53,015 nt of DNA, from positions 1 through 53,015 of the IMG/VR virus record IMGVR_UViG_3300032523_001454; one strand, 5' to 3'. This DNA is from a virus. Below, one piece after another: positions 1 to 53,015 of the stretch (position 1 is the first letter of the stretch; every line of letters starts with the position of its first letter). The notes under the pieces were generated by a model. The model saw nothing but the letters and a program-made list of their open reading frames with translations. It made no database searches and was not told the origin of the DNA. The translations under genes were made by a program, and so were the position numbers.

Positions 1-2
1 AG

Positions 3-329
3 GATTGTGCCCAGATATCGTACAGACTTGCTCAGTTTGGGTTTTATATACAAAGGACTCTGAATAGAGAGCTAGCTAGATATAACTGGGCAGAAGAAAC
101 GATTAAAGAAGTTATAGCAGACGAAATAAATAACTATAAAGGGTATGGATATATAGAAAAGTCAACCCAAGCGATTAAGCATAATGATAAAGCTTATTCC
201 TTGAATAAAATTAGAAAATACGCGAAACAGAGGTCGGATAGGCTTAATTATTTATCCTCATCTATAAAAAATCTATCAGACATACTACTCTCTATTCAAA
301 AGACAAAGGTGAAACATGGATCACAATAG
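3..329 (+). CDS. UvsY-like recombination mediator candidate (3' part only)
   Basis: The reading frame is open from the left edge of the window, with its first full codon at 3, to a TAG at 327-329. Only the last 108 residues are visible. They are highly charged and probably all helical. A YKGYGY turn sits between two long helices, followed by a stretch around RLNYLSSSIKNLSDIL. This layout (helix, aromatic/glycine turn, a basic helix with RSDRLNYL, then a final helix) resembles phage T4-type UvsY proteins, which load the UvsX recombinase onto SSB-coated single-stranded DNA. The resemblance is by eye only, and no catalytic motif exists to confirm it. The gene overlaps the next one by 14 nt (ATG at 316), so the two are probably co-translated. 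It stands at the head of a replication and recombination operon, which fits the proposed role. It could also be an unrelated helical phage protein. Confidence 0.4.
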   Translation, partial: DCAQISYRLAQFGFYIQRTLNRELARYNWAEETIKEVIADEINNYKGYGYIEKSTQAIKHNDKAYSLNKIRKYAKQRSDRLNYLSSSIKNLSDILLSIQKTKVKHGSQ

Positions 330-729
330 TAGACAACAATTACAAATAATCGTACAGATGATTCAAAACATATTAGACTCATCGTCACAGACAGACTCTG
401 AAGTGTCTGTAATGCCTGTAATTAATAACACAGTTAAGACAAAAAGCAAAAAGTCTGCTGGGACAAACGCAACCAAAAAGAATCCGGCTAAACAAAGACC
501 TAATGCTTTTGAGAGTATGCCAGAGATGCATATGCACAAAGAAGATGTTGAGATAGATAAAAAGCTAGCAATCCAACCACCCACAGCGAGAGTTCGAGCA
601 TATAAGCCTATTAGCGTTAGGTGTCGTTCGTGTGGTAAAAACGAGAAAGTTAATGCTGCTGTGATTCCAGAATCCACAGATCGATACAAATGTAACAAGT
701 GTTCAGCGATGCCCGCTGGTGGAGAATAG
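316..729 (+). CDS. Zinc-ribbon phage protein upstream of the helicase
   Basis: This is a 137-residue protein of unknown function. Residues 1-95 are polar, rich in Ser, Lys and Asn, and probably disordered. The C-terminus holds two CxxC knuckles, CRSCGK near residue 103 and CNKC near 126, separated by about 20 residues; together they form a typical zinc ribbon. The sequence between them (YKPISVRCRSC ... DRYKCNKCS) is the only region that looks conserved. The start codon lies inside the end of the preceding frame, and its last codons (GGTGGAG) supply the likely ribosome-binding site of the helicase gene, so the three genes are translationally linked. Because it sits directly upstream of a DnaB-type helicase, it could be a helicase accessory or DNA-binding factor. 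That rests on position only, and no loader ATPase motif is present. Confidence 0.7.
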   Translation: MDHNSRQQLQIIVQMIQNILDSSSQTDSEVSVMPVINNTVKTKSKKSAGTNATKKNPAKQRPNAFESMPEMHMHKEDVEIDKKLAIQPPTARVRAYKPISVRCRSCGKNEKVNAAVIPESTDRYKCNKCSAMPAGGE

Positions 730-730
730 A

Positions 731-2200
731 ATGGCCCTAGTATTAGCTGATCCTTCCGCAGAGAGAGCTGTTTTATCTGGCATATGCAAGTATGGAGAAG
801 AAACATATTTAGATATAGCAGATATTGTGCAAGAGACTTCTTTTACAATAGATAGCAATAGCACGATCTTTAAGTGTTTAAAAGAGATCTGTGAAAAACA
901 ACATCATGCTAGCATAGATATTGCATCCATATACTCGGTAGCACAAGAACTCGGATTATCGGATCTGCTCTCAGACAAAGACGAAGTGCAGCACCTAAGA
1001 TCTATATTAGATTTTCCTGTAAACAAAGATAATATTCGTAAGTTTGCAGCAAAAATAAGAAAACTACAAATAGCTAGACTTTTGTATACCCAGCTAGAGG
1101 AAGCAAAGAATAAATTATCTGAAGTTACGGGCAGCGAGTCTGTTTCTTCTATAATCGGTATCGCAGAAGATGCTGTGTTTGATTTTACCTCTTTGGTCAA
1201 CGATAATGATAATGCTCCTCTGTGCATAGGCACTGATATTGACGAATATATTAAGAATCTGTCTTTAAACCAAGTTGACCAAGTTGGTATTCCAACAGGA
1301 TTCCCGGTTTATGATCAGTCAATAGGTGGTGGCTTAAGAAGGGGTACTGTGAATATTATCGCAGCCAGACCTAAAACGGGTAAAACACTATTAGCAGATA
1401 ATATGGGAGTTTATATATCCTCCAATCTCCAAGTCCCCGTCTTGAATATGGACACAGAGATGAACAAAGAAGATCATATTAATAGAATCCTAGCTATGAT
1501 GACGGAAACAGAAATTAACCAGATAGAAACAGGGAAATTTAGTAATTCTCAAGACAAGAAAAATAAAATACAAAAAGCAGCGGAAAAACTCAAAAACACC
1601 CGGTTATATTATAAGTCTATTGCTGGTAGACCTTTTGAGGAACAGCTTTCTATTATGAGAAGGTGGATCGTCAAAGATGTTGGACTAAATGATGATGGTT
1701 CCGCTAAACCATGTGTAATATTCTATGATTATCTTAAATTGATGGATAGTCAGGGTATGTCTCAAGACATGAAGGAATATCAGGTGTTGGGCTTTATGAT
1801 GACCGCTTTGCATAATTTTGCCACAAAATATAAGGTACCAATAGTGGCCTTCATACAATTAAATAGGGACGGCATCAGCAAGGAAAGCACCGATACCGCT
1901 AGTGGATCTGATAGAATCATATGGCTATGTAGTAATTTCACTATTTTTAAACGTAAGTCAGACGAAGAGATAGCAGAAGATGGGCCAACAGAAGGAAACA
2001 GAAAACTAGTGCCTTTAATCAGTAGACACGGAGGAGGACTAGACGATAATGACTATATAAACTGTCATATGCAGGGGTGGTGTGCTAAGATCACCGAGGG
2101 TAGAACCAAGTTGGAAGTAGTTAATAATATTGATAACACTAAGACATCTAATAAATTTAATATAAATGACGATGAAGAAACCTCAATACCGTTCGTATAA
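731..2200 (+). CDS. DnaB-family replicative helicase
   Basis: This is a hexameric 5'-3' replicative helicase of the RecA/DnaB fold. The N-terminal ~130 residues (PSAERAVLSGI ...) match the DnaB primase-interaction domain. The Walker A motif is ARPKTGKT, near residue 211, within NIIAARPKTGKTLLADNM, closely like E. coli DnaB AARPSMGKT. Walker B is VIFYDYLKLMD, and the later segment GSDRIIWLCSNFTIFKRK corresponds to the DnaB H4 region and arginine finger. Length is 489 residues, normal for DnaB. I chose ATG 731 because GGTGGAG ends about 6 nt upstream; an in-frame GTG at 719 would add four residues. The gene overlaps the primase gene by 35 nt, so helicase and primase are translated together and presumably form one primosome. 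No helicase-loader ATPase is visible in the window. Confidence 0.93.
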   Translation: MALVLADPSAERAVLSGICKYGEETYLDIADIVQETSFTIDSNSTIFKCLKEICEKQHHASIDIASIYSVAQELGLSDLLSDKDEVQHLRSILDFPVNKDNIRKFAAKIRKLQIARLLYTQLEEAKNKLSEVTGSESVSSIIGIAEDAVFDFTSLVNDNDNAPLCIGTDIDEYIKNLSLNQVDQVGIPTGFPVYDQSIGGGLRRGTVNIIAARPKTGKTLLADNMGVYISSNLQVPVLNMDTEMNKEDHINRILAMMTETEINQIETGKFSNSQDKKNKIQKAAEKLKNTRLYYKSIAGRPFEEQLSIMRRWIVKDVGLNDDGSAKPCVIFYDYLKLMDSQGMSQDMKEYQVLGFMMTALHNFATKYKVPIVAFIQLNRDGISKESTDTASGSDRIIWLCSNFTIFKRKSDEEIAEDGPTEGNRKLVPLISRHGGGLDDNDYINCHMQGWCAKITEGRTKLEVVNNIDNTKTSNKFNINDDEETSIPFV

Positions 2201-3329
2201 TCAGAGTGAACTAAAGTTTATCTGTGATCAGCTGTGCGACAGAATAGAAGATCTCCTTGAGACCCTAGATGTTTCAGAGGTTCGTCTGGTCGGTAAGATG
2301 GTCGTGGGAACCTGCCCTATTCATGGAGGAGATAACCCATCTGCTTTTAATCTGTATCCCGAGGGTGAGTCCTATAGGGGGAATTGGAAATGCAGAACAC
2401 AGGGGTGTGACTCTACATTTAAAGGGTCAATTATAGGCTTTATCAGAGGGGTTCTATCCAGCAAGAAATACGGGTGGAGTAAAGAGGGTGACAATACCGC
2501 TTCTTTTAATGAGACTATTGAGTTTATCAAGTCTTTTTTACAGAATGATTTAACCAACATAAAAATATGTACTATTAAAAAAGAAAAACAGAATTTTTCA
2601 ATAATGGTAAACAATATTAAGCCACCAGCAGAGAGTCTGTCTTCTAAGAGTATCACTAAGGAACACGTAAGAAAATCTTTGACTATACCCTGCTCTTATT
2701 TTTTAGATCGTGGGTTTACCACGAAGATATTGGATAAGTACGATGTAGGAACTTGTAATATTTCTGGCAAAGAAATGTATGGTAGGGCTGTGGTACCAAT
2801 CTATGATAATGATTATAGCTATTTGGTTGGATGTAGTGGAAGATCTCTTTTTGATAAGTGTCCCAAATGTGGACTGCACCACAACCCAGAGCTAGACTGC
2901 CCAGAAAAAGCAATGTCTTGGACCCATTCTAAATGGAGACACAATAAAGATCTCAAGTCCCAGAACCACCTATATAATTTTTGGTTTGCGAAAGAATATA
3001 TACTAAAGTCTGCTCAAGTAGTCTTGGTAGAAAGCCCGGGAAACGTGTGGAGATTAGAAGAAGCTGGTATACATAATTCTGTCGGTATGTTTGGATCATC
3101 ATTAAGCGATAGACAAAAAATGCTTTTGGATGGGTCAGGAGCGATGACTATAATAATATTAACAGACAATGATGCTGCTGGGGAAAAGGCAGCAACTAGT
3201 ATAAAAAACAAGTGTAAAAACACCTATAAGGTTGTGCATCTGCCGATAACCAAAGCAGATGTGGCTGAATTAAGCGTCTCAGAGATTCACGAACAAATAC
3301 TACCAACTATAGAAAAACATCTATGCTAA
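2166..3329 (+). CDS. DnaG-family DNA primase
   Basis: This 387-residue protein has the two hallmarks of DnaG. An N-terminal zinc-binding domain carries CPIH near residue 50 and CRTQGC near 77. A TOPRIM catalytic core shows the conserved glutamate in LVESPGN (about residue 288) and the acidic pair in LTDNDAAGE (about 332). It makes RNA primers at the fork together with the upstream helicase. It is shorter than cellular DnaG (about 580 residues) and lacks an obvious C-terminal helicase-binding domain, as is common in phages. A second cysteine cluster (CPKCGLHHNPELDC, about residues 238-251) lies just before the TOPRIM core and is unusual. The gene overlaps both neighbours, by 35 nt with the helicase and 7 nt with the kinase. 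ATG 2166 and ATG 2172 are both possible starts, and neither has a clear Shine-Dalgarno site. Confidence 0.9.
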   Translation: MTMKKPQYRSYNQSELKFICDQLCDRIEDLLETLDVSEVRLVGKMVVGTCPIHGGDNPSAFNLYPEGESYRGNWKCRTQGCDSTFKGSIIGFIRGVLSSKKYGWSKEGDNTASFNETIEFIKSFLQNDLTNIKICTIKKEKQNFSIMVNNIKPPAESLSSKSITKEHVRKSLTIPCSYFLDRGFTTKILDKYDVGTCNISGKEMYGRAVVPIYDNDYSYLVGCSGRSLFDKCPKCGLHHNPELDCPEKAMSWTHSKWRHNKDLKSQNHLYNFWFAKEYILKSAQVVLVESPGNVWRLEEAGIHNSVGMFGSSLSDRQKMLLDGSGAMTIIILTDNDAAGEKAATSIKNKCKNTYKVVHLPITKADVAELSVSEIHEQILPTIEKHLC

Positions 3330-3919
3330 TCGGATTTTCTGGTCGCAAACAATCTGGCAAAAGCTCGTCCACAGACTATATTGTTTCTTTGATAGAGAAA
3401 CACAGGCTCGATATTTCTTATAAGGTATATAGTTTTGCAGATCCCTTAAAGCAGGATATTTGTATCAATATATTAGGATTGTCTTATGACCAATGCTATG
3501 GTACAGATGATGATAAGAATACGGCCACAGATCTTTGGTGGGAAGGGGAGAAACTAACCGCTAGAACAGCTATGGAGATTATTGGTACCAAACTATTTAG
3601 AGCATTAAAAACAAATGTGTGGGTGGATGCTACCATTAATAGAATTAAAAAAGAGAATATAGATTTGGCCATTATTGCTGATTGTAGATTTCCAAATGAG
3701 GTTGAGGCTATTACAAATGCTGGGGGATATAATATAAGATTAGATTTAGATCCCTTTCATTCCCCATCTACTAGTGAAAACTCTTTAGATAGGTCTGTAT
3801 ATGATTGGTCTAATTTTGATTTAATTATTGAAAATTCTACCATGACTATAGAGGAAAAGAACAAAGCTATCCTGCACTTTCTATATAGATATAAGATAAT
3901 ACCACACATAAAGGAATAA
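3323..3919 (+). CDS. Deoxynucleoside monophosphate kinase (T4 gp1-like)
   Basis: This 198-residue P-loop kinase phosphorylates dNMPs to dNDPs, raising the nucleotide supply for phage DNA synthesis. The P-loop GRKQSGKSS is at residues 7-15. The family signatures SFADPLKQD (about 40-48), RTAMEIIGTKLFR (about 84) and DCRFPNEVEAI (about 119-129) are all present in order, matching the phage dNMP kinase family. Length is typical for that family. The ATG lies 7 nt inside the end of the primase gene, so the two are translationally coupled. I see no feature indicating which base is preferred or whether modified nucleotides are substrates. Confidence 0.9.
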   Translation: MLIGFSGRKQSGKSSSTDYIVSLIEKHRLDISYKVYSFADPLKQDICINILGLSYDQCYGTDDDKNTATDLWWEGEKLTARTAMEIIGTKLFRALKTNVWVDATINRIKKENIDLAIIADCRFPNEVEAITNAGGYNIRLDLDPFHSPSTSENSLDRSVYDWSNFDLIIENSTMTIEEKNKAILHFLYRYKIIPHIKE

Positions 3920-3968
3920 TATAATTATAATTACATACCTAAGAAGTAGTTCATACGGCACACACAGC

Positions 3969-4964
3969 ATGTGCCCACAACAATATTTTTTTGAGTACGT
4001 ACTAGGGTGGAAATCCACATCTAATAAGAAAGCAGACAAGGGAACAATCTGCCACAAGGCTTTAGAAATTTTAGCCTATATTAAATTATACCATCAGGAT
4101 GGGCTACCAATATATAATGACGATATATTAGGAGATATAGATATTAAAAACTATGATTTAACCATGATCATAGATAAGGTATACCATTATTATACGTCTG
4201 CTTTTAAGCATCATGAGTGGAGTGAAAAAGATAAGAAAGATTGTCATGCTTGGGTACAGAAAGCCTTGGTTGCCCATGATGGTAATTTTGACCCCAGAAA
4301 TAGGGATATACTTCAACCAGAACAAAGATTTGATATTGTCATTCCAAAACCTTGGGCATACTATAAATATCAGACCAAAACAGAAAATTTAGAAGGATAT
4401 TTGGCAATCAAAGGAACCATAGATCTTATAACTAAGGTAAATGATAATACAATAGAAATCATAGATTGGAAAACAGGCAAAAGATTAGATTGGGCCACGG
4501 GTCAAGAAAAAACACTAGCTAAATTACAAAATGACCCACAACTCAGAATATATCATTATGCGGTGAGTCAACTATACCCACAGGTTGAACATATTATGGT
4601 GACTATTAATTATATTAATGACGGAGGAGCCTATACTATCTGTTATGATAAGAGTGATTTATCTAAAACAGAAGATATGTTAAGAGAAAAATTTCAAATA
4701 ATTAAGAATACAGAGATACCCAAGCTGAATAAATCTTGGAAATGTAGTAGATTGTGCCATTTTGGTAAAACAACCTTTGAGAATACAGCAATACTACCCA
4801 TTGTAGAATACAGAGATAATCAGGTGTGTAAGGTAGACACCATGATGACCAAATGCGAACAACTTAAGCATGATATTGATATAAGTGGGATAACAAACAT
4901 AGTTGACAACTATACAGTTCCGGGATATACTATAGGCAAGTATCAGGCTCCAGGAAGTGTCTAA
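3969..4964 (+). CDS. RecB/Cas4-like PD-(D/E)XK nuclease
   Basis: This is an exonuclease-type protein of the RecB/Cas4 superfamily. Motifs in order: GTICHKALE (His motif, about residue 25), KGTIDLIT (catalytic Asp), EIIDWKTGKR (Glu/Asp-x-Lys) and QLRIYHYAVSQLYP (Q-x-x-x-Y motif). One cysteine lies at the N-terminus (MCPQQYFFEY) and further cysteines near the C-terminus (WKCSRLC, TKCEQ), the spacing seen when Cas4/AddB proteins bind a 4Fe-4S cluster; this is an inference. The coordinates use the first ATG, but family members have a conserved segment before the CPxxY motif. The same frame continues upstream to 3918 without a stop and encodes ITYLRSSSYGTHS, so translation probably begins at an ATA or ATT codon near 3921-3930, behind AAGGA at 3911-3915. 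Expected role: DNA end processing in phage recombination or host DNA degradation. Confidence 0.85.
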   Translation: MCPQQYFFEYVLGWKSTSNKKADKGTICHKALEILAYIKLYHQDGLPIYNDDILGDIDIKNYDLTMIIDKVYHYYTSAFKHHEWSEKDKKDCHAWVQKALVAHDGNFDPRNRDILQPEQRFDIVIPKPWAYYKYQTKTENLEGYLAIKGTIDLITKVNDNTIEIIDWKTGKRLDWATGQEKTLAKLQNDPQLRIYHYAVSQLYPQVEHIMVTINYINDGGAYTICYDKSDLSKTEDMLREKFQIIKNTEIPKLNKSWKCSRLCHFGKTTFENTAILPIVEYRDNQVCKVDTMMTKCEQLKHDIDISGITNIVDNYTVPGYTIGKYQAPGSV

Positions 4965-4967
4965 AAC

Positions 4968-6851
4968 ATGAAAAATTATACGCCCTTACATTGCCATTCT
5001 ATGTACTCCTTATTGGACGGACTATCTAAGCCGTCTCAAATGGTGGAAAGATGCTTGGAAATAGGGGCTTCTGCTTGTGCCATAACAGATCATGGAACAA
5101 TAGCGGGTGCTGTTAAGTTTTATAACCAGATGAAAAAGTCTAACATCAAACCCATTCTGGGGTGCGAGATATATCTGTGTGATCAAGCTGCGGATATTCA
5201 GGATAAAACAAACAGAGCCTTAACACACTTCTTGATACTGGCTAAAAACCTGCGTGGTTGGAATAAGCTGATCAGTTTAGTTTCTGAGTCTAATAGGCCA
5301 GACTTTTTTTATCACAAGCCTAGACTCAATTTAGAGAGCCTAGCACCATTCTGTGACGGGGATTTGATCGGGATGTGTGGACACATGGGTTCTCTACTAT
5401 CTGATAAGATTATGGTAGGAGATCAGATGGACCCAGATTGGAAAAACAAGGGAGTTCAATTAATAGGAACTCTTAAAGATATGTTTGGTGCAGAAAATCT
5501 ATTCTTGGAAGCACAACTTATGGATGCTAACAATAATCCATCACAAATATTAATCACAGACGCTGTAAGAGAGCTTGGTAAGCTCACACGAACAAAGGTG
5601 GTTTGTACCCCAGACGCCCACTATGCAAAAAAAGAAGATGCCATAGACCAAAGAATATTATTGTGTAATAATCTTAAAACAACAATGCCTGAAATCAGTC
5701 GTAAAATTAGCAACAATGAAGATGTGCCACTATCGTGCTTTTTTACTTCAGACAATTTTCATATCTTGTCTCAGGAAGAAATGAGAGAGATACATACAGA
5801 AGAAGAGATAGATAATACCAACCTAGTAGAATCTTTATGTGAAGACTACGATATCCATAGTAGGCCAAGATTGCCTCCTTTTAAGTGCGATACCACGCCA
5901 GATGAACACCTAAGACAACTATGTAGAGATGGTTGGAAAGCTAAAATATCTGATAATATTAGCAAAGAGCATCAGGGTGTCTATCTTGATAGAATTAAGT
6001 ATGAACTAGATATTTTACAAGGGGCGGGCTTATCCAGCTATTTTTTAATAGTACAAGACATTGTTGAGCACATTAGAGGTAATAATTGGTTGCCTGGGCC
6101 CGGCAGAGGCTCTGCTGCTGGTTGTTTAGTATCCTATCTAATAGGTATTACCGGAATTGATCCAATTAAATATTCTCTGATGTTTGATAGATTTTATAAT
6201 TCTGGAAGAAATACGGCTGATCGAGTATCCATGCCTGATATTGATGTGGATGTTCCTGTGGATAAAAGAGAGCATATTATTCAATATATCAAGGATACGT
6301 ATGGTTCTGCACAAGTCTGTCAGATGGTGACATTTAATACCATAAAGGGTAGAGGGGCCATAAAAGATGTGCTAAGGGTGTATGGTAACGTGTCTTTTGA
6401 AGAGATGAATAATATAACTAAAAATATTCCAGACGAAGCGAAAATTGCCGACGATTTACAAGATATGAAAGACGAGACAGGAGAAGCATCTATTATTAGA
6501 TGGGCCTTAGAGAATCAAGGAGAACGACTAAAAGAATGGTGTTATATAGGAGAAAACCAACAGTTAGAAGGGCCACTTGCCAAAAGGTTTGAACAAGCTA
6601 TTAGATTAGAGGGCACAAAGGTACATCAGTCCAAACACGCAGCAGGAGTGGTAATAGCGGATTCGGAACTGTCTAGCCTATGTCCTATGGTTTATGATAC
6701 AAAAACAAAGAGTAGAATTGCGGGTATGGAGATGGAAGATTTAGAATCTATTGGAATCGTTAAGTTTGATATTTTGGGTGTTGCAATGTTAGATAAGATG
6801 ATGTTTATTTCTGAGTATTTAAAACAAGGAGTCTCAAATGAAATTTCATGA
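4968..6851 (+). CDS. DNA polymerase III alpha, N-terminal half (PHP and palm)
   Basis: This 627-residue protein is the first half of a bacterial C-family replicative polymerase (DnaE). The PHP domain opens with PLHCHSMYSLLDG, followed by ITDHGT, GCEIYL and TPDAHY, so most PHP metal ligands look intact. The polymerase core shows GPGRGSAAG (nucleotide-binding loop), then PDIDVD with catalytic D424 and D426, and VKFDILG with the third catalytic D601. All three catalytic aspartates are therefore on this chain. The frame stops about 25 residues after the third aspartate, in the linker between palm and fingers. The fingers and the rest are encoded at 7707-10046. No intein N-half is seen at the end. 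The stop is embedded in the next small ORF (14 nt overlap). It must associate with the second chain to form an active enzyme. Confidence 0.93.
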   Translation: MKNYTPLHCHSMYSLLDGLSKPSQMVERCLEIGASACAITDHGTIAGAVKFYNQMKKSNIKPILGCEIYLCDQAADIQDKTNRALTHFLILAKNLRGWNKLISLVSESNRPDFFYHKPRLNLESLAPFCDGDLIGMCGHMGSLLSDKIMVGDQMDPDWKNKGVQLIGTLKDMFGAENLFLEAQLMDANNNPSQILITDAVRELGKLTRTKVVCTPDAHYAKKEDAIDQRILLCNNLKTTMPEISRKISNNEDVPLSCFFTSDNFHILSQEEMREIHTEEEIDNTNLVESLCEDYDIHSRPRLPPFKCDTTPDEHLRQLCRDGWKAKISDNISKEHQGVYLDRIKYELDILQGAGLSSYFLIVQDIVEHIRGNNWLPGPGRGSAAGCLVSYLIGITGIDPIKYSLMFDRFYNSGRNTADRVSMPDIDVDVPVDKREHIIQYIKDTYGSAQVCQMVTFNTIKGRGAIKDVLRVYGNVSFEEMNNITKNIPDEAKIADDLQDMKDETGEASIIRWALENQGERLKEWCYIGENQQLEGPLAKRFEQAIRLEGTKVHQSKHAAGVVIADSELSSLCPMVYDTKTKSRIAGMEMEDLESIGIVKFDILGVAMLDKMMFISEYLKQGVSNEIS

Positions 6852-7014
6852 ATTAGCGGTAGGAGATAGCTTTCTCTATAATAATAACCAGTATGTTAAG
6901 GTACAAGAAGTAAAGCTAAATTGTTGTAAGGTCAAGTATAATTGCTCTGCCAACAGCGGTGGGCAAGAAGTTAGACAACCTATGGACGAGGTAGAGAAAG
7001 TGAATCAGGGATAA
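6838..7014 (+). CDS. Small 58-residue protein between the polymerase halves
   Basis: This ORF has an ATG 14 nt before the end of the N-terminal polymerase gene and a TAA at 7012-7014. The next gene starts 7 nt later, so it fills the gap with the same tight packing as its neighbours. The sequence begins MKFHELAVGDSFLYNNNQYV and continues with basic, Cys- and Val-containing strands. The pattern VGDxFxYNNxxYVKVxEV suggests a small beta-barrel of the kind found in short phage proteins with an SH3-like fold. I do not recognise a family. Its position, co-translated between polymerase palm, exonuclease and fingers, makes a structural role in the replicase possible but unproven. Confidence 0.6.
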   Translation: MKFHELAVGDSFLYNNNQYVKVQEVKLNCCKVKYNCSANSGGQEVRQPMDEVEKVNQG

Positions 7015-7021
7015 TATTTAA

Positions 7022-7717
7022 ATGCTAACCAAAAAAATATGTGTCTTTGATTTTGAGACAGACGGATCTGACCCACAGCAATGTAGTCCTGTTCAGATAG
7101 CCGCATTAATGATAGATCCTATAAAATTAGAAATAATTCCGGGGTCAGAATTTAATGTCTTCTGTAAGCCAGAAGTAATGGAGAAAGATGATAAATACCA
7201 TTATGAGACAGATATCCTGGCTTTTCATGCCAAGGTAAGAGGATGTTCTCAAGATGATATCTATAAGCAGTGGCAACAATATCCCTCTCAAGAAATGTCT
7301 TGGAGGGCTTTTGCTATGTACTTAGAAAAGTACCATTGCGGTAATAGGTCTAAGAAAAGCCTGTTTAGTGCTCCTATTGCGGCTGGATACAATATAAATC
7401 GGTTTGATCTAAGAATAGTCAATAGACTAAGCCTGAAATATAAGTTGGTACACTCGTCTGAACAAACTTCTTCCATGTTCTATCCCAGAGATGTGTTAGA
7501 TATTATGAATCTAGTTTTTTATTGGTTCGAGAATATTAATCTCAAAAGCTATACACTAGATAACATTCGGGAATATCTAGGGATCTCTAAAGATGGGGCA
7601 CACGACGCACTAAAAGACGTTAAGGATTGTGCAAATATACTGATTCGCTTTTTAAGGCTACATAGAAAACTAGGAGAAAAGATCTCTTTCAAAGATTCTT
7701 TTATAAATGGCAATTGA
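7022..7717 (+). CDS. DnaQ-like 3'-5' proofreading exonuclease (epsilon type)
   Basis: This 231-residue DEDDh exonuclease has all its active-site motifs. ExoI is VFDFETDG (D and E, about residues 10-12). ExoII is GYNINRFDLR (Asp near residue 127). ExoIII-epsilon is GAHDALKDVKDC, where His and the Asp five residues later complete the set. Such enzymes remove mismatched 3' ends for DNA polymerase III. The gene lies exactly between the two halves of the polymerase and overlaps the start of the second half by 11 nt (ATG at 7707 before TGA at 7715), implying coupled translation and probably assembly in one complex. No obvious clamp-binding peptide was identified. Length is close to E. coli epsilon (243 residues). 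Confidence 0.92.
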   Translation: MLTKKICVFDFETDGSDPQQCSPVQIAALMIDPIKLEIIPGSEFNVFCKPEVMEKDDKYHYETDILAFHAKVRGCSQDDIYKQWQQYPSQEMSWRAFAMYLEKYHCGNRSKKSLFSAPIAAGYNINRFDLRIVNRLSLKYKLVHSSEQTSSMFYPRDVLDIMNLVFYWFENINLKSYTLDNIREYLGISKDGAHDALKDVKDCANILIRFLRLHRKLGEKISFKDSFINGN

Positions 7718-10046
7718 TTTTATCTGTGGTTGTAGTTTCCCTACTAAAAAACTCAAAGGGCTAATGAGTGTTGAGTATAGAGTTGATGATATTAGGTTTG
7801 ATTGTTCCAAAACCTGGGAACTCATAGCAGAGGGTAATACCAAGGGGTGTTTTCAGCTAGAGAGTAGGCTGGGGCAGTCTATGTCTAAAAAACTAAAACC
7901 GTCTAATATAGAAGAATTAGCGGCTTTGATTAGTATCATGAGACCGGGATGTATTTCTGGTGATACAAAAATATTTATCAATAAATATAAACATATAGAC
8001 GGCAACACCAGATTTCAAAAGGCTAAAATAAGAGATATCGTAAATAATCCGCAAAAGTTCCCACGAATACTGTCGTATGATGAAACCTCTGGTAAATTTA
8101 TTTCCAATAAAGTAATTAATGCATTTTATAGTGGGGATAAAGAATGCTTTAAAGTTATAATTCAAAGTAACGAAAGACGTAAAAGCGATGATGGCAAAAA
8201 AGACTATAAGCTTGAATGCACAGCAGACCATCAGCTATTAACCTTAACAGGATGGAAAGAGTTAAAAGATATTAATATTGGAGACAGAATATTAGTTAAT
8301 AATAGAAAAGGTAAAAAAATAGGATTGGGAACAAAAAGCTTCAGACAAAGATGTTATAAGACATATCAACAAAAATGTATTTTTTGCGATTGGAGTGGCG
8401 GATCCTTGGATGTGAATCATATTACGGGTAATAGATTTACCAATAATGATCCAAATAATTTATGTTACATGTGCCCTAACCATCATCGTGAATTTACAGA
8501 AGGCGCTATTTCTATAGCAAAGGTGAATAAATATAGACTAAAATATAAACTTCCAAAAACTATAGATGGTAAATGGTGCAAAGTAGTTGACAAAATTTCT
8601 GTGGGTATTAAAGATGTCTATGATATATCTATGACATCTCCTCACAATAATTTTATTGCCGGTGGAATAGTTGTACACAATTGCCTTGAGGCAGTCAGAG
8701 ACGATAAAACCGTTAGTAATCATTATATTGATAAAAAGAATGGTCTAGAAAGTGTCGATTATTTTCATGAAGCCCTAGAGCCAATCTTACAAAATACCTA
8801 TGGAGAAATGGTATATCAAGAACAAGCTATGGAAATAGCTAAAGATATAGCGGGATTTAATCTTCAAGAAGCAGATATGCTCAGAAAAGCTATCGGTAAA
8901 AAAAGACCAGAAGAGATGGCAAAGATCAAGTCCAAGTTTATAGACGGTTGTGATAACAAAAAGACTGTATCTAAAGATGAGGCAGAACAAATATTTGGTT
9001 GGATTGAAAAGTCTCAGAGATATTCATTTAATAAATCTCATGCTGTGAGCTATGCTATAAACGGCTATCTATCGGCTCATGCTAAAACACACTTTCCTAA
9101 GATATTCTTTTTGTCTTATTTAAAGTTCGCTAAAGATAAGATAGACCCCCAAGAAGAAATGTTACAGTTAATCAACAATGCTAAGGATATGAATATAGAT
9201 ATTGTTGGGCCGTCCATACTGATGAAAAATAGCGACTTTATTATTCAGGATGATAAAATATATTTTGGTTTAACCAATATTAAGGGGTTGGGACAATCTC
9301 TGTACACAAAGCTCATAGAGATGGTGGATCAAATACCACTTAATACTATCTCTTGGCCTAAATTTTTACTAAGCGTATTACTAAAGATCAATTCTAGTGC
9401 AGCTAAAGCTCTGATCTTATCTGGGGCATTAGATCACTTTAAAATATCTAGAAATAAACTTTTATTTGAATTTAATATAGTATCCATACTCACTACTAGA
9501 GAAATAGATAAATGTATAATTATTATAGAAGAAGATCGTAAGATCACTAAAATCGCAGATATTCTAAGGACTCTCTTATCTACAGAGAAGATTATCAAAA
9601 CTCGTCAACCTAAAATTATGGGTAGTATAGAACAGATCACTCATCCCCCATATTCTTTAGAAGATAACCCCGAGTGGATATCCGACAACGAGAGAGAACT
9701 ATTATCTGTAGCCATTTCTTGTTATAAAACAGACCAGTATGACTCTTCTTATGCTAATACCAACTGCAAAGATATCAAAACTCTGCCTAATAATAAAACC
9801 TTCTTTCTTATAGCTGAAATAGCTATGATGAATATTATTGTGACCAAAAGAGGTAAAACCCCCGGTAAAGAGATGTGTTTTTTAACCTTGTCTGATGCTT
9901 ATGGTAGTGTGGACTCCCCGGTGATGTTTTCCGAAGACTATGATAATAATAAGCATCTGCTACAACAAGGAAGGGTGCTTATGTTTAGTGGTCAAAAGTC
10001 TGGGAAAAACAATAGCCCTATTATAAAAAAATGTTTTATCGTGTAG
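7707..10046 (+). CDS. DNA polymerase III alpha, C-terminal half, intein-containing
   Basis: This 779-residue precursor carries the fingers, thumb-distal and OB parts of DnaE. The extein starts before GNTKGCFQLES and runs to IMRPG (residue 81). A 244-residue intein follows (residues 82-325), then the extein resumes with CLEAV. Later signatures are YGEMVYQEQAMEIA, ADMLRKAIGKKRPEEM and YSFNKSHAVSYA (fingers, incoming-nucleotide contacts). An OB-fold region near the C-terminus contains VTKRGKTPGKEMCFLTLSDA and GRVLMFSGQ. After splicing it would be 535 residues; added to the 627 of the first half this gives 1,162, virtually the length of E. coli DnaE (1,160), so no core region is missing. It lacks catalytic aspartates and needs the N-terminal half. 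The start overlaps the exonuclease gene. Confidence 0.92.
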   Translation: MAIDFICGCSFPTKKLKGLMSVEYRVDDIRFDCSKTWELIAEGNTKGCFQLESRLGQSMSKKLKPSNIEELAALISIMRPGCISGDTKIFINKYKHIDGNTRFQKAKIRDIVNNPQKFPRILSYDETSGKFISNKVINAFYSGDKECFKVIIQSNERRKSDDGKKDYKLECTADHQLLTLTGWKELKDINIGDRILVNNRKGKKIGLGTKSFRQRCYKTYQQKCIFCDWSGGSLDVNHITGNRFTNNDPNNLCYMCPNHHREFTEGAISIAKVNKYRLKYKLPKTIDGKWCKVVDKISVGIKDVYDISMTSPHNNFIAGGIVVHNCLEAVRDDKTVSNHYIDKKNGLESVDYFHEALEPILQNTYGEMVYQEQAMEIAKDIAGFNLQEADMLRKAIGKKRPEEMAKIKSKFIDGCDNKKTVSKDEAEQIFGWIEKSQRYSFNKSHAVSYAINGYLSAHAKTHFPKIFFLSYLKFAKDKIDPQEEMLQLINNAKDMNIDIVGPSILMKNSDFIIQDDKIYFGLTNIKGLGQSLYTKLIEMVDQIPLNTISWPKFLLSVLLKINSSAAKALILSGALDHFKISRNKLLFEFNIVSILTTREIDKCIIIIEEDRKITKIADILRTLLSTEKIIKTRQPKIMGSIEQITHPPYSLEDNPEWISDNERELLSVAISCYKTDQYDSSYANTNCKDIKTLPNNKTFFLIAEIAMMNIIVTKRGKTPGKEMCFLTLSDAYGSVDSPVMFSEDYDNNKHLLQQGRVLMFSGQKSGKNNSPIIKKCFIV
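7950..8681 (+). other. Intein with HNH homing endonuclease in the polymerase fingers
   Basis: This in-frame intein has 244 codons. It starts with Cys (CISGDTKIFI, block A), continues with ECTADHQLLT (block B, T-x-x-H), and ends GGIVVHN followed by Cys+1 of the extein (blocks F/G, preceded by VYDISMTSPHNNFIAG). The ends fit standard cysteine-nucleophile splicing. Between blocks B and F lies an HNH nuclease (about 8376-8490) with CIFC, DVNHI, an Asn-rich turn and CYMCPNHH, giving two zinc-binding CxxC pairs and the catalytic histidine. The insertion point is the invariant RPG motif of the fingers, so loss of splicing should inactivate replication. Endonuclease-bearing inteins usually use LAGLIDADG enzymes; an HNH type is less common and makes this one compact. 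Confidence 0.93.
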
Positions 10047-10048
10047 AC

Positions 10049-10076
10049 TTGACAAAATACCGCCAGGTCCGATAAT
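10049..10076 (+). promoter_or_regulatory. Sigma70-type promoter for ssb
   Basis: A perfect -35 hexamer TTGACA (10049-10054) and a near-perfect -10 GATAAT (10071-10076) are separated by 16 bp, in one of the few real gaps of the plus-strand region, starting just after the polymerase stop codon at 10046. A strong ribosome-binding site TAAGGAG (10107-10113) precedes the ssb ATG at 10122. This is the only convincing promoter I found in the window and suggests that the phage uses the host RNA polymerase for this gene. Confidence 0.75.
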
Positions 10077-10121
10077 ATACTAGCGTTTGATATTTTTGTT
10101 ACCTCTTAAGGAGAGTTTTGA

Positions 10122-10499
10122 ATGAATATTATGTTGTTGAAGGGAAATTTGACCAGAGATCCAGAGCTGAGAAGTGTCACGACAGGAGAAAAGCAAACAT
10201 CTGTGGTGTCTTTTACGGTTGCTGTATCCAAGGAATTTACGAGAGCGAATGGGAACCAAGATAAGATCGTTTCTTATATTCAGTGTGAAGCATGGGATAG
10301 TGGAGCAGAAGCTATCTCTGCGTCTTTTCGCAAGGGGGATCTCGTAATCATAGAAGGAAGTCTCAGAAACGATAGCTGGGAAAAGGATGGGGTTAAGCAC
10401 TCTACTCTTAAGGTTCGGGTGAATAATTTTGCTAAGATCACCAGAACAAACAAGAAGAAGGTAGCAGAAGACGTAAGCGAAGAAGCTGTAGCCTTCTAG
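10122..10499 (+). CDS. ssb: Single-stranded DNA-binding protein
   Basis: This 125-residue OB-fold SSB of the bacterial type coats single-stranded DNA at the replication fork and in recombination. Typical signatures are MLLKGNLTRDPELR at the N-terminus, VVSFTVAVSKEF, SYIQCEAWDSGAEAI, FRKGDLVIIEGSLRNDSWEKDG and the closing strand LKVRVNNF. The C-terminus is acidic and ends EEAVAF, comparable with the protein-docking tip of bacterial SSB (usually ending in Pro-Phe), so it may recruit partner enzymes. It is shorter than cellular SSB because the disordered linker is almost absent. The gene has its own promoter, a strong Shine-Dalgarno site and an immediate terminator, so it forms a single-gene transcription unit, consistent with a need for many copies. 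Confidence 0.95.
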   Translation: MNIMLLKGNLTRDPELRSVTTGEKQTSVVSFTVAVSKEFTRANGNQDKIVSYIQCEAWDSGAEAISASFRKGDLVIIEGSLRNDSWEKDGVKHSTLKVRVNNFAKITRTNKKKVAEDVSEEAVAF

Positions 10500-10519
10500 G
10501 ATTAGTCATATTATGATCG

Positions 10520-10550
10520 GGTGGGGGCGGATTTACGCCCCCACCATTTT
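10520..10550 (+). terminator. Rho-independent terminator after ssb
   Basis: A perfect 10-bp GC-rich inverted repeat pairs GGTGGGGGCG at 10520-10529 with CGCCCCCACC at 10536-10545, separated by a 6-nt loop and followed by ATTTT. It begins about 20 nt after the ssb stop codon and lies upstream of the first glycosyltransferase gene. It stands out in AT-rich surroundings. The T-run is short, so read-through into the glycosyltransferase cluster is possible. Confidence 0.85.
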
Positions 10551-10572
10551 CTACTACAGGACATGGAGCGTT

Positions 10573-12198
10573 ATGAGTGATCGCAAAAAAAGAATCCTAA
10601 TGATAGCGGAGTCCCATAACCTCAGTTCGGGTTTTGGTAGATACACCATAGAAATACTACAAAGACTATACGATAGTAACAAATACGAAATTGCAGAATT
10701 ATCCTGCTATTCTAATTCTGGCGTAATCTCCTCTCACCCAGTTCCTTGGAAAGTTTATCCTAACGCTCCTGATGCCGACGAATCAGAAGAGGGAAAAAAG
10801 GTATATAATGAGAACCCCATCAATCAATTTGGCCAATGGAGATTTGAAAGAGTTGTTCTACACTTTAAGCCAGACATTGTTTGCGATATCAGAGATTATT
10901 GGATGTTCGCATATCAAGAGCTCTCCCCATTAAGAAAATATTTTCATTGGATTATTGCTCCCACCATAGATTCCATACCACAAAGACAAGAATGGCTACA
11001 TACCTTTGAAAATGCAGATGTGTTATTGACACACACAGACTGGGCATATGACTATATCAAGTCTTTGAATAGGCCAATCAACCTATTAGGAGTAGTATCG
11101 GACTCTGTGGACACCAAACAATTCTGTCCGATAACACACACGAAAGCATACCACAAGGCAAAATACGGCATTCCCACAGACTCTATAGTCCTTGGTTCTG
11201 TGATGAGAAACCAAAAAAGAAAACTAATTCCAGCCTTATTCTCTATGCTCAGCAAATTAATAGAAAAAACGAATAATAGAAAAATTTATCTACACCTACA
11301 TACTTCATATCCGGAAAACGGTGGCTGGAATATACCAGAACTATTACAAGAGTACGGCGTGTACAATAATGTGTTATTTACATACTATGTTCCTGATAAC
11401 GGCACGGTCTTTGTCTCCCCCTATAAAGGCGCATTAATTCCGTGTCCAAACGATACTAGTAAAACAGCTTGTTTTCCCGGTGTGGTAAAAGGTTTATCTA
11501 ATGAGAAATTGGTAGAGATATATAACCTATTTGATGTTTATATACAGTATGCAATCTGTGAAGGTCTTGGTATACCACAACTAGAAGCTGCGTCTTGTGG
11601 CATACCCATTATGGCTGTTAATTATAGTGGTATGGAAGAAATAACCACCAAGGTTGAAGGAGCAAAGATATCTCATACCCTATCTAAAGAACTAGAAACA
11701 GGTTCTGATAGGGCTGTTCCAGACGACGATTGCCTAATTAATGAAATTATATCATGGATGAATTTATCATTATCGCAGAAAAAGGAAAAGTCTAAACGCA
11801 CCAGAGCATTGCTCATAGATCATTATGGGTGGGACAAGACAGCGAACGAGTGGATGAGAATCTTTGATACCCTAGAACCAAAAAACATATGGGATCAGCC
11901 TATGGTAACACAGCACGAAACGAAAGTTCCGGATAATTTAACAGCAAGACAATTTATTACGTATATCGTTCAAGAGCTAATGAAAGAGCCACTACTATTA
12001 AAAACTTATTTTATACAATCCTTAATTAGATCTGTTGATGAAAAATTTAGCAATGTTGGTGGCCACATAAATGAGGTAGCAATCCAACAGATTGTAAAAA
12101 CACTAGAAGTATCTCTGAATAATAAAATGATATGTGAGCAGTTACGATCCGGAGCAATACCCCTATCAGAATCATATCTGGTTTGTGATAACAAATAA
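10573..12198 (+). CDS. GT4-family glycosyltransferase 1
   Basis: This 541-residue GT-B glycosyltransferase of the GT4 (group 1) type transfers a sugar from a nucleotide-sugar donor. The N-terminal Rossmann domain starts RKKRILMIAESHNLSSGFGR. The donor domain contains the E-x7-E signature in CEGLGIPQLEAASCGIPIM, followed by GMEEI. About 120 extra residues after the core (from roughly 430) are helical and not assigned. I chose ATG 10573 over an upstream in-frame ATG at 10513, because the upstream one would place the terminator stem inside the coding region, whereas GGAG precedes 10573. The acceptor may be a virion protein, a modified DNA base or a host glycan; the sequence does not decide. It is the first gene of a sugar-modification cluster. 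Confidence 0.88.
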   Translation: MSDRKKRILMIAESHNLSSGFGRYTIEILQRLYDSNKYEIAELSCYSNSGVISSHPVPWKVYPNAPDADESEEGKKVYNENPINQFGQWRFERVVLHFKPDIVCDIRDYWMFAYQELSPLRKYFHWIIAPTIDSIPQRQEWLHTFENADVLLTHTDWAYDYIKSLNRPINLLGVVSDSVDTKQFCPITHTKAYHKAKYGIPTDSIVLGSVMRNQKRKLIPALFSMLSKLIEKTNNRKIYLHLHTSYPENGGWNIPELLQEYGVYNNVLFTYYVPDNGTVFVSPYKGALIPCPNDTSKTACFPGVVKGLSNEKLVEIYNLFDVYIQYAICEGLGIPQLEAASCGIPIMAVNYSGMEEITTKVEGAKISHTLSKELETGSDRAVPDDDCLINEIISWMNLSLSQKKEKSKRTRALLIDHYGWDKTANEWMRIFDTLEPKNIWDQPMVTQHETKVPDNLTARQFITYIVQELMKEPLLLKTYFIQSLIRSVDEKFSNVGGHINEVAIQQIVKTLEVSLNNKMICEQLRSGAIPLSESYLVCDNK

Positions 12199-12203
12199 TA
12201 TAT

Positions 12204-13310
12204 ATGGATAATATTTTATATATTGGCCCTTATAGAGAGTTTAGTGGTATGGGCAATGCCTCTAGACAATATATCAAGGCTCTGATAGTTGCTGGCCACA
12301 ATGTATCTGTGTGTCCCATCTATAATATCTATAGGGCATATCCAGAGGTAGATATAGATCCAGATATTTTACACAGAGAATCTAATCTCAGCACTAGCTA
12401 TGACAAGGTTATTCAACACACATACCCTCACCAGTATTCTTATGACTATAGATTTGCTAAAAATATTGGTATCCTACACCTAGAATCACACAATTATTAC
12501 CATAATCTAACCCAATATATTAATTTGATGGATGAGATAATAGTAGGCTCTCAGTATGTAGCACATAGCGTTCGTACCTCTGGGGTTTGTACTGCTCCAA
12601 TACGAGTGGTTCCTGAACCCATAGATCTAGAGATGGTAAAAACCTTTAGGGAATCTAACCCACCCGTTAAAAAAAAATCACAATATAAGTTTTATACAAT
12701 AGGGAGTTATATCTCTCGAAAGAATTTGGATATGGTTATAACAGCCTTCTTGAGCTTGTTTACCACACACGACCAAGTAGAACTAATCATCAAAACAAAA
12801 GAATATGGTCAACCAGAAGAATCTCTTCAACAGACCCTAGAGTATGATCTACATAATCTATACGAGTCTGTTAAAAATCTTGGGGTAAATAAACCCAAAG
12901 TAATGATTGGAGAAACTAGTTATAAGAATATTTTACATATACATAATAATGGTGATTGTTTTATTAATGCCTCATCAGGAGAGAGTTTTGGTTATTCCAC
13001 CCTAGAAGCTATGGCATTTAACAACAATATTATCGCTACGAATAACACGGGTGGTTCGGAAATTATTGACGCTACATGTGGTAGGTATGTACATTCTGAA
13101 CCAGTAGGATGTGTGGATAATCATAGTCATTTTTTATACAATTCTATGTATCAACAATGGAATAAGCCCACAGTGAATAGTTTAATGAAACAAATGATTG
13201 GATGTATGGAAGAATCAGAGTCGGAGAAAAAAGAACGTATAATATCTCAAAATAATAGAATAAAGAACTTCTCTTTAGAAACAGTTTCTAACCTATTGGC
13301 CACCCTATGA
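12204..13310 (+). CDS. GT4-family glycosyltransferase 2
   Basis: This 368-residue GT-B enzyme starts NILYIGPYREFSGMGNASR, with the glycine-rich acceptor-side loop of GT4 proteins. It has SYISRKNLDMVITAF in the donor domain (the common RKN motif) and the E-x7-E element in GESFGYSTLEAMAFNN, followed by TGGSEII. Length and order of motifs are standard. It begins 5 nt after the previous glycosyltransferase and overlaps the next gene in an ATGA junction, so the genes form one operon. It differs clearly from the preceding enzyme in length and motifs, which suggests a second sugar step rather than duplication. Donor and acceptor are unknown. Confidence 0.88.
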   Translation: MDNILYIGPYREFSGMGNASRQYIKALIVAGHNVSVCPIYNIYRAYPEVDIDPDILHRESNLSTSYDKVIQHTYPHQYSYDYRFAKNIGILHLESHNYYHNLTQYINLMDEIIVGSQYVAHSVRTSGVCTAPIRVVPEPIDLEMVKTFRESNPPVKKKSQYKFYTIGSYISRKNLDMVITAFLSLFTTHDQVELIIKTKEYGQPEESLQQTLEYDLHNLYESVKNLGVNKPKVMIGETSYKNILHIHNNGDCFINASSGESFGYSTLEAMAFNNNIIATNNTGGSEIIDATCGRYVHSEPVGCVDNHSHFLYNSMYQQWNKPTVNSLMKQMIGCMEESESEKKERIISQNNRIKNFSLETVSNLLATL

Positions 13311-13807
13311 TAGCATCACTAATAAATAAGCGATTAAATCACCCATACTATCCACAAATAGTCTGGACGCCGTGTGAAGATCCAGACTTTAAAGCATTTA
13401 TAAAAAGGGCGTGTGATGCCACTATGATAGATTTACATAGTACATACTTTGGTTTTAATAATATTTCATTAATTATCTGTAATAATAGAATAACACACCT
13501 AGACAAAAGCGTGGCACTCTCTAGATTTTTATCTTGTCCACTATTAGTGATAGACCACTACCCAGCACCCTCAATGCTGAATAACGATCATAATAATGAT
13601 TTTAGTATTGGACCAGTTTACCAAGTTGCAATATCTAACAGAGTATATCTGTCTTGGAATAAAATACAGGATATTGTTCTGGGCTATAATCCACAAGACC
13701 ACAAAAATGGGGAAGAGTGGAAAGACCTAGTTGTTCAGCTATCTCAAACAAACTCACGAATTACAGAAAAAGAGGAACTACAGTATGAAAACGCTAGGAC
13801 CACCTAA
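13307..13807 (+). CDS. Unknown protein resembling a GT-B N-terminal domain
   Basis: This 166-residue protein has no catalytic motif that I recognise. The middle section (FGFNNISLIICNNRITHLD ... LSCPLLVIDHYP) has the alternation of strand and helix, ending in an aspartate/histidine turn, seen in the first Rossmann domain of phage glycosyltransferases. No donor-binding domain or E-x7-E motif follows. It may be a remnant or an accessory subunit of the adjacent enzymes. It starts by a 4-nt ATGA overlap with glycosyltransferase 2 and ends 23 nt into the next gene. Confidence 0.6.
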   Translation: MIASLINKRLNHPYYPQIVWTPCEDPDFKAFIKRACDATMIDLHSTYFGFNNISLIICNNRITHLDKSVALSRFLSCPLLVIDHYPAPSMLNNDHNNDFSIGPVYQVAISNRVYLSWNKIQDIVLGYNPQDHKNGEEWKDLVVQLSQTNSRITEKEELQYENARTT

Positions 13808-14249
13808 AACAAAGACCTTGTATCACAAGCTCTTTTTGTATCATACAGAGCCAGACGCACCCATAGATCCATTCGTCTATTATGATATTCAAAAATTAAA
13901 TAAACTCAAAAATAATAGCGTAGAGGAAATTTTTATACAAGATCTTCTAGATTATTCCAATGGAGAAAAAGAATGCTTGGTACTCATTAATACTATTATG
14001 GACAAACTAAAGGGGGGCGGCTCTTTGCACATTCAGTCTACTGAACCATACCATCTTTGTGCTTCTCTATTGTCTAAGCAAATAGATGTTTTAACTTTTA
14101 GAGCAATGGTTTTTGCTGTGGGTAAAAAGACCATTTTTGCTCTTGGTCAAATCAAGTCTATGATATTGGATACAAATAAAGCAAGTATATCTCAAGCCAA
14201 ATTTATAAATGGTTTTCAATACTATTTACTATGTGTGAAAAATGAATGA
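13785..14249 (+). CDS. Methyltransferase-like small protein (degenerate)
   Basis: This is a 154-residue protein. The centre (SVEEIFIQDLLDYSN, then INTIMDKLKGGGSLHIQ) matches the second half of class I SAM-dependent methyltransferases: an acidic strand ending in an aspartate-rich turn, then a helix, then a 'LKxGG-x-L-x-I' strand. The first half with the SAM-binding glycine loop is not recognisable, so it may be catalytically dead or a partner of another protein. I chose ATG 13785 because AGAGGA lies 8 nt upstream; an in-frame ATG at 13731 would sit deep inside the preceding gene. It overlaps the next gene by 8 nt and belongs to the sugar-modification operon. Confidence 0.55.
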   Translation: MKTLGPPKTKTLYHKLFLYHTEPDAPIDPFVYYDIQKLNKLKNNSVEEIFIQDLLDYSNGEKECLVLINTIMDKLKGGGSLHIQSTEPYHLCASLLSKQIDVLTFRAMVFAVGKKTIFALGQIKSMILDTNKASISQAKFINGFQYYLLCVKNE

Positions 14250-14922
14250 TATCTCATATGTTATCATAGCCTGCTACCCAGACAGAGGCATGAAGTATAG
14301 GGGATCAAAAAGCTTGATGGAATTTAATGGTAGCAAACTACTACAACACCAGATAGACCTAATAATATCTGCTCAAAAATATTTAAAAAATAAATACGAG
14401 ATCATACTCGTTTGTGATTTTGATAAGCTAAAAATACACAAGGCATTTGGAAACCAGATTAAGATAGTTTCTACAGAAGACAGAACCAACCCCATCTTTA
14501 CGGGTTGTGCAGAAGCTAAGTATGATTATTTGGTCTTTATGGATTATGGGTGTTTGTGTAACACTAAATTATTAAAGAGTATTCAGAAGGTGGGTCCTAG
14601 TGTGGTATGCACAAAAGATTCGGGGTTGTCTCACCTAGACGTTGGCTGTATAACAAGTGAGAGAGGACTAGAACACATGTTTCTGGGGTTGGATCATAAA
14701 TTTACAAATATGTTTGTATTATCCAGCACGGAAAAACAGTCCATACTACAAAACAATCGGTGTCATAGGCATAATCTGTTGTATTTTGAAATTTTAAATA
14801 TCTTGATAGAAAATAATTGTATAATATCCACGATCAATGCTCCTAATAATAGTTTTTATTACTTTAATCATATGAGACAAAAAAATGGAATCTCCAAATT
14901 TATCAAAAAAAACCCCCATTAA
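14242..14922 (+). CDS. GT-A/nucleotidyltransferase-like protein
   Basis: This 226-residue protein starts ISYVIIACYPDRGMKYRGSK followed by SLMEFNGSKLLQHQID, the layout of sugar-1-phosphate nucleotidyltransferases: first strand, then R-G-x-K, then a 'xL..ngkpLL-x-x-Qi' helix. A later YLVFMDYGCL takes the place of the usual metal-binding D-x-D or LxGD segment but with only one clear aspartate. The GxGxR loop is replaced by CYPDRGMKYRG, so activity is uncertain. In a cluster of glycosyltransferases, activation of a sugar or direct sugar transfer is a reasonable role. It overlaps both neighbours (8 and 38 nt). Confidence 0.6.
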   Translation: MNDISYVIIACYPDRGMKYRGSKSLMEFNGSKLLQHQIDLIISAQKYLKNKYEIILVCDFDKLKIHKAFGNQIKIVSTEDRTNPIFTGCAEAKYDYLVFMDYGCLCNTKLLKSIQKVGPSVVCTKDSGLSHLDVGCITSERGLEHMFLGLDHKFTNMFVLSSTEKQSILQNNRCHRHNLLYFEILNILIENNCIISTINAPNNSFYYFNHMRQKNGISKFIKKNPH

Positions 14923-15265
14923 TATATCCCTGTTTTATCCAGTCATTACCAACGATATCTTTAATGATCATAGGTTTAACAGCTTATTGAATGTGTTGAT
15001 TAAGCTAGAGGACACAGCTAGTCCCTATACATACGCATTATATTCGGATACTTCTATGTTGACTAGTAATATATACATACCAATATTTCATACTATGTAC
15101 CTAGGATGCACAACGAACAATGTTGTTATCTCCAATGATAAGGATTTATGGCTATTAAACACATACTCTCATAACCATTATTATATTTTTGAGGACGAAA
15201 AAGACACATTCGATTATTCGCCATATAAAATTACTAAAATTAATCATCTCACAAAAATCAAATAA
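14885..15265 (+). CDS. Hypothetical protein at the end of the sugar cluster
   Basis: This 126-residue protein does not belong to any family I recognise. It is rich in Asn, Tyr and Ile, with no cysteine pair, signal peptide or membrane helix. The start overlaps the preceding gene by 38 nt (ATG 14885) and the stop is 11 nt before the next gene. Segments such as NNVVISNDKDLWLLNTYSH suggest an alternating alpha/beta protein. It may be a fragment of a GT-A-like enzyme, but I cannot support that with a motif. Confidence 0.5.
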   Translation: MESPNLSKKTPINISLFYPVITNDIFNDHRFNSLLNVLIKLEDTASPYTYALYSDTSMLTSNIYIPIFHTMYLGCTTNNVVISNDKDLWLLNTYSHNHYYIFEDEKDTFDYSPYKITKINHLTKIK

Positions 15266-15276
15266 GGATAAAACTA

Positions 15277-16068
15277 ATGGATTATAGCACTATGCCAGAC
15301 TCTAAAAAGAAGCAGATGATAGAACAACAATATTGTGTGGAAAAAAAGTCTTTTCAGCAAATTGCGGTTCTTATGAACACCTATACTAATAGGATTAGAA
15401 GAGATGCTCAAAAGTTTCAGATTCTGATTAGGACCAAAAGCGAAGCACAAAAGAATGCTTTAAGCACAGGGGTTCATAAACACCCAACCAAAGGCACAGT
15501 AAGATCTGAAGATACTAAAAATAAGATCGGTCAAGCTGTATTAAAAAATTGGGAAGATATGAGCCCAGAAGAACTAGAGCGTAGACAAAACCAAGCTAAG
15601 GCACAATGGGAATCATTATCAGAAGATCAAAAATCCAATCTAATAAATATGGCTAATAAAGCTGTTAGAAGTAGTAGTAAAACAGGCTCAAAGCTAGAAA
15701 AATTTATTTTTAACAAACTCATACAAGAGGGATATGAAGCCACTTTTCATCAAGAACAAACCCTGCTCAACACAAAGCTACAGATCGATATCTTTTTACC
15801 CAAATTAAACACAGCCATAGAAATAGATGGACCATCACATTTTTTACCAGTTTGGGGAGAAGAGGCTCTACAAAGAAATATAAAATATGACAATAAAAAA
15901 ACAGGCTTGCTATTAGGCAAGGGCTGCTTATTAATAAGGGTCAAACAATTTAAAGACTATTCTCCCACCAGAGCAGCTTTGGTGTGTGATCAGCTTTTGG
16001 TTCATTTAAAAGAGATTAAGAATAATTTAAAAAACATTACTAATAAATTAATAGAAATAGGAGATTAA
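15277..16068 (+). CDS. Free-standing Vsr/EDxHD-like homing endonuclease
   Basis: This is a 263-residue protein. Residues 1-60 look like a helix-turn-helix (KKSFQQIAVLMNTYTNRIRRDA). Residues 65-130 contain two NUMOD3-like DNA-binding pieces (GTVRSEDTKNKIGQAVLKNW; SPEELERRQNQAKAQW). The C-terminal half is a small nuclease of the Vsr/DUF559 type, with LQIDIFLPKLNTAIEIDGPS followed by a histidine, then a tract ending LLLGKGCLLIRVKQ. This combination of HTH, NUMOD3 and EDxHD nuclease is characteristic of free-standing phage homing endonucleases. AAGGAT about 7 nt before the ATG serves as ribosome-binding site. The target is unknown. It may be a selfish gene located between the sugar cluster and the annealing protein. 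Confidence 0.78.
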   Translation: MDYSTMPDSKKKQMIEQQYCVEKKSFQQIAVLMNTYTNRIRRDAQKFQILIRTKSEAQKNALSTGVHKHPTKGTVRSEDTKNKIGQAVLKNWEDMSPEELERRQNQAKAQWESLSEDQKSNLINMANKAVRSSSKTGSKLEKFIFNKLIQEGYEATFHQEQTLLNTKLQIDIFLPKLNTAIEIDGPSHFLPVWGEEALQRNIKYDNKKTGLLLGKGCLLIRVKQFKDYSPTRAALVCDQLLVHLKEIKNNLKNITNKLIEIGD

Positions 16069-16070
16069 TA

Positions 16071-16829
16071 GTGGGTCGCCATAAAAAGATAATTATGAAT
16101 AGTTCTACAGTACCAGCTCAAGTAGTACCAGAGGTTAATGAGCAGTCCACAGAGGGTCCAAAAGTAGTCGTATGTCCAAATGATTTGGCTTGGACAGACC
16201 ATGTTTTAAACCTATTATCCGATGATGAAAAAATAGCAGGTAATCCCACCACAGATGGATTACGTAGAATATTCGAGATAGCCCTAAATTGTGTGGTTAT
16301 TGATGCTGAAACAGTGGTGGTTCAATCTCCAAGTCCAGAAAACGAGAAAAGGGCCACTGTAACGCATTCTCTGACCTATGTTATGAATGATGTGTCGGAA
16401 GCCTCTGGTTCTAAATATAGAACAGTGAGCGGCGCTGCTGACGTTTACTGGGGTAACTGTGACAAGGTTTACAGAAATCACCCCGTGGCTGTGGCAGAAA
16501 CCAGGGCAGAAGGCAGAGCATTAAGACGAGCTCTTAAGCTACGAAAGGTAGTAGCAGCAGAAGAAATAGCAAAAGATATAGAAGACAGTCCCGATGGTAG
16601 CACAGTATCTAAGATTAGCACTAATCAACTAAATTTTCTGGATATTTTAACACAAAGGCTCAATATCAACACCAAACAGTTGCTTAAAAAGTTGGGACAC
16701 TCTGATGAAAATGTGTATAATATAGATCATGATAGTGCTGTACAAATCATTAAACTGGTCTCTTCGTACCAGCAAGATACTTCGACTATCTCAGATGATA
16801 TTAAGGGATACGAAACCAACTGGAAATGA
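16071..16829 (+). CDS. Putative Rad52-like single-strand annealing protein
   Basis: This 252-residue protein starts at a GTG codon with AGGAG 7 nt upstream. The core (TDGLRRIFEIALNCVVIDA, a strand-rich part, SGAADVYWGNC, then HPVAVAETRAEGRALRRALK) follows the order of Rad52-type and related phage annealing proteins. In those, a beta sheet is followed by a helix with an Ala-x-Thr-Arg-Ala-x-x-Arg-Ala-Leu signature. The last 70 residues (STNQLNFLDILTQRLNINTK ...) look like the small helical C-terminal domain that many such proteins carry. Function: pairing complementary single strands during recombination-dependent replication. Assignment is by pattern only; a different DNA-binding role is possible. 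A zinc-ribbon gene follows after 12 nt. Confidence 0.5.
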   Translation: MGRHKKIIMNSSTVPAQVVPEVNEQSTEGPKVVVCPNDLAWTDHVLNLLSDDEKIAGNPTTDGLRRIFEIALNCVVIDAETVVVQSPSPENEKRATVTHSLTYVMNDVSEASGSKYRTVSGAADVYWGNCDKVYRNHPVAVAETRAEGRALRRALKLRKVVAAEEIAKDIEDSPDGSTVSKISTNQLNFLDILTQRLNINTKQLLKKLGHSDENVYNIDHDSAVQIIKLVSSYQQDTSTISDDIKGYETNWK

Positions 16830-16841
16830 TAGGAACATTCT

Positions 16842-17156
16842 ATGAAAGCCAAATACAGAGCTAGCGATAAGCTAGAATTTGAGGTCGAAGGAGCTGGTCA
16901 AAAAGAGATATTTAAGGAATTAGCTCTTATACAAGAGATATTTGGAGAAGAAAAATGTGGACTATGTTCGGGCTCTAATATAAAGTTTATAGTGCGAAAC
17001 GTAGAAGGTAATGATTACTATGAACTGCGTTGTAGTGATTGTGGAGCAATATTAGCGTTTGGCCAGCACAAAAAGGGAGCCACTCTTTTTCCCAAACGCA
17101 AGGATGACAACGGAAACCATTTGCCAACCAAAGGGTGGCATAAATGGCTAAAATAG
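16842..17156 (+). CDS. Small zinc-ribbon protein
   Basis: This 104-residue protein has two cysteine pairs, KCGLC (about residues 39-43) and RCSDC (about 62-66), framing a beta hairpin (IKFIVRNVEGNDYYELRCSD), i.e. a zinc ribbon. The C-terminus ends TKGWHKWLK after a basic FPKRKDDNG segment. Small proteins of this layout accompany recombination genes in many phages and may bind single-stranded DNA or RNA polymerase, but the function is not established. The end overlaps the next gene by 13 nt. Confidence 0.7.
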   Translation: MKAKYRASDKLEFEVEGAGQKEIFKELALIQEIFGEEKCGLCSGSNIKFIVRNVEGNDYYELRCSDCGAILAFGQHKKGATLFPKRKDDNGNHLPTKGWHKWLK

Positions 17157-20100
17157 TATTAACCCTACTAGATGGCAAAGTTCTTACCAGAGACACCAAG
17201 GTTATAGGCTCAGAATCCGGTTGTTGTTGTTGTTTTTGTAGTGAGACCTGTGAAAGATGTATTCTCGTAGATGTTGAGTTTGGTAGTTTCCCCCCTTTTA
17301 TTGGGCCTCCAATATACCAAATGTTGGACAAGACTGCCTATGCTCCAGACCCCCCGTATTGTGCTGAGATTCGCATCGTTGTTAGTCATACAACAGCTGA
17401 GTGGTATAATGGTACAGACCAGTATGGCAATTTATTTTCCAGCTATTTTCTTGGTACAGTAGGAAACTATGCAGAAGAAGTAGAAGAGAATGGTAACAAA
17501 AAATATAAAACATACCAAAAACACCCTACAACCAACAACGTCACTCCCCAATCAAATTGGGCTAATAATAGTTATACCACTCTTCCTGACAATAATTTAT
17601 ATGTAGCATATGTGGCTCCATCAGGAGACTATGAAACCACTCGTAAGCAGTTGTATCTTTTTTGTCTCAAGGGAAATGGTACAGATGGACCTTTTGCTAA
17701 GATAGGAACCACTTTCAAACTAGACGGTGTTATAACTGGAACAGGGCCTATTACTCCTAAAAAAATATTTAATATTGATATCGATCTACACGAATGTGGG
17801 TGGGTATTGGTGGTACAAAAAAGCACTTGTGGTACAACAGTAGATGCTGATAGTAGTTGTAGTATGAATTTTGCTAGAATACCTTCTGATGATACTGGGT
17901 GTCCCACTCTTGGAGACTATCGTACTGTCTCAACCTTTTTAAGCCCCACTGAAATTGCGGCCAAAGATCCTCCTATAGAGTGTCCAGATGACCACGAGGA
18001 CAAACTCAAAGACAACATTGTATGCGAAAATGACACCCAGAAAGACCCTGGTGTGTATGAGATAGCAGACTGTGATAGTAGACAAGCTGCTGTTTCGGAG
18101 CTGTACAACAACAATAACGGCACTAAGTTTTGGCCTCGCACAGAAGGAGTAGGAACCAATCAAGGAAAGTGGGGCGGAGCGACTGAATATGGTATCAAGG
18201 TTAGAAAAACCCTTAGAAAAACAGAAAATAAATCCGGTACCGTAGGAACCACACTGTGTTGTGTTCCAGATGCCCCTGAATCTTATTATTATTTTGTCGA
18301 AACTGGGTTATGGGCAACCTTAGCAAACTGGAGAGTAAATAGCGGAGACGAAGGCATCTTGCTTGGAGGCTTAGATCCCGATATTCCAACATACATGAGA
18401 AGCACATGGATATCAGGAGGACAGATACCACTCTCACTACCCTCTAAACTAGATAGGGTTGTTATTCAAAAGACTGTAACAGCAATCCCAGCTGACACAA
18501 AGGTGTTAAGTATGGATGTTATCAATCCTACCCCTAATACCAAAGTCTCAATAAATGGTATAATCACAACCACAGAATTCTCTCTTTTTAACGAAAACAC
18601 AGAACTACTTGTTGGCCAACTACTAGGCACGGGCCAGATTATATTCAGAAATAATAGCGAAGTTAGTACGAATGGCGTGATTGGTCATGCTACAAAAACT
18701 AATGATTTTACACTAATAAAGTTCAAGAATAGCTCTATTAATAAGGGGAAAATATACTATAGATTTTGTACTATTACTGGACAAACTAATGTAGCCGAAT
18801 CTATAAAAAGATTTGTGAATTTTTATGATACCAGTATTAATGACGATGGAGCATTTGTGTACTATACTCCCGCAATGTTTTTTGATGCCTCAACAAACAA
18901 GGGTACCATTTGTAAAGATTTTGGCAAAAACGCTGGAATACTCATGAATACTCTAGTAGCAGGCGAAGGATATCCAAGATCATTTTTTCTCGGTGAGAGT
19001 AAAAATGCAGCCACCGGAAAAGTTGTTGGTACCGCTACTTTTTCTGAAAAATCCCTAAACCTGGGAGAAATAGACAATTCTATTGATCCGTATGTTGACA
19101 AATCCACCAACTCAGTAAAATTTTATGGAGTATGGAACACAGCACTAGCCCGGACAAACGTGGCATTTAGTACTACTAGAAATGGACCCACGGGAAATAT
19201 TCTAGGATATTCCGAGTTTTATGATGATTCTGTAAATTTTGGAGATGTGGGAGAAGATCTTACTCTATACAATAACTCTAGCTGTGGCTATGAAGCTCTT
19301 AATGATGGGGATGCTATTAATATTGGTGGTAGCCTAATCATGAAAGATCATTCCACACTGGGTATAGTTATCACATCTCTTGAGCCCACCCACACCCTCA
19401 CCATCAAAATAGCTGATACTTTCACAACAGGAGATAGTGGTAATCTGAGTGATGCACAAATCACCATAAAAAACTGTATTATAGAAGTAGCAAACAACAC
19501 CGATTTGTACTGCCACACAACTGTGACAGATTCTAATATTTTGTGTACAACAAATAATAAAACCATGAGTATAAATCATACTAGTGTTACTATGGACCAA
19601 GAAGATCTGAGTCTAAAAAGAACCATTGAATATACTACTGTCAATTTTAATAATAGTTCTATTAATGGAGCTAAGATCCATCCAAAATCTAGTAATATAA
19701 CAACATTTAATAATACATCTACTAATAAAAGCGAAGATATCGCTGGTACTTTAATTTTTAATAATACTAGTATAAATAATGTGACTAGAACCACGGCTAA
19801 TACTTTTATAAGTATAACATTTAATGGTGGCTCAGCTAATCTAGGCTATATAACTACCACAAACACTAATAAAGATCATATCACCTTTAATAACTCTAGC
19901 TATAATGATGCTAATGCTCTTATTCGTGGAAACGTTATTTTTAATGATACCAGTGAAAATAAGGGGGAGGAGGGAGTAGTAGATATTACCATATCCATAG
20001 ACCCCAGTAGTGCCACGCTATATGATACCATACTAGTTGTAACCTATCCAAAGCCAACGACGCAGAATAACCCTTGTACTTTTAGCCCTCTAAACCCCTC

Positions 20101-20809
20101 CCCCATAACCATCAGCGGTAATACGATATCACATAATCAAGCATTCACCAGCTATATACAAGCCAATTCAAGTAAGTGTCGGAGAGTAGCGCTCCTTGAG
20201 ACGACCGTCAATGGAGTAGTATCTAATGACTACGCTTATTCTAACCCGGCCAACGATGAGACAGAAGGAAACTGGCATTACTTCGTCGATGATAATAAAC
20301 GACTAACTCGGTATGACGATTGGTATTTCTACGCAAGCTACATCTGGGACATTCCTTCTGAGGTAATTATTACCACAACCCACAACACCACAGGAGAATC
20401 TTTTAACACAACCCTAAATATCACATTCACCCCCCCTGCAGAAGTGCCAGATCCTGAAACACACCCCTCCACTAGTTTTCAGGTAGATCCAAGCAACACT
20501 GTCACTGGGAATACAATAGCCTATATTAGTGCATCCACGAGCATTGTCAATGATCGAACAGCAGATAATCTGACCGTGGCCGTTCTTGTGACCACACCAA
20601 TGGTCCCCGGTGGATATACGTATTCTATTAATAGTATTCATTACGAGATAGATGGCGATTATCTATCTCGGAAACAATACTGGTTTTTGGCAATAGAGAC
20701 TTCTTTGATCCAGGATATTCCTACGTCCTTGACTGTTACCACAACCAATACAGCCACCAGCGAAACATTTGAGACAATTCTAACCATAACATACGCCCCT
20801 CCGGAGTAG
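17144..20809 (+). CDS. Large cysteine-rich beta-solenoid surface protein
   Basis: This 1,221-residue protein of unknown function is probably a virion or secreted structural protein. Residues 27-39 hold a cysteine cluster (CCCCFCSETCERC). The first 400 residues are Cys-rich globular sequence. Residues about 490-900 contain many copies of a short repeat of the form F-x-(N/D)-x-S-x-N-x-G-x-(I/V), for example KFKNSSINKGKI and IFNDTSENKGEE, the pattern of a right-handed beta-helix. The last 240 residues form two related Ig/cadherin-like domains, both with a conserved W/Y-rich core and both ending in a T-x-x-E-(S/T)-F-(N/E)-T strand before a proline-rich end (FTPPAE, YAPPE). It starts inside the zinc-ribbon gene. 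A fiber, spike or adhesin role is likely, but the gene is on the opposite strand to the tail module. Confidence 0.8.
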   Translation: MAKIVLTLLDGKVLTRDTKVIGSESGCCCCFCSETCERCILVDVEFGSFPPFIGPPIYQMLDKTAYAPDPPYCAEIRIVVSHTTAEWYNGTDQYGNLFSSYFLGTVGNYAEEVEENGNKKYKTYQKHPTTNNVTPQSNWANNSYTTLPDNNLYVAYVAPSGDYETTRKQLYLFCLKGNGTDGPFAKIGTTFKLDGVITGTGPITPKKIFNIDIDLHECGWVLVVQKSTCGTTVDADSSCSMNFARIPSDDTGCPTLGDYRTVSTFLSPTEIAAKDPPIECPDDHEDKLKDNIVCENDTQKDPGVYEIADCDSRQAAVSELYNNNNGTKFWPRTEGVGTNQGKWGGATEYGIKVRKTLRKTENKSGTVGTTLCCVPDAPESYYYFVETGLWATLANWRVNSGDEGILLGGLDPDIPTYMRSTWISGGQIPLSLPSKLDRVVIQKTVTAIPADTKVLSMDVINPTPNTKVSINGIITTTEFSLFNENTELLVGQLLGTGQIIFRNNSEVSTNGVIGHATKTNDFTLIKFKNSSINKGKIYYRFCTITGQTNVAESIKRFVNFYDTSINDDGAFVYYTPAMFFDASTNKGTICKDFGKNAGILMNTLVAGEGYPRSFFLGESKNAATGKVVGTATFSEKSLNLGEIDNSIDPYVDKSTNSVKFYGVWNTALARTNVAFSTTRNGPTGNILGYSEFYDDSVNFGDVGEDLTLYNNSSCGYEALNDGDAINIGGSLIMKDHSTLGIVITSLEPTHTLTIKIADTFTTGDSGNLSDAQITIKNCIIEVANNTDLYCHTTVTDSNILCTTNNKTMSINHTSVTMDQEDLSLKRTIEYTTVNFNNSSINGAKIHPKSSNITTFNNTSTNKSEDIAGTLIFNNTSINNVTRTTANTFISITFNGGSANLGYITTTNTNKDHITFNNSSYNDANALIRGNVIFNDTSENKGEEGVVDITISIDPSSATLYDTILVVTYPKPTTQNNPCTFSPLNPSPITISGNTISHNQAFTSYIQANSSKCRRVALLETTVNGVVSNDYAYSNPANDETEGNWHYFVDDNKRLTRYDDWYFYASYIWDIPSEVIITTTHNTTGESFNTTLNITFTPPAEVPDPETHPSTSFQVDPSNTVTGNTIAYISASTSIVNDRTADNLTVAVLVTTPMVPGGYTYSINSIHYEIDGDYLSRKQYWFLAIETSLIQDIPTSLTVTTTNTATSETFETILTITYAPPE

Positions 20810-20814
20810 TACTC

Positions 20815-21186
20815 ATGACCAGAATTACCCCACAACCCATAGAACTATCCACAATCAGCTCTGCTGATAACAATGGGCACTTTAATATCGTGGGAAATGC
20901 TGCTTTTTCTGGCTCTAGCATGAATTATGGTGGTATAGACGGAACGATCTCTTGTTATGCCTCTGGGCGCCCTTGCAATTCTGGTACCTCTCTCAGTTGC
21001 ACATATAGCCTCAGTGGAGCTGACGCAGCCTCCTTTGAGATAGATGATAATAAACTGCGACTAATAACGGGTACAATACTAGACTATAACGCGCAAGATA
21101 CATATCTCGTAACTATTAATAATGCCTGTGATACTATTAATCATCCAACATTTACGCTAAACATCCTTCCTGGAGTTGAACCATGA
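20815..21186 (+). CDS. Small protein with beta-solenoid repeat and cadherin-like domain
   Basis: This 123-residue protein begins with polar sequence and a single copy of the repeat seen in the preceding gene (GNAAFSGSSMNYGGIDGTIS). It then has a compact cadherin-like domain (LSCTYSLSGADAASFEIDDN ... GTILDYNAQDTYLVTINN), where S-G-x-D-A-x-x-F and L-D-Y are the known markers of that fold. It starts 5 nt after the previous stop with GGAG upstream, and its own stop overlaps the next ATG (ATGA). It is probably a partner or a detached piece of the large solenoid protein. No signal peptide is seen. Confidence 0.7.
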   Translation: MTRITPQPIELSTISSADNNGHFNIVGNAAFSGSSMNYGGIDGTISCYASGRPCNSGTSLSCTYSLSGADAASFEIDDNKLRLITGTILDYNAQDTYLVTINNACDTINHPTFTLNILPGVEP

Positions 21187-22076
21187 TAAGCCTCTTTACT
21201 GCCACACACAACAGACCAGATGTTATTAACCTATGGTGTAAAGCTATAAATAAAACACTACTAGATAATTATCATACTACAATAGGTAGAACACAAATAG
21301 ATATGAAATTAGACTGTGATTGTGATAATGTGATAATTCCTGATTTAGGATTTAGTACCCCTATTCATATGAGTCAAAAGTTTTTTAGTACAACTAGAAC
21401 AAACGTATTTTTAGAAGAGGATATGATTCCTATTAGAAGATGGAGTGTGGATGATTATCCCGGGGATTTTATTCTATTAGAAGCTTATCCAAATTGTTTA
21501 TGGGCTAGTTTAATTATTCATAGAAAGTCTGTAGACTATGCTACCTCTATTCCACAAACAAAACACAAGGATACCTCCTCTTTACCCTCTTGGATACCAG
21601 AACATTTAAAAGAACAATTTATAAAAGCAAAATCAAAAACTATAGGAAATCACTTTATTCATTTGGATAAAATGAGCATGAGTCCTGCTGTGTCTGATGA
21701 ATTAATGGCCCATAAAAATAAATTAAGAGATATGATTCATGAATATTTAGACACACTACCAGATATTGTTAGAGAAGACCTTGGGGGTGTTTATTCTAAA
21801 CCATTAGGGTCACTTGGTCCCGGATCACAATTAGAACTCATTCTTTATAACTTGGGCATAACATCTCCAGAATATTGTGAGTGTCATAAAAAAATAGCCC
21901 TAATGAACGAATGGGGATGTGATGAGTGTGAAAATAAAGCGGATAGTATCTGCTCATGGTTAAAGGATGAATGCTCTAGTAGAAAATTAGTATTTGTAGA
22001 GAAAATTGCTAGACTATTAATAAAAATAGCTATTAAAAGATCTAGAAAAACAACTAATGTATACAACTCTCTTTAA
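21183..22076 (+). CDS. Protein with GT-A-like start and cysteine-rich C-terminal domain
   Basis: This is a 297-residue protein. The N-terminus MISLFTATHNRPDVINLWCK resembles the first strand of GT-A glycosyltransferases, and FLEEDMIPIRRW could correspond to a D-x-D-like region, although the rest does not match a known family. The final ~85 residues form a separate domain: GPGSQLELILYNLGI, then CECHKK, LMNEWGCDEC, ICSWLKDE and RLLIKIAIKRSRK. It has five cysteines, two in a CxC, and a conserved GxG-x-L start. I associate this domain with planctomycete proteins and their phages, from memory only. The ATG overlaps the preceding stop. It is the last plus-strand gene, ending 7 nt from the converging tail gene. 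Confidence 0.65.
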   Translation: MISLFTATHNRPDVINLWCKAINKTLLDNYHTTIGRTQIDMKLDCDCDNVIIPDLGFSTPIHMSQKFFSTTRTNVFLEEDMIPIRRWSVDDYPGDFILLEAYPNCLWASLIIHRKSVDYATSIPQTKHKDTSSLPSWIPEHLKEQFIKAKSKTIGNHFIHLDKMSMSPAVSDELMAHKNKLRDMIHEYLDTLPDIVREDLGGVYSKPLGSLGPGSQLELILYNLGITSPEYCECHKKIALMNEWGCDECENKADSICSWLKDECSSRKLVFVEKIARLLIKIAIKRSRKTTNVYNSL

Positions 22077-22083
22077 AAACCCA

Positions 22084-25000
22084 TTATACCTCCTGTGAAT
22101 CGCCGTCGAACGTTATTATAAATGTACCATTTGTATTAACAGTAATACCGTCAGAGGGACTGCCCGTGGTAGCAGTGGTTGCACCGCCACCACTAGTAGG
22201 AGGTTCAGGGGTAGCAGCAGGTTCAGGGTCATTAGGGGGAGTAGAGACAGTTGCTGTACCCCCAGCCCCAGGACTACCACCGGGAGGGTTGGTATCGATA
22301 GTGGTGGTAACTGGCGGAGCAACAATACCACAACTAGTTAATGGATATATTTTCAAACACCCTTCACTATCTATACCCAATACCCCAGAAGCAAAACTAC
22401 TATATGCGGGTAATTTAGAGCTTCTACCAAAAGGCCCCTCGGTCGCACTGGTTCCACCCCAAGGAATTGTTACATCAGCATCCTTAAATGGTGGTTCTAA
22501 TGCTGTTTCCCCCGCTTTTGATATCACAGGCTTCAAAGTACGACCATAAATATCTTTTACACAATCACTAATGCCACAAGCATCTGTGGGACAAAATTCT
22601 TCCTCTTTCGGCTTACACTCATCACACTGCTGATCTCCTAACTGTGTTATAACATAGTTACCCTTGTTGGGGCCCGTCTCCGTAGAGAGAGACTGTTTAC
22701 TAGAGGGGGGTGCGATAAAATTTAGACCCGCTTGACTACTTCCTAATATAATATACCTTTGGTCGTTACGCATAGCATACACTATTGTTCCAGATTTGGT
22801 TTCCACACCCAGATAATCATCAATTGTGATAATACTGTTTGTGGACCCCTTTTTCATATCTGGCACAAGATTCTCCCCAGCGTTGCCGTCCACAACATAA
22901 TCATTTAAAAAATCTGTTGTCGACCCACTACCAGTAGTAGTAATGTCTGGGTTTAATAATTGTGCCTTTGCTGACTTATTTGGGGATAGAGTTTCAGATA
23001 ATCTTGCTACTACAATTCTATCTGGGGGTGGACTAACCCAAACGCCCCGATCTCTATCATATCTCAAGTCTATCGGAGCCACGGGCCACGTTCTCGGATT
23101 GCCCAACCAGTTTTTCATAAATTTATTTGTTAATCTAGTTTGAGCAAACTTGCCTGCACACACATCTGTTTCCACATCCACCTCATTAGGTATGGGTTTA
23201 CCCTGAGTATCATACCCCCAAGATTGTAATACTAGTGGTCCTTTCAGGGCAAAAAATCCAAAATCAGTAGCTTCATCATATCGACCATCCAAAGCACTGA
23301 ATATCAGAGTAAGGTCTGTGCCAAAAGAAATACGACTAATAGATACGCCAATATCAGTGTCGTTCTTTCTATCATCCCACGCTTCCAGTTGTGCTATGTT
23401 TAAGATAGGATTTAAATATTTTTGATAAATGCCAGGACAAGGATGTTGATCTGTTGGCGGCATAGGTGGTCTGGATTTACAAAGTATCTTAGAGCTAAGC
23501 CCCGTAGTATATCTTGGTAGCCTATCTCCTCTGCCGAGTATTGACACAGGAGCGAATAAAGCATCCAAAGATAGTGCCGCATAATTCTGTATATCATTAG
23601 TGTCTTCCCCATACGAGAAAGATGACCAATCATTAGCGTCGAATATATAGCAACCATGACTATTTCTGACCTTTGATCCCTCTGTTGCCGGATCAGTTGG
23701 ATCATCGGACTCTTTACACCTTTGCTTGCAAATCTCCTCTGGAGTAGAAGATTTTGAGGTGGCGGTAGAGGGGGCTGAGGAAGAGGTAGACTTTGAGGCA
23801 GGGGTCTTGGTGCTGAGATCCTTCTGTATGGGATGATTATATATACCCATCAAACAAAAACCGGGACTAGCTTCCTGTTCAGGATGTCTCAGTAGGTCTA
23901 TTGTGTTCGCTATCTTAGCTATCCCCATACGTCTATCGTTTCTTTGCTTCCTCAAGCGTGATAAAATACTGTTTCTCTCGCGAGTATTCGTTCTGATCAT
24001 ATTAGAGATGGTTTGTTGATATGATCCAAATTTTTGAGCGTGTTGTTTAAAAGAGTATGCTGTTGTTGCTCCTACAGATCCATAGCTTAACACAATGCTA
24101 TCAATCAATACCTGCTGATCTAGAAAATAATTAATACTATATCCCGGAAGCTCTGCTAGGGTTATACTCCCACTCTCTTCTACATTAGAGTATCTAACCC
24201 CTTGATCAGCAATAGATTGTCCAATAGCCTGCATCTCATTCAGTCCTCCACTAGTCCATGGATTTAAACTAGAGTCTTCAACCACAACAGTAGAACCAAC
24301 CACGGGATTACTACTAGTCCAGGGTCCATATACATAAACATTGCTTTTCATAGGAATAACAACACTTTCGAATCCCGCAGCCGCATTTCTGCATTTATAT
24401 ACATTGATGGATTTCGTGTCGAGCATCTTGTTCGACTCTCCTGTTACAACGGAACCAAATAGAAAATCTACAGCTCTTAGGAAATTGGTGAGCCTGTCTC
24501 CAGCATTTGCTAACACAGGTGCCAAGGCGATAAACTCGGTTGTTATCAATATTTCCGCTGTTCCAAGATCAAGGTTACTATAAACTGCTCCGTCTGTTTG
24601 TATCTTCTGATACAGAGTAATTATTTCGTCGACAGGAGCTGGTTCGGCAGGAGCTGGTTCGGCAGAATCTGATTGGGCAGGAGCTGGTTCGGCAGCGGGT
24701 CTCTTCTTAGCAGCCTTTCTAAACACCGTAAACATACAGTCTGCTGCACTGAGCTTTCCCTTAAATATTTCGTGCTCAAAATCTTGTCCATTTATCTTTC
24801 TTGTGCTTCGATAGTTTCCTCTAAGTTTGCCAAACCCAGTTATTTTTCCATCCCCATTTTCAAATAGACTGGTATTAACTCCTGGCATCAATCCAAGCAT
24901 ACCAAAAGCTTGATTAACACTAGGATATCCAGCGTCGATAGGCTCATCAGTAAGAGTATATCTGTCTCCCTCCTGGACCTTAATCGGAATGAACTGATCC

Positions 25001-26535
25001 TTCGGGGTTATGCAGACATTGTTTACTGGAATGAGCCAGTGTTTGCCATAGTACTCATCAATGAAGCGATTAAACCACCCATATATAGCATCTTCTGTGG
25101 CCTTGAGTTCTGCGAATCTTTTTGCACTTATTCCTAGCTTCTTCTTGGGATCGTCCACATCCTTCAGCATGAATTGAACTTGACCTTGTACCGATACCCA
25201 ATGGGCTGAAAGATTAAAGGGGTCCTTACCGTTCGCTTCAAATTGTGGTATAGCTGCCCTAGCTCCTTGCAGAGCGTCTATTGATTTGATAACCCCCTCC
25301 TTGAATCTCGGGTCGTCCCTACCCCCAAACCCTAGTTTGTTGTGAACCTCAGCGCACAAACTGTTTTCTTTACCCTTCAGCAGACCGTAGGTTCTCCATG
25401 CTATAAGACTCGCAGAACACAATATCTCCTCTTCTGTGATCTCAAACATAGGAGGTAAATTATTGGGCAAGCCAGCGGCGCCCAGCATGTCTATTATCGG
25501 AGTAATATCAATCTTTGCGGTAAAATTAGGCCCATAGACTCTTACTGGTCGCCCTTCTGTATCATGTCCTAGCATCATAGCAAATGTATCTGTCAGGTGT
25601 GCTTCTGCTAGATACTGAACACTATCCCCAATTACTATTCTGTTACTGGGTTCATAAATTTCTATATTTCCTATGCTACCAGAAACTAGTCTACCAGTAT
25701 TTTGTGCGTCAATAAACAGTGTTTTTATAAAATTCATAGGGGGTGCTTTGGTCCTATCTATAAGATATACGGTAGCTACCAATCCTTCTAATAAAATAGT
25801 ATAATCACAACACAATAATTCGCAAGCCATGTCAATTAGTTCTGTAAGAGACATATGTAATGAGGTGGTTCTTGCGTATGGGGCTCTAGATATTAACAAT
25901 GCTACGAGTGTGCTCATATTAACATATATTCTTCTAGCGCTAGTTGTATAAAATGCATCACCGAATGCCCCTAAACCACCGCTATATTTTTGTTGTACTT
26001 TTTGTAAAACTTTCCATAAAAATGGCCCTTGACTACCTCCTGCTTCACCAAAATTAGTACAATCATTTATTCTGGGCCAGTTCTCACTATCCTCCCCTGG
26101 CGGACATATGGCCACATTCTCCTCTAATAACTTATTCATATTAATAAAATTAGCTATAATTGCACCAGGTATAGGATCACAATAGTAGGTTTTTAACAGA
26201 ATCTGCACTCCCCCTAAAACCTTTTTAGGATCTATAATATCCATCCTATATTCAAAACTACTGCTATTTTCTGTATAGGTCACAGAATTGATGATGCCAC
26301 CAAAAACTAACTTATCACAAATAAATTTAACTGGTGTTCCCATAGGGGGTAAATCTATGGTACCATCCACACAATTATCAACGACGAGATCAAGACTCAT
26401 GGTAGAACTACCTTGACCAATGCCCATGCTCACGCTACACCCCTTAAGTCTAACGGCGGAGCCCATAACCGGTAGATTAGTTTCAGCATCTAACAGACTA
26501 AATAAACTTTGAACGATTTGGCACTGGGTTGACAT
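22084..26535 (-). CDS. Tail hub-like protein (baseplate/tail-tip, large)
   Basis: This is a 1,483-residue protein. Residues 1-110 fit a phage tail hub domain: a beta-barrel with LKGCSVSMGIGQGSSTMSL, GTPVKFICDKLVFGGIINSV, then EYRMDIIDPKKVLGG, the 'FGG-I-x-S ... DP-x-x-(V/L)' arrangement seen in gp27/gpD-like hubs and Tal proteins. The middle is a long Cys- and Pro-containing region of unknown fold with Ala/Pro/Glu-rich and Ser/Thr/Pro-rich linkers (around residues 620-640 and 905-925). The C-terminus is a low-complexity Pro/Gly/Thr tail ending DGDSQEV. It is the last gene of the minus-strand tail operon. Hub proteins close the distal end of the tail tube and often carry cell-wall-degrading domains; none is recognisable here. 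Confidence 0.65.
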   Translation of the reverse strand: MSTQCQIVQSLFSLLDAETNLPVMGSAVRLKGCSVSMGIGQGSSTMSLDLVVDNCVDGTIDLPPMGTPVKFICDKLVFGGIINSVTYTENSSSFEYRMDIIDPKKVLGGVQILLKTYYCDPIPGAIIANFINMNKLLEENVAICPPGEDSENWPRINDCTNFGEAGGSQGPFLWKVLQKVQQKYSGGLGAFGDAFYTTSARRIYVNMSTLVALLISRAPYARTTSLHMSLTELIDMACELLCCDYTILLEGLVATVYLIDRTKAPPMNFIKTLFIDAQNTGRLVSGSIGNIEIYEPSNRIVIGDSVQYLAEAHLTDTFAMMLGHDTEGRPVRVYGPNFTAKIDITPIIDMLGAAGLPNNLPPMFEITEEEILCSASLIAWRTYGLLKGKENSLCAEVHNKLGFGGRDDPRFKEGVIKSIDALQGARAAIPQFEANGKDPFNLSAHWVSVQGQVQFMLKDVDDPKKKLGISAKRFAELKATEDAIYGWFNRFIDEYYGKHWLIPVNNVCITPKDQFIPIKVQEGDRYTLTDEPIDAGYPSVNQAFGMLGLMPGVNTSLFENGDGKITGFGKLRGNYRSTRKINGQDFEHEIFKGKLSAADCMFTVFRKAAKKRPAAEPAPAQSDSAEPAPAEPAPVDEIITLYQKIQTDGAVYSNLDLGTAEILITTEFIALAPVLANAGDRLTNFLRAVDFLFGSVVTGESNKMLDTKSINVYKCRNAAAGFESVVIPMKSNVYVYGPWTSSNPVVGSTVVVEDSSLNPWTSGGLNEMQAIGQSIADQGVRYSNVEESGSITLAELPGYSINYFLDQQVLIDSIVLSYGSVGATTAYSFKQHAQKFGSYQQTISNMIRTNTRERNSILSRLRKQRNDRRMGIAKIANTIDLLRHPEQEASPGFCLMGIYNHPIQKDLSTKTPASKSTSSSAPSTATSKSSTPEEICKQRCKESDDPTDPATEGSKVRNSHGCYIFDANDWSSFSYGEDTNDIQNYAALSLDALFAPVSILGRGDRLPRYTTGLSSKILCKSRPPMPPTDQHPCPGIYQKYLNPILNIAQLEAWDDRKNDTDIGVSISRISFGTDLTLIFSALDGRYDEATDFGFFALKGPLVLQSWGYDTQGKPIPNEVDVETDVCAGKFAQTRLTNKFMKNWLGNPRTWPVAPIDLRYDRDRGVWVSPPPDRIVVARLSETLSPNKSAKAQLLNPDITTTGSGSTTDFLNDYVVDGNAGENLVPDMKKGSTNSIITIDDYLGVETKSGTIVYAMRNDQRYIILGSSQAGLNFIAPPSSKQSLSTETGPNKGNYVITQLGDQQCDECKPKEEEFCPTDACGISDCVKDIYGRTLKPVISKAGETALEPPFKDADVTIPWGGTSATEGPFGRSSKLPAYSSFASGVLGIDSEGCLKIYPLTSCGIVAPPVTTTIDTNPPGGSPGAGGTATVSTPPNDPEPAATPEPPTSGGGATTATTGSPSDGITVNTNGTFIITFDGDSQEV
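24628..24697 (-). repeat. 15-bp repeats encoding an AEPAP linker in the hub protein
   Basis: The unit GCAGGAGCTGGTTCG and variants recur about four times and encode an (A)EPAP(A) pattern in the hub-like protein. A related 18-bp pair at 51355-51390 encodes the VAEPEP linker near the start of the tape measure. Confidence 0.8.
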
Positions 26536-26553
26536 TATATTTCTGTTCCTGTT

Positions 26554-29500
26554 TTAGGGGGTGATTGTGTATGGAATATCTTTGGTGGGACATTTATTAA
26601 AAACTAGATTGATGGACTCCTTACTATTTTGTGTTACTGAAACGGTATGTGTATCGTTTAGTAGCCCGTGTATTTTTAAATAATTCTCATCACCCTGTAT
26701 TGTATAGACTCCTGGAAGTAATTCTAAAGACACACTATAAAAGTATGTTTGACTTCCCCCTGTTTTCTCTGTGATTGTATAAGTACTTCTTGCAGGGGTA
26801 ACAACTATACTCAGTGTGCCCGTCTGCTTGGGCGCAGAGGATGGGGGTTTGGGTGCTGGTGGTATATAAGTCTCTGGGTCGCTGGGCCATCCACTGAATC
26901 CATGGTCTACCGGAACTCGCGTAGGGGAGGGATTTCTGGAGATAATACCGTCTACAGGAGGAGTATTGGGAATGCCGGGGGAGATAAGTTCTGGTGGTGG
27001 GGCTAGTATGATGATAATTTTAGCCTTGGGTATTGTTGCTACTGCATCCTTAGAAATATCTATAATTTTATTTAACATATCTATTCTAACTATTCTAGTA
27101 TCAGTGGCTAATCCTTTTGCAATGAGTATCTCTCCTTTTTTAAGTAGACCAATATTGCCACCCACAACTTTAATTGTGCTGGTCATGTTGGTTATGTCTG
27201 CCAAAATATCTCCATGTAGACGATCTCTACTTATTATAGTCAGTCTAGTATTTTCGCAAGTATCATTAGCTGCTTTTGATAGAGTTAGAGAATTATCTCT
27301 GATACTAGTAATAACAGTATTCGGATCAATACAATCTCCCAATACCACCATTTTGGTTTTCACTATTGTTATTTCGCCTTCTGTCATATTATGAGAGACT
27401 TCACTACTCTCCTTGGTTGTGGAACACCCTATGAGGTTCACGGGCTCATATATGCTAAATATTTTCTCCGGAATATCTACCAATATACTGTTAGAATCTA
27501 TAACATTATTTAACACTAGATATGAAGATACCTCAGGAAACATTTTTATTTGTTGGCCATACTCTTTCATCGTAACATCTGTTAAATTAACATTTTTAAA
27601 TTCTGCAGATATCAAAGAAGGACTATTATCGAATATGTCTTTAATAATAACTTCTAAATAACAAGATGGTAAATTAGAAATTTTATTAATATTTTCTACG
27701 AGCTTACCATCTATAAAAACAGGGTCTAGTCTTGCTTCTGTATTGGTTTTAGGTAAAGCTGGCTGTAAACCAAGCTTATATTCTATTTTATATTTGTTCT
27801 CTACGGTTTTTTTCTTATAATCATAGTATTCTATTCCTGTTGTAAAATATGAATAGTTATCCATGTCTATGTCTATACTAAAGGGAATAAACTCTTCGAA
27901 TATCTGATACTGCTTTGGTCCATCTATAGTAACCTCAAAACTTCCATTGGGCATATTAGGTAATATTAAGCAGCTTTCGCTATGGTCTACCTTGGTAATA
28001 GTTGTTGAACCACTAGTGTCTTCTTTGGTAACAATCTTGACTTTTATGGGATTAGCGGAAGGCATATTCATATACCTCTGTAGGGTCGTTTTTAAGACAG
28101 GAAACTTCTCATCAGGATTAGCGGAGATCGTTATCTCATATGACCCGGGAGACAACCCAGATACCTTATAGTAGTATACCAGTTTGTCTGGATCTGAGGT
28201 AGATGTTATGCTTTTATAGTTAGAGACAAATATAGATGGATAGGCTATGGCTGGTCTAGTATTATCTACTGTTTTTGTTGTGATATCTAATACAGGAGTA
28301 AATAATAGGGTTGGATCCGCAATAGATTCCACCGAGCAAAAACAGGTGCCATAAAAATTTGGGTTATCAACATTTAGATCCCCAGAAGGGAACCTTCTAT
28401 TATTTGGATCGTAGCTTCTGGGAGCAAAAATATCTTGCATATTAAACTCGATTTTCCCATCTTTTATGTGAACAGGATCACTTTGAAAGTAGGAGATAAC
28501 ACCATCTGTATTTTGCGCACCAATATAATATGTTCCTGGCTTCACGTCTGTTATTATATAATTAAGCTTATCGTTGTTAACACTCTCTTTGGTAGACACA
28601 GATATATTCTTGCTCGGAGTTGTTTCTCCAAAACTGTCTTCTACTATTGCAAATAAGCCCACAACCAGAGGACCTAAAGATGGATAGGTGTTCAAATCTC
28701 CCACATCTGGAGAAAAAGCGCTGTTTGTGGCTACCTTAACGTTTATAGTCCCCTTATATGAACGAGTCTCTTCGTCGTAAGGGGCTACAGCACCATTAGT
28801 ATCAATCGTCTCTATTCTTGTTGGGGCAGGCTCTATGACAACAAAGAAGGTTGGGGCAGTAGCCCACACCTGAGAAGGAACTTCTGCTGGAGCATCAATG
28901 AACGAGTATGGCACATATTCCTTCTCCCAATTTGTGGGTGGATCATTACCCAAGTTGTTACCATATGCTGTGCGACTGATAATTTGTACACAATATAGTC
29001 CAGCGGATAACCCACCAATCGAATATTGGTGAGAACTATGGTTCGTTGTCACAACTATATCTTTCAGATTAGGATCTTCTGGGAAACGCTCCACAAGTCT
29101 CTCCGTGAGATCAGTCTTTGTATCCCTAAACTGTAGTAGGCTACTATCCCACACCTCTGCTGTTCCCTTTGCTACTTCGTTTAGCTTTATATAAGAGTGT
29201 GAGAGGGAGGGGGGGTCGTCGTTGTTTGGCTCGAGACGTTGCCATGAAACAGCAAAAATACTATTAGTAATGTTTATGTCTGTTAAGAAAATCTTTCTTG
29301 CCCAAGGCTTTATCTTCGAATCTACACCCCATGTTACGTTAGATATCTTAACCTTTGTTTTCTTTGACACACCGGTACTTATGTCTCCTGTCGGAATTCG
29401 TGTGCTTATCCCGATGCGATTACTAATCCAGGTATCCCTATCCTGGTCTTTGGTTTTTTGCGGACTCCAGAAGGCGGGCCCACACGGATAAGTACTCACC

Positions 29501-29754
29501 GTTTCCGGGTTCAAGAACTCAGAAACACAGAGTCCCGTAGGATATGGATAGTTCTGAGATGCTACAGACGACCAAGAGTGAGCACAATTATTATAGGTGG
29601 TCTTAATACTATTCCCTGTGGTATTACTATAAGGAATATTAATAGGTCGATTATTCTCTGGTTGCAAGCCCGAGCAGAATATCTGTACTAAGTTATTAGT
29701 ATTAATTTTTAATGATACCCCAGAATAATCAGGGTATGAGTATAGAAAACTCAT
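26554..29754 (-). CDS. Large multidomain tail protein with Ig-like segments
   Basis: This 1,066-residue protein is predominantly beta-strand in character, with many short Gly/Pro-bounded strands. Repeated phrases such as GLYCVQIISRTAYG, PGTYYIGAQNTDG, PGSYEITISANPD and PGVYTIQGDENY have the 'PG-x-Y-x-(I/V)' hairpin of Ig-like or PEGA-type domains, so at least four such domains are likely. A Pro-rich linker (IPPAPKPPSSAPKQTG) precedes the last of these. No enzyme motif is seen. The start ATG overlaps the previous stop in a TAATG junction with GGAG upstream, so it is translationally coupled to the 502-residue gene. By position between tail proteins and hub it is probably a tail-tip or side-fiber component that contacts the host surface. 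Confidence 0.65.
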   Translation of the reverse strand: MSFLYSYPDYSGVSLKINTNNLVQIFCSGLQPENNRPINIPYSNTTGNSIKTTYNNCAHSWSSVASQNYPYPTGLCVSEFLNPETVSTYPCGPAFWSPQKTKDQDRDTWISNRIGISTRIPTGDISTGVSKKTKVKISNVTWGVDSKIKPWARKIFLTDINITNSIFAVSWQRLEPNNDDPPSLSHSYIKLNEVAKGTAEVWDSSLLQFRDTKTDLTERLVERFPEDPNLKDIVVTTNHSSHQYSIGGLSAGLYCVQIISRTAYGNNLGNDPPTNWEKEYVPYSFIDAPAEVPSQVWATAPTFFVVIEPAPTRIETIDTNGAVAPYDEETRSYKGTINVKVATNSAFSPDVGDLNTYPSLGPLVVGLFAIVEDSFGETTPSKNISVSTKESVNNDKLNYIITDVKPGTYYIGAQNTDGVISYFQSDPVHIKDGKIEFNMQDIFAPRSYDPNNRRFPSGDLNVDNPNFYGTCFCSVESIADPTLLFTPVLDITTKTVDNTRPAIAYPSIFVSNYKSITSTSDPDKLVYYYKVSGLSPGSYEITISANPDEKFPVLKTTLQRYMNMPSANPIKVKIVTKEDTSGSTTITKVDHSESCLILPNMPNGSFEVTIDGPKQYQIFEEFIPFSIDIDMDNYSYFTTGIEYYDYKKKTVENKYKIEYKLGLQPALPKTNTEARLDPVFIDGKLVENINKISNLPSCYLEVIIKDIFDNSPSLISAEFKNVNLTDVTMKEYGQQIKMFPEVSSYLVLNNVIDSNSILVDIPEKIFSIYEPVNLIGCSTTKESSEVSHNMTEGEITIVKTKMVVLGDCIDPNTVITSIRDNSLTLSKAANDTCENTRLTIISRDRLHGDILADITNMTSTIKVVGGNIGLLKKGEILIAKGLATDTRIVRIDMLNKIIDISKDAVATIPKAKIIIILAPPPELISPGIPNTPPVDGIISRNPSPTRVPVDHGFSGWPSDPETYIPPAPKPPSSAPKQTGTLSIVVTPARSTYTITEKTGGSQTYFYSVSLELLPGVYTIQGDENYLKIHGLLNDTHTVSVTQNSKESINLVFNKCPTKDIPYTITP

Positions 29755-31262
29755 TATTTACACTCCATAAATTCTATTGTACGATTATAAGACTTAGCAT
29801 TAGTAGTATCAGATTGACTTATGATTATCCAACCGGGATTTCCAATGTAATTCTTTGTCTTTTCTGCAAATGTCGCATTCACACATTTGGTTGTTTCAGC
29901 TATTTTGGTAGTATCACAACCAGACAAGTTCCCATTCACAGTAACTCTTACTGTATGAGGACTCATGCCGACATCTTGTAGTACAGAATTCTCTCCAGGA
30001 ATAATGATCTCAACAACTATCGGTGTTGGGAGTTTCTCGTCTACGGTAAAGGTCAGAGCTGTGGCCCCACCCGGCTTACAAGAGTCTATGTCAGCAAATT
30101 CCGCATTAAAAGTTATACGCCCTGACACACCAGAAATAGTGGTACTACTAGATACTCTTTGATAACAAGATGGTGCTGGTTTTGGCTCACAATCGGCATC
30201 GGGGCGTTTGACACCGGCTGGTGGCTCTGGGATATCTCCCGCAGGCGCGGGTGTACCTGGCCAAGTTCCAGCCTGTATTCCGGCTTTAATAGCGTTCCAA
30301 ACAGCTTTAGCATTGTCTAGTCTTTCTTTTTTGCATACTCCGTTCTTTAAGAATGAAGTATCTTCAGATTGCGATAAGCCATCAATTGTTCCTTGTATAG
30401 ACTTGTTTATTCTCTTGGTGTTTGCATCAGTCGTGTCTGTGGTATTAATATCTACAAATGCTGTGGGGTTACACGCTCCGTTGGTCATAATCAAAGAAAA
30501 TGACCACGTTACAGATCCATCTGCCGTATTTATGTCTATATTTTTTGTATCCAACCACTTTTTCCACGAGCTATAATCCGCTAGCTTTTTATACAGCTTA
30601 GATTCACCAAAACTAGCCATCATCAAACTCTTATATCTTTTTTTGATCAACTTAATACAAGCAGCAGATCCCGTTGTATTCTCTCCACAAATTTGACCAC
30701 TAGACATTGAGGAGACTGATATGGTACCATCAAGTTTCACATAGGACTTAATAACATTTAGCACAGGGTCTACCAAAGTTAGATTAGACTCTTCTCCTTG
30801 TACGGTAACGCGTTCTTCATACTTGCCAACACCCTTCAAATCCTCTTCGGTAAAACTATCATATCTCTTTAAAAATTCTGGATCTGGAGCAACTATAGGC
30901 TTTGTACCATCTGCTTTTGTTTCGATAGCTATTACTATGTTATAACTAGCAATACACGGCTGATCTCCGCTTGTGGCGGTAGCAGATCTAATTTTACCCA
31001 GACCCTCTAAAAATGTTGGATCTCCAGAACAGCCTATAATTAAACGACGACACTTTTTACGATCAAGACTTCTTATTTCATTCATTTGATCAATAATATC
31101 GGAACAATCATCTTTTTTAGCAAGCAATGTTCCACTCAGAGTAACAAGTAGTACCCCTCCAATGGTGTAATTTCCGCTCTTAGCATATTCATAAGACGTA
31201 CTCACAAATGGAGAAGGTCTGTAAAATTTACCATCTAAACTAACGCTATCATATTCACTCAT
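29754..31262 (-). CDS. Tail protein, paralog B of a tandem pair
   Basis: This 502-residue protein is homologous to the gene immediately upstream. The shared features, in the same order, are: an IGGV-x-x-(V/I)-(T/S)-(L/I)-SG strand near the N-terminus; a W-x-K-(W/Y)-L block followed by (N/S)-(I/L)-DI; a strand pair ending in AFVDIN; a (Q)G-x-I-x-GLS-type segment; and a C-terminal VSSSTTISGVSGRI-like hairpin. It also contains an insertion rich in Pro and Ala (TWPGTPAPAGDIPEPPAG). It is a structural protein without enzyme motifs; a tail or tail-completion role is inferred from the neighbours. Cysteines are plentiful, which is unusual for intracellular assembly. Confidence 0.65.
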   Translation of the reverse strand: MSEYDSVSLDGKFYRPSPFVSTSYEYAKSGNYTIGGVLLVTLSGTLLAKKDDCSDIIDQMNEIRSLDRKKCRRLIIGCSGDPTFLEGLGKIRSATATSGDQPCIASYNIVIAIETKADGTKPIVAPDPEFLKRYDSFTEEDLKGVGKYEERVTVQGEESNLTLVDPVLNVIKSYVKLDGTISVSSMSSGQICGENTTGSAACIKLIKKRYKSLMMASFGESKLYKKLADYSSWKKWLDTKNIDINTADGSVTWSFSLIMTNGACNPTAFVDINTTDTTDANTKRINKSIQGTIDGLSQSEDTSFLKNGVCKKERLDNAKAVWNAIKAGIQAGTWPGTPAPAGDIPEPPAGVKRPDADCEPKPAPSCYQRVSSSTTISGVSGRITFNAEFADIDSCKPGGATALTFTVDEKLPTPIVVEIIIPGENSVLQDVGMSPHTVRVTVNGNLSGCDTTKIAETTKCVNATFAEKTKNYIGNPGWIIISQSDTTNAKSYNRTIEFMECK

Positions 31263-31276
31263 ATGTATACCAATTG

Positions 31277-32773
31277 TTAAGGACAGGTTTGTATATACTC
31301 TTGATCTTCTGTGTAAGATGTATTGGTAAATGTTTTAGACCATGCTATACGTAAATAAGTTTTATTCTTCCAATTCTCTTCTAACCACTCAAGGATCCCA
31401 GTATTGAAAGAGGTACCAGCATCGGTGCACTTGGCCGGAAGAGCAGGAGGATCACATAAACCAAATGCCGCATCCCCCTCTTTGGTATATGTTAAACGAA
31501 CTCTCTCGTTTTTAAACGAGCCCAATCTTTGCATCATGGTGCCATATCTAGGAATACTGTGTGAAGAGAATTGTTCTGTGGCTGGGGTGATGACGATAGA
31601 TAAGTTTTCTGTTGCTCCATCACTACCCACACACGCATCCGCCCCATTGGCTGTGGCCCATGATATAGAGAAATTTAGGTCTCCCGTTATTCTATTGACC
31701 GACACAGAAGAAGTCGTGGGTTTCAAGAGCCCTGGAATATCGGCCGCATTAGTATTGGTACACGCAGTAGCTATTGATGATGGTTTTGGGCAACCGGGTT
31801 TTAACACGAGTTTCAAAGGTAAATAATTTAACAAAAAAGTGTCGTCATGTTTTTGTATTATCGCAGCCATCTGATTAAATACCGCTATAGCATTACCCAC
31901 TTTATTATTAGAACAAACACTTGATAGTGTTACTAGATCGGTCCAAGATATAGTAGACAATCCCTGTATATTTCCTGAAATAGTGTGTGTCTCTGATTGG
32001 GGATCAGCGTACGTATCAGAAGTAGTAAAATTAATATCTACAAAAGCAAACAGAGGAGCACAGTCCTTATCCACCAGCATAATACTAGCGCTAAAAGATA
32101 CGACCCCATCACTACTAATATCTAGACTTCTACTACCCAAATATTTAGTCCAATTTTTATAATCTTTAAAACTATCAGAGGTAGGACCCCCATAAACCAA
32201 AGTTTCCAATATGTCCATAGCAGCTCTATCACCATTACTACTACAAAATGGTTCACACTTAATACTCATTTTTGTGCTCCATTTAACAAATGTCTTACTT
32301 AACTCAAGATCGGCCGCTCCCCCCCTCTCTTTTAAAGTAAATGCATACCCATGAGATTCATCCCCCAAAGATAATGATTCAGACTGAGAGAACTCTCTAA
32401 CGTTATCTGAAGCAACAAAATTAAACCTATTACCTGGAATCGTTGTCATTGGAGCAGTCAATTCTATGCTAAACTCTCCCTGATTAATCCATGCTGGGTC
32501 TGGCCCCTGGGGGATTGTTACGTTATCTATTCTGGCTCGACCAGTATATGCCGTTGTTATTATGTCTATACAATCCGCTCTGGCCCCTAACTCCCTGATG
32601 GCTTTTAATTTACCCATTATTTCCACCCCAGAGTTACCCACTATGGATCCACTAATAGATATTTTACGAACCCCTCCTATAATTTCTCCGTCTGCGGTAC
32701 GGAAAAATTCCTCTTCCACAGTTGATATAGGACTGACTCCTAGATTTGCTCCACCTACGATAGTATCTGCCAT
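31277..32773 (-). CDS. Tail protein, paralog A of a tandem pair
   Basis: This 498-residue structural protein matches the downstream 502-residue protein along its length: IIGGVRKISISGS near residue 30, YKNWTKYLGSRSLDISSDG near 210, FAFVDIN near 245, ISGNIQGLS near 268 and TSSVSVNRITGDLNFS near 350. Identity looks low by eye but the block order is the same, so an old tandem duplication is likely. AAGGAAA precedes the ATG. The N-terminal part (IVGGANLGVSPISTVEEEFF) differs from the paralog. No recognised family; by position it follows the fiber and precedes the tip proteins. The two could form a hetero-oligomeric ring or stacked layers in the tail tip. Confidence 0.65.
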   Translation of the reverse strand: MADTIVGGANLGVSPISTVEEEFFRTADGEIIGGVRKISISGSIVGNSGVEIMGKLKAIRELGARADCIDIITTAYTGRARIDNVTIPQGPDPAWINQGEFSIELTAPMTTIPGNRFNFVASDNVREFSQSESLSLGDESHGYAFTLKERGGAADLELSKTFVKWSTKMSIKCEPFCSSNGDRAAMDILETLVYGGPTSDSFKDYKNWTKYLGSRSLDISSDGVVSFSASIMLVDKDCAPLFAFVDINFTTSDTYADPQSETHTISGNIQGLSTISWTDLVTLSSVCSNNKVGNAIAVFNQMAAIIQKHDDTFLLNYLPLKLVLKPGCPKPSSIATACTNTNAADIPGLLKPTTSSVSVNRITGDLNFSISWATANGADACVGSDGATENLSIVITPATEQFSSHSIPRYGTMMQRLGSFKNERVRLTYTKEGDAAFGLCDPPALPAKCTDAGTSFNTGILEWLEENWKNKTYLRIAWSKTFTNTSYTEDQEYIQTCP

Positions 32774-32799
32774 AAGTATTTCCTTGTCCTATATTATAA

Positions 32800-35700
32800 T
32801 CAGGTCCTATTTTTTAACAACAGTATCTCCTGATGTAATTCTTTAATAGAATTTACTAATAAAGATATCATACCCATATAGTTAATATCTTTAACCATAT
32901 TATTCTCGTCTCTGATAACAAATTCTTCTAATCCCTGATCAGCAATATCTTCTGCTATAAAACCAGCCAATTGTTTATCCTGATTAAGAAAATTATAATA
33001 AACAGGTTTTAGCTGTACTAGATCTGAAATCCCCTTGTCATAGTCAGTAATACGATCTTTAAATCTACGAGAACTACTGGTTTCTCTAAGAATATTACTA
33101 GTATCCACAACCAACGAGCTACCCACACCTATGGGCCTATTAAGATACTGAATACCACTTTGACAATTAATGGTTAATAAATTCCCAGAAACTGAAATAG
33201 GATGACCCAGACCACTACTTAGAACATTGATACCACTAGTGGAGATATTAATACTATGTAAATTATTTGTTGATAAACCCACTAGACTACTACCAGTCAT
33301 AGATATTGTATTACCATACATAGCAACCACTCCGGTACTACTTATATTGGCTCCTAATCCCCCAGAGATATATACTGATCCTGTGTGTAAGATATTAATA
33401 CCAGTAGTAATAAGAGAAATCATATCAGTATTATTTTTATGTAGATCTATATTGGCCCCAGAAGCAAAAATATCAGCAGTTGCTAAAAATTGGATATTAG
33501 TATGAGAAGTAAGATAGGTGTCACTACCTGCCCAATTTAGATTTTTACCCATTAAGAAATTATTATTACCCGTTGTTGTTGAGCAATTAAATCCTACTAT
33601 AAAATTATCTATGCCCGTAGCAGCACAAGATCTACCAATAACCACCCCTCCTTTACCCTTAACACTATTTTGATATCCAATAGCAACACCAGTACCACTA
33701 ACAACAATATTATTGCCTAGTCCAACAGCAAAACCTATAGCGTCTACTCCGCTAGTGGTAACAGTATTAGACTGTCCAACCGCCACAGAACCACCAGCAA
33801 CAGTACCTTGTACAGTATTACCATAGCCCAAGGCCACAGAATAATCATTATAAGCACCATTATAAGATCCACATGACACAGAGTATAGACCACTATTATG
33901 ATTATTGTTACCAATAGCCACACCAAATGCTTCTGATGCAGAATTACTGTTGCCTAAAATAACTACACCTAAATCTCCACTAGGTAAACACTCGTTAGCT
34001 CTACCAAAGATTGTGCTGTTGGTACCAGAACAAATAATATCTCTACCTATTAATACATTGGTATTTCCGCTAGATACAATATTTTGTCCATATATGATAG
34101 TACCAGTACCACCAGCAGAACTATTGTTTAAGCCATAGCCAACATTAATACCACTTAATCCTGCGTCTCCTATTAGAACCTGATTGTCTTGAATTTGTAT
34201 TACGGGCTTTACCACCCCTCCCACCATGATATTAGCAGAAAATTTAGAATATTCATTACCAGCAGTTGTTTGATGAATATTGCTGGTTAGTGCTAACCCT
34301 GTTTTAATAACACCGCTAGTGTTCAAAAACTCCAAAGACACAGACTGTGCTATGCCACTGGTGGGTGTGGGGGTTTTATTAAGGATAGATAGTTTAGTAT
34401 TGGCATTTAATTTTGAAGATAAAGATACTACTCCTGTGGTACTAATACTAATGTAGTGATCTGCGTCTGCAACCAAATAGGTATTATCTTTATATATAGC
34501 TCCACTTAAAGCAATGCCAGTGCCACCTATTATAAATATGCCTGTACCACCCACAGTATGACCTTGTCCCACCACCCCACAACTTAAACTACCACTATGG
34601 ATAGTATGATTATTACCAATCATTGTGCTATTCGTAACACCAGTAGAGGTATTGGTATTGCCCAACAAAACATTGTTTCCACTATTTGCACAATCTTTAC
34701 CCACAATAACACCACTAGTATTAGTATTATTAATTCCTATGGTGGTGGAAGTTGGTCTCAAAGACAATGCCGTTTGAGATATTCCATTATTAATAATCTC
34801 TATATATGCTGAAGCTTGTTCTATTCCTGTGAGCTGAGAATCCGCAGAGGCATATAATTTAGCATAAGATAGACCAGAGGCATTAAAGAACACAGAGCCC
34901 AACCTATCGTTTGTTAAACTACCACTCAGAGCGGTGTTGCTTAATACTACTGTAGGACCTAAACCACTAGAATGGATTGTCACACCCGTATTACCTACCG
35001 TGCCTGTGTGAACGATATGTAATTTATCTAATGGGCTTGAAGTATTAATACCAATATTACCAAGTCCAGCATCAACAAACAATAAATGAGAAATACCACT
35101 TCCTTCTATTCTAAAGTCTTTATCTTTAGATTGTTCATTAAATACAACTGTTTGTGTACCAGTGGGTAATATAATATCTGCACTAGCGAGAATTCCTGTG
35201 CCCCCCACCAACAAAGAGGAGCTACTCAAATCCCACTTTAACCCATTGACTCCACTAAAAGCACCACTGTTAGAGAATTGAATCAAACCATCATTTCCGT
35301 ATGCATTCATAGAGTCCTGAATAGAGTCTAACACTAGCCATCCCGTAGCAGATGGCACAGACACAATCTGCACATAGTCATTTCTAATAGATAAACTATA
35401 TGTGGATTGTCCAGATATGGTTTGTGCTCCGGATGGATCAAGTACCACAGCATCTGTTTGATTCTGATCATCATTTGTTGTGTCATTTAATAAAAATCCC
35501 ATAATAATAGGATCTATTTGACCATCTACTGTGGGTAATGATACAGTAATATTAGCAGCTGTAGCATCTAAAATATATGTGGCTGGCATATACGGGGGAC
35601 TAAAACTCACTCCTGTGTGGTCAACATTAAGAAAACCATTATTAATAATATCTTCTGTAATTGCTGTTGTTAGGGTTTTTGTACCAGCACTAAAAATAAC

Positions 35701-35961
35701 CTTAGCATTACTATTACTAGATTTAATCACCCTATCTCTAACAAAAGTTGTGATACCACCACTATTAGTAATATGGCCAACCCCATTTTCCCACTCAAAA
35801 GGATCACCACTATTTAAAAGCTCATATGTGAAAGAGTTGTTGGCGCCAATAGATGATAAAACAGTATTATAGGTAGATACTGCTCCATTGAGGATCATGC
35901 TACCATTACCCGTGGTACTTGTTGTTTCTTTCACTCTGTTAGCAAAATATTTGATCGACAT
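32800..35961 (-). CDS. Trimeric tail fiber with YadA-like repeats and S74 chaperone domain
   Basis: This is a 1,053-residue protein. The N-terminal third contains strand-rich sequence with GNGSMILNGAVSTYNTVLSS. Residues about 425-810 hold many short repeats of the type (V/A)-x-(I/L)-G-x-x-N-x-(I/V)-x-S-G, such as GVAIGNNNHNSG and SVAVGQSNTV, the pattern of YadA-like left-handed beta-roll trimers. The C-terminal ~95 residues are a peptidase S74 intramolecular chaperone: TSSSRRFKDRI (S962-S964, K968), YDKGISDLVQLKPVYYNF, QLAGFIAED and a terminal coiled coil (LLVNSIKELHQEILLL). Such domains help fibers trimerise and then cut themselves off at the conserved serine. GGAGAG lies 7 nt before the ATG. 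It is likely a receptor-binding or side fiber. Confidence 0.88.
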   Translation of the reverse strand: MSIKYFANRVKETTSTTGNGSMILNGAVSTYNTVLSSIGANNSFTYELLNSGDPFEWENGVGHITNSGGITTFVRDRVIKSSNSNAKVIFSAGTKTLTTAITEDIINNGFLNVDHTGVSFSPPYMPATYILDATAANITVSLPTVDGQIDPIIMGFLLNDTTNDDQNQTDAVVLDPSGAQTISGQSTYSLSIRNDYVQIVSVPSATGWLVLDSIQDSMNAYGNDGLIQFSNSGAFSGVNGLKWDLSSSSLLVGGTGILASADIILPTGTQTVVFNEQSKDKDFRIEGSGISHLLFVDAGLGNIGINTSSPLDKLHIVHTGTVGNTGVTIHSSGLGPTVVLSNTALSGSLTNDRLGSVFFNASGLSYAKLYASADSQLTGIEQASAYIEIINNGISQTALSLRPTSTTIGINNTNTSGVIVGKDCANSGNNVLLGNTNTSTGVTNSTMIGNNHTIHSGSLSCGVVGQGHTVGGTGIFIIGGTGIALSGAIYKDNTYLVADADHYISISTTGVVSLSSKLNANTKLSILNKTPTPTSGIAQSVSLEFLNTSGVIKTGLALTSNIHQTTAGNEYSKFSANIMVGGVVKPVIQIQDNQVLIGDAGLSGINVGYGLNNSSAGGTGTIIYGQNIVSSGNTNVLIGRDIICSGTNSTIFGRANECLPSGDLGVVILGNSNSASEAFGVAIGNNNHNSGLYSVSCGSYNGAYNDYSVALGYGNTVQGTVAGGSVAVGQSNTVTTSGVDAIGFAVGLGNNIVVSGTGVAIGYQNSVKGKGGVVIGRSCAATGIDNFIVGFNCSTTTGNNNFLMGKNLNWAGSDTYLTSHTNIQFLATADIFASGANIDLHKNNTDMISLITTGINILHTGSVYISGGLGANISSTGVVAMYGNTISMTGSSLVGLSTNNLHSINISTSGINVLSSGLGHPISVSGNLLTINCQSGIQYLNRPIGVGSSLVVDTSNILRETSSSRRFKDRITDYDKGISDLVQLKPVYYNFLNQDKQLAGFIAEDIADQGLEEFVIRDENNMVKDINYMGMISLLVNSIKELHQEILLLKNRT

Positions 35962-35988
35962 TTTATCTCTCCATATTAAAATTATTTA

Positions 35989-38900
35989 TTAGTCTGTCAC
36001 TATTGTTTTATCAAATGTTATACCTGATAATGGAAAAGCGTTCTTCAATCCTACTTCTATCGCTTGGAATATTTGTTCAGAGAAAGGTTTCAGCTTTGCT
36101 TCTAATCCATCTCCTCCATTTACATCTACTGTTATATTTATCGGAATACTTCCTGACACCTTAAAATCTATGCTTTTTGGTATATCGGCTAAGACCGTAG
36201 CAATATTCGTCAACGAGGTACTGAGTGATCCCATATTAGTTTGTAGGAGGGTTGCTGCTGTTGTTAAGCCTGCTGTGACCCCACCTAGTCCGCTAAAAGA
36301 ATCTTTAATGTTGCCTAATGATCCCAAAGCACTCGTAATAGAGGTGGCCCCATCTTTGAATGCCAGTTTAATGTCACTAAGAAATGTTTGTGTACTCGCA
36401 GAAAAATCTCCAATATCTAACTTAACACTATTGTATACACCACTAGGGCCATCAGGACCACCACCATCGTGTAAATACTTTACCGCTCCTCCCCGGTTAT
36501 AATAAGATCCCCTATTATTAATAGCTCTTAATAATGGTAGATTTTTAGCTGTTGAAGCCCTATTGACCACAAATTCCCCCGGGGTGAGCATCGCGGGTAC
36601 CGTATCAGTTCCCCTAGGCTGGAAATTAATATGACTACCCTGACTAGCGTAAACGGTTCCTCCTGATGACATTTGTGTAGGTCCAAATCTGGTTGTATCA
36701 GTCTTGGCCTGGGCTAATCTACCAGTAATTTCATCTTCATCAACCTCAGCTCCCATGTCCCTAAGGTCTTTCTTTTGAGTGTTGATCGTGTTAATAATGT
36801 TAGTATGAGCTATAGAGCCAACCTCAAGTGTCATTCTTTGAGCCATTAGCTTCTCTAGATTTATTCTCATGTTTTGTCTGAGCTTGATGTCTCTCTTGAT
36901 TTGTACCAGCTGATCATCGAGCTTCTTTTGTCTTTTTGCATTCTCTCCCCACAGAGTCCATACCTGGTAGCCAACCTTAGTAGTCTCGCTTGCTGCCCCT
37001 ACTGCCGCACCAGCTATTGCTCCTGGAGGACCGGCAATAATTGCTCCAACCATAGCTCCACGAGCAGTTGCTTCGTAATGAGCCAGTTGCTCATCTTCGT
37101 TTTCTGTTAGTGGTCTTCCTCTCACAAAACTTACTGCTGCGCCAGTGTCAGCTCCTCCAGAACTAGCACTCCCACTTGCGAGCCCCAAGAAAGTTCTGGT
37201 CACGGGATCCATGCCCTGAGCTTGGGCTTTTGAGTCATTATATCCATCATAAGCCCCTTGAAGCAGTGTGAGCCAAGCTCCTCCCTTACTCGCTAGACCC
37301 CCTATGAATTGAGCTCCAACCGCATTTCCTGCTATTGCTTTACCAGCAGCAATAGTCGCACCTAGACTAGTTGTTATCTCTGCCGCCCGCAGTCCTCCCT
37401 TAATCGCTGCTGTTTCTCCTGTCTCTTGTGAGTCTGATTCAATCGCGGCACCAGCTAGTTTGTATACTAACCCCGCCGCAGCATTAAATAAAGTAAGTTG
37501 TGGTATTCTGGTTTCTAGCATGCTCAATAAAGACGAGGGCAACAGGCTAGGTAATTGTAAAAGAGCTTTTGCTCCGGACTCGCCCAAATTAAGTGCAGCC
37601 ATCAAAGATTGCAGGATATCGTCAGCTTTCAAAGCCTTATTTGCATTTTTACCAATTTTAGTCACAGCGTTAAATTGTTTTAAAATACCCTCCCCACCCC
37701 CCTTCAAATAGGCCACTCCCCCATTCTCGTACCCCCGGGCCCCACCATTGATACTCTTTAACAAGGGGAGATTTTTCTGGGTGGCCTCTCGATTAACAAC
37801 AAATTCCCCCGCAGTAAGCATCGCGGGCACCGTATCCGTGCCTTTGGGTGCGAAATTCACCCCATCAGAACTACTCCCACCACGACTTCTATAAATGGGT
37901 CCACCATTCTGAGCATATTGTGGATCATATTGTGGCCACCCATATTGACTTCGTCGTGCTTCTATATTAGCATCATCTTGTTTTTTTCTCCGCTCTTTTC
38001 CATTAGGACTAGAATTAATATAAGCCTGACCATTAGCTCTTAACATAGCATCATAGTTGTATTCTCCCAAGGTTCTTCTGTATAGGACATAAGAAGATTC
38101 AAACTGAGAGCCTGAGCCCTTGTATGCTCTTAGTTGGTCATTGCCAATGTCTCCTTGGAGATCCTTGGGTCTTTTTTTACGATCTTGAGGTCTAACAGGT
38201 GGGGGTGGTCTTAAGGTCGTTTCTTTCTCCTGTGGACTTAATTGACTCTCTATGGGTGCTGCTACAATATTTTCACTACCATCCACAAGGGGTCTACGCT
38301 GAAAGGGTATTTTCTCTTTTGCTAGAGCTCGGGTTTGTCTGATCTTCCATTCCATTTGTAGAGCTTGAGAGGTTAGTATTGCGGCTATTATAGGGTCTAT
38401 TTCGGCTTTATGATTTGGGTCTTCAGCCATTTGAAGAAGTGGCAAATTTAATTGTGCTAAGGGAAAATCTATCATTTCTTGCAGAGAATCTCCGTTCATC
38501 TCGCTTAATGTCATTAGTCTTTGTGGTTTTAGACTATCTAATATAGTTCTCGTCTTTGCATTTGATCCTACTAGAGATGGTATAAAAGCATCTACGCCAG
38601 CTTTTAATTCATCTGTAAATGTGGGAGGACTAGTCGGATCTATGTCTCCCAAAAGTTTCATAACATTATCTAGACCATCTTCTTTAAACTTTATCATCTC
38701 CTGTACATAAGCTTGGAAGCCCGCTGGGTCACCGAGCATGCCAATTCCCGGCAAAGGTTTACCCTTCTCGTCCACACCGGCCGAAGCAGCTGCTCCACCC
38801 GTGACCCTAGTATCTATTCCTGTGACTCTTGTTGTGGGATTATATCTCAAATCGTTTAGCAGATCCAGTAGTGTTGGATCAAGATCTGGATTGTTTCCGA

Positions 38901-41900
38901 TGATCTTTTTATAATCTGCATCAACATCCCAGCCGCCCAAGCTCTCTCTACTCATCGGAAAGTAGACGTACTGTCCAAAACTGAGATCATCTCCTTGTCC
39001 ATTTTGTTGTCGGAATCGGTCTACAACTAGTTTATACCTTTCATAGTACTTTGCTTTTAACTCAGCTACAAATACTTCAGCCCTTGCGATAATAGCCCCA
39101 TCTACCTGTTCTACATCATCATCTGGATCATCCTCCTTGCCCGTATAACCTGTCCGCATCTTTTCTTTCAATTTAGGGTCGTTCACCTGATCTCCCCCAA
39201 CATACTTAGCTCCTGTTTTAAACAAGTTTCTATCTGGAGCAAAGGGCCTTTGACGATACTTTAATCCTTTGTATATAGCTTCTTTGTAGGTGAGTTCATC
39301 ATAGTATGGTATGGGGGGTGGGGCTGCTACCACTGGGGCGGGTGCTGCCACTGGCGCGGGTGCTGCCATTACCCCTGCTGCTGGCGCCACTGCTACCCCT
39401 GCTGCTGGCGCCACTGCTGCCACTGGCGCTGCTGCGGGTGCTGGCCCTGCTGCGGGTGGTACTGCTGCCCCTACTTTTGCCGCATCGTCCCGTGCAGCCA
39501 TATTCTCATAACCTTTAAGATCATCTATTGATGAGATAAGATTGGGTATATTTACCTGCCCACCCCTTATTTGAGCTATCCACTCCCTGTTAGTTAACCC
39601 CTTTCTTCCTCCATAAAGACGGTCTCCTCCGAGAGTCGGAGAGACAATCTTTTGCACACCCAACTTTTCAAACTCTCTTGGTTGGAGTGAATCTATTGCC
39701 TGGCTTATATTCTGTTTTAAGCTTGCCCACTCAACATCATCATATTGTCCAGAGGTATTCCACCCTTGCATTTTCTGCTCAAAAGCATCGCTGGTTGTTT
39801 TTTCCCAGAGAGTATGTAGGTAGCTTTCACGAGGATTATCGTTGATCGGCCAATCTTCAGGAACTAACCAATTTTCCGCCTTAGATCCTCCTATGCGCAT
39901 CGGCTCCCCACGGGACATCCAGCCAGCCGACGGGGGGGTCCAGCTAACCGTCGGGGGGGCTGCTACCTCTGGCTCGGACTTCGGATTCAAAGCTCCTAGT
40001 CCTGTGAACATCTGCTGCATCGAGGTCCCAAGCCCTGCCGGTGTTGCTACAGATGTCATATTTGGTGGTAGAGCTGTTCCTGCGGGAGCTGTTACTGCTG
40101 GAGTTGTTACTATTGGGGTGGGTTTCGGGTTCTTAATTTTCCAATCAGTATATTCCTCTTTCGTCTGAAAACCCCCATAGTTGTCTGTTGAGAACCAAAG
40201 ATTTTTTAACGGGCTTATACCAGCTTCAACAGCTGCCCCCTCAAACCTTTTTTTCCTCATGGCGATCGCCGGGTTTTGACCAAACACTGGAGGAATGAGT
40301 AGTCTTAGTGTTCTCCACTGCGAATCATCATAATTACCAGGAGATGATGATCCGGGAGATCTTAAAGATGGTCCGAAAGATCCCGATCTTATTCCCACAA
40401 GATCCTGCTTTTCGAATGCTGTTGTGGTATCCTTATCCCATATATCACTATCTTTCCAAACGGAGGTATTTAACCACTGCTCTGCTGTCTCACCTCCTAT
40501 TTTCAAATAAGCTACCCCACCCTTCTGATACCCCTTGGTCCCAGCTCCACTATTGATACTCTTTAGCAAGGGGAGATTTTTCTGGGTGGCCGCTCGATTG
40601 ACCACAAACTCGCCCGGAGTAAGCATCGCGGGCACCGTATCAGTACCCTTGGGCTGGAAATTAATGTGACTGCCCTTGCTAAGATATTTTACAGCCTTCT
40701 TCGGATCCGATAATCTTTTGCGAGTTGCATCTAAGTGTCCAAACACATCGGGGATTATCTCCTCTGTGCTAGATGAGCCTTCATAACCAGTAACGCCCTT
40801 TCCGGAATCTAGCAGACCCCCAGAAATGTCTGGCACCAGGCTAATCACAACATTTTTATACCCCATACCCATTGCGTGACTTATGATCTTGACAAAGTCC
40901 GATATGTTATTATCAGCATTCTGTCTTGTCATGGGCTGACTAGGAAAAAGTCGTTGGATCGTGGGAATCTTTGGTTTCAACTCTCTACCGCTTTTCATCA
41001 AGTAACTATTGAGGTTTATAGACTGGTTATCGGCCTCAATCATACTCTTTGAGAATGGCCTCTGAATATCATTAAGTATACGAATATCATCATCTGATAA
41101 AAAAGCATCATATCCTGATGCAGACTCTTTTGGTTGTTTGGCAGCTTCTTTTCGAGCTTTGTCATTCTCCATATTCTGTGCACTAATAGCTTTGTTCTCT
41201 TCTGTTGTTGTCTCATAAGAGTTGTCTAATTGTGCAAGTACCTTGTTCCTAGGAGACCTACTCTCCCTTTGCGTTGCTAATTGTTGTATTAAGCTTTCTG
41301 CCCCAGCCGTGTCCATCATATATGTGCGATCCAAATCTTCTGAGTCTGGCTCGATCTTGTGCCACTTAGACATCTTTGCCCTATAAATATAGCTGCTCAG
41401 AGCCTGGTTGTAGTCCATCACCTCTTTATCTTCCCTACCTGTATCAGTATAGAAACCATTATAGAGAGATAAAGCTGCGTTAATTACGTCTTCCACAGAC
41501 TGCTCCCGGTCGTCCATCTCGTACCCCCACCGTCCGAGAGGTGCAACGTCGCTTTTCAGTGGCCCATTCTTTAGTCCATACTCAAGAGGCTCAATAGAAT
41601 TCACATCATGTTCTTTTTGGGAAACGAGCGTCGAGATTATATCTGGACTGCGAACATTTTGGTATTCCTTGTTTTTCGGAATGCCAGCAAAAGCATTGGG
41701 GTTAGCGTAGACATAACGACTGGGCGTTCTTTCTAAGCCAAATATTTCCTCGAGATAAAGATTTTTTGCATATATCTCTCGTTCTGCTATACCCAGTTGA
41801 ATCTCTGGAGACCTCATACCTGACATATCTATTGGCTTATAAATATCCTCATATGTCTCTGGAATGATTGGTTTAGGCTTAGGTGTATATATTTCTCTCT

Positions 41901-44900
41901 CTTTTTTAGCAAGCTCCCTAGCGTCTTTCTCTATATCAGCGTCAGTCTCTTGTCTTTCGAGTTCGGCCAATTTACGACGAAACAGAGGTTCTGTCGAACC
42001 AGAGGGGTCGCTAGGTCCCAAGCGGACAGGGACAGTGCTCCCGACGGGTCGGGCAAGCAGTTGATTTCGTTTTCTTTCCCACTCTTTCCTTTCAGCAGGC
42101 GTAAGCCCTGAGCCTTGAGCACCCTCATAACCCAACCCTTGTTTAACAAGATTCGTTATATCTCCCCTGCTCTCTTTGTATACCTCTCCTTTACGACCTT
42201 GCTCTTGTAATTGACGCTGGCCATCCGATTTGGCATCGCTACTCTCGTTCAATACATTTGTCATTCCAGGGGTTTGTAATATCCCCTGTTTTCTAACTCC
42301 TATTAAACTTTGTAAGATATTTTGTCTATGAAGAACATCCTTAACCTCTGTAGTATTTACAGCTTGTTCTGTTATATCTGCGTCTCTTTGTGATCTAGTC
42401 TCAAAGAGAGCTCTCTGTGTTGGTGAGAGATTTGCTTGAGCAATTAGAGACATTTGCTCTATCATATTGCCCGGTATGTTAATTATCCCCGGTGTTTTTT
42501 CCCATGTATTTATCTTAGCAAAGTCATCGGCTATTGTGGTAGCTTCACCCGGAGTCCTAATCCACTTAAGAAATCCATCAACATCTTTGGTCTTTTTATT
42601 ACTATAAAGATCTCTGACAATTTGATCTGTTCGTACTTCGTTAGCAGACTGCTGTTCACGCAAACCCTTGTTCTCCAGAGTACCATCTTTATATTCTCTC
42701 GGACTCTCTCTCTTATCTAAGGCTAATTGTTCTCTAGCTCGTTTTTCACTAGGTTGAGCTTGTTTTTTAACCCATCTTCTAACAGTATTAGTAATGGGTA
42801 CCCGTAAATTCTCATTTGAACGACCGTTGCGTGTTGAACCCTCTTCTTGTCCGAATAGACTCCGTTCTTGAGTTTTATTCATATCTCGAATCTTAACTAA
42901 TTCTAGAATATTGTCTATATCTGGGGTTAAGTTCTTAATAATATTAGTAGCATTGCCTTGTGCCTGTATTTTTCTCTTAGGATCTTTAAACCGGTACTGA
43001 GTATCTCCAAAGGCTTCTAAACCCAGATGAGAATCTATAGCAGCAAAAATCTGTGGGGTTTGAGATAACATTGTGGTAAAATCTAAGCCTTCCAAATTCT
43101 TGTTGTTTGTTTTGTCTCTATAATTAAATTCACCTATATATGGTCTTAAGAAGTGGGTCATCAGATCTTCGGAGCGCTTATAGGGCAGACTTGTCTCTCT
43201 CTGGTTTTTTATGATTGAATGAATATTACGAAACATCTGGGCAAATTTGACACTAAAGAAGGAGCCTAATCCGCCCCCATTAGCTAGTTCATTTAAATAT
43301 TTCATATCCTGATTTTTGGGCTGACCGGTGATAGACGAGAGATCATTCCAAAGATTTGCTGCTATTCCCCACTTCATCTCCTGGGGAAATTCTTCACCCA
43401 TAATATCTAAGGTTGTGTAATCTGGCCCCAGATCCCGCACAAAGCGTCCGGACTTATCAAATTCTTTGCGATTTTTCCGCTGAGGTACTCCTCCACTTTT
43501 CAAATAAACTACCCCACCATTCTCGTATCCTTGGGCCCCACCGTTGATACTCTTTAGCAAAGGAAGGTTTTTCTGGGTGGCCGCTCGATTGACCACAAAT
43601 TCCCCCGGAGTAAGCATCGCTGGCACAGTATCAGTGCCTCTTGGTTGAAAATTAATTAGTGCTCCATTGCTAGCATAAACAACTCCACCTGAGCTATATT
43701 GTTCTGGCCCAAATATAGTTGACATAGACATATTTATAGCGCTATCCTTAGTCTTATCCTTACCATATTCTATTATTGTTTGTCTGGCTCTTTTTATAAT
43801 TCCGGGAACGGCAGAAGAAGACGATGCGGCCACAACATTATCCATTTTAGTTATAATTGCAGTCATTGCTTCCCCTAGTTGTGATCCAGCCGTAGCTCCT
43901 GATCGACTAAGGGTGGAGCTTGCCATATTTTTTGTTAATGTGGCGGTACCCGTTTTTATTAATTGCTCTATGGTTTTTCCTCCAACCTTACCTACTCCCG
44001 CAGTCGCAACACTAGCTATTCCTCCTACAACATCACCAACCAGCGCCGATCTAGGATTTTCATTCATAGCTTTTTGAAAATCTTGAATAAGTGCTGTGTT
44101 TTCAAAAGAGTCATAAATAACAGAGTTTAGATATTCTCCTAGCTTCACTCCGGACATTCCTCCTCCAATCGCCCCAACAACTGTTCCGAAAGGAGGAACG
44201 GCTAAACTACCTATAGTTCCGCCGACTATGGACCCAACCGTGCCAAGAACAGCTGGTAACAGACTTTGAGCAAAGCCTCCTAATGTAGCCTGAAATTGTT
44301 CGAGCATATTTCCTTGATCTGGAGATTTCGACCAGCCTATCCAATCCGACAACCACGCAGTTACTTTATTAAAAGCCCCAGGTGATTGTTGATCATTTTT
44401 GGTTCTTGCGTTTGGTAGTTTGGGAATTTTCATACCACCTTCAGCATAAACTATTCCTCCATTAGAAAATTCTTGTGTTCCTGAGTTTATGTTTTTTAAT
44501 AGTGGCAAATTCTTTTGAGTAGCAGCACGATTTACTACAAACTCTCCCGGAGTAAGCATCGCGGGCACAGTATCCGTACCCTTGGGTTGAAAATTAATAT
44601 AACTACCCTTACTAGCATATATCGGGCCCCCATTAGCATAGCCCATTCCAAAACTCCATTGTCTAGGAGGTGCTGCTGCCGCTGCTGCTGCTGCCTGTTT
44701 TTGAGCTTCTGCTGCTTGTGCTTGCGCTGCTGCTGCCCGCACCTGTTCTGCCGCTGCCTTTGATTGAGCCTCTGCTGCCGCAGCCATTTTCTCTGCATCA
44801 GGAGGTGTGGTATTCTGTGCATCTCTTGCATCATCTCGTCCCTGTTTAGCCGCTTTGTCTGCTTGATTAACATCAGCTATAAGCTGTGCTGCCTCTTGTA

Positions 44901-47900
44901 CTTTGTTATAAAAGTCTAGTCCAGCACTAACTACCCCAGCTTTAAATGCAATGCCAGCAGCATCGAATCGACCAGCAGTAATATCGTTGGCCTTGGCTTG
45001 GCGCTCTGTGGCCTCAATGAACTTGGCTGTAGCTTCTTCCATCCTAGTATCACCCTCATTATTATATCTAAAGATTTTTAGAATAGCTTCTGGGGTGATC
45101 TGCCCATTGGTTTCTTTGCTCAGACCTTCTGCGCCCCTTGTAGCAAATTCTAATCTACTCGCTTTAGCCTCTTCTGAAGTCATGCTCAGTTCTCTATATT
45201 TCTGACCCTCAACAGCATCCTTAAAATCTGATCTTGAAGCAGTTCCCCTCATGACTCTATCAAGACTATTCGCTTGATTAATAACATTATTCTGATACTC
45301 TGGATTATCTATATTAGTCATAAGCTCTAGCATTTTGTCTTGTGGACCTTTATAAGACATTTCTAGATCTTGTATTCTACTCAAAGCACTACTAGCTCTG
45401 GTAGTATCTGTGGCTAGTTTGCCTAGTGCCTTGGCTAAATTATCGCTTTCTTTTTTTAATCCAACAAACCTATCAGTAGCTTTATCTCCAGCTCCACCTT
45501 TTCCAGGCTCTATGCCTGCTTTAGCATCTGCTGCTACAGCATCCCTCATCTGTGTTTGAGCCTTTGGTAGATCGTCGTCTAACCTGTCTAACCTTCTACC
45601 AATCTCTGCTGCGTCTGTGGTTGATCCACCACCTAATGTTGGAGTATTGGTTAATGAGGCTATAATATCATTAAGAGGTTTACTTTGTTGATCTAATGAT
45701 ACATTTTTACCCTGGGCTTTTGCTAAACTATTTGCCCCTTCTGTTCTAATGTTTTGAGCCGTATTCCTATATTCTTGAGCTTTACCAAATGCACCTGAGG
45801 CTTTTATCGCTTCTCCTGTCATAGCTTCTAGAGCATCATTAAGGGCTCTTGCTTGTTCTTGTAATACCTTGAGACCAGCTGCGCTCTCAGTGGTGGCCGC
45901 TACCATCTCCGCCATCTTGTTTATGCCCGCTATGCTTGTGTCTGCTGCTCCACTACCTCTAGCTTGCTTAATGGTGTCCATTACACTAGCAACTCTTTCA
46001 GACGCCTTTGTTGGATCTGATAGATTCGCCGCTTTAAAAGCCTCTGTTAGTTTTTGCTCAATCTCGTCATCAGGATCCGAGAGACCAGGATTTGCTGCTG
46101 CATCAGCCATAATCTTCGGTAGTTGATGAACTAATATTTGGTTAGCCACAGCACTATCTGCTAAGGCATTTGATACCTCAGGAGGCATACCAGCTTGGTT
46201 GCCGGTCTGTGTGGCTGCTGCTCTCACTTCCGTTGCCGAGTATGCTCCAACATTGCCCAACACAGCTTCGTTGGTTCTATCTACTGTGAAAGTACCCTCC
46301 TCTCCAGCTTTAGTACCCACTCTATTTCTGGTCATAGCAATAGAAATACCCATTTCTTTCGAGGCTCTACTGATAGAATTTGACAGAGCAGTCATCTGTG
46401 CTACAAAACGATCTGTTTCGTTATTTAATTCTTTGAGTTTTCTGTTTGCATTCGTTGTAGCAAGTATCGCGGCATTTCTTTCTGCCTTCTCAACCCGTAC
46501 TGACTCCACTACTCTCTCTGTGGTCTGTATTAGTTCATTTTCTGCGTCTGTTAGCGTGGATGTACCATTTGTAGTATCTTGTTGTTGTTTAGCCTGGGCT
46601 TTCTGATACTTCTCATCAGCCCCCTCTCCAAAGACCATGTTTGTTTCTTTAGCCATTCTTTCTGTTTTTTGTATATCCGTTTCATCTATACGATTTGGTT
46701 GAGCTGTTTCAGCGGTGATATATGCCTCTTGATCAAGCCTACTTTTTGCATCCTTCTCTAACTTTCCTGCCCTATCCCTCTTTGGTTGGGTTGGATTCGC
46801 TGTATTATATTCAGCATCTTCTTTTCTAGCTTTTTCTAAAACTTTTTTAAGATTATCTTCTTCTTTAATGTCTATTTCATATTTATTTTTACCTTCTTTT
46901 GTTAGCATACGACTTTGGGTTCTAATAGCTCCTTCTTCCAGAGGCATCCCTTGACCTGAATAATATATCTCTCTCGCTCTTCCCGTCAGCTTTTCACCAG
47001 CCTTCACGGTGCTTCTAATATCATTCGTATCTCCATATATCTCAGTGCGAATACCAGCCATTTTGGTTTCACGATCTAATAGTTGTGGAGAATTTCTTAT
47101 GTTTTGTTGTTGTGTCTCACTTAGCGAAGAACTGCCCCTCCAACTAGAAACTGCTGCTAGGGTACCAGCGACACCTCCTAAGGCAAATTTGAGAGTGAGC
47201 AAACTCCCTACGCTGGCTAAGATTCTTGCTGTCCAAGAAGTAGTTGCCGCAGCAGCAGTAGTACTTGCGGCAGCAGAGGCTTCGGCAGCAACGGTTGTTG
47301 CTCCCGCACCAGCAGCAGCGGTTTCCGCAGCAACAGCGCCACCTCCCACAACGGCAGTTGGTATAGCGGCTACAGCAACAGCAACAGAGCCAGCCACTAC
47401 AGCCGTTACGGCAGCTACCCTAGAAACTGTTTGTAACGCCTTATCTACACCATCTTGTTTTTCTGTAACCACATCCCCCCACGTTGTGGGATTCCAAGTT
47501 TTGTTCAATTGTGAGAAAAACGTAGCAAACATTCCTATGTTAGAATTACCACCTTTATCAATGGCAGTAGTCATACCTTTCGCTGCATACACCACACCAC
47601 CAGTTTTATATTTTCCAGAATTAATACTACTCAATAGTGAGGAGTGTTTACTAGAAGCCTGTTTATTAATAACAAACTCCCCCGGAGTAAGCATCGCGGG
47701 TACAGTGTCGGTGCCTTTTGGTGCGAAATTCACACCATCAGAACTACTACCACCCCGACTTCTATAAACAACACCACCAGAGCTTTGACCTGATGCTGAT
47801 TTCATCGCTCCTAAGGCTGTTAATAGGGCAATTACAAATGATCCCGCAGCATCAGCAGCATTTTTAAATTGAGTGCTCAAAAGAAGGGTACTATTTTCCA

Positions 47901-50900
47901 GAGGTGTTCCGATCTCACTAGCCATTGCCCCCAAATTGTCACGCATCTTATTCATCACATCATTAACGCTCTCTCCTGGAGCTAGTTTCAGTTCTGGTCC
48001 TGAGACCTTAGCAGCTTCTTTATCAAATGATTCTCCGCTCTTAGCCATCCTTGCTGCGGAATTTTTAGCAGCTTGGGTGTCTGCCCCAGAAACATAAGAA
48101 CTAACCCCCTGAGTAATCGCAGTAGTAGCCATTGCTACCCCTTGTCCAGTCTTTCCCAACCCAGCCTGTGCAGCCAGCTTTTGGGTTCCTAACATAGCGG
48201 GTCCAACATCTTTCATCGCCTGAATCATACCTGCCATAGCTGGTTGTGCCGCTGTTACTTCGTCTATCATGCTTGCTATTGCGTTGCCTGCGGCTGTGGT
48301 GATAAGACCGAACACCACCATAGGGCCCCCCAACCCTTCTACTACTTCCCCTATTTTTGTTTTTAAAGTATCAAGACCCTTTTGTAAAAAGGAGGTCTCT
48401 AGGGGTTTTGCTGGTTTATCAAAAGCCCCGCTAGCTTGTTTCTCTACCAACCTATCTTTTAGCTCTGCCTTCGTAGTTTCGAGTTGATCAGCATCTCGAA
48501 CATCGGGTCTGACTGATGGATCAAACGTGTCTCTCGTCCTACTCTTGGGACCCGTTAAACCCTCACTCTCTGCAGCGTGTTGTTTTGCCGCCCCTACTCT
48601 GTTATCGTATGTTGTGGCGGAAGTTACAGCAACAGCGGACAGAGCCTTAATACGACTCTGTTCGGCCGTATTTCCAGCGCTAATACTTCTGGCCATAGAC
48701 TTTAGAGCTGCTACTACATCTGTGGTGCCCTTGCCCGCATCATAAAGTTGCATTGAGAGAGCATCAAAAGCATCCGAGTTCTTTTTCATGGCCGCTCTTA
48801 CTATTGCCGCATCCTTTTTACTCATGCTGGTCACTGCCGTATTTACCCTGATCTGATTCTGAGCAATAGCCTCTCCACCAATAGCAAAGTGTTGAACTCC
48901 ACCCACAACTCCACCCCGAGCAAATCCCTGAATCTTATCAGCATGATTCATTCGTGCTAGTTTACTATATCCAATACTCTGAGCGGCCTTTTTATTAATA
49001 ACAAATTCACCCGGAGTTAACATAGCGGGCACAGTATCTGATGCTGCCCCACCCTTAGCAAATTTTTGTCTTGAGATACCAGCAGACCCCAAAAGATCTG
49101 TTAAAGTGGATTCTAAAATTAAATTTAAATTATTGTCAAGATTGGGAATATTCTGTACTAATGTTGTTAAAAATTCTTCCTTACCACTATCTTCCATCCT
49201 GTTAATCCTTGTTTGATCTACTTTACTATTTAGAAGAGCTTTATTAATTTCTGGATTAAATGGTTTAAAAGTTCTAGCCTGTTTTAAATCCTCTCCCTGT
49301 TGTCTAACCTTAGACATAGCCTCAAAACTCTCTTTTTCTTTAGCATCTAAGCTGCCTCTTAGCGGTACCATAGAGCGGAATAATGAATTTATTTTATATT
49401 GTCTTCCATATGCCATATCTGCACTATTATAATTAAGTCCAGGTAAAGCATCCACAGCATTAGCAACATCATCATTGTCCCCTTCAAACAAACCGGACAC
49501 TTTAGTTTTATATTTATCAAAAGATTCTGGAACTTTAGTTCTTAAAGAATTAAATACTTGATGGGTTAATTCGTGATATAAGACAGAGTTAGGGAGTGCG
49601 GGACTAGTCTCCGATGTGCTAAAAGATAAGGCTCCCCTACCAGTTTCTTTTACCTTTGATTGTTTAACTTTTCTAGCTGCTTGTGCCGCTTCGATTCGTA
49701 AATCTCGTATTTCTCCTAATTTTAATCCTAAGGCCGCTTCTTTGTCCCACAGTTCAGCAGCCACTTTAGGATCGTGACTTGAAGAGGATATAGTCTGCAT
49801 TAACTTATCACTATTCTCTTTTACTAAAGCCCTGTATCCATATAAGTCTTGCTCATTTTGTGCAGTCCAACCAAAATTAGCTAATTCTGTTGCACCCACA
49901 CCAAAACTTCCCATAGCCTCTCTATCAAAAAAAGCGTTAGGTTCTGCTTCTGAAGGGGCCTCAAAATCAATTAATTGTGGTAGAATAGATGTTAATGATT
50001 CTCCAGGAATTCCTATCGCTTTAGCAAAGTTTGCCATATCAGAAAATAAAGAATCTCTACTAATTTGTTTGGTAAAACTAGATATAAAAGCAGATTTATC
50101 TAGTGGTTTTTGATTGAACTGATCTTGAACAGCCTTATCGTCAACAATAACCCTTTCATTTTGCATAGTGTTTGGGTCTGTGAGCGCTCTTTGTATTGTT
50201 TTCATCTGCTCTGATGTATACTTTTCTTTTACAGATGCTGGGAAACTCATTTCTCCGGTTCCAAAAACTGATTCTGGCACGAGACCACCAAGAGCAAGCC
50301 TTTGAACCATGTTTGGATTATTAATATCTGATGGACTCTTAGTATATCCAGTTTGTAATATCCAAGAATCATCTGTTGTTGGTGGCCATGTTTTAGGATC
50401 TGGACTAGCAAATTTGCTTTGATCAAACCATTCTGGTCCATCATACCAGCTTGGTGGAGATAGTGGTGTTTTATTAACATCTCCACGATTTTTAAAATAA
50501 TATTTCCATACATTAAATGCCGAGGCACTAACTCTATGTCTATCAGAGACTAATTGATTTCCACTTTGTGTGACCCCCTCCATTACAGCATCATATAATT
50601 TAGGGCCGTATCCACTAGTAGCAGAAGAGCTTTGCACAGAGAACAAAGGAGCAGACCCTAGCTCTTGCAACCTATCTGCTACGACCTCTCCACTAGCATT
50701 AGCATCGGGTAAATATTTAGCACTAACTCTTCCTGGTTTAATTGTTAATCCTATTTTTGCAGCTTGTTTGATCTTGTTCTCTTCTGTGACTCCTCCTACT
50801 GCATATCCCCTGATCGCTCTCTTAATCGCTAGCATATTTTCAGCTGGTGATAGCGTTGGAGTATAAGCAGCGTCTGAAGGCCCCTTTAGTTTTGCTGCTA

Positions 50901-53004
50901 AAGCTAATTGAGCAGGCGTAGAAGTCTTAAATGATGGTTCTTTCAAGAGTTCTGCTAGTGCCTTGGGATCAGTTTTAATTCCAGCCTTAGAGTTTTTCTG
51001 TGCAACTCTTTTAGCTAAATATGTTTTAAATTCTTCTAGACCATATCCAGCGCTATTAGCAAATTGTACAATACTACTGGTCTCATTCTTTAGACCATTC
51101 TGTTCTATAAGACCATATACTTCTTGTCCTAGTTTTTCTACCTTGCTGCCATTAGCAAACTTTTGTATCATGCCGCCACCGCTCTTATTCATACTCTGCA
51201 AGTTATTAACGCCAAGAGTTTCCACAGCCTTTTTACGAATAACAAACTCTCCCGGCTCTAACATTGCTGGCACGGTATCCCCACTACCGCTGCCCGGTAC
51301 AAATCCACCACTAGCAAACTTGTGTATCCTGCCCCCAAGATTCTTACCTACTGGAACCGGCTCTGGCTCTGCAACCGGCTCTGGCTCTGGAAATAAATAT
51401 CTGGTAAATTCGCCTATTGCTTTGGCCCTGCTTTTAGAATCAATAGTTCTTTTAACTTCTGTGGGCATACTACTAGTAATACCTGGGAAAAAACTCGTAG
51501 CACGACCGCCTAACCCATTTGGATAATCTATGGCTCTAGTAGCTGTAGCATCCTCTACTATTGGGGCCCCAAACACAGCCATTGCTTGTTCTATAACAGC
51601 CCCTTCGATATTAGCTTGGCCAGTGGCCATACTCGTATTCTGAGATAATTCCGACAGACTCGGGGAGTATTGTACACCTTTCATGCCAGCTTTTCTGACT
51701 CTCTCAATAGTTTGAATATTATCGTCTACCAGAGTTTCATCGGGTTTTAAATTCTTAGACTTGTCCGCTCCATTCATTCCGGTAATTTTATCAGCTGGAA
51801 TATTTAATCCTAGCTCTGCTAATCTTTGAGCTATTAGAGCCTCATTATTTGGTGGCCTAGCTGTTGATATTCTAAGATTCTGTAATAGTTCTGGATATTT
51901 TGTTAATTTATCTTTTAAATCAATTCCAAGAGGAGTAAGCTCTCCCTTCTTTAATGCTTCTCCTACTCTCTTGGTATCAGAATATCCTAAAACATCAATA
52001 TTACCCTTAGCGTCATAAAGATCTGCTCCTGTAACTAAAGTTTGGTCAAAATCATATACCATCTGCTGACCAGAGCTCAGGCCACCCGTAGTGATTTCGC
52101 TCTGTAAATCAGTAGCAAGCTGCCTAACAGTGTCTGTTGAGCTAGCTTGCATTTTTTCTACCATTGGCTTAAATCTTGTTGGCAATCCTCTTTCATGTAT
52201 TACAACATCCCTACCCTGAATATCAAAGGGGCCCAAGTCCTCATCATGATCATAGGGTAATAGTCCTACCAAACCCACCTGAGTTGCCGCTGCGGTTCTC
52301 CTAGCTAATCGAGCTGCTTGAATCTCTTTATTAGAATTAAATTTTTCTAGGAAATAATCTCTAACAGCACCATACGAGGCAGCTTTGTCAGCGCTCATCG
52401 ATCCATCATAATTAGCTCTCCATGTTTGTCGGACCATACCGGCCGTAATATCCACACCACTAAACTGACCGAACTTAAGATCCTCTGGCATGTTTGAACC
52501 TTGGAGCATAGAGGATATTTCTGCAGCCGTGGCTCCTAATGCAGACTTTGGTTTCCCTCCCGCTATAAACTTTGGATTCTCTGCTCCACCAGGATTTTTT
52601 GGCTTGCTTTTAGCAGCAACTATTCCTTGATCTCGCACAGACTCTCTAACAGCTCGGCTTAGGGTACCATCTGGTTGCAAACCATAAGTCTCGGGATATC
52701 TTGCTGCCAGATTACGAAGAATACCAAATGGTTCAAAACTAGCTCTAGAATTGATCTTATCTCGACGATTACGCAACTCTTTTACTTGATCCGCCATTGC
52801 TGCATACTCTGGGTCTGATGCTACTTTTTTGCTCTCTATTCTTTGTGGGAGAGCAGCTAACTCTTTTGTTATATCTGCTAATGAATAGGCTTGTCTCTTC
52901 TTGGAGTGCTCTACTATTCTTGGTAGTATAGACGATCTATTCTGTAATTGAGGAAGATGTTTGGTCACAAGAGAAAATACGTCTGGAGATAATATTTTTT
53001 TCAT
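35989..53004 (-). CDS. Giant tape-measure-like protein (5,671 residues)
   Basis: This single uninterrupted frame of 17,016 bp has GGAAGA upstream of its ATG. Tape-measure identity is supported by its position at the head of a tail operon, extreme length, long Ala/Gln/Glu-rich helical stretches, several hydrophobic Gly-zipper segments (for example PPFGTVVGAIGGGMSGVKLG and GAIAGAAVGAASE) and eight copies of GTDTVPAMLTPGEFVVN-type motifs typical of phage tape measures. The first ~1,200 residues also contain modules unlike a ruler: a HAD-like domain (about 310-440), a GNAT-like domain (about 770-870) and a HELTH metallopeptidase-like motif (1144-1148). At roughly 1.5 angstrom per residue, a fully helical ruler would span about 850 nm, but the inserted modules make this an upper limit. 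Tape measures are ejected with DNA, so these modules could reach the host. Confidence 0.85.
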   Translation of the reverse strand: MKKILSPDVFSLVTKHLPQLQNRSSILPRIVEHSKKRQAYSLADITKELAALPQRIESKKVASDPEYAAMADQVKELRNRRDKINSRASFEPFGILRNLAARYPETYGLQPDGTLSRAVRESVRDQGIVAAKSKPKNPGGAENPKFIAGGKPKSALGATAAEISSMLQGSNMPEDLKFGQFSGVDITAGMVRQTWRANYDGSMSADKAASYGAVRDYFLEKFNSNKEIQAARLARRTAAATQVGLVGLLPYDHDEDLGPFDIQGRDVVIHERGLPTRFKPMVEKMQASSTDTVRQLATDLQSEITTGGLSSGQQMVYDFDQTLVTGADLYDAKGNIDVLGYSDTKRVGEALKKGELTPLGIDLKDKLTKYPELLQNLRISTARPPNNEALIAQRLAELGLNIPADKITGMNGADKSKNLKPDETLVDDNIQTIERVRKAGMKGVQYSPSLSELSQNTSMATGQANIEGAVIEQAMAVFGAPIVEDATATRAIDYPNGLGGRATSFFPGITSSMPTEVKRTIDSKSRAKAIGEFTRYLFPEPEPVAEPEPVPVGKNLGGRIHKFASGGFVPGSGSGDTVPAMLEPGEFVIRKKAVETLGVNNLQSMNKSGGGMIQKFANGSKVEKLGQEVYGLIEQNGLKNETSSIVQFANSAGYGLEEFKTYLAKRVAQKNSKAGIKTDPKALAELLKEPSFKTSTPAQLALAAKLKGPSDAAYTPTLSPAENMLAIKRAIRGYAVGGVTEENKIKQAAKIGLTIKPGRVSAKYLPDANASGEVVADRLQELGSAPLFSVQSSSATSGYGPKLYDAVMEGVTQSGNQLVSDRHRVSASAFNVWKYYFKNRGDVNKTPLSPPSWYDGPEWFDQSKFASPDPKTWPPTTDDSWILQTGYTKSPSDINNPNMVQRLALGGLVPESVFGTGEMSFPASVKEKYTSEQMKTIQRALTDPNTMQNERVIVDDKAVQDQFNQKPLDKSAFISSFTKQISRDSLFSDMANFAKAIGIPGESLTSILPQLIDFEAPSEAEPNAFFDREAMGSFGVGATELANFGWTAQNEQDLYGYRALVKENSDKLMQTISSSSHDPKVAAELWDKEAALGLKLGEIRDLRIEAAQAARKVKQSKVKETGRGALSFSTSETSPALPNSVLYHELTHQVFNSLRTKVPESFDKYKTKVSGLFEGDNDDVANAVDALPGLNYNSADMAYGRQYKINSLFRSMVPLRGSLDAKEKESFEAMSKVRQQGEDLKQARTFKPFNPEINKALLNSKVDQTRINRMEDSGKEEFLTTLVQNIPNLDNNLNLILESTLTDLLGSAGISRQKFAKGGAASDTVPAMLTPGEFVINKKAAQSIGYSKLARMNHADKIQGFARGGVVGGVQHFAIGGEAIAQNQIRVNTAVTSMSKKDAAIVRAAMKKNSDAFDALSMQLYDAGKGTTDVVAALKSMARSISAGNTAEQSRIKALSAVAVTSATTYDNRVGAAKQHAAESEGLTGPKSRTRDTFDPSVRPDVRDADQLETTKAELKDRLVEKQASGAFDKPAKPLETSFLQKGLDTLKTKIGEVVEGLGGPMVVFGLITTAAGNAIASMIDEVTAAQPAMAGMIQAMKDVGPAMLGTQKLAAQAGLGKTGQGVAMATTAITQGVSSYVSGADTQAAKNSAARMAKSGESFDKEAAKVSGPELKLAPGESVNDVMNKMRDNLGAMASEIGTPLENSTLLLSTQFKNAADAAGSFVIALLTALGAMKSASGQSSGGVVYRSRGGSSSDGVNFAPKGTDTVPAMLTPGEFVINKQASSKHSSLLSSINSGKYKTGGVVYAAKGMTTAIDKGGNSNIGMFATFFSQLNKTWNPTTWGDVVTEKQDGVDKALQTVSRVAAVTAVVAGSVAVAVAAIPTAVVGGGAVAAETAAAGAGATTVAAEASAAASTTAAAATTSWTARILASVGSLLTLKFALGGVAGTLAAVSSWRGSSSLSETQQQNIRNSPQLLDRETKMAGIRTEIYGDTNDIRSTVKAGEKLTGRAREIYYSGQGMPLEEGAIRTQSRMLTKEGKNKYEIDIKEEDNLKKVLEKARKEDAEYNTANPTQPKRDRAGKLEKDAKSRLDQEAYITAETAQPNRIDETDIQKTERMAKETNMVFGEGADEKYQKAQAKQQQDTTNGTSTLTDAENELIQTTERVVESVRVEKAERNAAILATTNANRKLKELNNETDRFVAQMTALSNSISRASKEMGISIAMTRNRVGTKAGEEGTFTVDRTNEAVLGNVGAYSATEVRAAATQTGNQAGMPPEVSNALADSAVANQILVHQLPKIMADAAANPGLSDPDDEIEQKLTEAFKAANLSDPTKASERVASVMDTIKQARGSGAADTSIAGINKMAEMVAATTESAAGLKVLQEQARALNDALEAMTGEAIKASGAFGKAQEYRNTAQNIRTEGANSLAKAQGKNVSLDQQSKPLNDIIASLTNTPTLGGGSTTDAAEIGRRLDRLDDDLPKAQTQMRDAVAADAKAGIEPGKGGAGDKATDRFVGLKKESDNLAKALGKLATDTTRASSALSRIQDLEMSYKGPQDKMLELMTNIDNPEYQNNVINQANSLDRVMRGTASRSDFKDAVEGQKYRELSMTSEEAKASRLEFATRGAEGLSKETNGQITPEAILKIFRYNNEGDTRMEEATAKFIEATERQAKANDITAGRFDAAGIAFKAGVVSAGLDFYNKVQEAAQLIADVNQADKAAKQGRDDARDAQNTTPPDAEKMAAAAEAQSKAAAEQVRAAAAQAQAAEAQKQAAAAAAAAPPRQWSFGMGYANGGPIYASKGSYINFQPKGTDTVPAMLTPGEFVVNRAATQKNLPLLKNINSGTQEFSNGGIVYAEGGMKIPKLPNARTKNDQQSPGAFNKVTAWLSDWIGWSKSPDQGNMLEQFQATLGGFAQSLLPAVLGTVGSIVGGTIGSLAVPPFGTVVGAIGGGMSGVKLGEYLNSVIYDSFENTALIQDFQKAMNENPRSALVGDVVGGIASVATAGVGKVGGKTIEQLIKTGTATLTKNMASSTLSRSGATAGSQLGEAMTAIITKMDNVVAASSSSAVPGIIKRARQTIIEYGKDKTKDSAINMSMSTIFGPEQYSSGGVVYASNGALINFQPRGTDTVPAMLTPGEFVVNRAATQKNLPLLKSINGGAQGYENGGVVYLKSGGVPQRKNRKEFDKSGRFVRDLGPDYTTLDIMGEEFPQEMKWGIAANLWNDLSSITGQPKNQDMKYLNELANGGGLGSFFSVKFAQMFRNIHSIIKNQRETSLPYKRSEDLMTHFLRPYIGEFNYRDKTNNKNLEGLDFTTMLSQTPQIFAAIDSHLGLEAFGDTQYRFKDPKRKIQAQGNATNIIKNLTPDIDNILELVKIRDMNKTQERSLFGQEEGSTRNGRSNENLRVPITNTVRRWVKKQAQPSEKRAREQLALDKRESPREYKDGTLENKGLREQQSANEVRTDQIVRDLYSNKKTKDVDGFLKWIRTPGEATTIADDFAKINTWEKTPGIINIPGNMIEQMSLIAQANLSPTQRALFETRSQRDADITEQAVNTTEVKDVLHRQNILQSLIGVRKQGILQTPGMTNVLNESSDAKSDGQRQLQEQGRKGEVYKESRGDITNLVKQGLGYEGAQGSGLTPAERKEWERKRNQLLARPVGSTVPVRLGPSDPSGSTEPLFRRKLAELERQETDADIEKDARELAKKEREIYTPKPKPIIPETYEDIYKPIDMSGMRSPEIQLGIAEREIYAKNLYLEEIFGLERTPSRYVYANPNAFAGIPKNKEYQNVRSPDIISTLVSQKEHDVNSIEPLEYGLKNGPLKSDVAPLGRWGYEMDDREQSVEDVINAALSLYNGFYTDTGREDKEVMDYNQALSSYIYRAKMSKWHKIEPDSEDLDRTYMMDTAGAESLIQQLATQRESRSPRNKVLAQLDNSYETTTEENKAISAQNMENDKARKEAAKQPKESASGYDAFLSDDDIRILNDIQRPFSKSMIEADNQSINLNSYLMKSGRELKPKIPTIQRLFPSQPMTRQNADNNISDFVKIISHAMGMGYKNVVISLVPDISGGLLDSGKGVTGYEGSSSTEEIIPDVFGHLDATRKRLSDPKKAVKYLSKGSHINFQPKGTDTVPAMLTPGEFVVNRAATQKNLPLLKSINSGAGTKGYQKGGVAYLKIGGETAEQWLNTSVWKDSDIWDKDTTTAFEKQDLVGIRSGSFGPSLRSPGSSSPGNYDDSQWRTLRLLIPPVFGQNPAIAMRKKRFEGAAVEAGISPLKNLWFSTDNYGGFQTKEEYTDWKIKNPKPTPIVTTPAVTAPAGTALPPNMTSVATPAGLGTSMQQMFTGLGALNPKSEPEVAAPPTVSWTPPSAGWMSRGEPMRIGGSKAENWLVPEDWPINDNPRESYLHTLWEKTTSDAFEQKMQGWNTSGQYDDVEWASLKQNISQAIDSLQPREFEKLGVQKIVSPTLGGDRLYGGRKGLTNREWIAQIRGGQVNIPNLISSIDDLKGYENMAARDDAAKVGAAVPPAAGPAPAAAPVAAVAPAAGVAVAPAAGVMAAPAPVAAPAPVVAAPPPIPYYDELTYKEAIYKGLKYRQRPFAPDRNLFKTGAKYVGGDQVNDPKLKEKMRTGYTGKEDDPDDDVEQVDGAIIARAEVFVAELKAKYYERYKLVVDRFRQQNGQGDDLSFGQYVYFPMSRESLGGWDVDADYKKIIGNNPDLDPTLLDLLNDLRYNPTTRVTGIDTRVTGGAAASAGVDEKGKPLPGIGMLGDPAGFQAYVQEMIKFKEDGLDNVMKLLGDIDPTSPPTFTDELKAGVDAFIPSLVGSNAKTRTILDSLKPQRLMTLSEMNGDSLQEMIDFPLAQLNLPLLQMAEDPNHKAEIDPIIAAILTSQALQMEWKIRQTRALAKEKIPFQRRPLVDGSENIVAAPIESQLSPQEKETTLRPPPPVRPQDRKKRPKDLQGDIGNDQLRAYKGSGSQFESSYVLYRRTLGEYNYDAMLRANGQAYINSSPNGKERRKKQDDANIEARRSQYGWPQYDPQYAQNGGPIYRSRGGSSSDGVNFAPKGTDTVPAMLTAGEFVVNREATQKNLPLLKSINGGARGYENGGVAYLKGGGEGILKQFNAVTKIGKNANKALKADDILQSLMAALNLGESGAKALLQLPSLLPSSLLSMLETRIPQLTLFNAAAGLVYKLAGAAIESDSQETGETAAIKGGLRAAEITTSLGATIAAGKAIAGNAVGAQFIGGLASKGGAWLTLLQGAYDGYNDSKAQAQGMDPVTRTFLGLASGSASSGGADTGAAVSFVRGRPLTENEDEQLAHYEATARGAMVGAIIAGPPGAIAGAAVGAASETTKVGYQVWTLWGENAKRQKKLDDQLVQIKRDIKLRQNMRINLEKLMAQRMTLEVGSIAHTNIINTINTQKKDLRDMGAEVDEDEITGRLAQAKTDTTRFGPTQMSSGGTVYASQGSHINFQPRGTDTVPAMLTPGEFVVNRASTAKNLPLLRAINNRGSYYNRGGAVKYLHDGGGPDGPSGVYNSVKLDIGDFSASTQTFLSDIKLAFKDGATSITSALGSLGNIKDSFSGLGGVTAGLTTAATLLQTNMGSLSTSLTNIATVLADIPKSIDFKVSGSIPINITVDVNGGDGLEAKLKPFSEQIFQAIEVGLKNAFPLSGITFDKTIVTD
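39332..39418 (-). repeat. Short tandem repeats encoding an Ala/Pro linker
   Basis: Two near-perfect 18-bp units (39332-39349, 39350-39367) are followed by two perfect 24-bp units (39371-39394, 39395-39418). They encode part of an Ala/Pro/Val linker (for example PAAGVAVAPAAGVMAAPAPV) within the tape measure. The block is much richer in GC than its surroundings. Tandem slippage probably changes linker length between relatives. Confidence 0.85.
49080..49640 (-). other. Zincin (HELTH) metallopeptidase-like module inside the tape measure
   Basis: LPNSVLYHELTHQVFNSL contains the H-E-x-x-H zinc-binding motif (H1144, E1145, H1148) preceded by a hydrophobic helix start, as in zinc metallopeptidases. 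A third ligand is not certain; several Asp and Glu residues lie 15-30 residues later (LFEGDNDDVANAVDALPG). The next repeat copy follows about 180 residues after the motif. Confidence 0.5.
50390..50690 (-). other. GNAT acetyltransferase-like module inside the tape measure
   Basis: SGYGPKLYDAVMEGV (about residues 797-812) resembles the acetyl-CoA-binding R/Q-x-x-G-x-G/A-x-x-L motif, followed by NQLVSDRHRVSASAFNVWKY, which recalls the end of GNAT folds where a strand, a Ser-Ala and a 'vWky' helix occur. Residues upstream (SAPLFSVQSSSATSGYG) would be the preceding strand. The first glycine position is shifted, so activity is uncertain. Confidence 0.45.
51690..52080 (-). other. HAD phosphatase-like module inside the tape measure
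   Basis: Four HAD signatures occur in the right order. Motif I is VYDFDQTLVTG with the two aspartates at 318 and 320 followed by Thr. Motif II is RISTARP near residue 380. Motif III is a lysine in NGADKSKNLKP. Motif IV is ETLVDDN near residue 425. Spacing of about 110 residues from motif I to IV fits a capless or small-capped HAD enzyme such as a polynucleotide or protein phosphatase. The substrate cannot be predicted. Confidence 0.75.
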
Positions 53005-53015
53005 TTCTTCCAGAT

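Follow-up and report, generated by a model that had tools for sequence, protein, structure and literature searches.

According to the survey of Barros et al. (PMC3666897), the PHP, palm, thumb, fingers, HhH and OB domains of every C-family DNA polymerase belong to one polypeptide chain. In E. coli, alpha (DnaE) is one chain and the DEDDh exonuclease epsilon is encoded separately, by dnaQ, outside dnaE; in PolC, the exonuclease belongs to the same chain as the polymerase and lies within the PHP domain. Cyanobacterial DnaE, as cited in passages of PMC3919608, is encoded by two genes, the products of which are rejoined into one chain by split-intein halves. Among phages, a two-gene Pol III alpha has been reported for the Microbacterium cluster EF phages (PMC7302621), and several other cultured phages have a broken enzyme. 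Rossellomorea phage phiT1 (gp20+gp18), Corynebacterium phage P1201 (gp59+gp58) and Mycobacterium phage Cuke (gp86+gp87) carry a two-gene DnaE broken at the same palm/fingers linker as the polymerase described here, whereas in ChewyVIII, Papyrus and Cybele, Pol III alpha is spread over two genes with the PHP domain separated, in Jayan, DnaE is broken before the catalytic palm strand, and in KLEB27-3, an HNH gene is located in the fingers of DnaE.

Here, we explored a complete IMG/VR virus record of 53,015 bases (the whole stretch, hereafter the window), the left part of which holds a replication operon on the + strand. The operon encodes, in this order, a DnaB-like replicative helicase (719..2200; PF03796, phrog_19), a Toprim DNA primase (2166..3329; PF13662, phrog_47), a deoxynucleoside monophosphate kinase (3323..3919; PF21448, phrog_139), a PD-(D/E)XK (Cas4/RecB-like) nuclease (3969..4964; PF12705, phrog_69), and, adjoining it, the N-half of a DnaE-type Pol III alpha of 627 aa (4968..6851; Pfam PHP, 1.2e-34; PF07733, 2.4e-71). 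There follow an ORF for a small protein of 58 aa, denoted S (6838..7014), which overlaps the N-half by 14 nt, a DEDDh 3'-5' exonuclease of 231 aa (7022..7717; PF00929 (RNase_T), 1.2e-11; phrog_192, 6e-22), the 779-aa C-half of the same type of alpha (7707..10046; PF17657, 9.9e-46; HHH_6, 2.3e-9), which overlaps the exonuclease gene by 11 nt, and, adjoining the C-half downstream, a single-stranded DNA-binding protein (10122..10499; PF00436, phrog_44). The original prediction, made from the letters and the ORFs, was that the two halves of alpha are set 855 nt apart by a 58-codon ORF and a complete DEDDh exonuclease, all overlapping or nearly touching; the ORF list reproduces every coordinate and length to the base, and the Pfam matches confirm the identity of the exonuclease. 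Elsewhere in the window, a 5671-codon ORF without a Pfam match (35989-53004, - strand) adjoins further giant ORFs of 1053-1483 codons that match no family clearly; the giant ORFs probably encode virion proteins.

The N-half comprises PHP, palm and thumb, and then the first helix after the palm (PHP and DNA_pol3_alpha domains in Pfam), and aligns with the alpha subunits of E. coli, Taq and Mtb. Even alone, it is recognized by the NCBIfam DnaE superfamily model TIGR00594, with 441.5 bits against a cut-off of 434.35 and coverage of model positions 1-572 of 1022, and both halves score as DnaE, not as PolC. The catalytic aspartates that had been picked out from the sequence (D424, D426 and D601) proved to be real, the triad being kept in 327 of 327 N-halves, and the alignment also shows a complete set of PHP metal ligands in the window. 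The alignment to Taq alpha ends at residue 628, and the C-half begins at Taq 641 (E. coli 584), so that the break, located 26 residues beyond the third catalytic Asp, corresponds to ~571-583 in E. coli alpha and to 629-640 in Taq alpha. Given where these alignments end and start on the solved alpha structures, the break is best placed in a loop at the palm/fingers border, immediately behind the first helix downstream of the third catalytic Asp, which refines the palm/fingers linker proposed originally.

The C-half comprises the fingers, HhH and OB-type end of alpha (DNA_pol3_finger, Intein_splicing and HHH_6 in Pfam), its profile aligning to E. coli alpha 584-1055; judged by length, it is devoid of the tau-binding C-terminal domain, and inspection by eye revealed no obvious QxxLF-like sliding-clamp motif. 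It is interrupted by a cis-splicing intein of 244 aa (7950..8681, + strand; residues 82-325; PF14890), located at RPG|C within the fingers domain, with borders C...HN|C and an HNH-like segment inside. The extein amounts to 535 aa and the two halves minus the intein to 627+535 = 1162 residues, the figure given in the original prediction. The intein-free C-half of a relative (L010) is predicted to fold alone (pLDDT 91.5), and the model matches the Mycobacterium and Taq alpha structures (7pu7/3e0d) with a TM of 0.70. Thus, Pfam, profile alignments and the structural match of the C-half concur that PHP, palm, thumb, fingers, HhH and OB follow each other in DnaE order across both halves, and the polymerase core is, as had been proposed, complete on two chains. 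Frames of intein size account for only 5 of the 206 distinct full C-half frames, and occupied RPG|C sites were seen in only a few relatives (L024, L025, L084-L087), which identifies the intein as a sporadic mobile element, unrelated to the split. Other half-genes contain insertions of their own, of roughly 0.8-1.3 kb each, near residue 381 (L067-L069) or 425 (L195) of the N-half and near residue 200 of the C-half (L123); these are probably inteins or introns.

Relatives of the locus, reaching down to ~37% identity in single proteins, were gathered by scanning viral contigs six times and genome contigs once, with the best 80 loci retained per scan and a locus counted if the N-half end and the C-half start could both be read. 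The 392 loci, among which many contigs occur repeatedly, represent 275 distinct junctions and 246 clusters at 95% nucleotide identity. All 392 of these best-80 loci share the split point and have the exonuclease between the halves, and none has the halves fused. The same search also recovered bacterial (host) DnaE as an unbroken chain, so that fused genes would not have escaped notice, although a fused sister lineage could exist beyond the best 80 loci per scan. Contig L002 shows just 37 differences from the window across the 12 kb that match, and the initial 20 all fall in the opening 156 bases of the contig; being nearly identical, L002 was left out of the independent support. The 44 split members sampled in a tree of 77 polymerases group together (SH-aLRT 100), apart from both bacterial and cultured-phage DnaE. 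Residue differences within this clade reach ~65%, and the distances of N-half, exonuclease and C-half correlate (Mantel r 0.91-0.94), indicating that the three genes have been inherited together.

Every relative has the polymerase on two chains, and the clade thus departs from the single-polypeptide rule of the C family. By sequence and descent, the window polymerase is still a DnaE, and only the one-chain layout fails. The closest parallels are phiT1, P1201 and Cuke, in which the aligned ends and starts of the two chains fall in the same linker, and the gap of phiT1 also holds a small gene (49 aa). However, none of the three has an exonuclease in the gap, and they are located on separate branches outside the window clade, contrary to what common descent of the break would predict; indeed, the nearest sampled relatives of P1201 and Cuke are unbroken at that point. 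The same break thus arose in all three cultured phages, so that the site evidently tolerates it. In ChewyVIII, Papyrus, Cybele, Jayan and KLEB27-3, small or HNH genes may occupy the gap, but the break points differ, there is no exonuclease between the parts and the breaks are sporadic as far as sampled. The cyanobacterial enzyme, which resembles that of the window in being encoded by two genes, differs in that the break in the window is not flanked by intein halves. PolC is likewise a C-family polymerase genetically associated with a DEDDh exonuclease, but in the window the PHP domain is continuous and the exonuclease has a gene of its own, placed between palm and fingers. The E. coli alpha-epsilon pair shares with the window DnaE-type alpha domains and a separate DEDDh exonuclease, but the exonuclease of the window is no recognizable epsilon orthologue. 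The claim of a new replicase architecture, as made in the original prediction, therefore stands in part: a two-gene alpha, and even this very break, is known from cultured phages, whereas the constant position of a DEDDh exonuclease gene between the halves was unique in our searches, and no description of such an arrangement was found in the open-access literature searched. What is unusual, then, is this position together with the fixation of the split across a deep and widespread clade.

The two-chain arrangement has to be weighed against the possibility that decay or faulty assembly produced the halves and that the phage relies on another polymerase. Broken genes are frequent in phages, and the records are metagenomic viral contigs, as are all the relatives, which come from many metagenomes. 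However, the order N-half, exonuclease, C-half recurs in each of the 246 junction clusters, with invariant catalytic residues in 327 N-halves and 211 exonucleases. Nor is there a second dnaE in any of the 40 contigs of 92-233 kb that were searched for PF07733 (palm) and PF17657 (fingers) sites: each has one palm and one fingers site, apart from two contigs in which the match is divided by an insert, so that these long relatives carry no intact dnaE elsewhere. Accordingly, both concerns voiced alongside the original prediction, an artefact of assembly and an intact dnaE in relatives, are dispelled, and we give next to no credence to decay or artefact. It is also highly improbable that the mature polymerase is a single chain, produced from one gene with an RNA intron or rejoined via a split intein, frameshift or bypass. 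The presence of an intein in the C-half, and the split inteins that join the cyanobacterial halves in the cited passages of PMC3919608, might seem to favour such rejoining, but the intein of the window is internal to the C-half and nearly all relatives lack it, and no intein segments were found at the N-half end or C-half start of any relative inspected, on which grounds a split intein was rejected. An RNA intron is rejected because no Rfam intron family matches between the halves and the interval is filled with conserved overlapping coding genes that have their own starts. Furthermore, the frames of the N- and C-half agree in only 31 of 160 segments, and at least 3 stops in the N-half frame separate the halves in every one of the 160. 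Of 160 distinct segments, 111 have overlapping exonuclease and C-half genes, and in another 24 the two genes are separated by 0-30 nt, a spacing that argues for coupled translation; no Shine-Dalgarno-like sequence precedes the C-half in the window.

A more serious contender accepts the two-chain polymerase but considers the exonuclease to be a neighbouring recombination or repair nuclease, with proofreading left to the PHP domain or to the host. The PHP pattern is indeed kept in 169 N-halves, about half of the total, including that of the window, so that proofreading could fall to PHP, either alone or alongside the DEDDh enzyme, and the exonuclease itself is only weakly similar to the PolC exonuclease, ExoI and other DEDDh enzymes, without being recognizable as epsilon. 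Nevertheless, it belongs with phrog_192, the DNA polymerase exonuclease subunit family, PF00929 is matched by 13 of 13 members of the exonuclease alignment, and the active-site residues (D10, E12, D129, H194 and D199 in the window) have never been lost, DEDDh being invariant in 211 of 211 distinct relatives. A mere neighbour would hardly be expected between the halves at every locus and coinherited with them. By contrast with the window, the other large subclade has lost the PHP metal site and has retained the exonuclease; in L275-L336 and their relatives, the PHP domain is shortened and most metal ligands are gone, with the polymerase and DEDDh residues intact. Loss of PHP ligands has been linked to the presence of a separate proofreading exonuclease (PMC3666897), and retention of the exonuclease where the PHP site has been lost is what would be expected if it proofreads. 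Taken together, the invariable position between the halves, the invariant active site and this retention make the exonuclease a candidate proofreading subunit of the split polymerase, and we consider the neighbouring-nuclease alternative doubtful, albeit with some claim to attention. In the window, both PHP and exonuclease could act in proofreading.

The small protein S was found exclusively between N-half and exonuclease (189 of 189 matches) and has an invariant F12 and an invariant CysCys pair (C29 and C30) in 79 sequences. It is predicted to form a compact small beta-barrel (AlphaFold pLDDT 93.3), for which the best PDB fold, EF-P domain I, is not significant (E 0.25). S is confined to the polymerase gap in about half of the clade and escaped detection in the other large subclade, whose N-half and exonuclease genes are often directly adjacent, suggesting an accessory and not a necessity. 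We considered and dropped a zinc bridge between the CysCys pair of S and a CGC extension of the C-half, because the two features do not co-occur: L026/L028 have S without CGC, and L197 has CGC without S. The exonuclease, perhaps with S, might still bridge the halves at the break in an obligate N-half-exonuclease-C-half assembly, an idea that we regard as rather unlikely; if true, polymerization and proofreading would be physically coupled in a manner unlike that in PolC or alpha-epsilon.

Other genes occur in the gap as well. In L200, the C-half is separated from the exonuclease by an Endonuclease VII-like HNH gene (7616-8002), to which ORFs of ~14 relatives are related, and still other relatives have HNH or methyltransferase genes in the gap. 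A homing endonuclease might conceivably have caused the break, although the EndoVII- and HNH-like gap genes are present in only some relatives and do not occur as an ancestral feature. In L019, a 2.6 kb insert between exonuclease and C-half (11740-14370) carries a DUF1559/type IV pilin-like gene and ThyX. Proteins with DUF1559 being typical of Planctomycetes, the former gene is a possible clue to the host. A large terminase subunit (phrog_2) in 24 of 25 long contigs, strong in 13, identifies the clade as tailed phages, and contigs of up to 233 kb suggest that these are probably jumbo phages; no sliding clamp was found in the 25 contigs. The exonuclease has no match among the 50,697 phage records of INPHARED, which include no cultured member of the clade. 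Some clade phages were binned into bacterial and Lokiarchaeota MAGs among the GTDB genomes (L195-L201), apparently by misbinning; the hosts implied are contradictory (Alphaproteobacteria, Flavobacteriales, Lokiarchaeota, SAR202 and Verrucomicrobiales), and host assignment from these contigs was rejected.

Thus, we propose with good confidence that the locus encodes a genuine two-subunit DnaE-type alpha with its own proofreader, expressed from an overlapping operon, with the two halves of alpha presumably docking non-covalently. Under this scenario, a single ancestral alpha chain would have suffered one break, in the loop located one helix beyond the third catalytic Asp, with a gene for a DEDDh exonuclease ending up in the gap. 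The N-half (PHP, the palm with the whole active site, and thumb) and the C-half (fingers, HhH and OB) would be made separately, along with the exonuclease, from overlapping genes of one replication operon. Most likely, each half folds on its own and the two associate at what used to be the palm/fingers interface, to yield what we infer to be the replicative polymerase of the phage, with the exonuclease as its presumptive proofreading subunit.

The break has been held through deep divergence in an entire clade of uncultured phages, even though C-family replicases have been described as single polypeptides. Together with the breaks that arose independently at this linker in three cultured phages, the split of this clade points to a natural seam in the polymerase, which should help to clarify the interplay of palm and fingers and to design split polymerases. 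The presence of the exonuclease in the gap, in turn, would make the coupling between polymerase and proofreader testable in a compact phage system.
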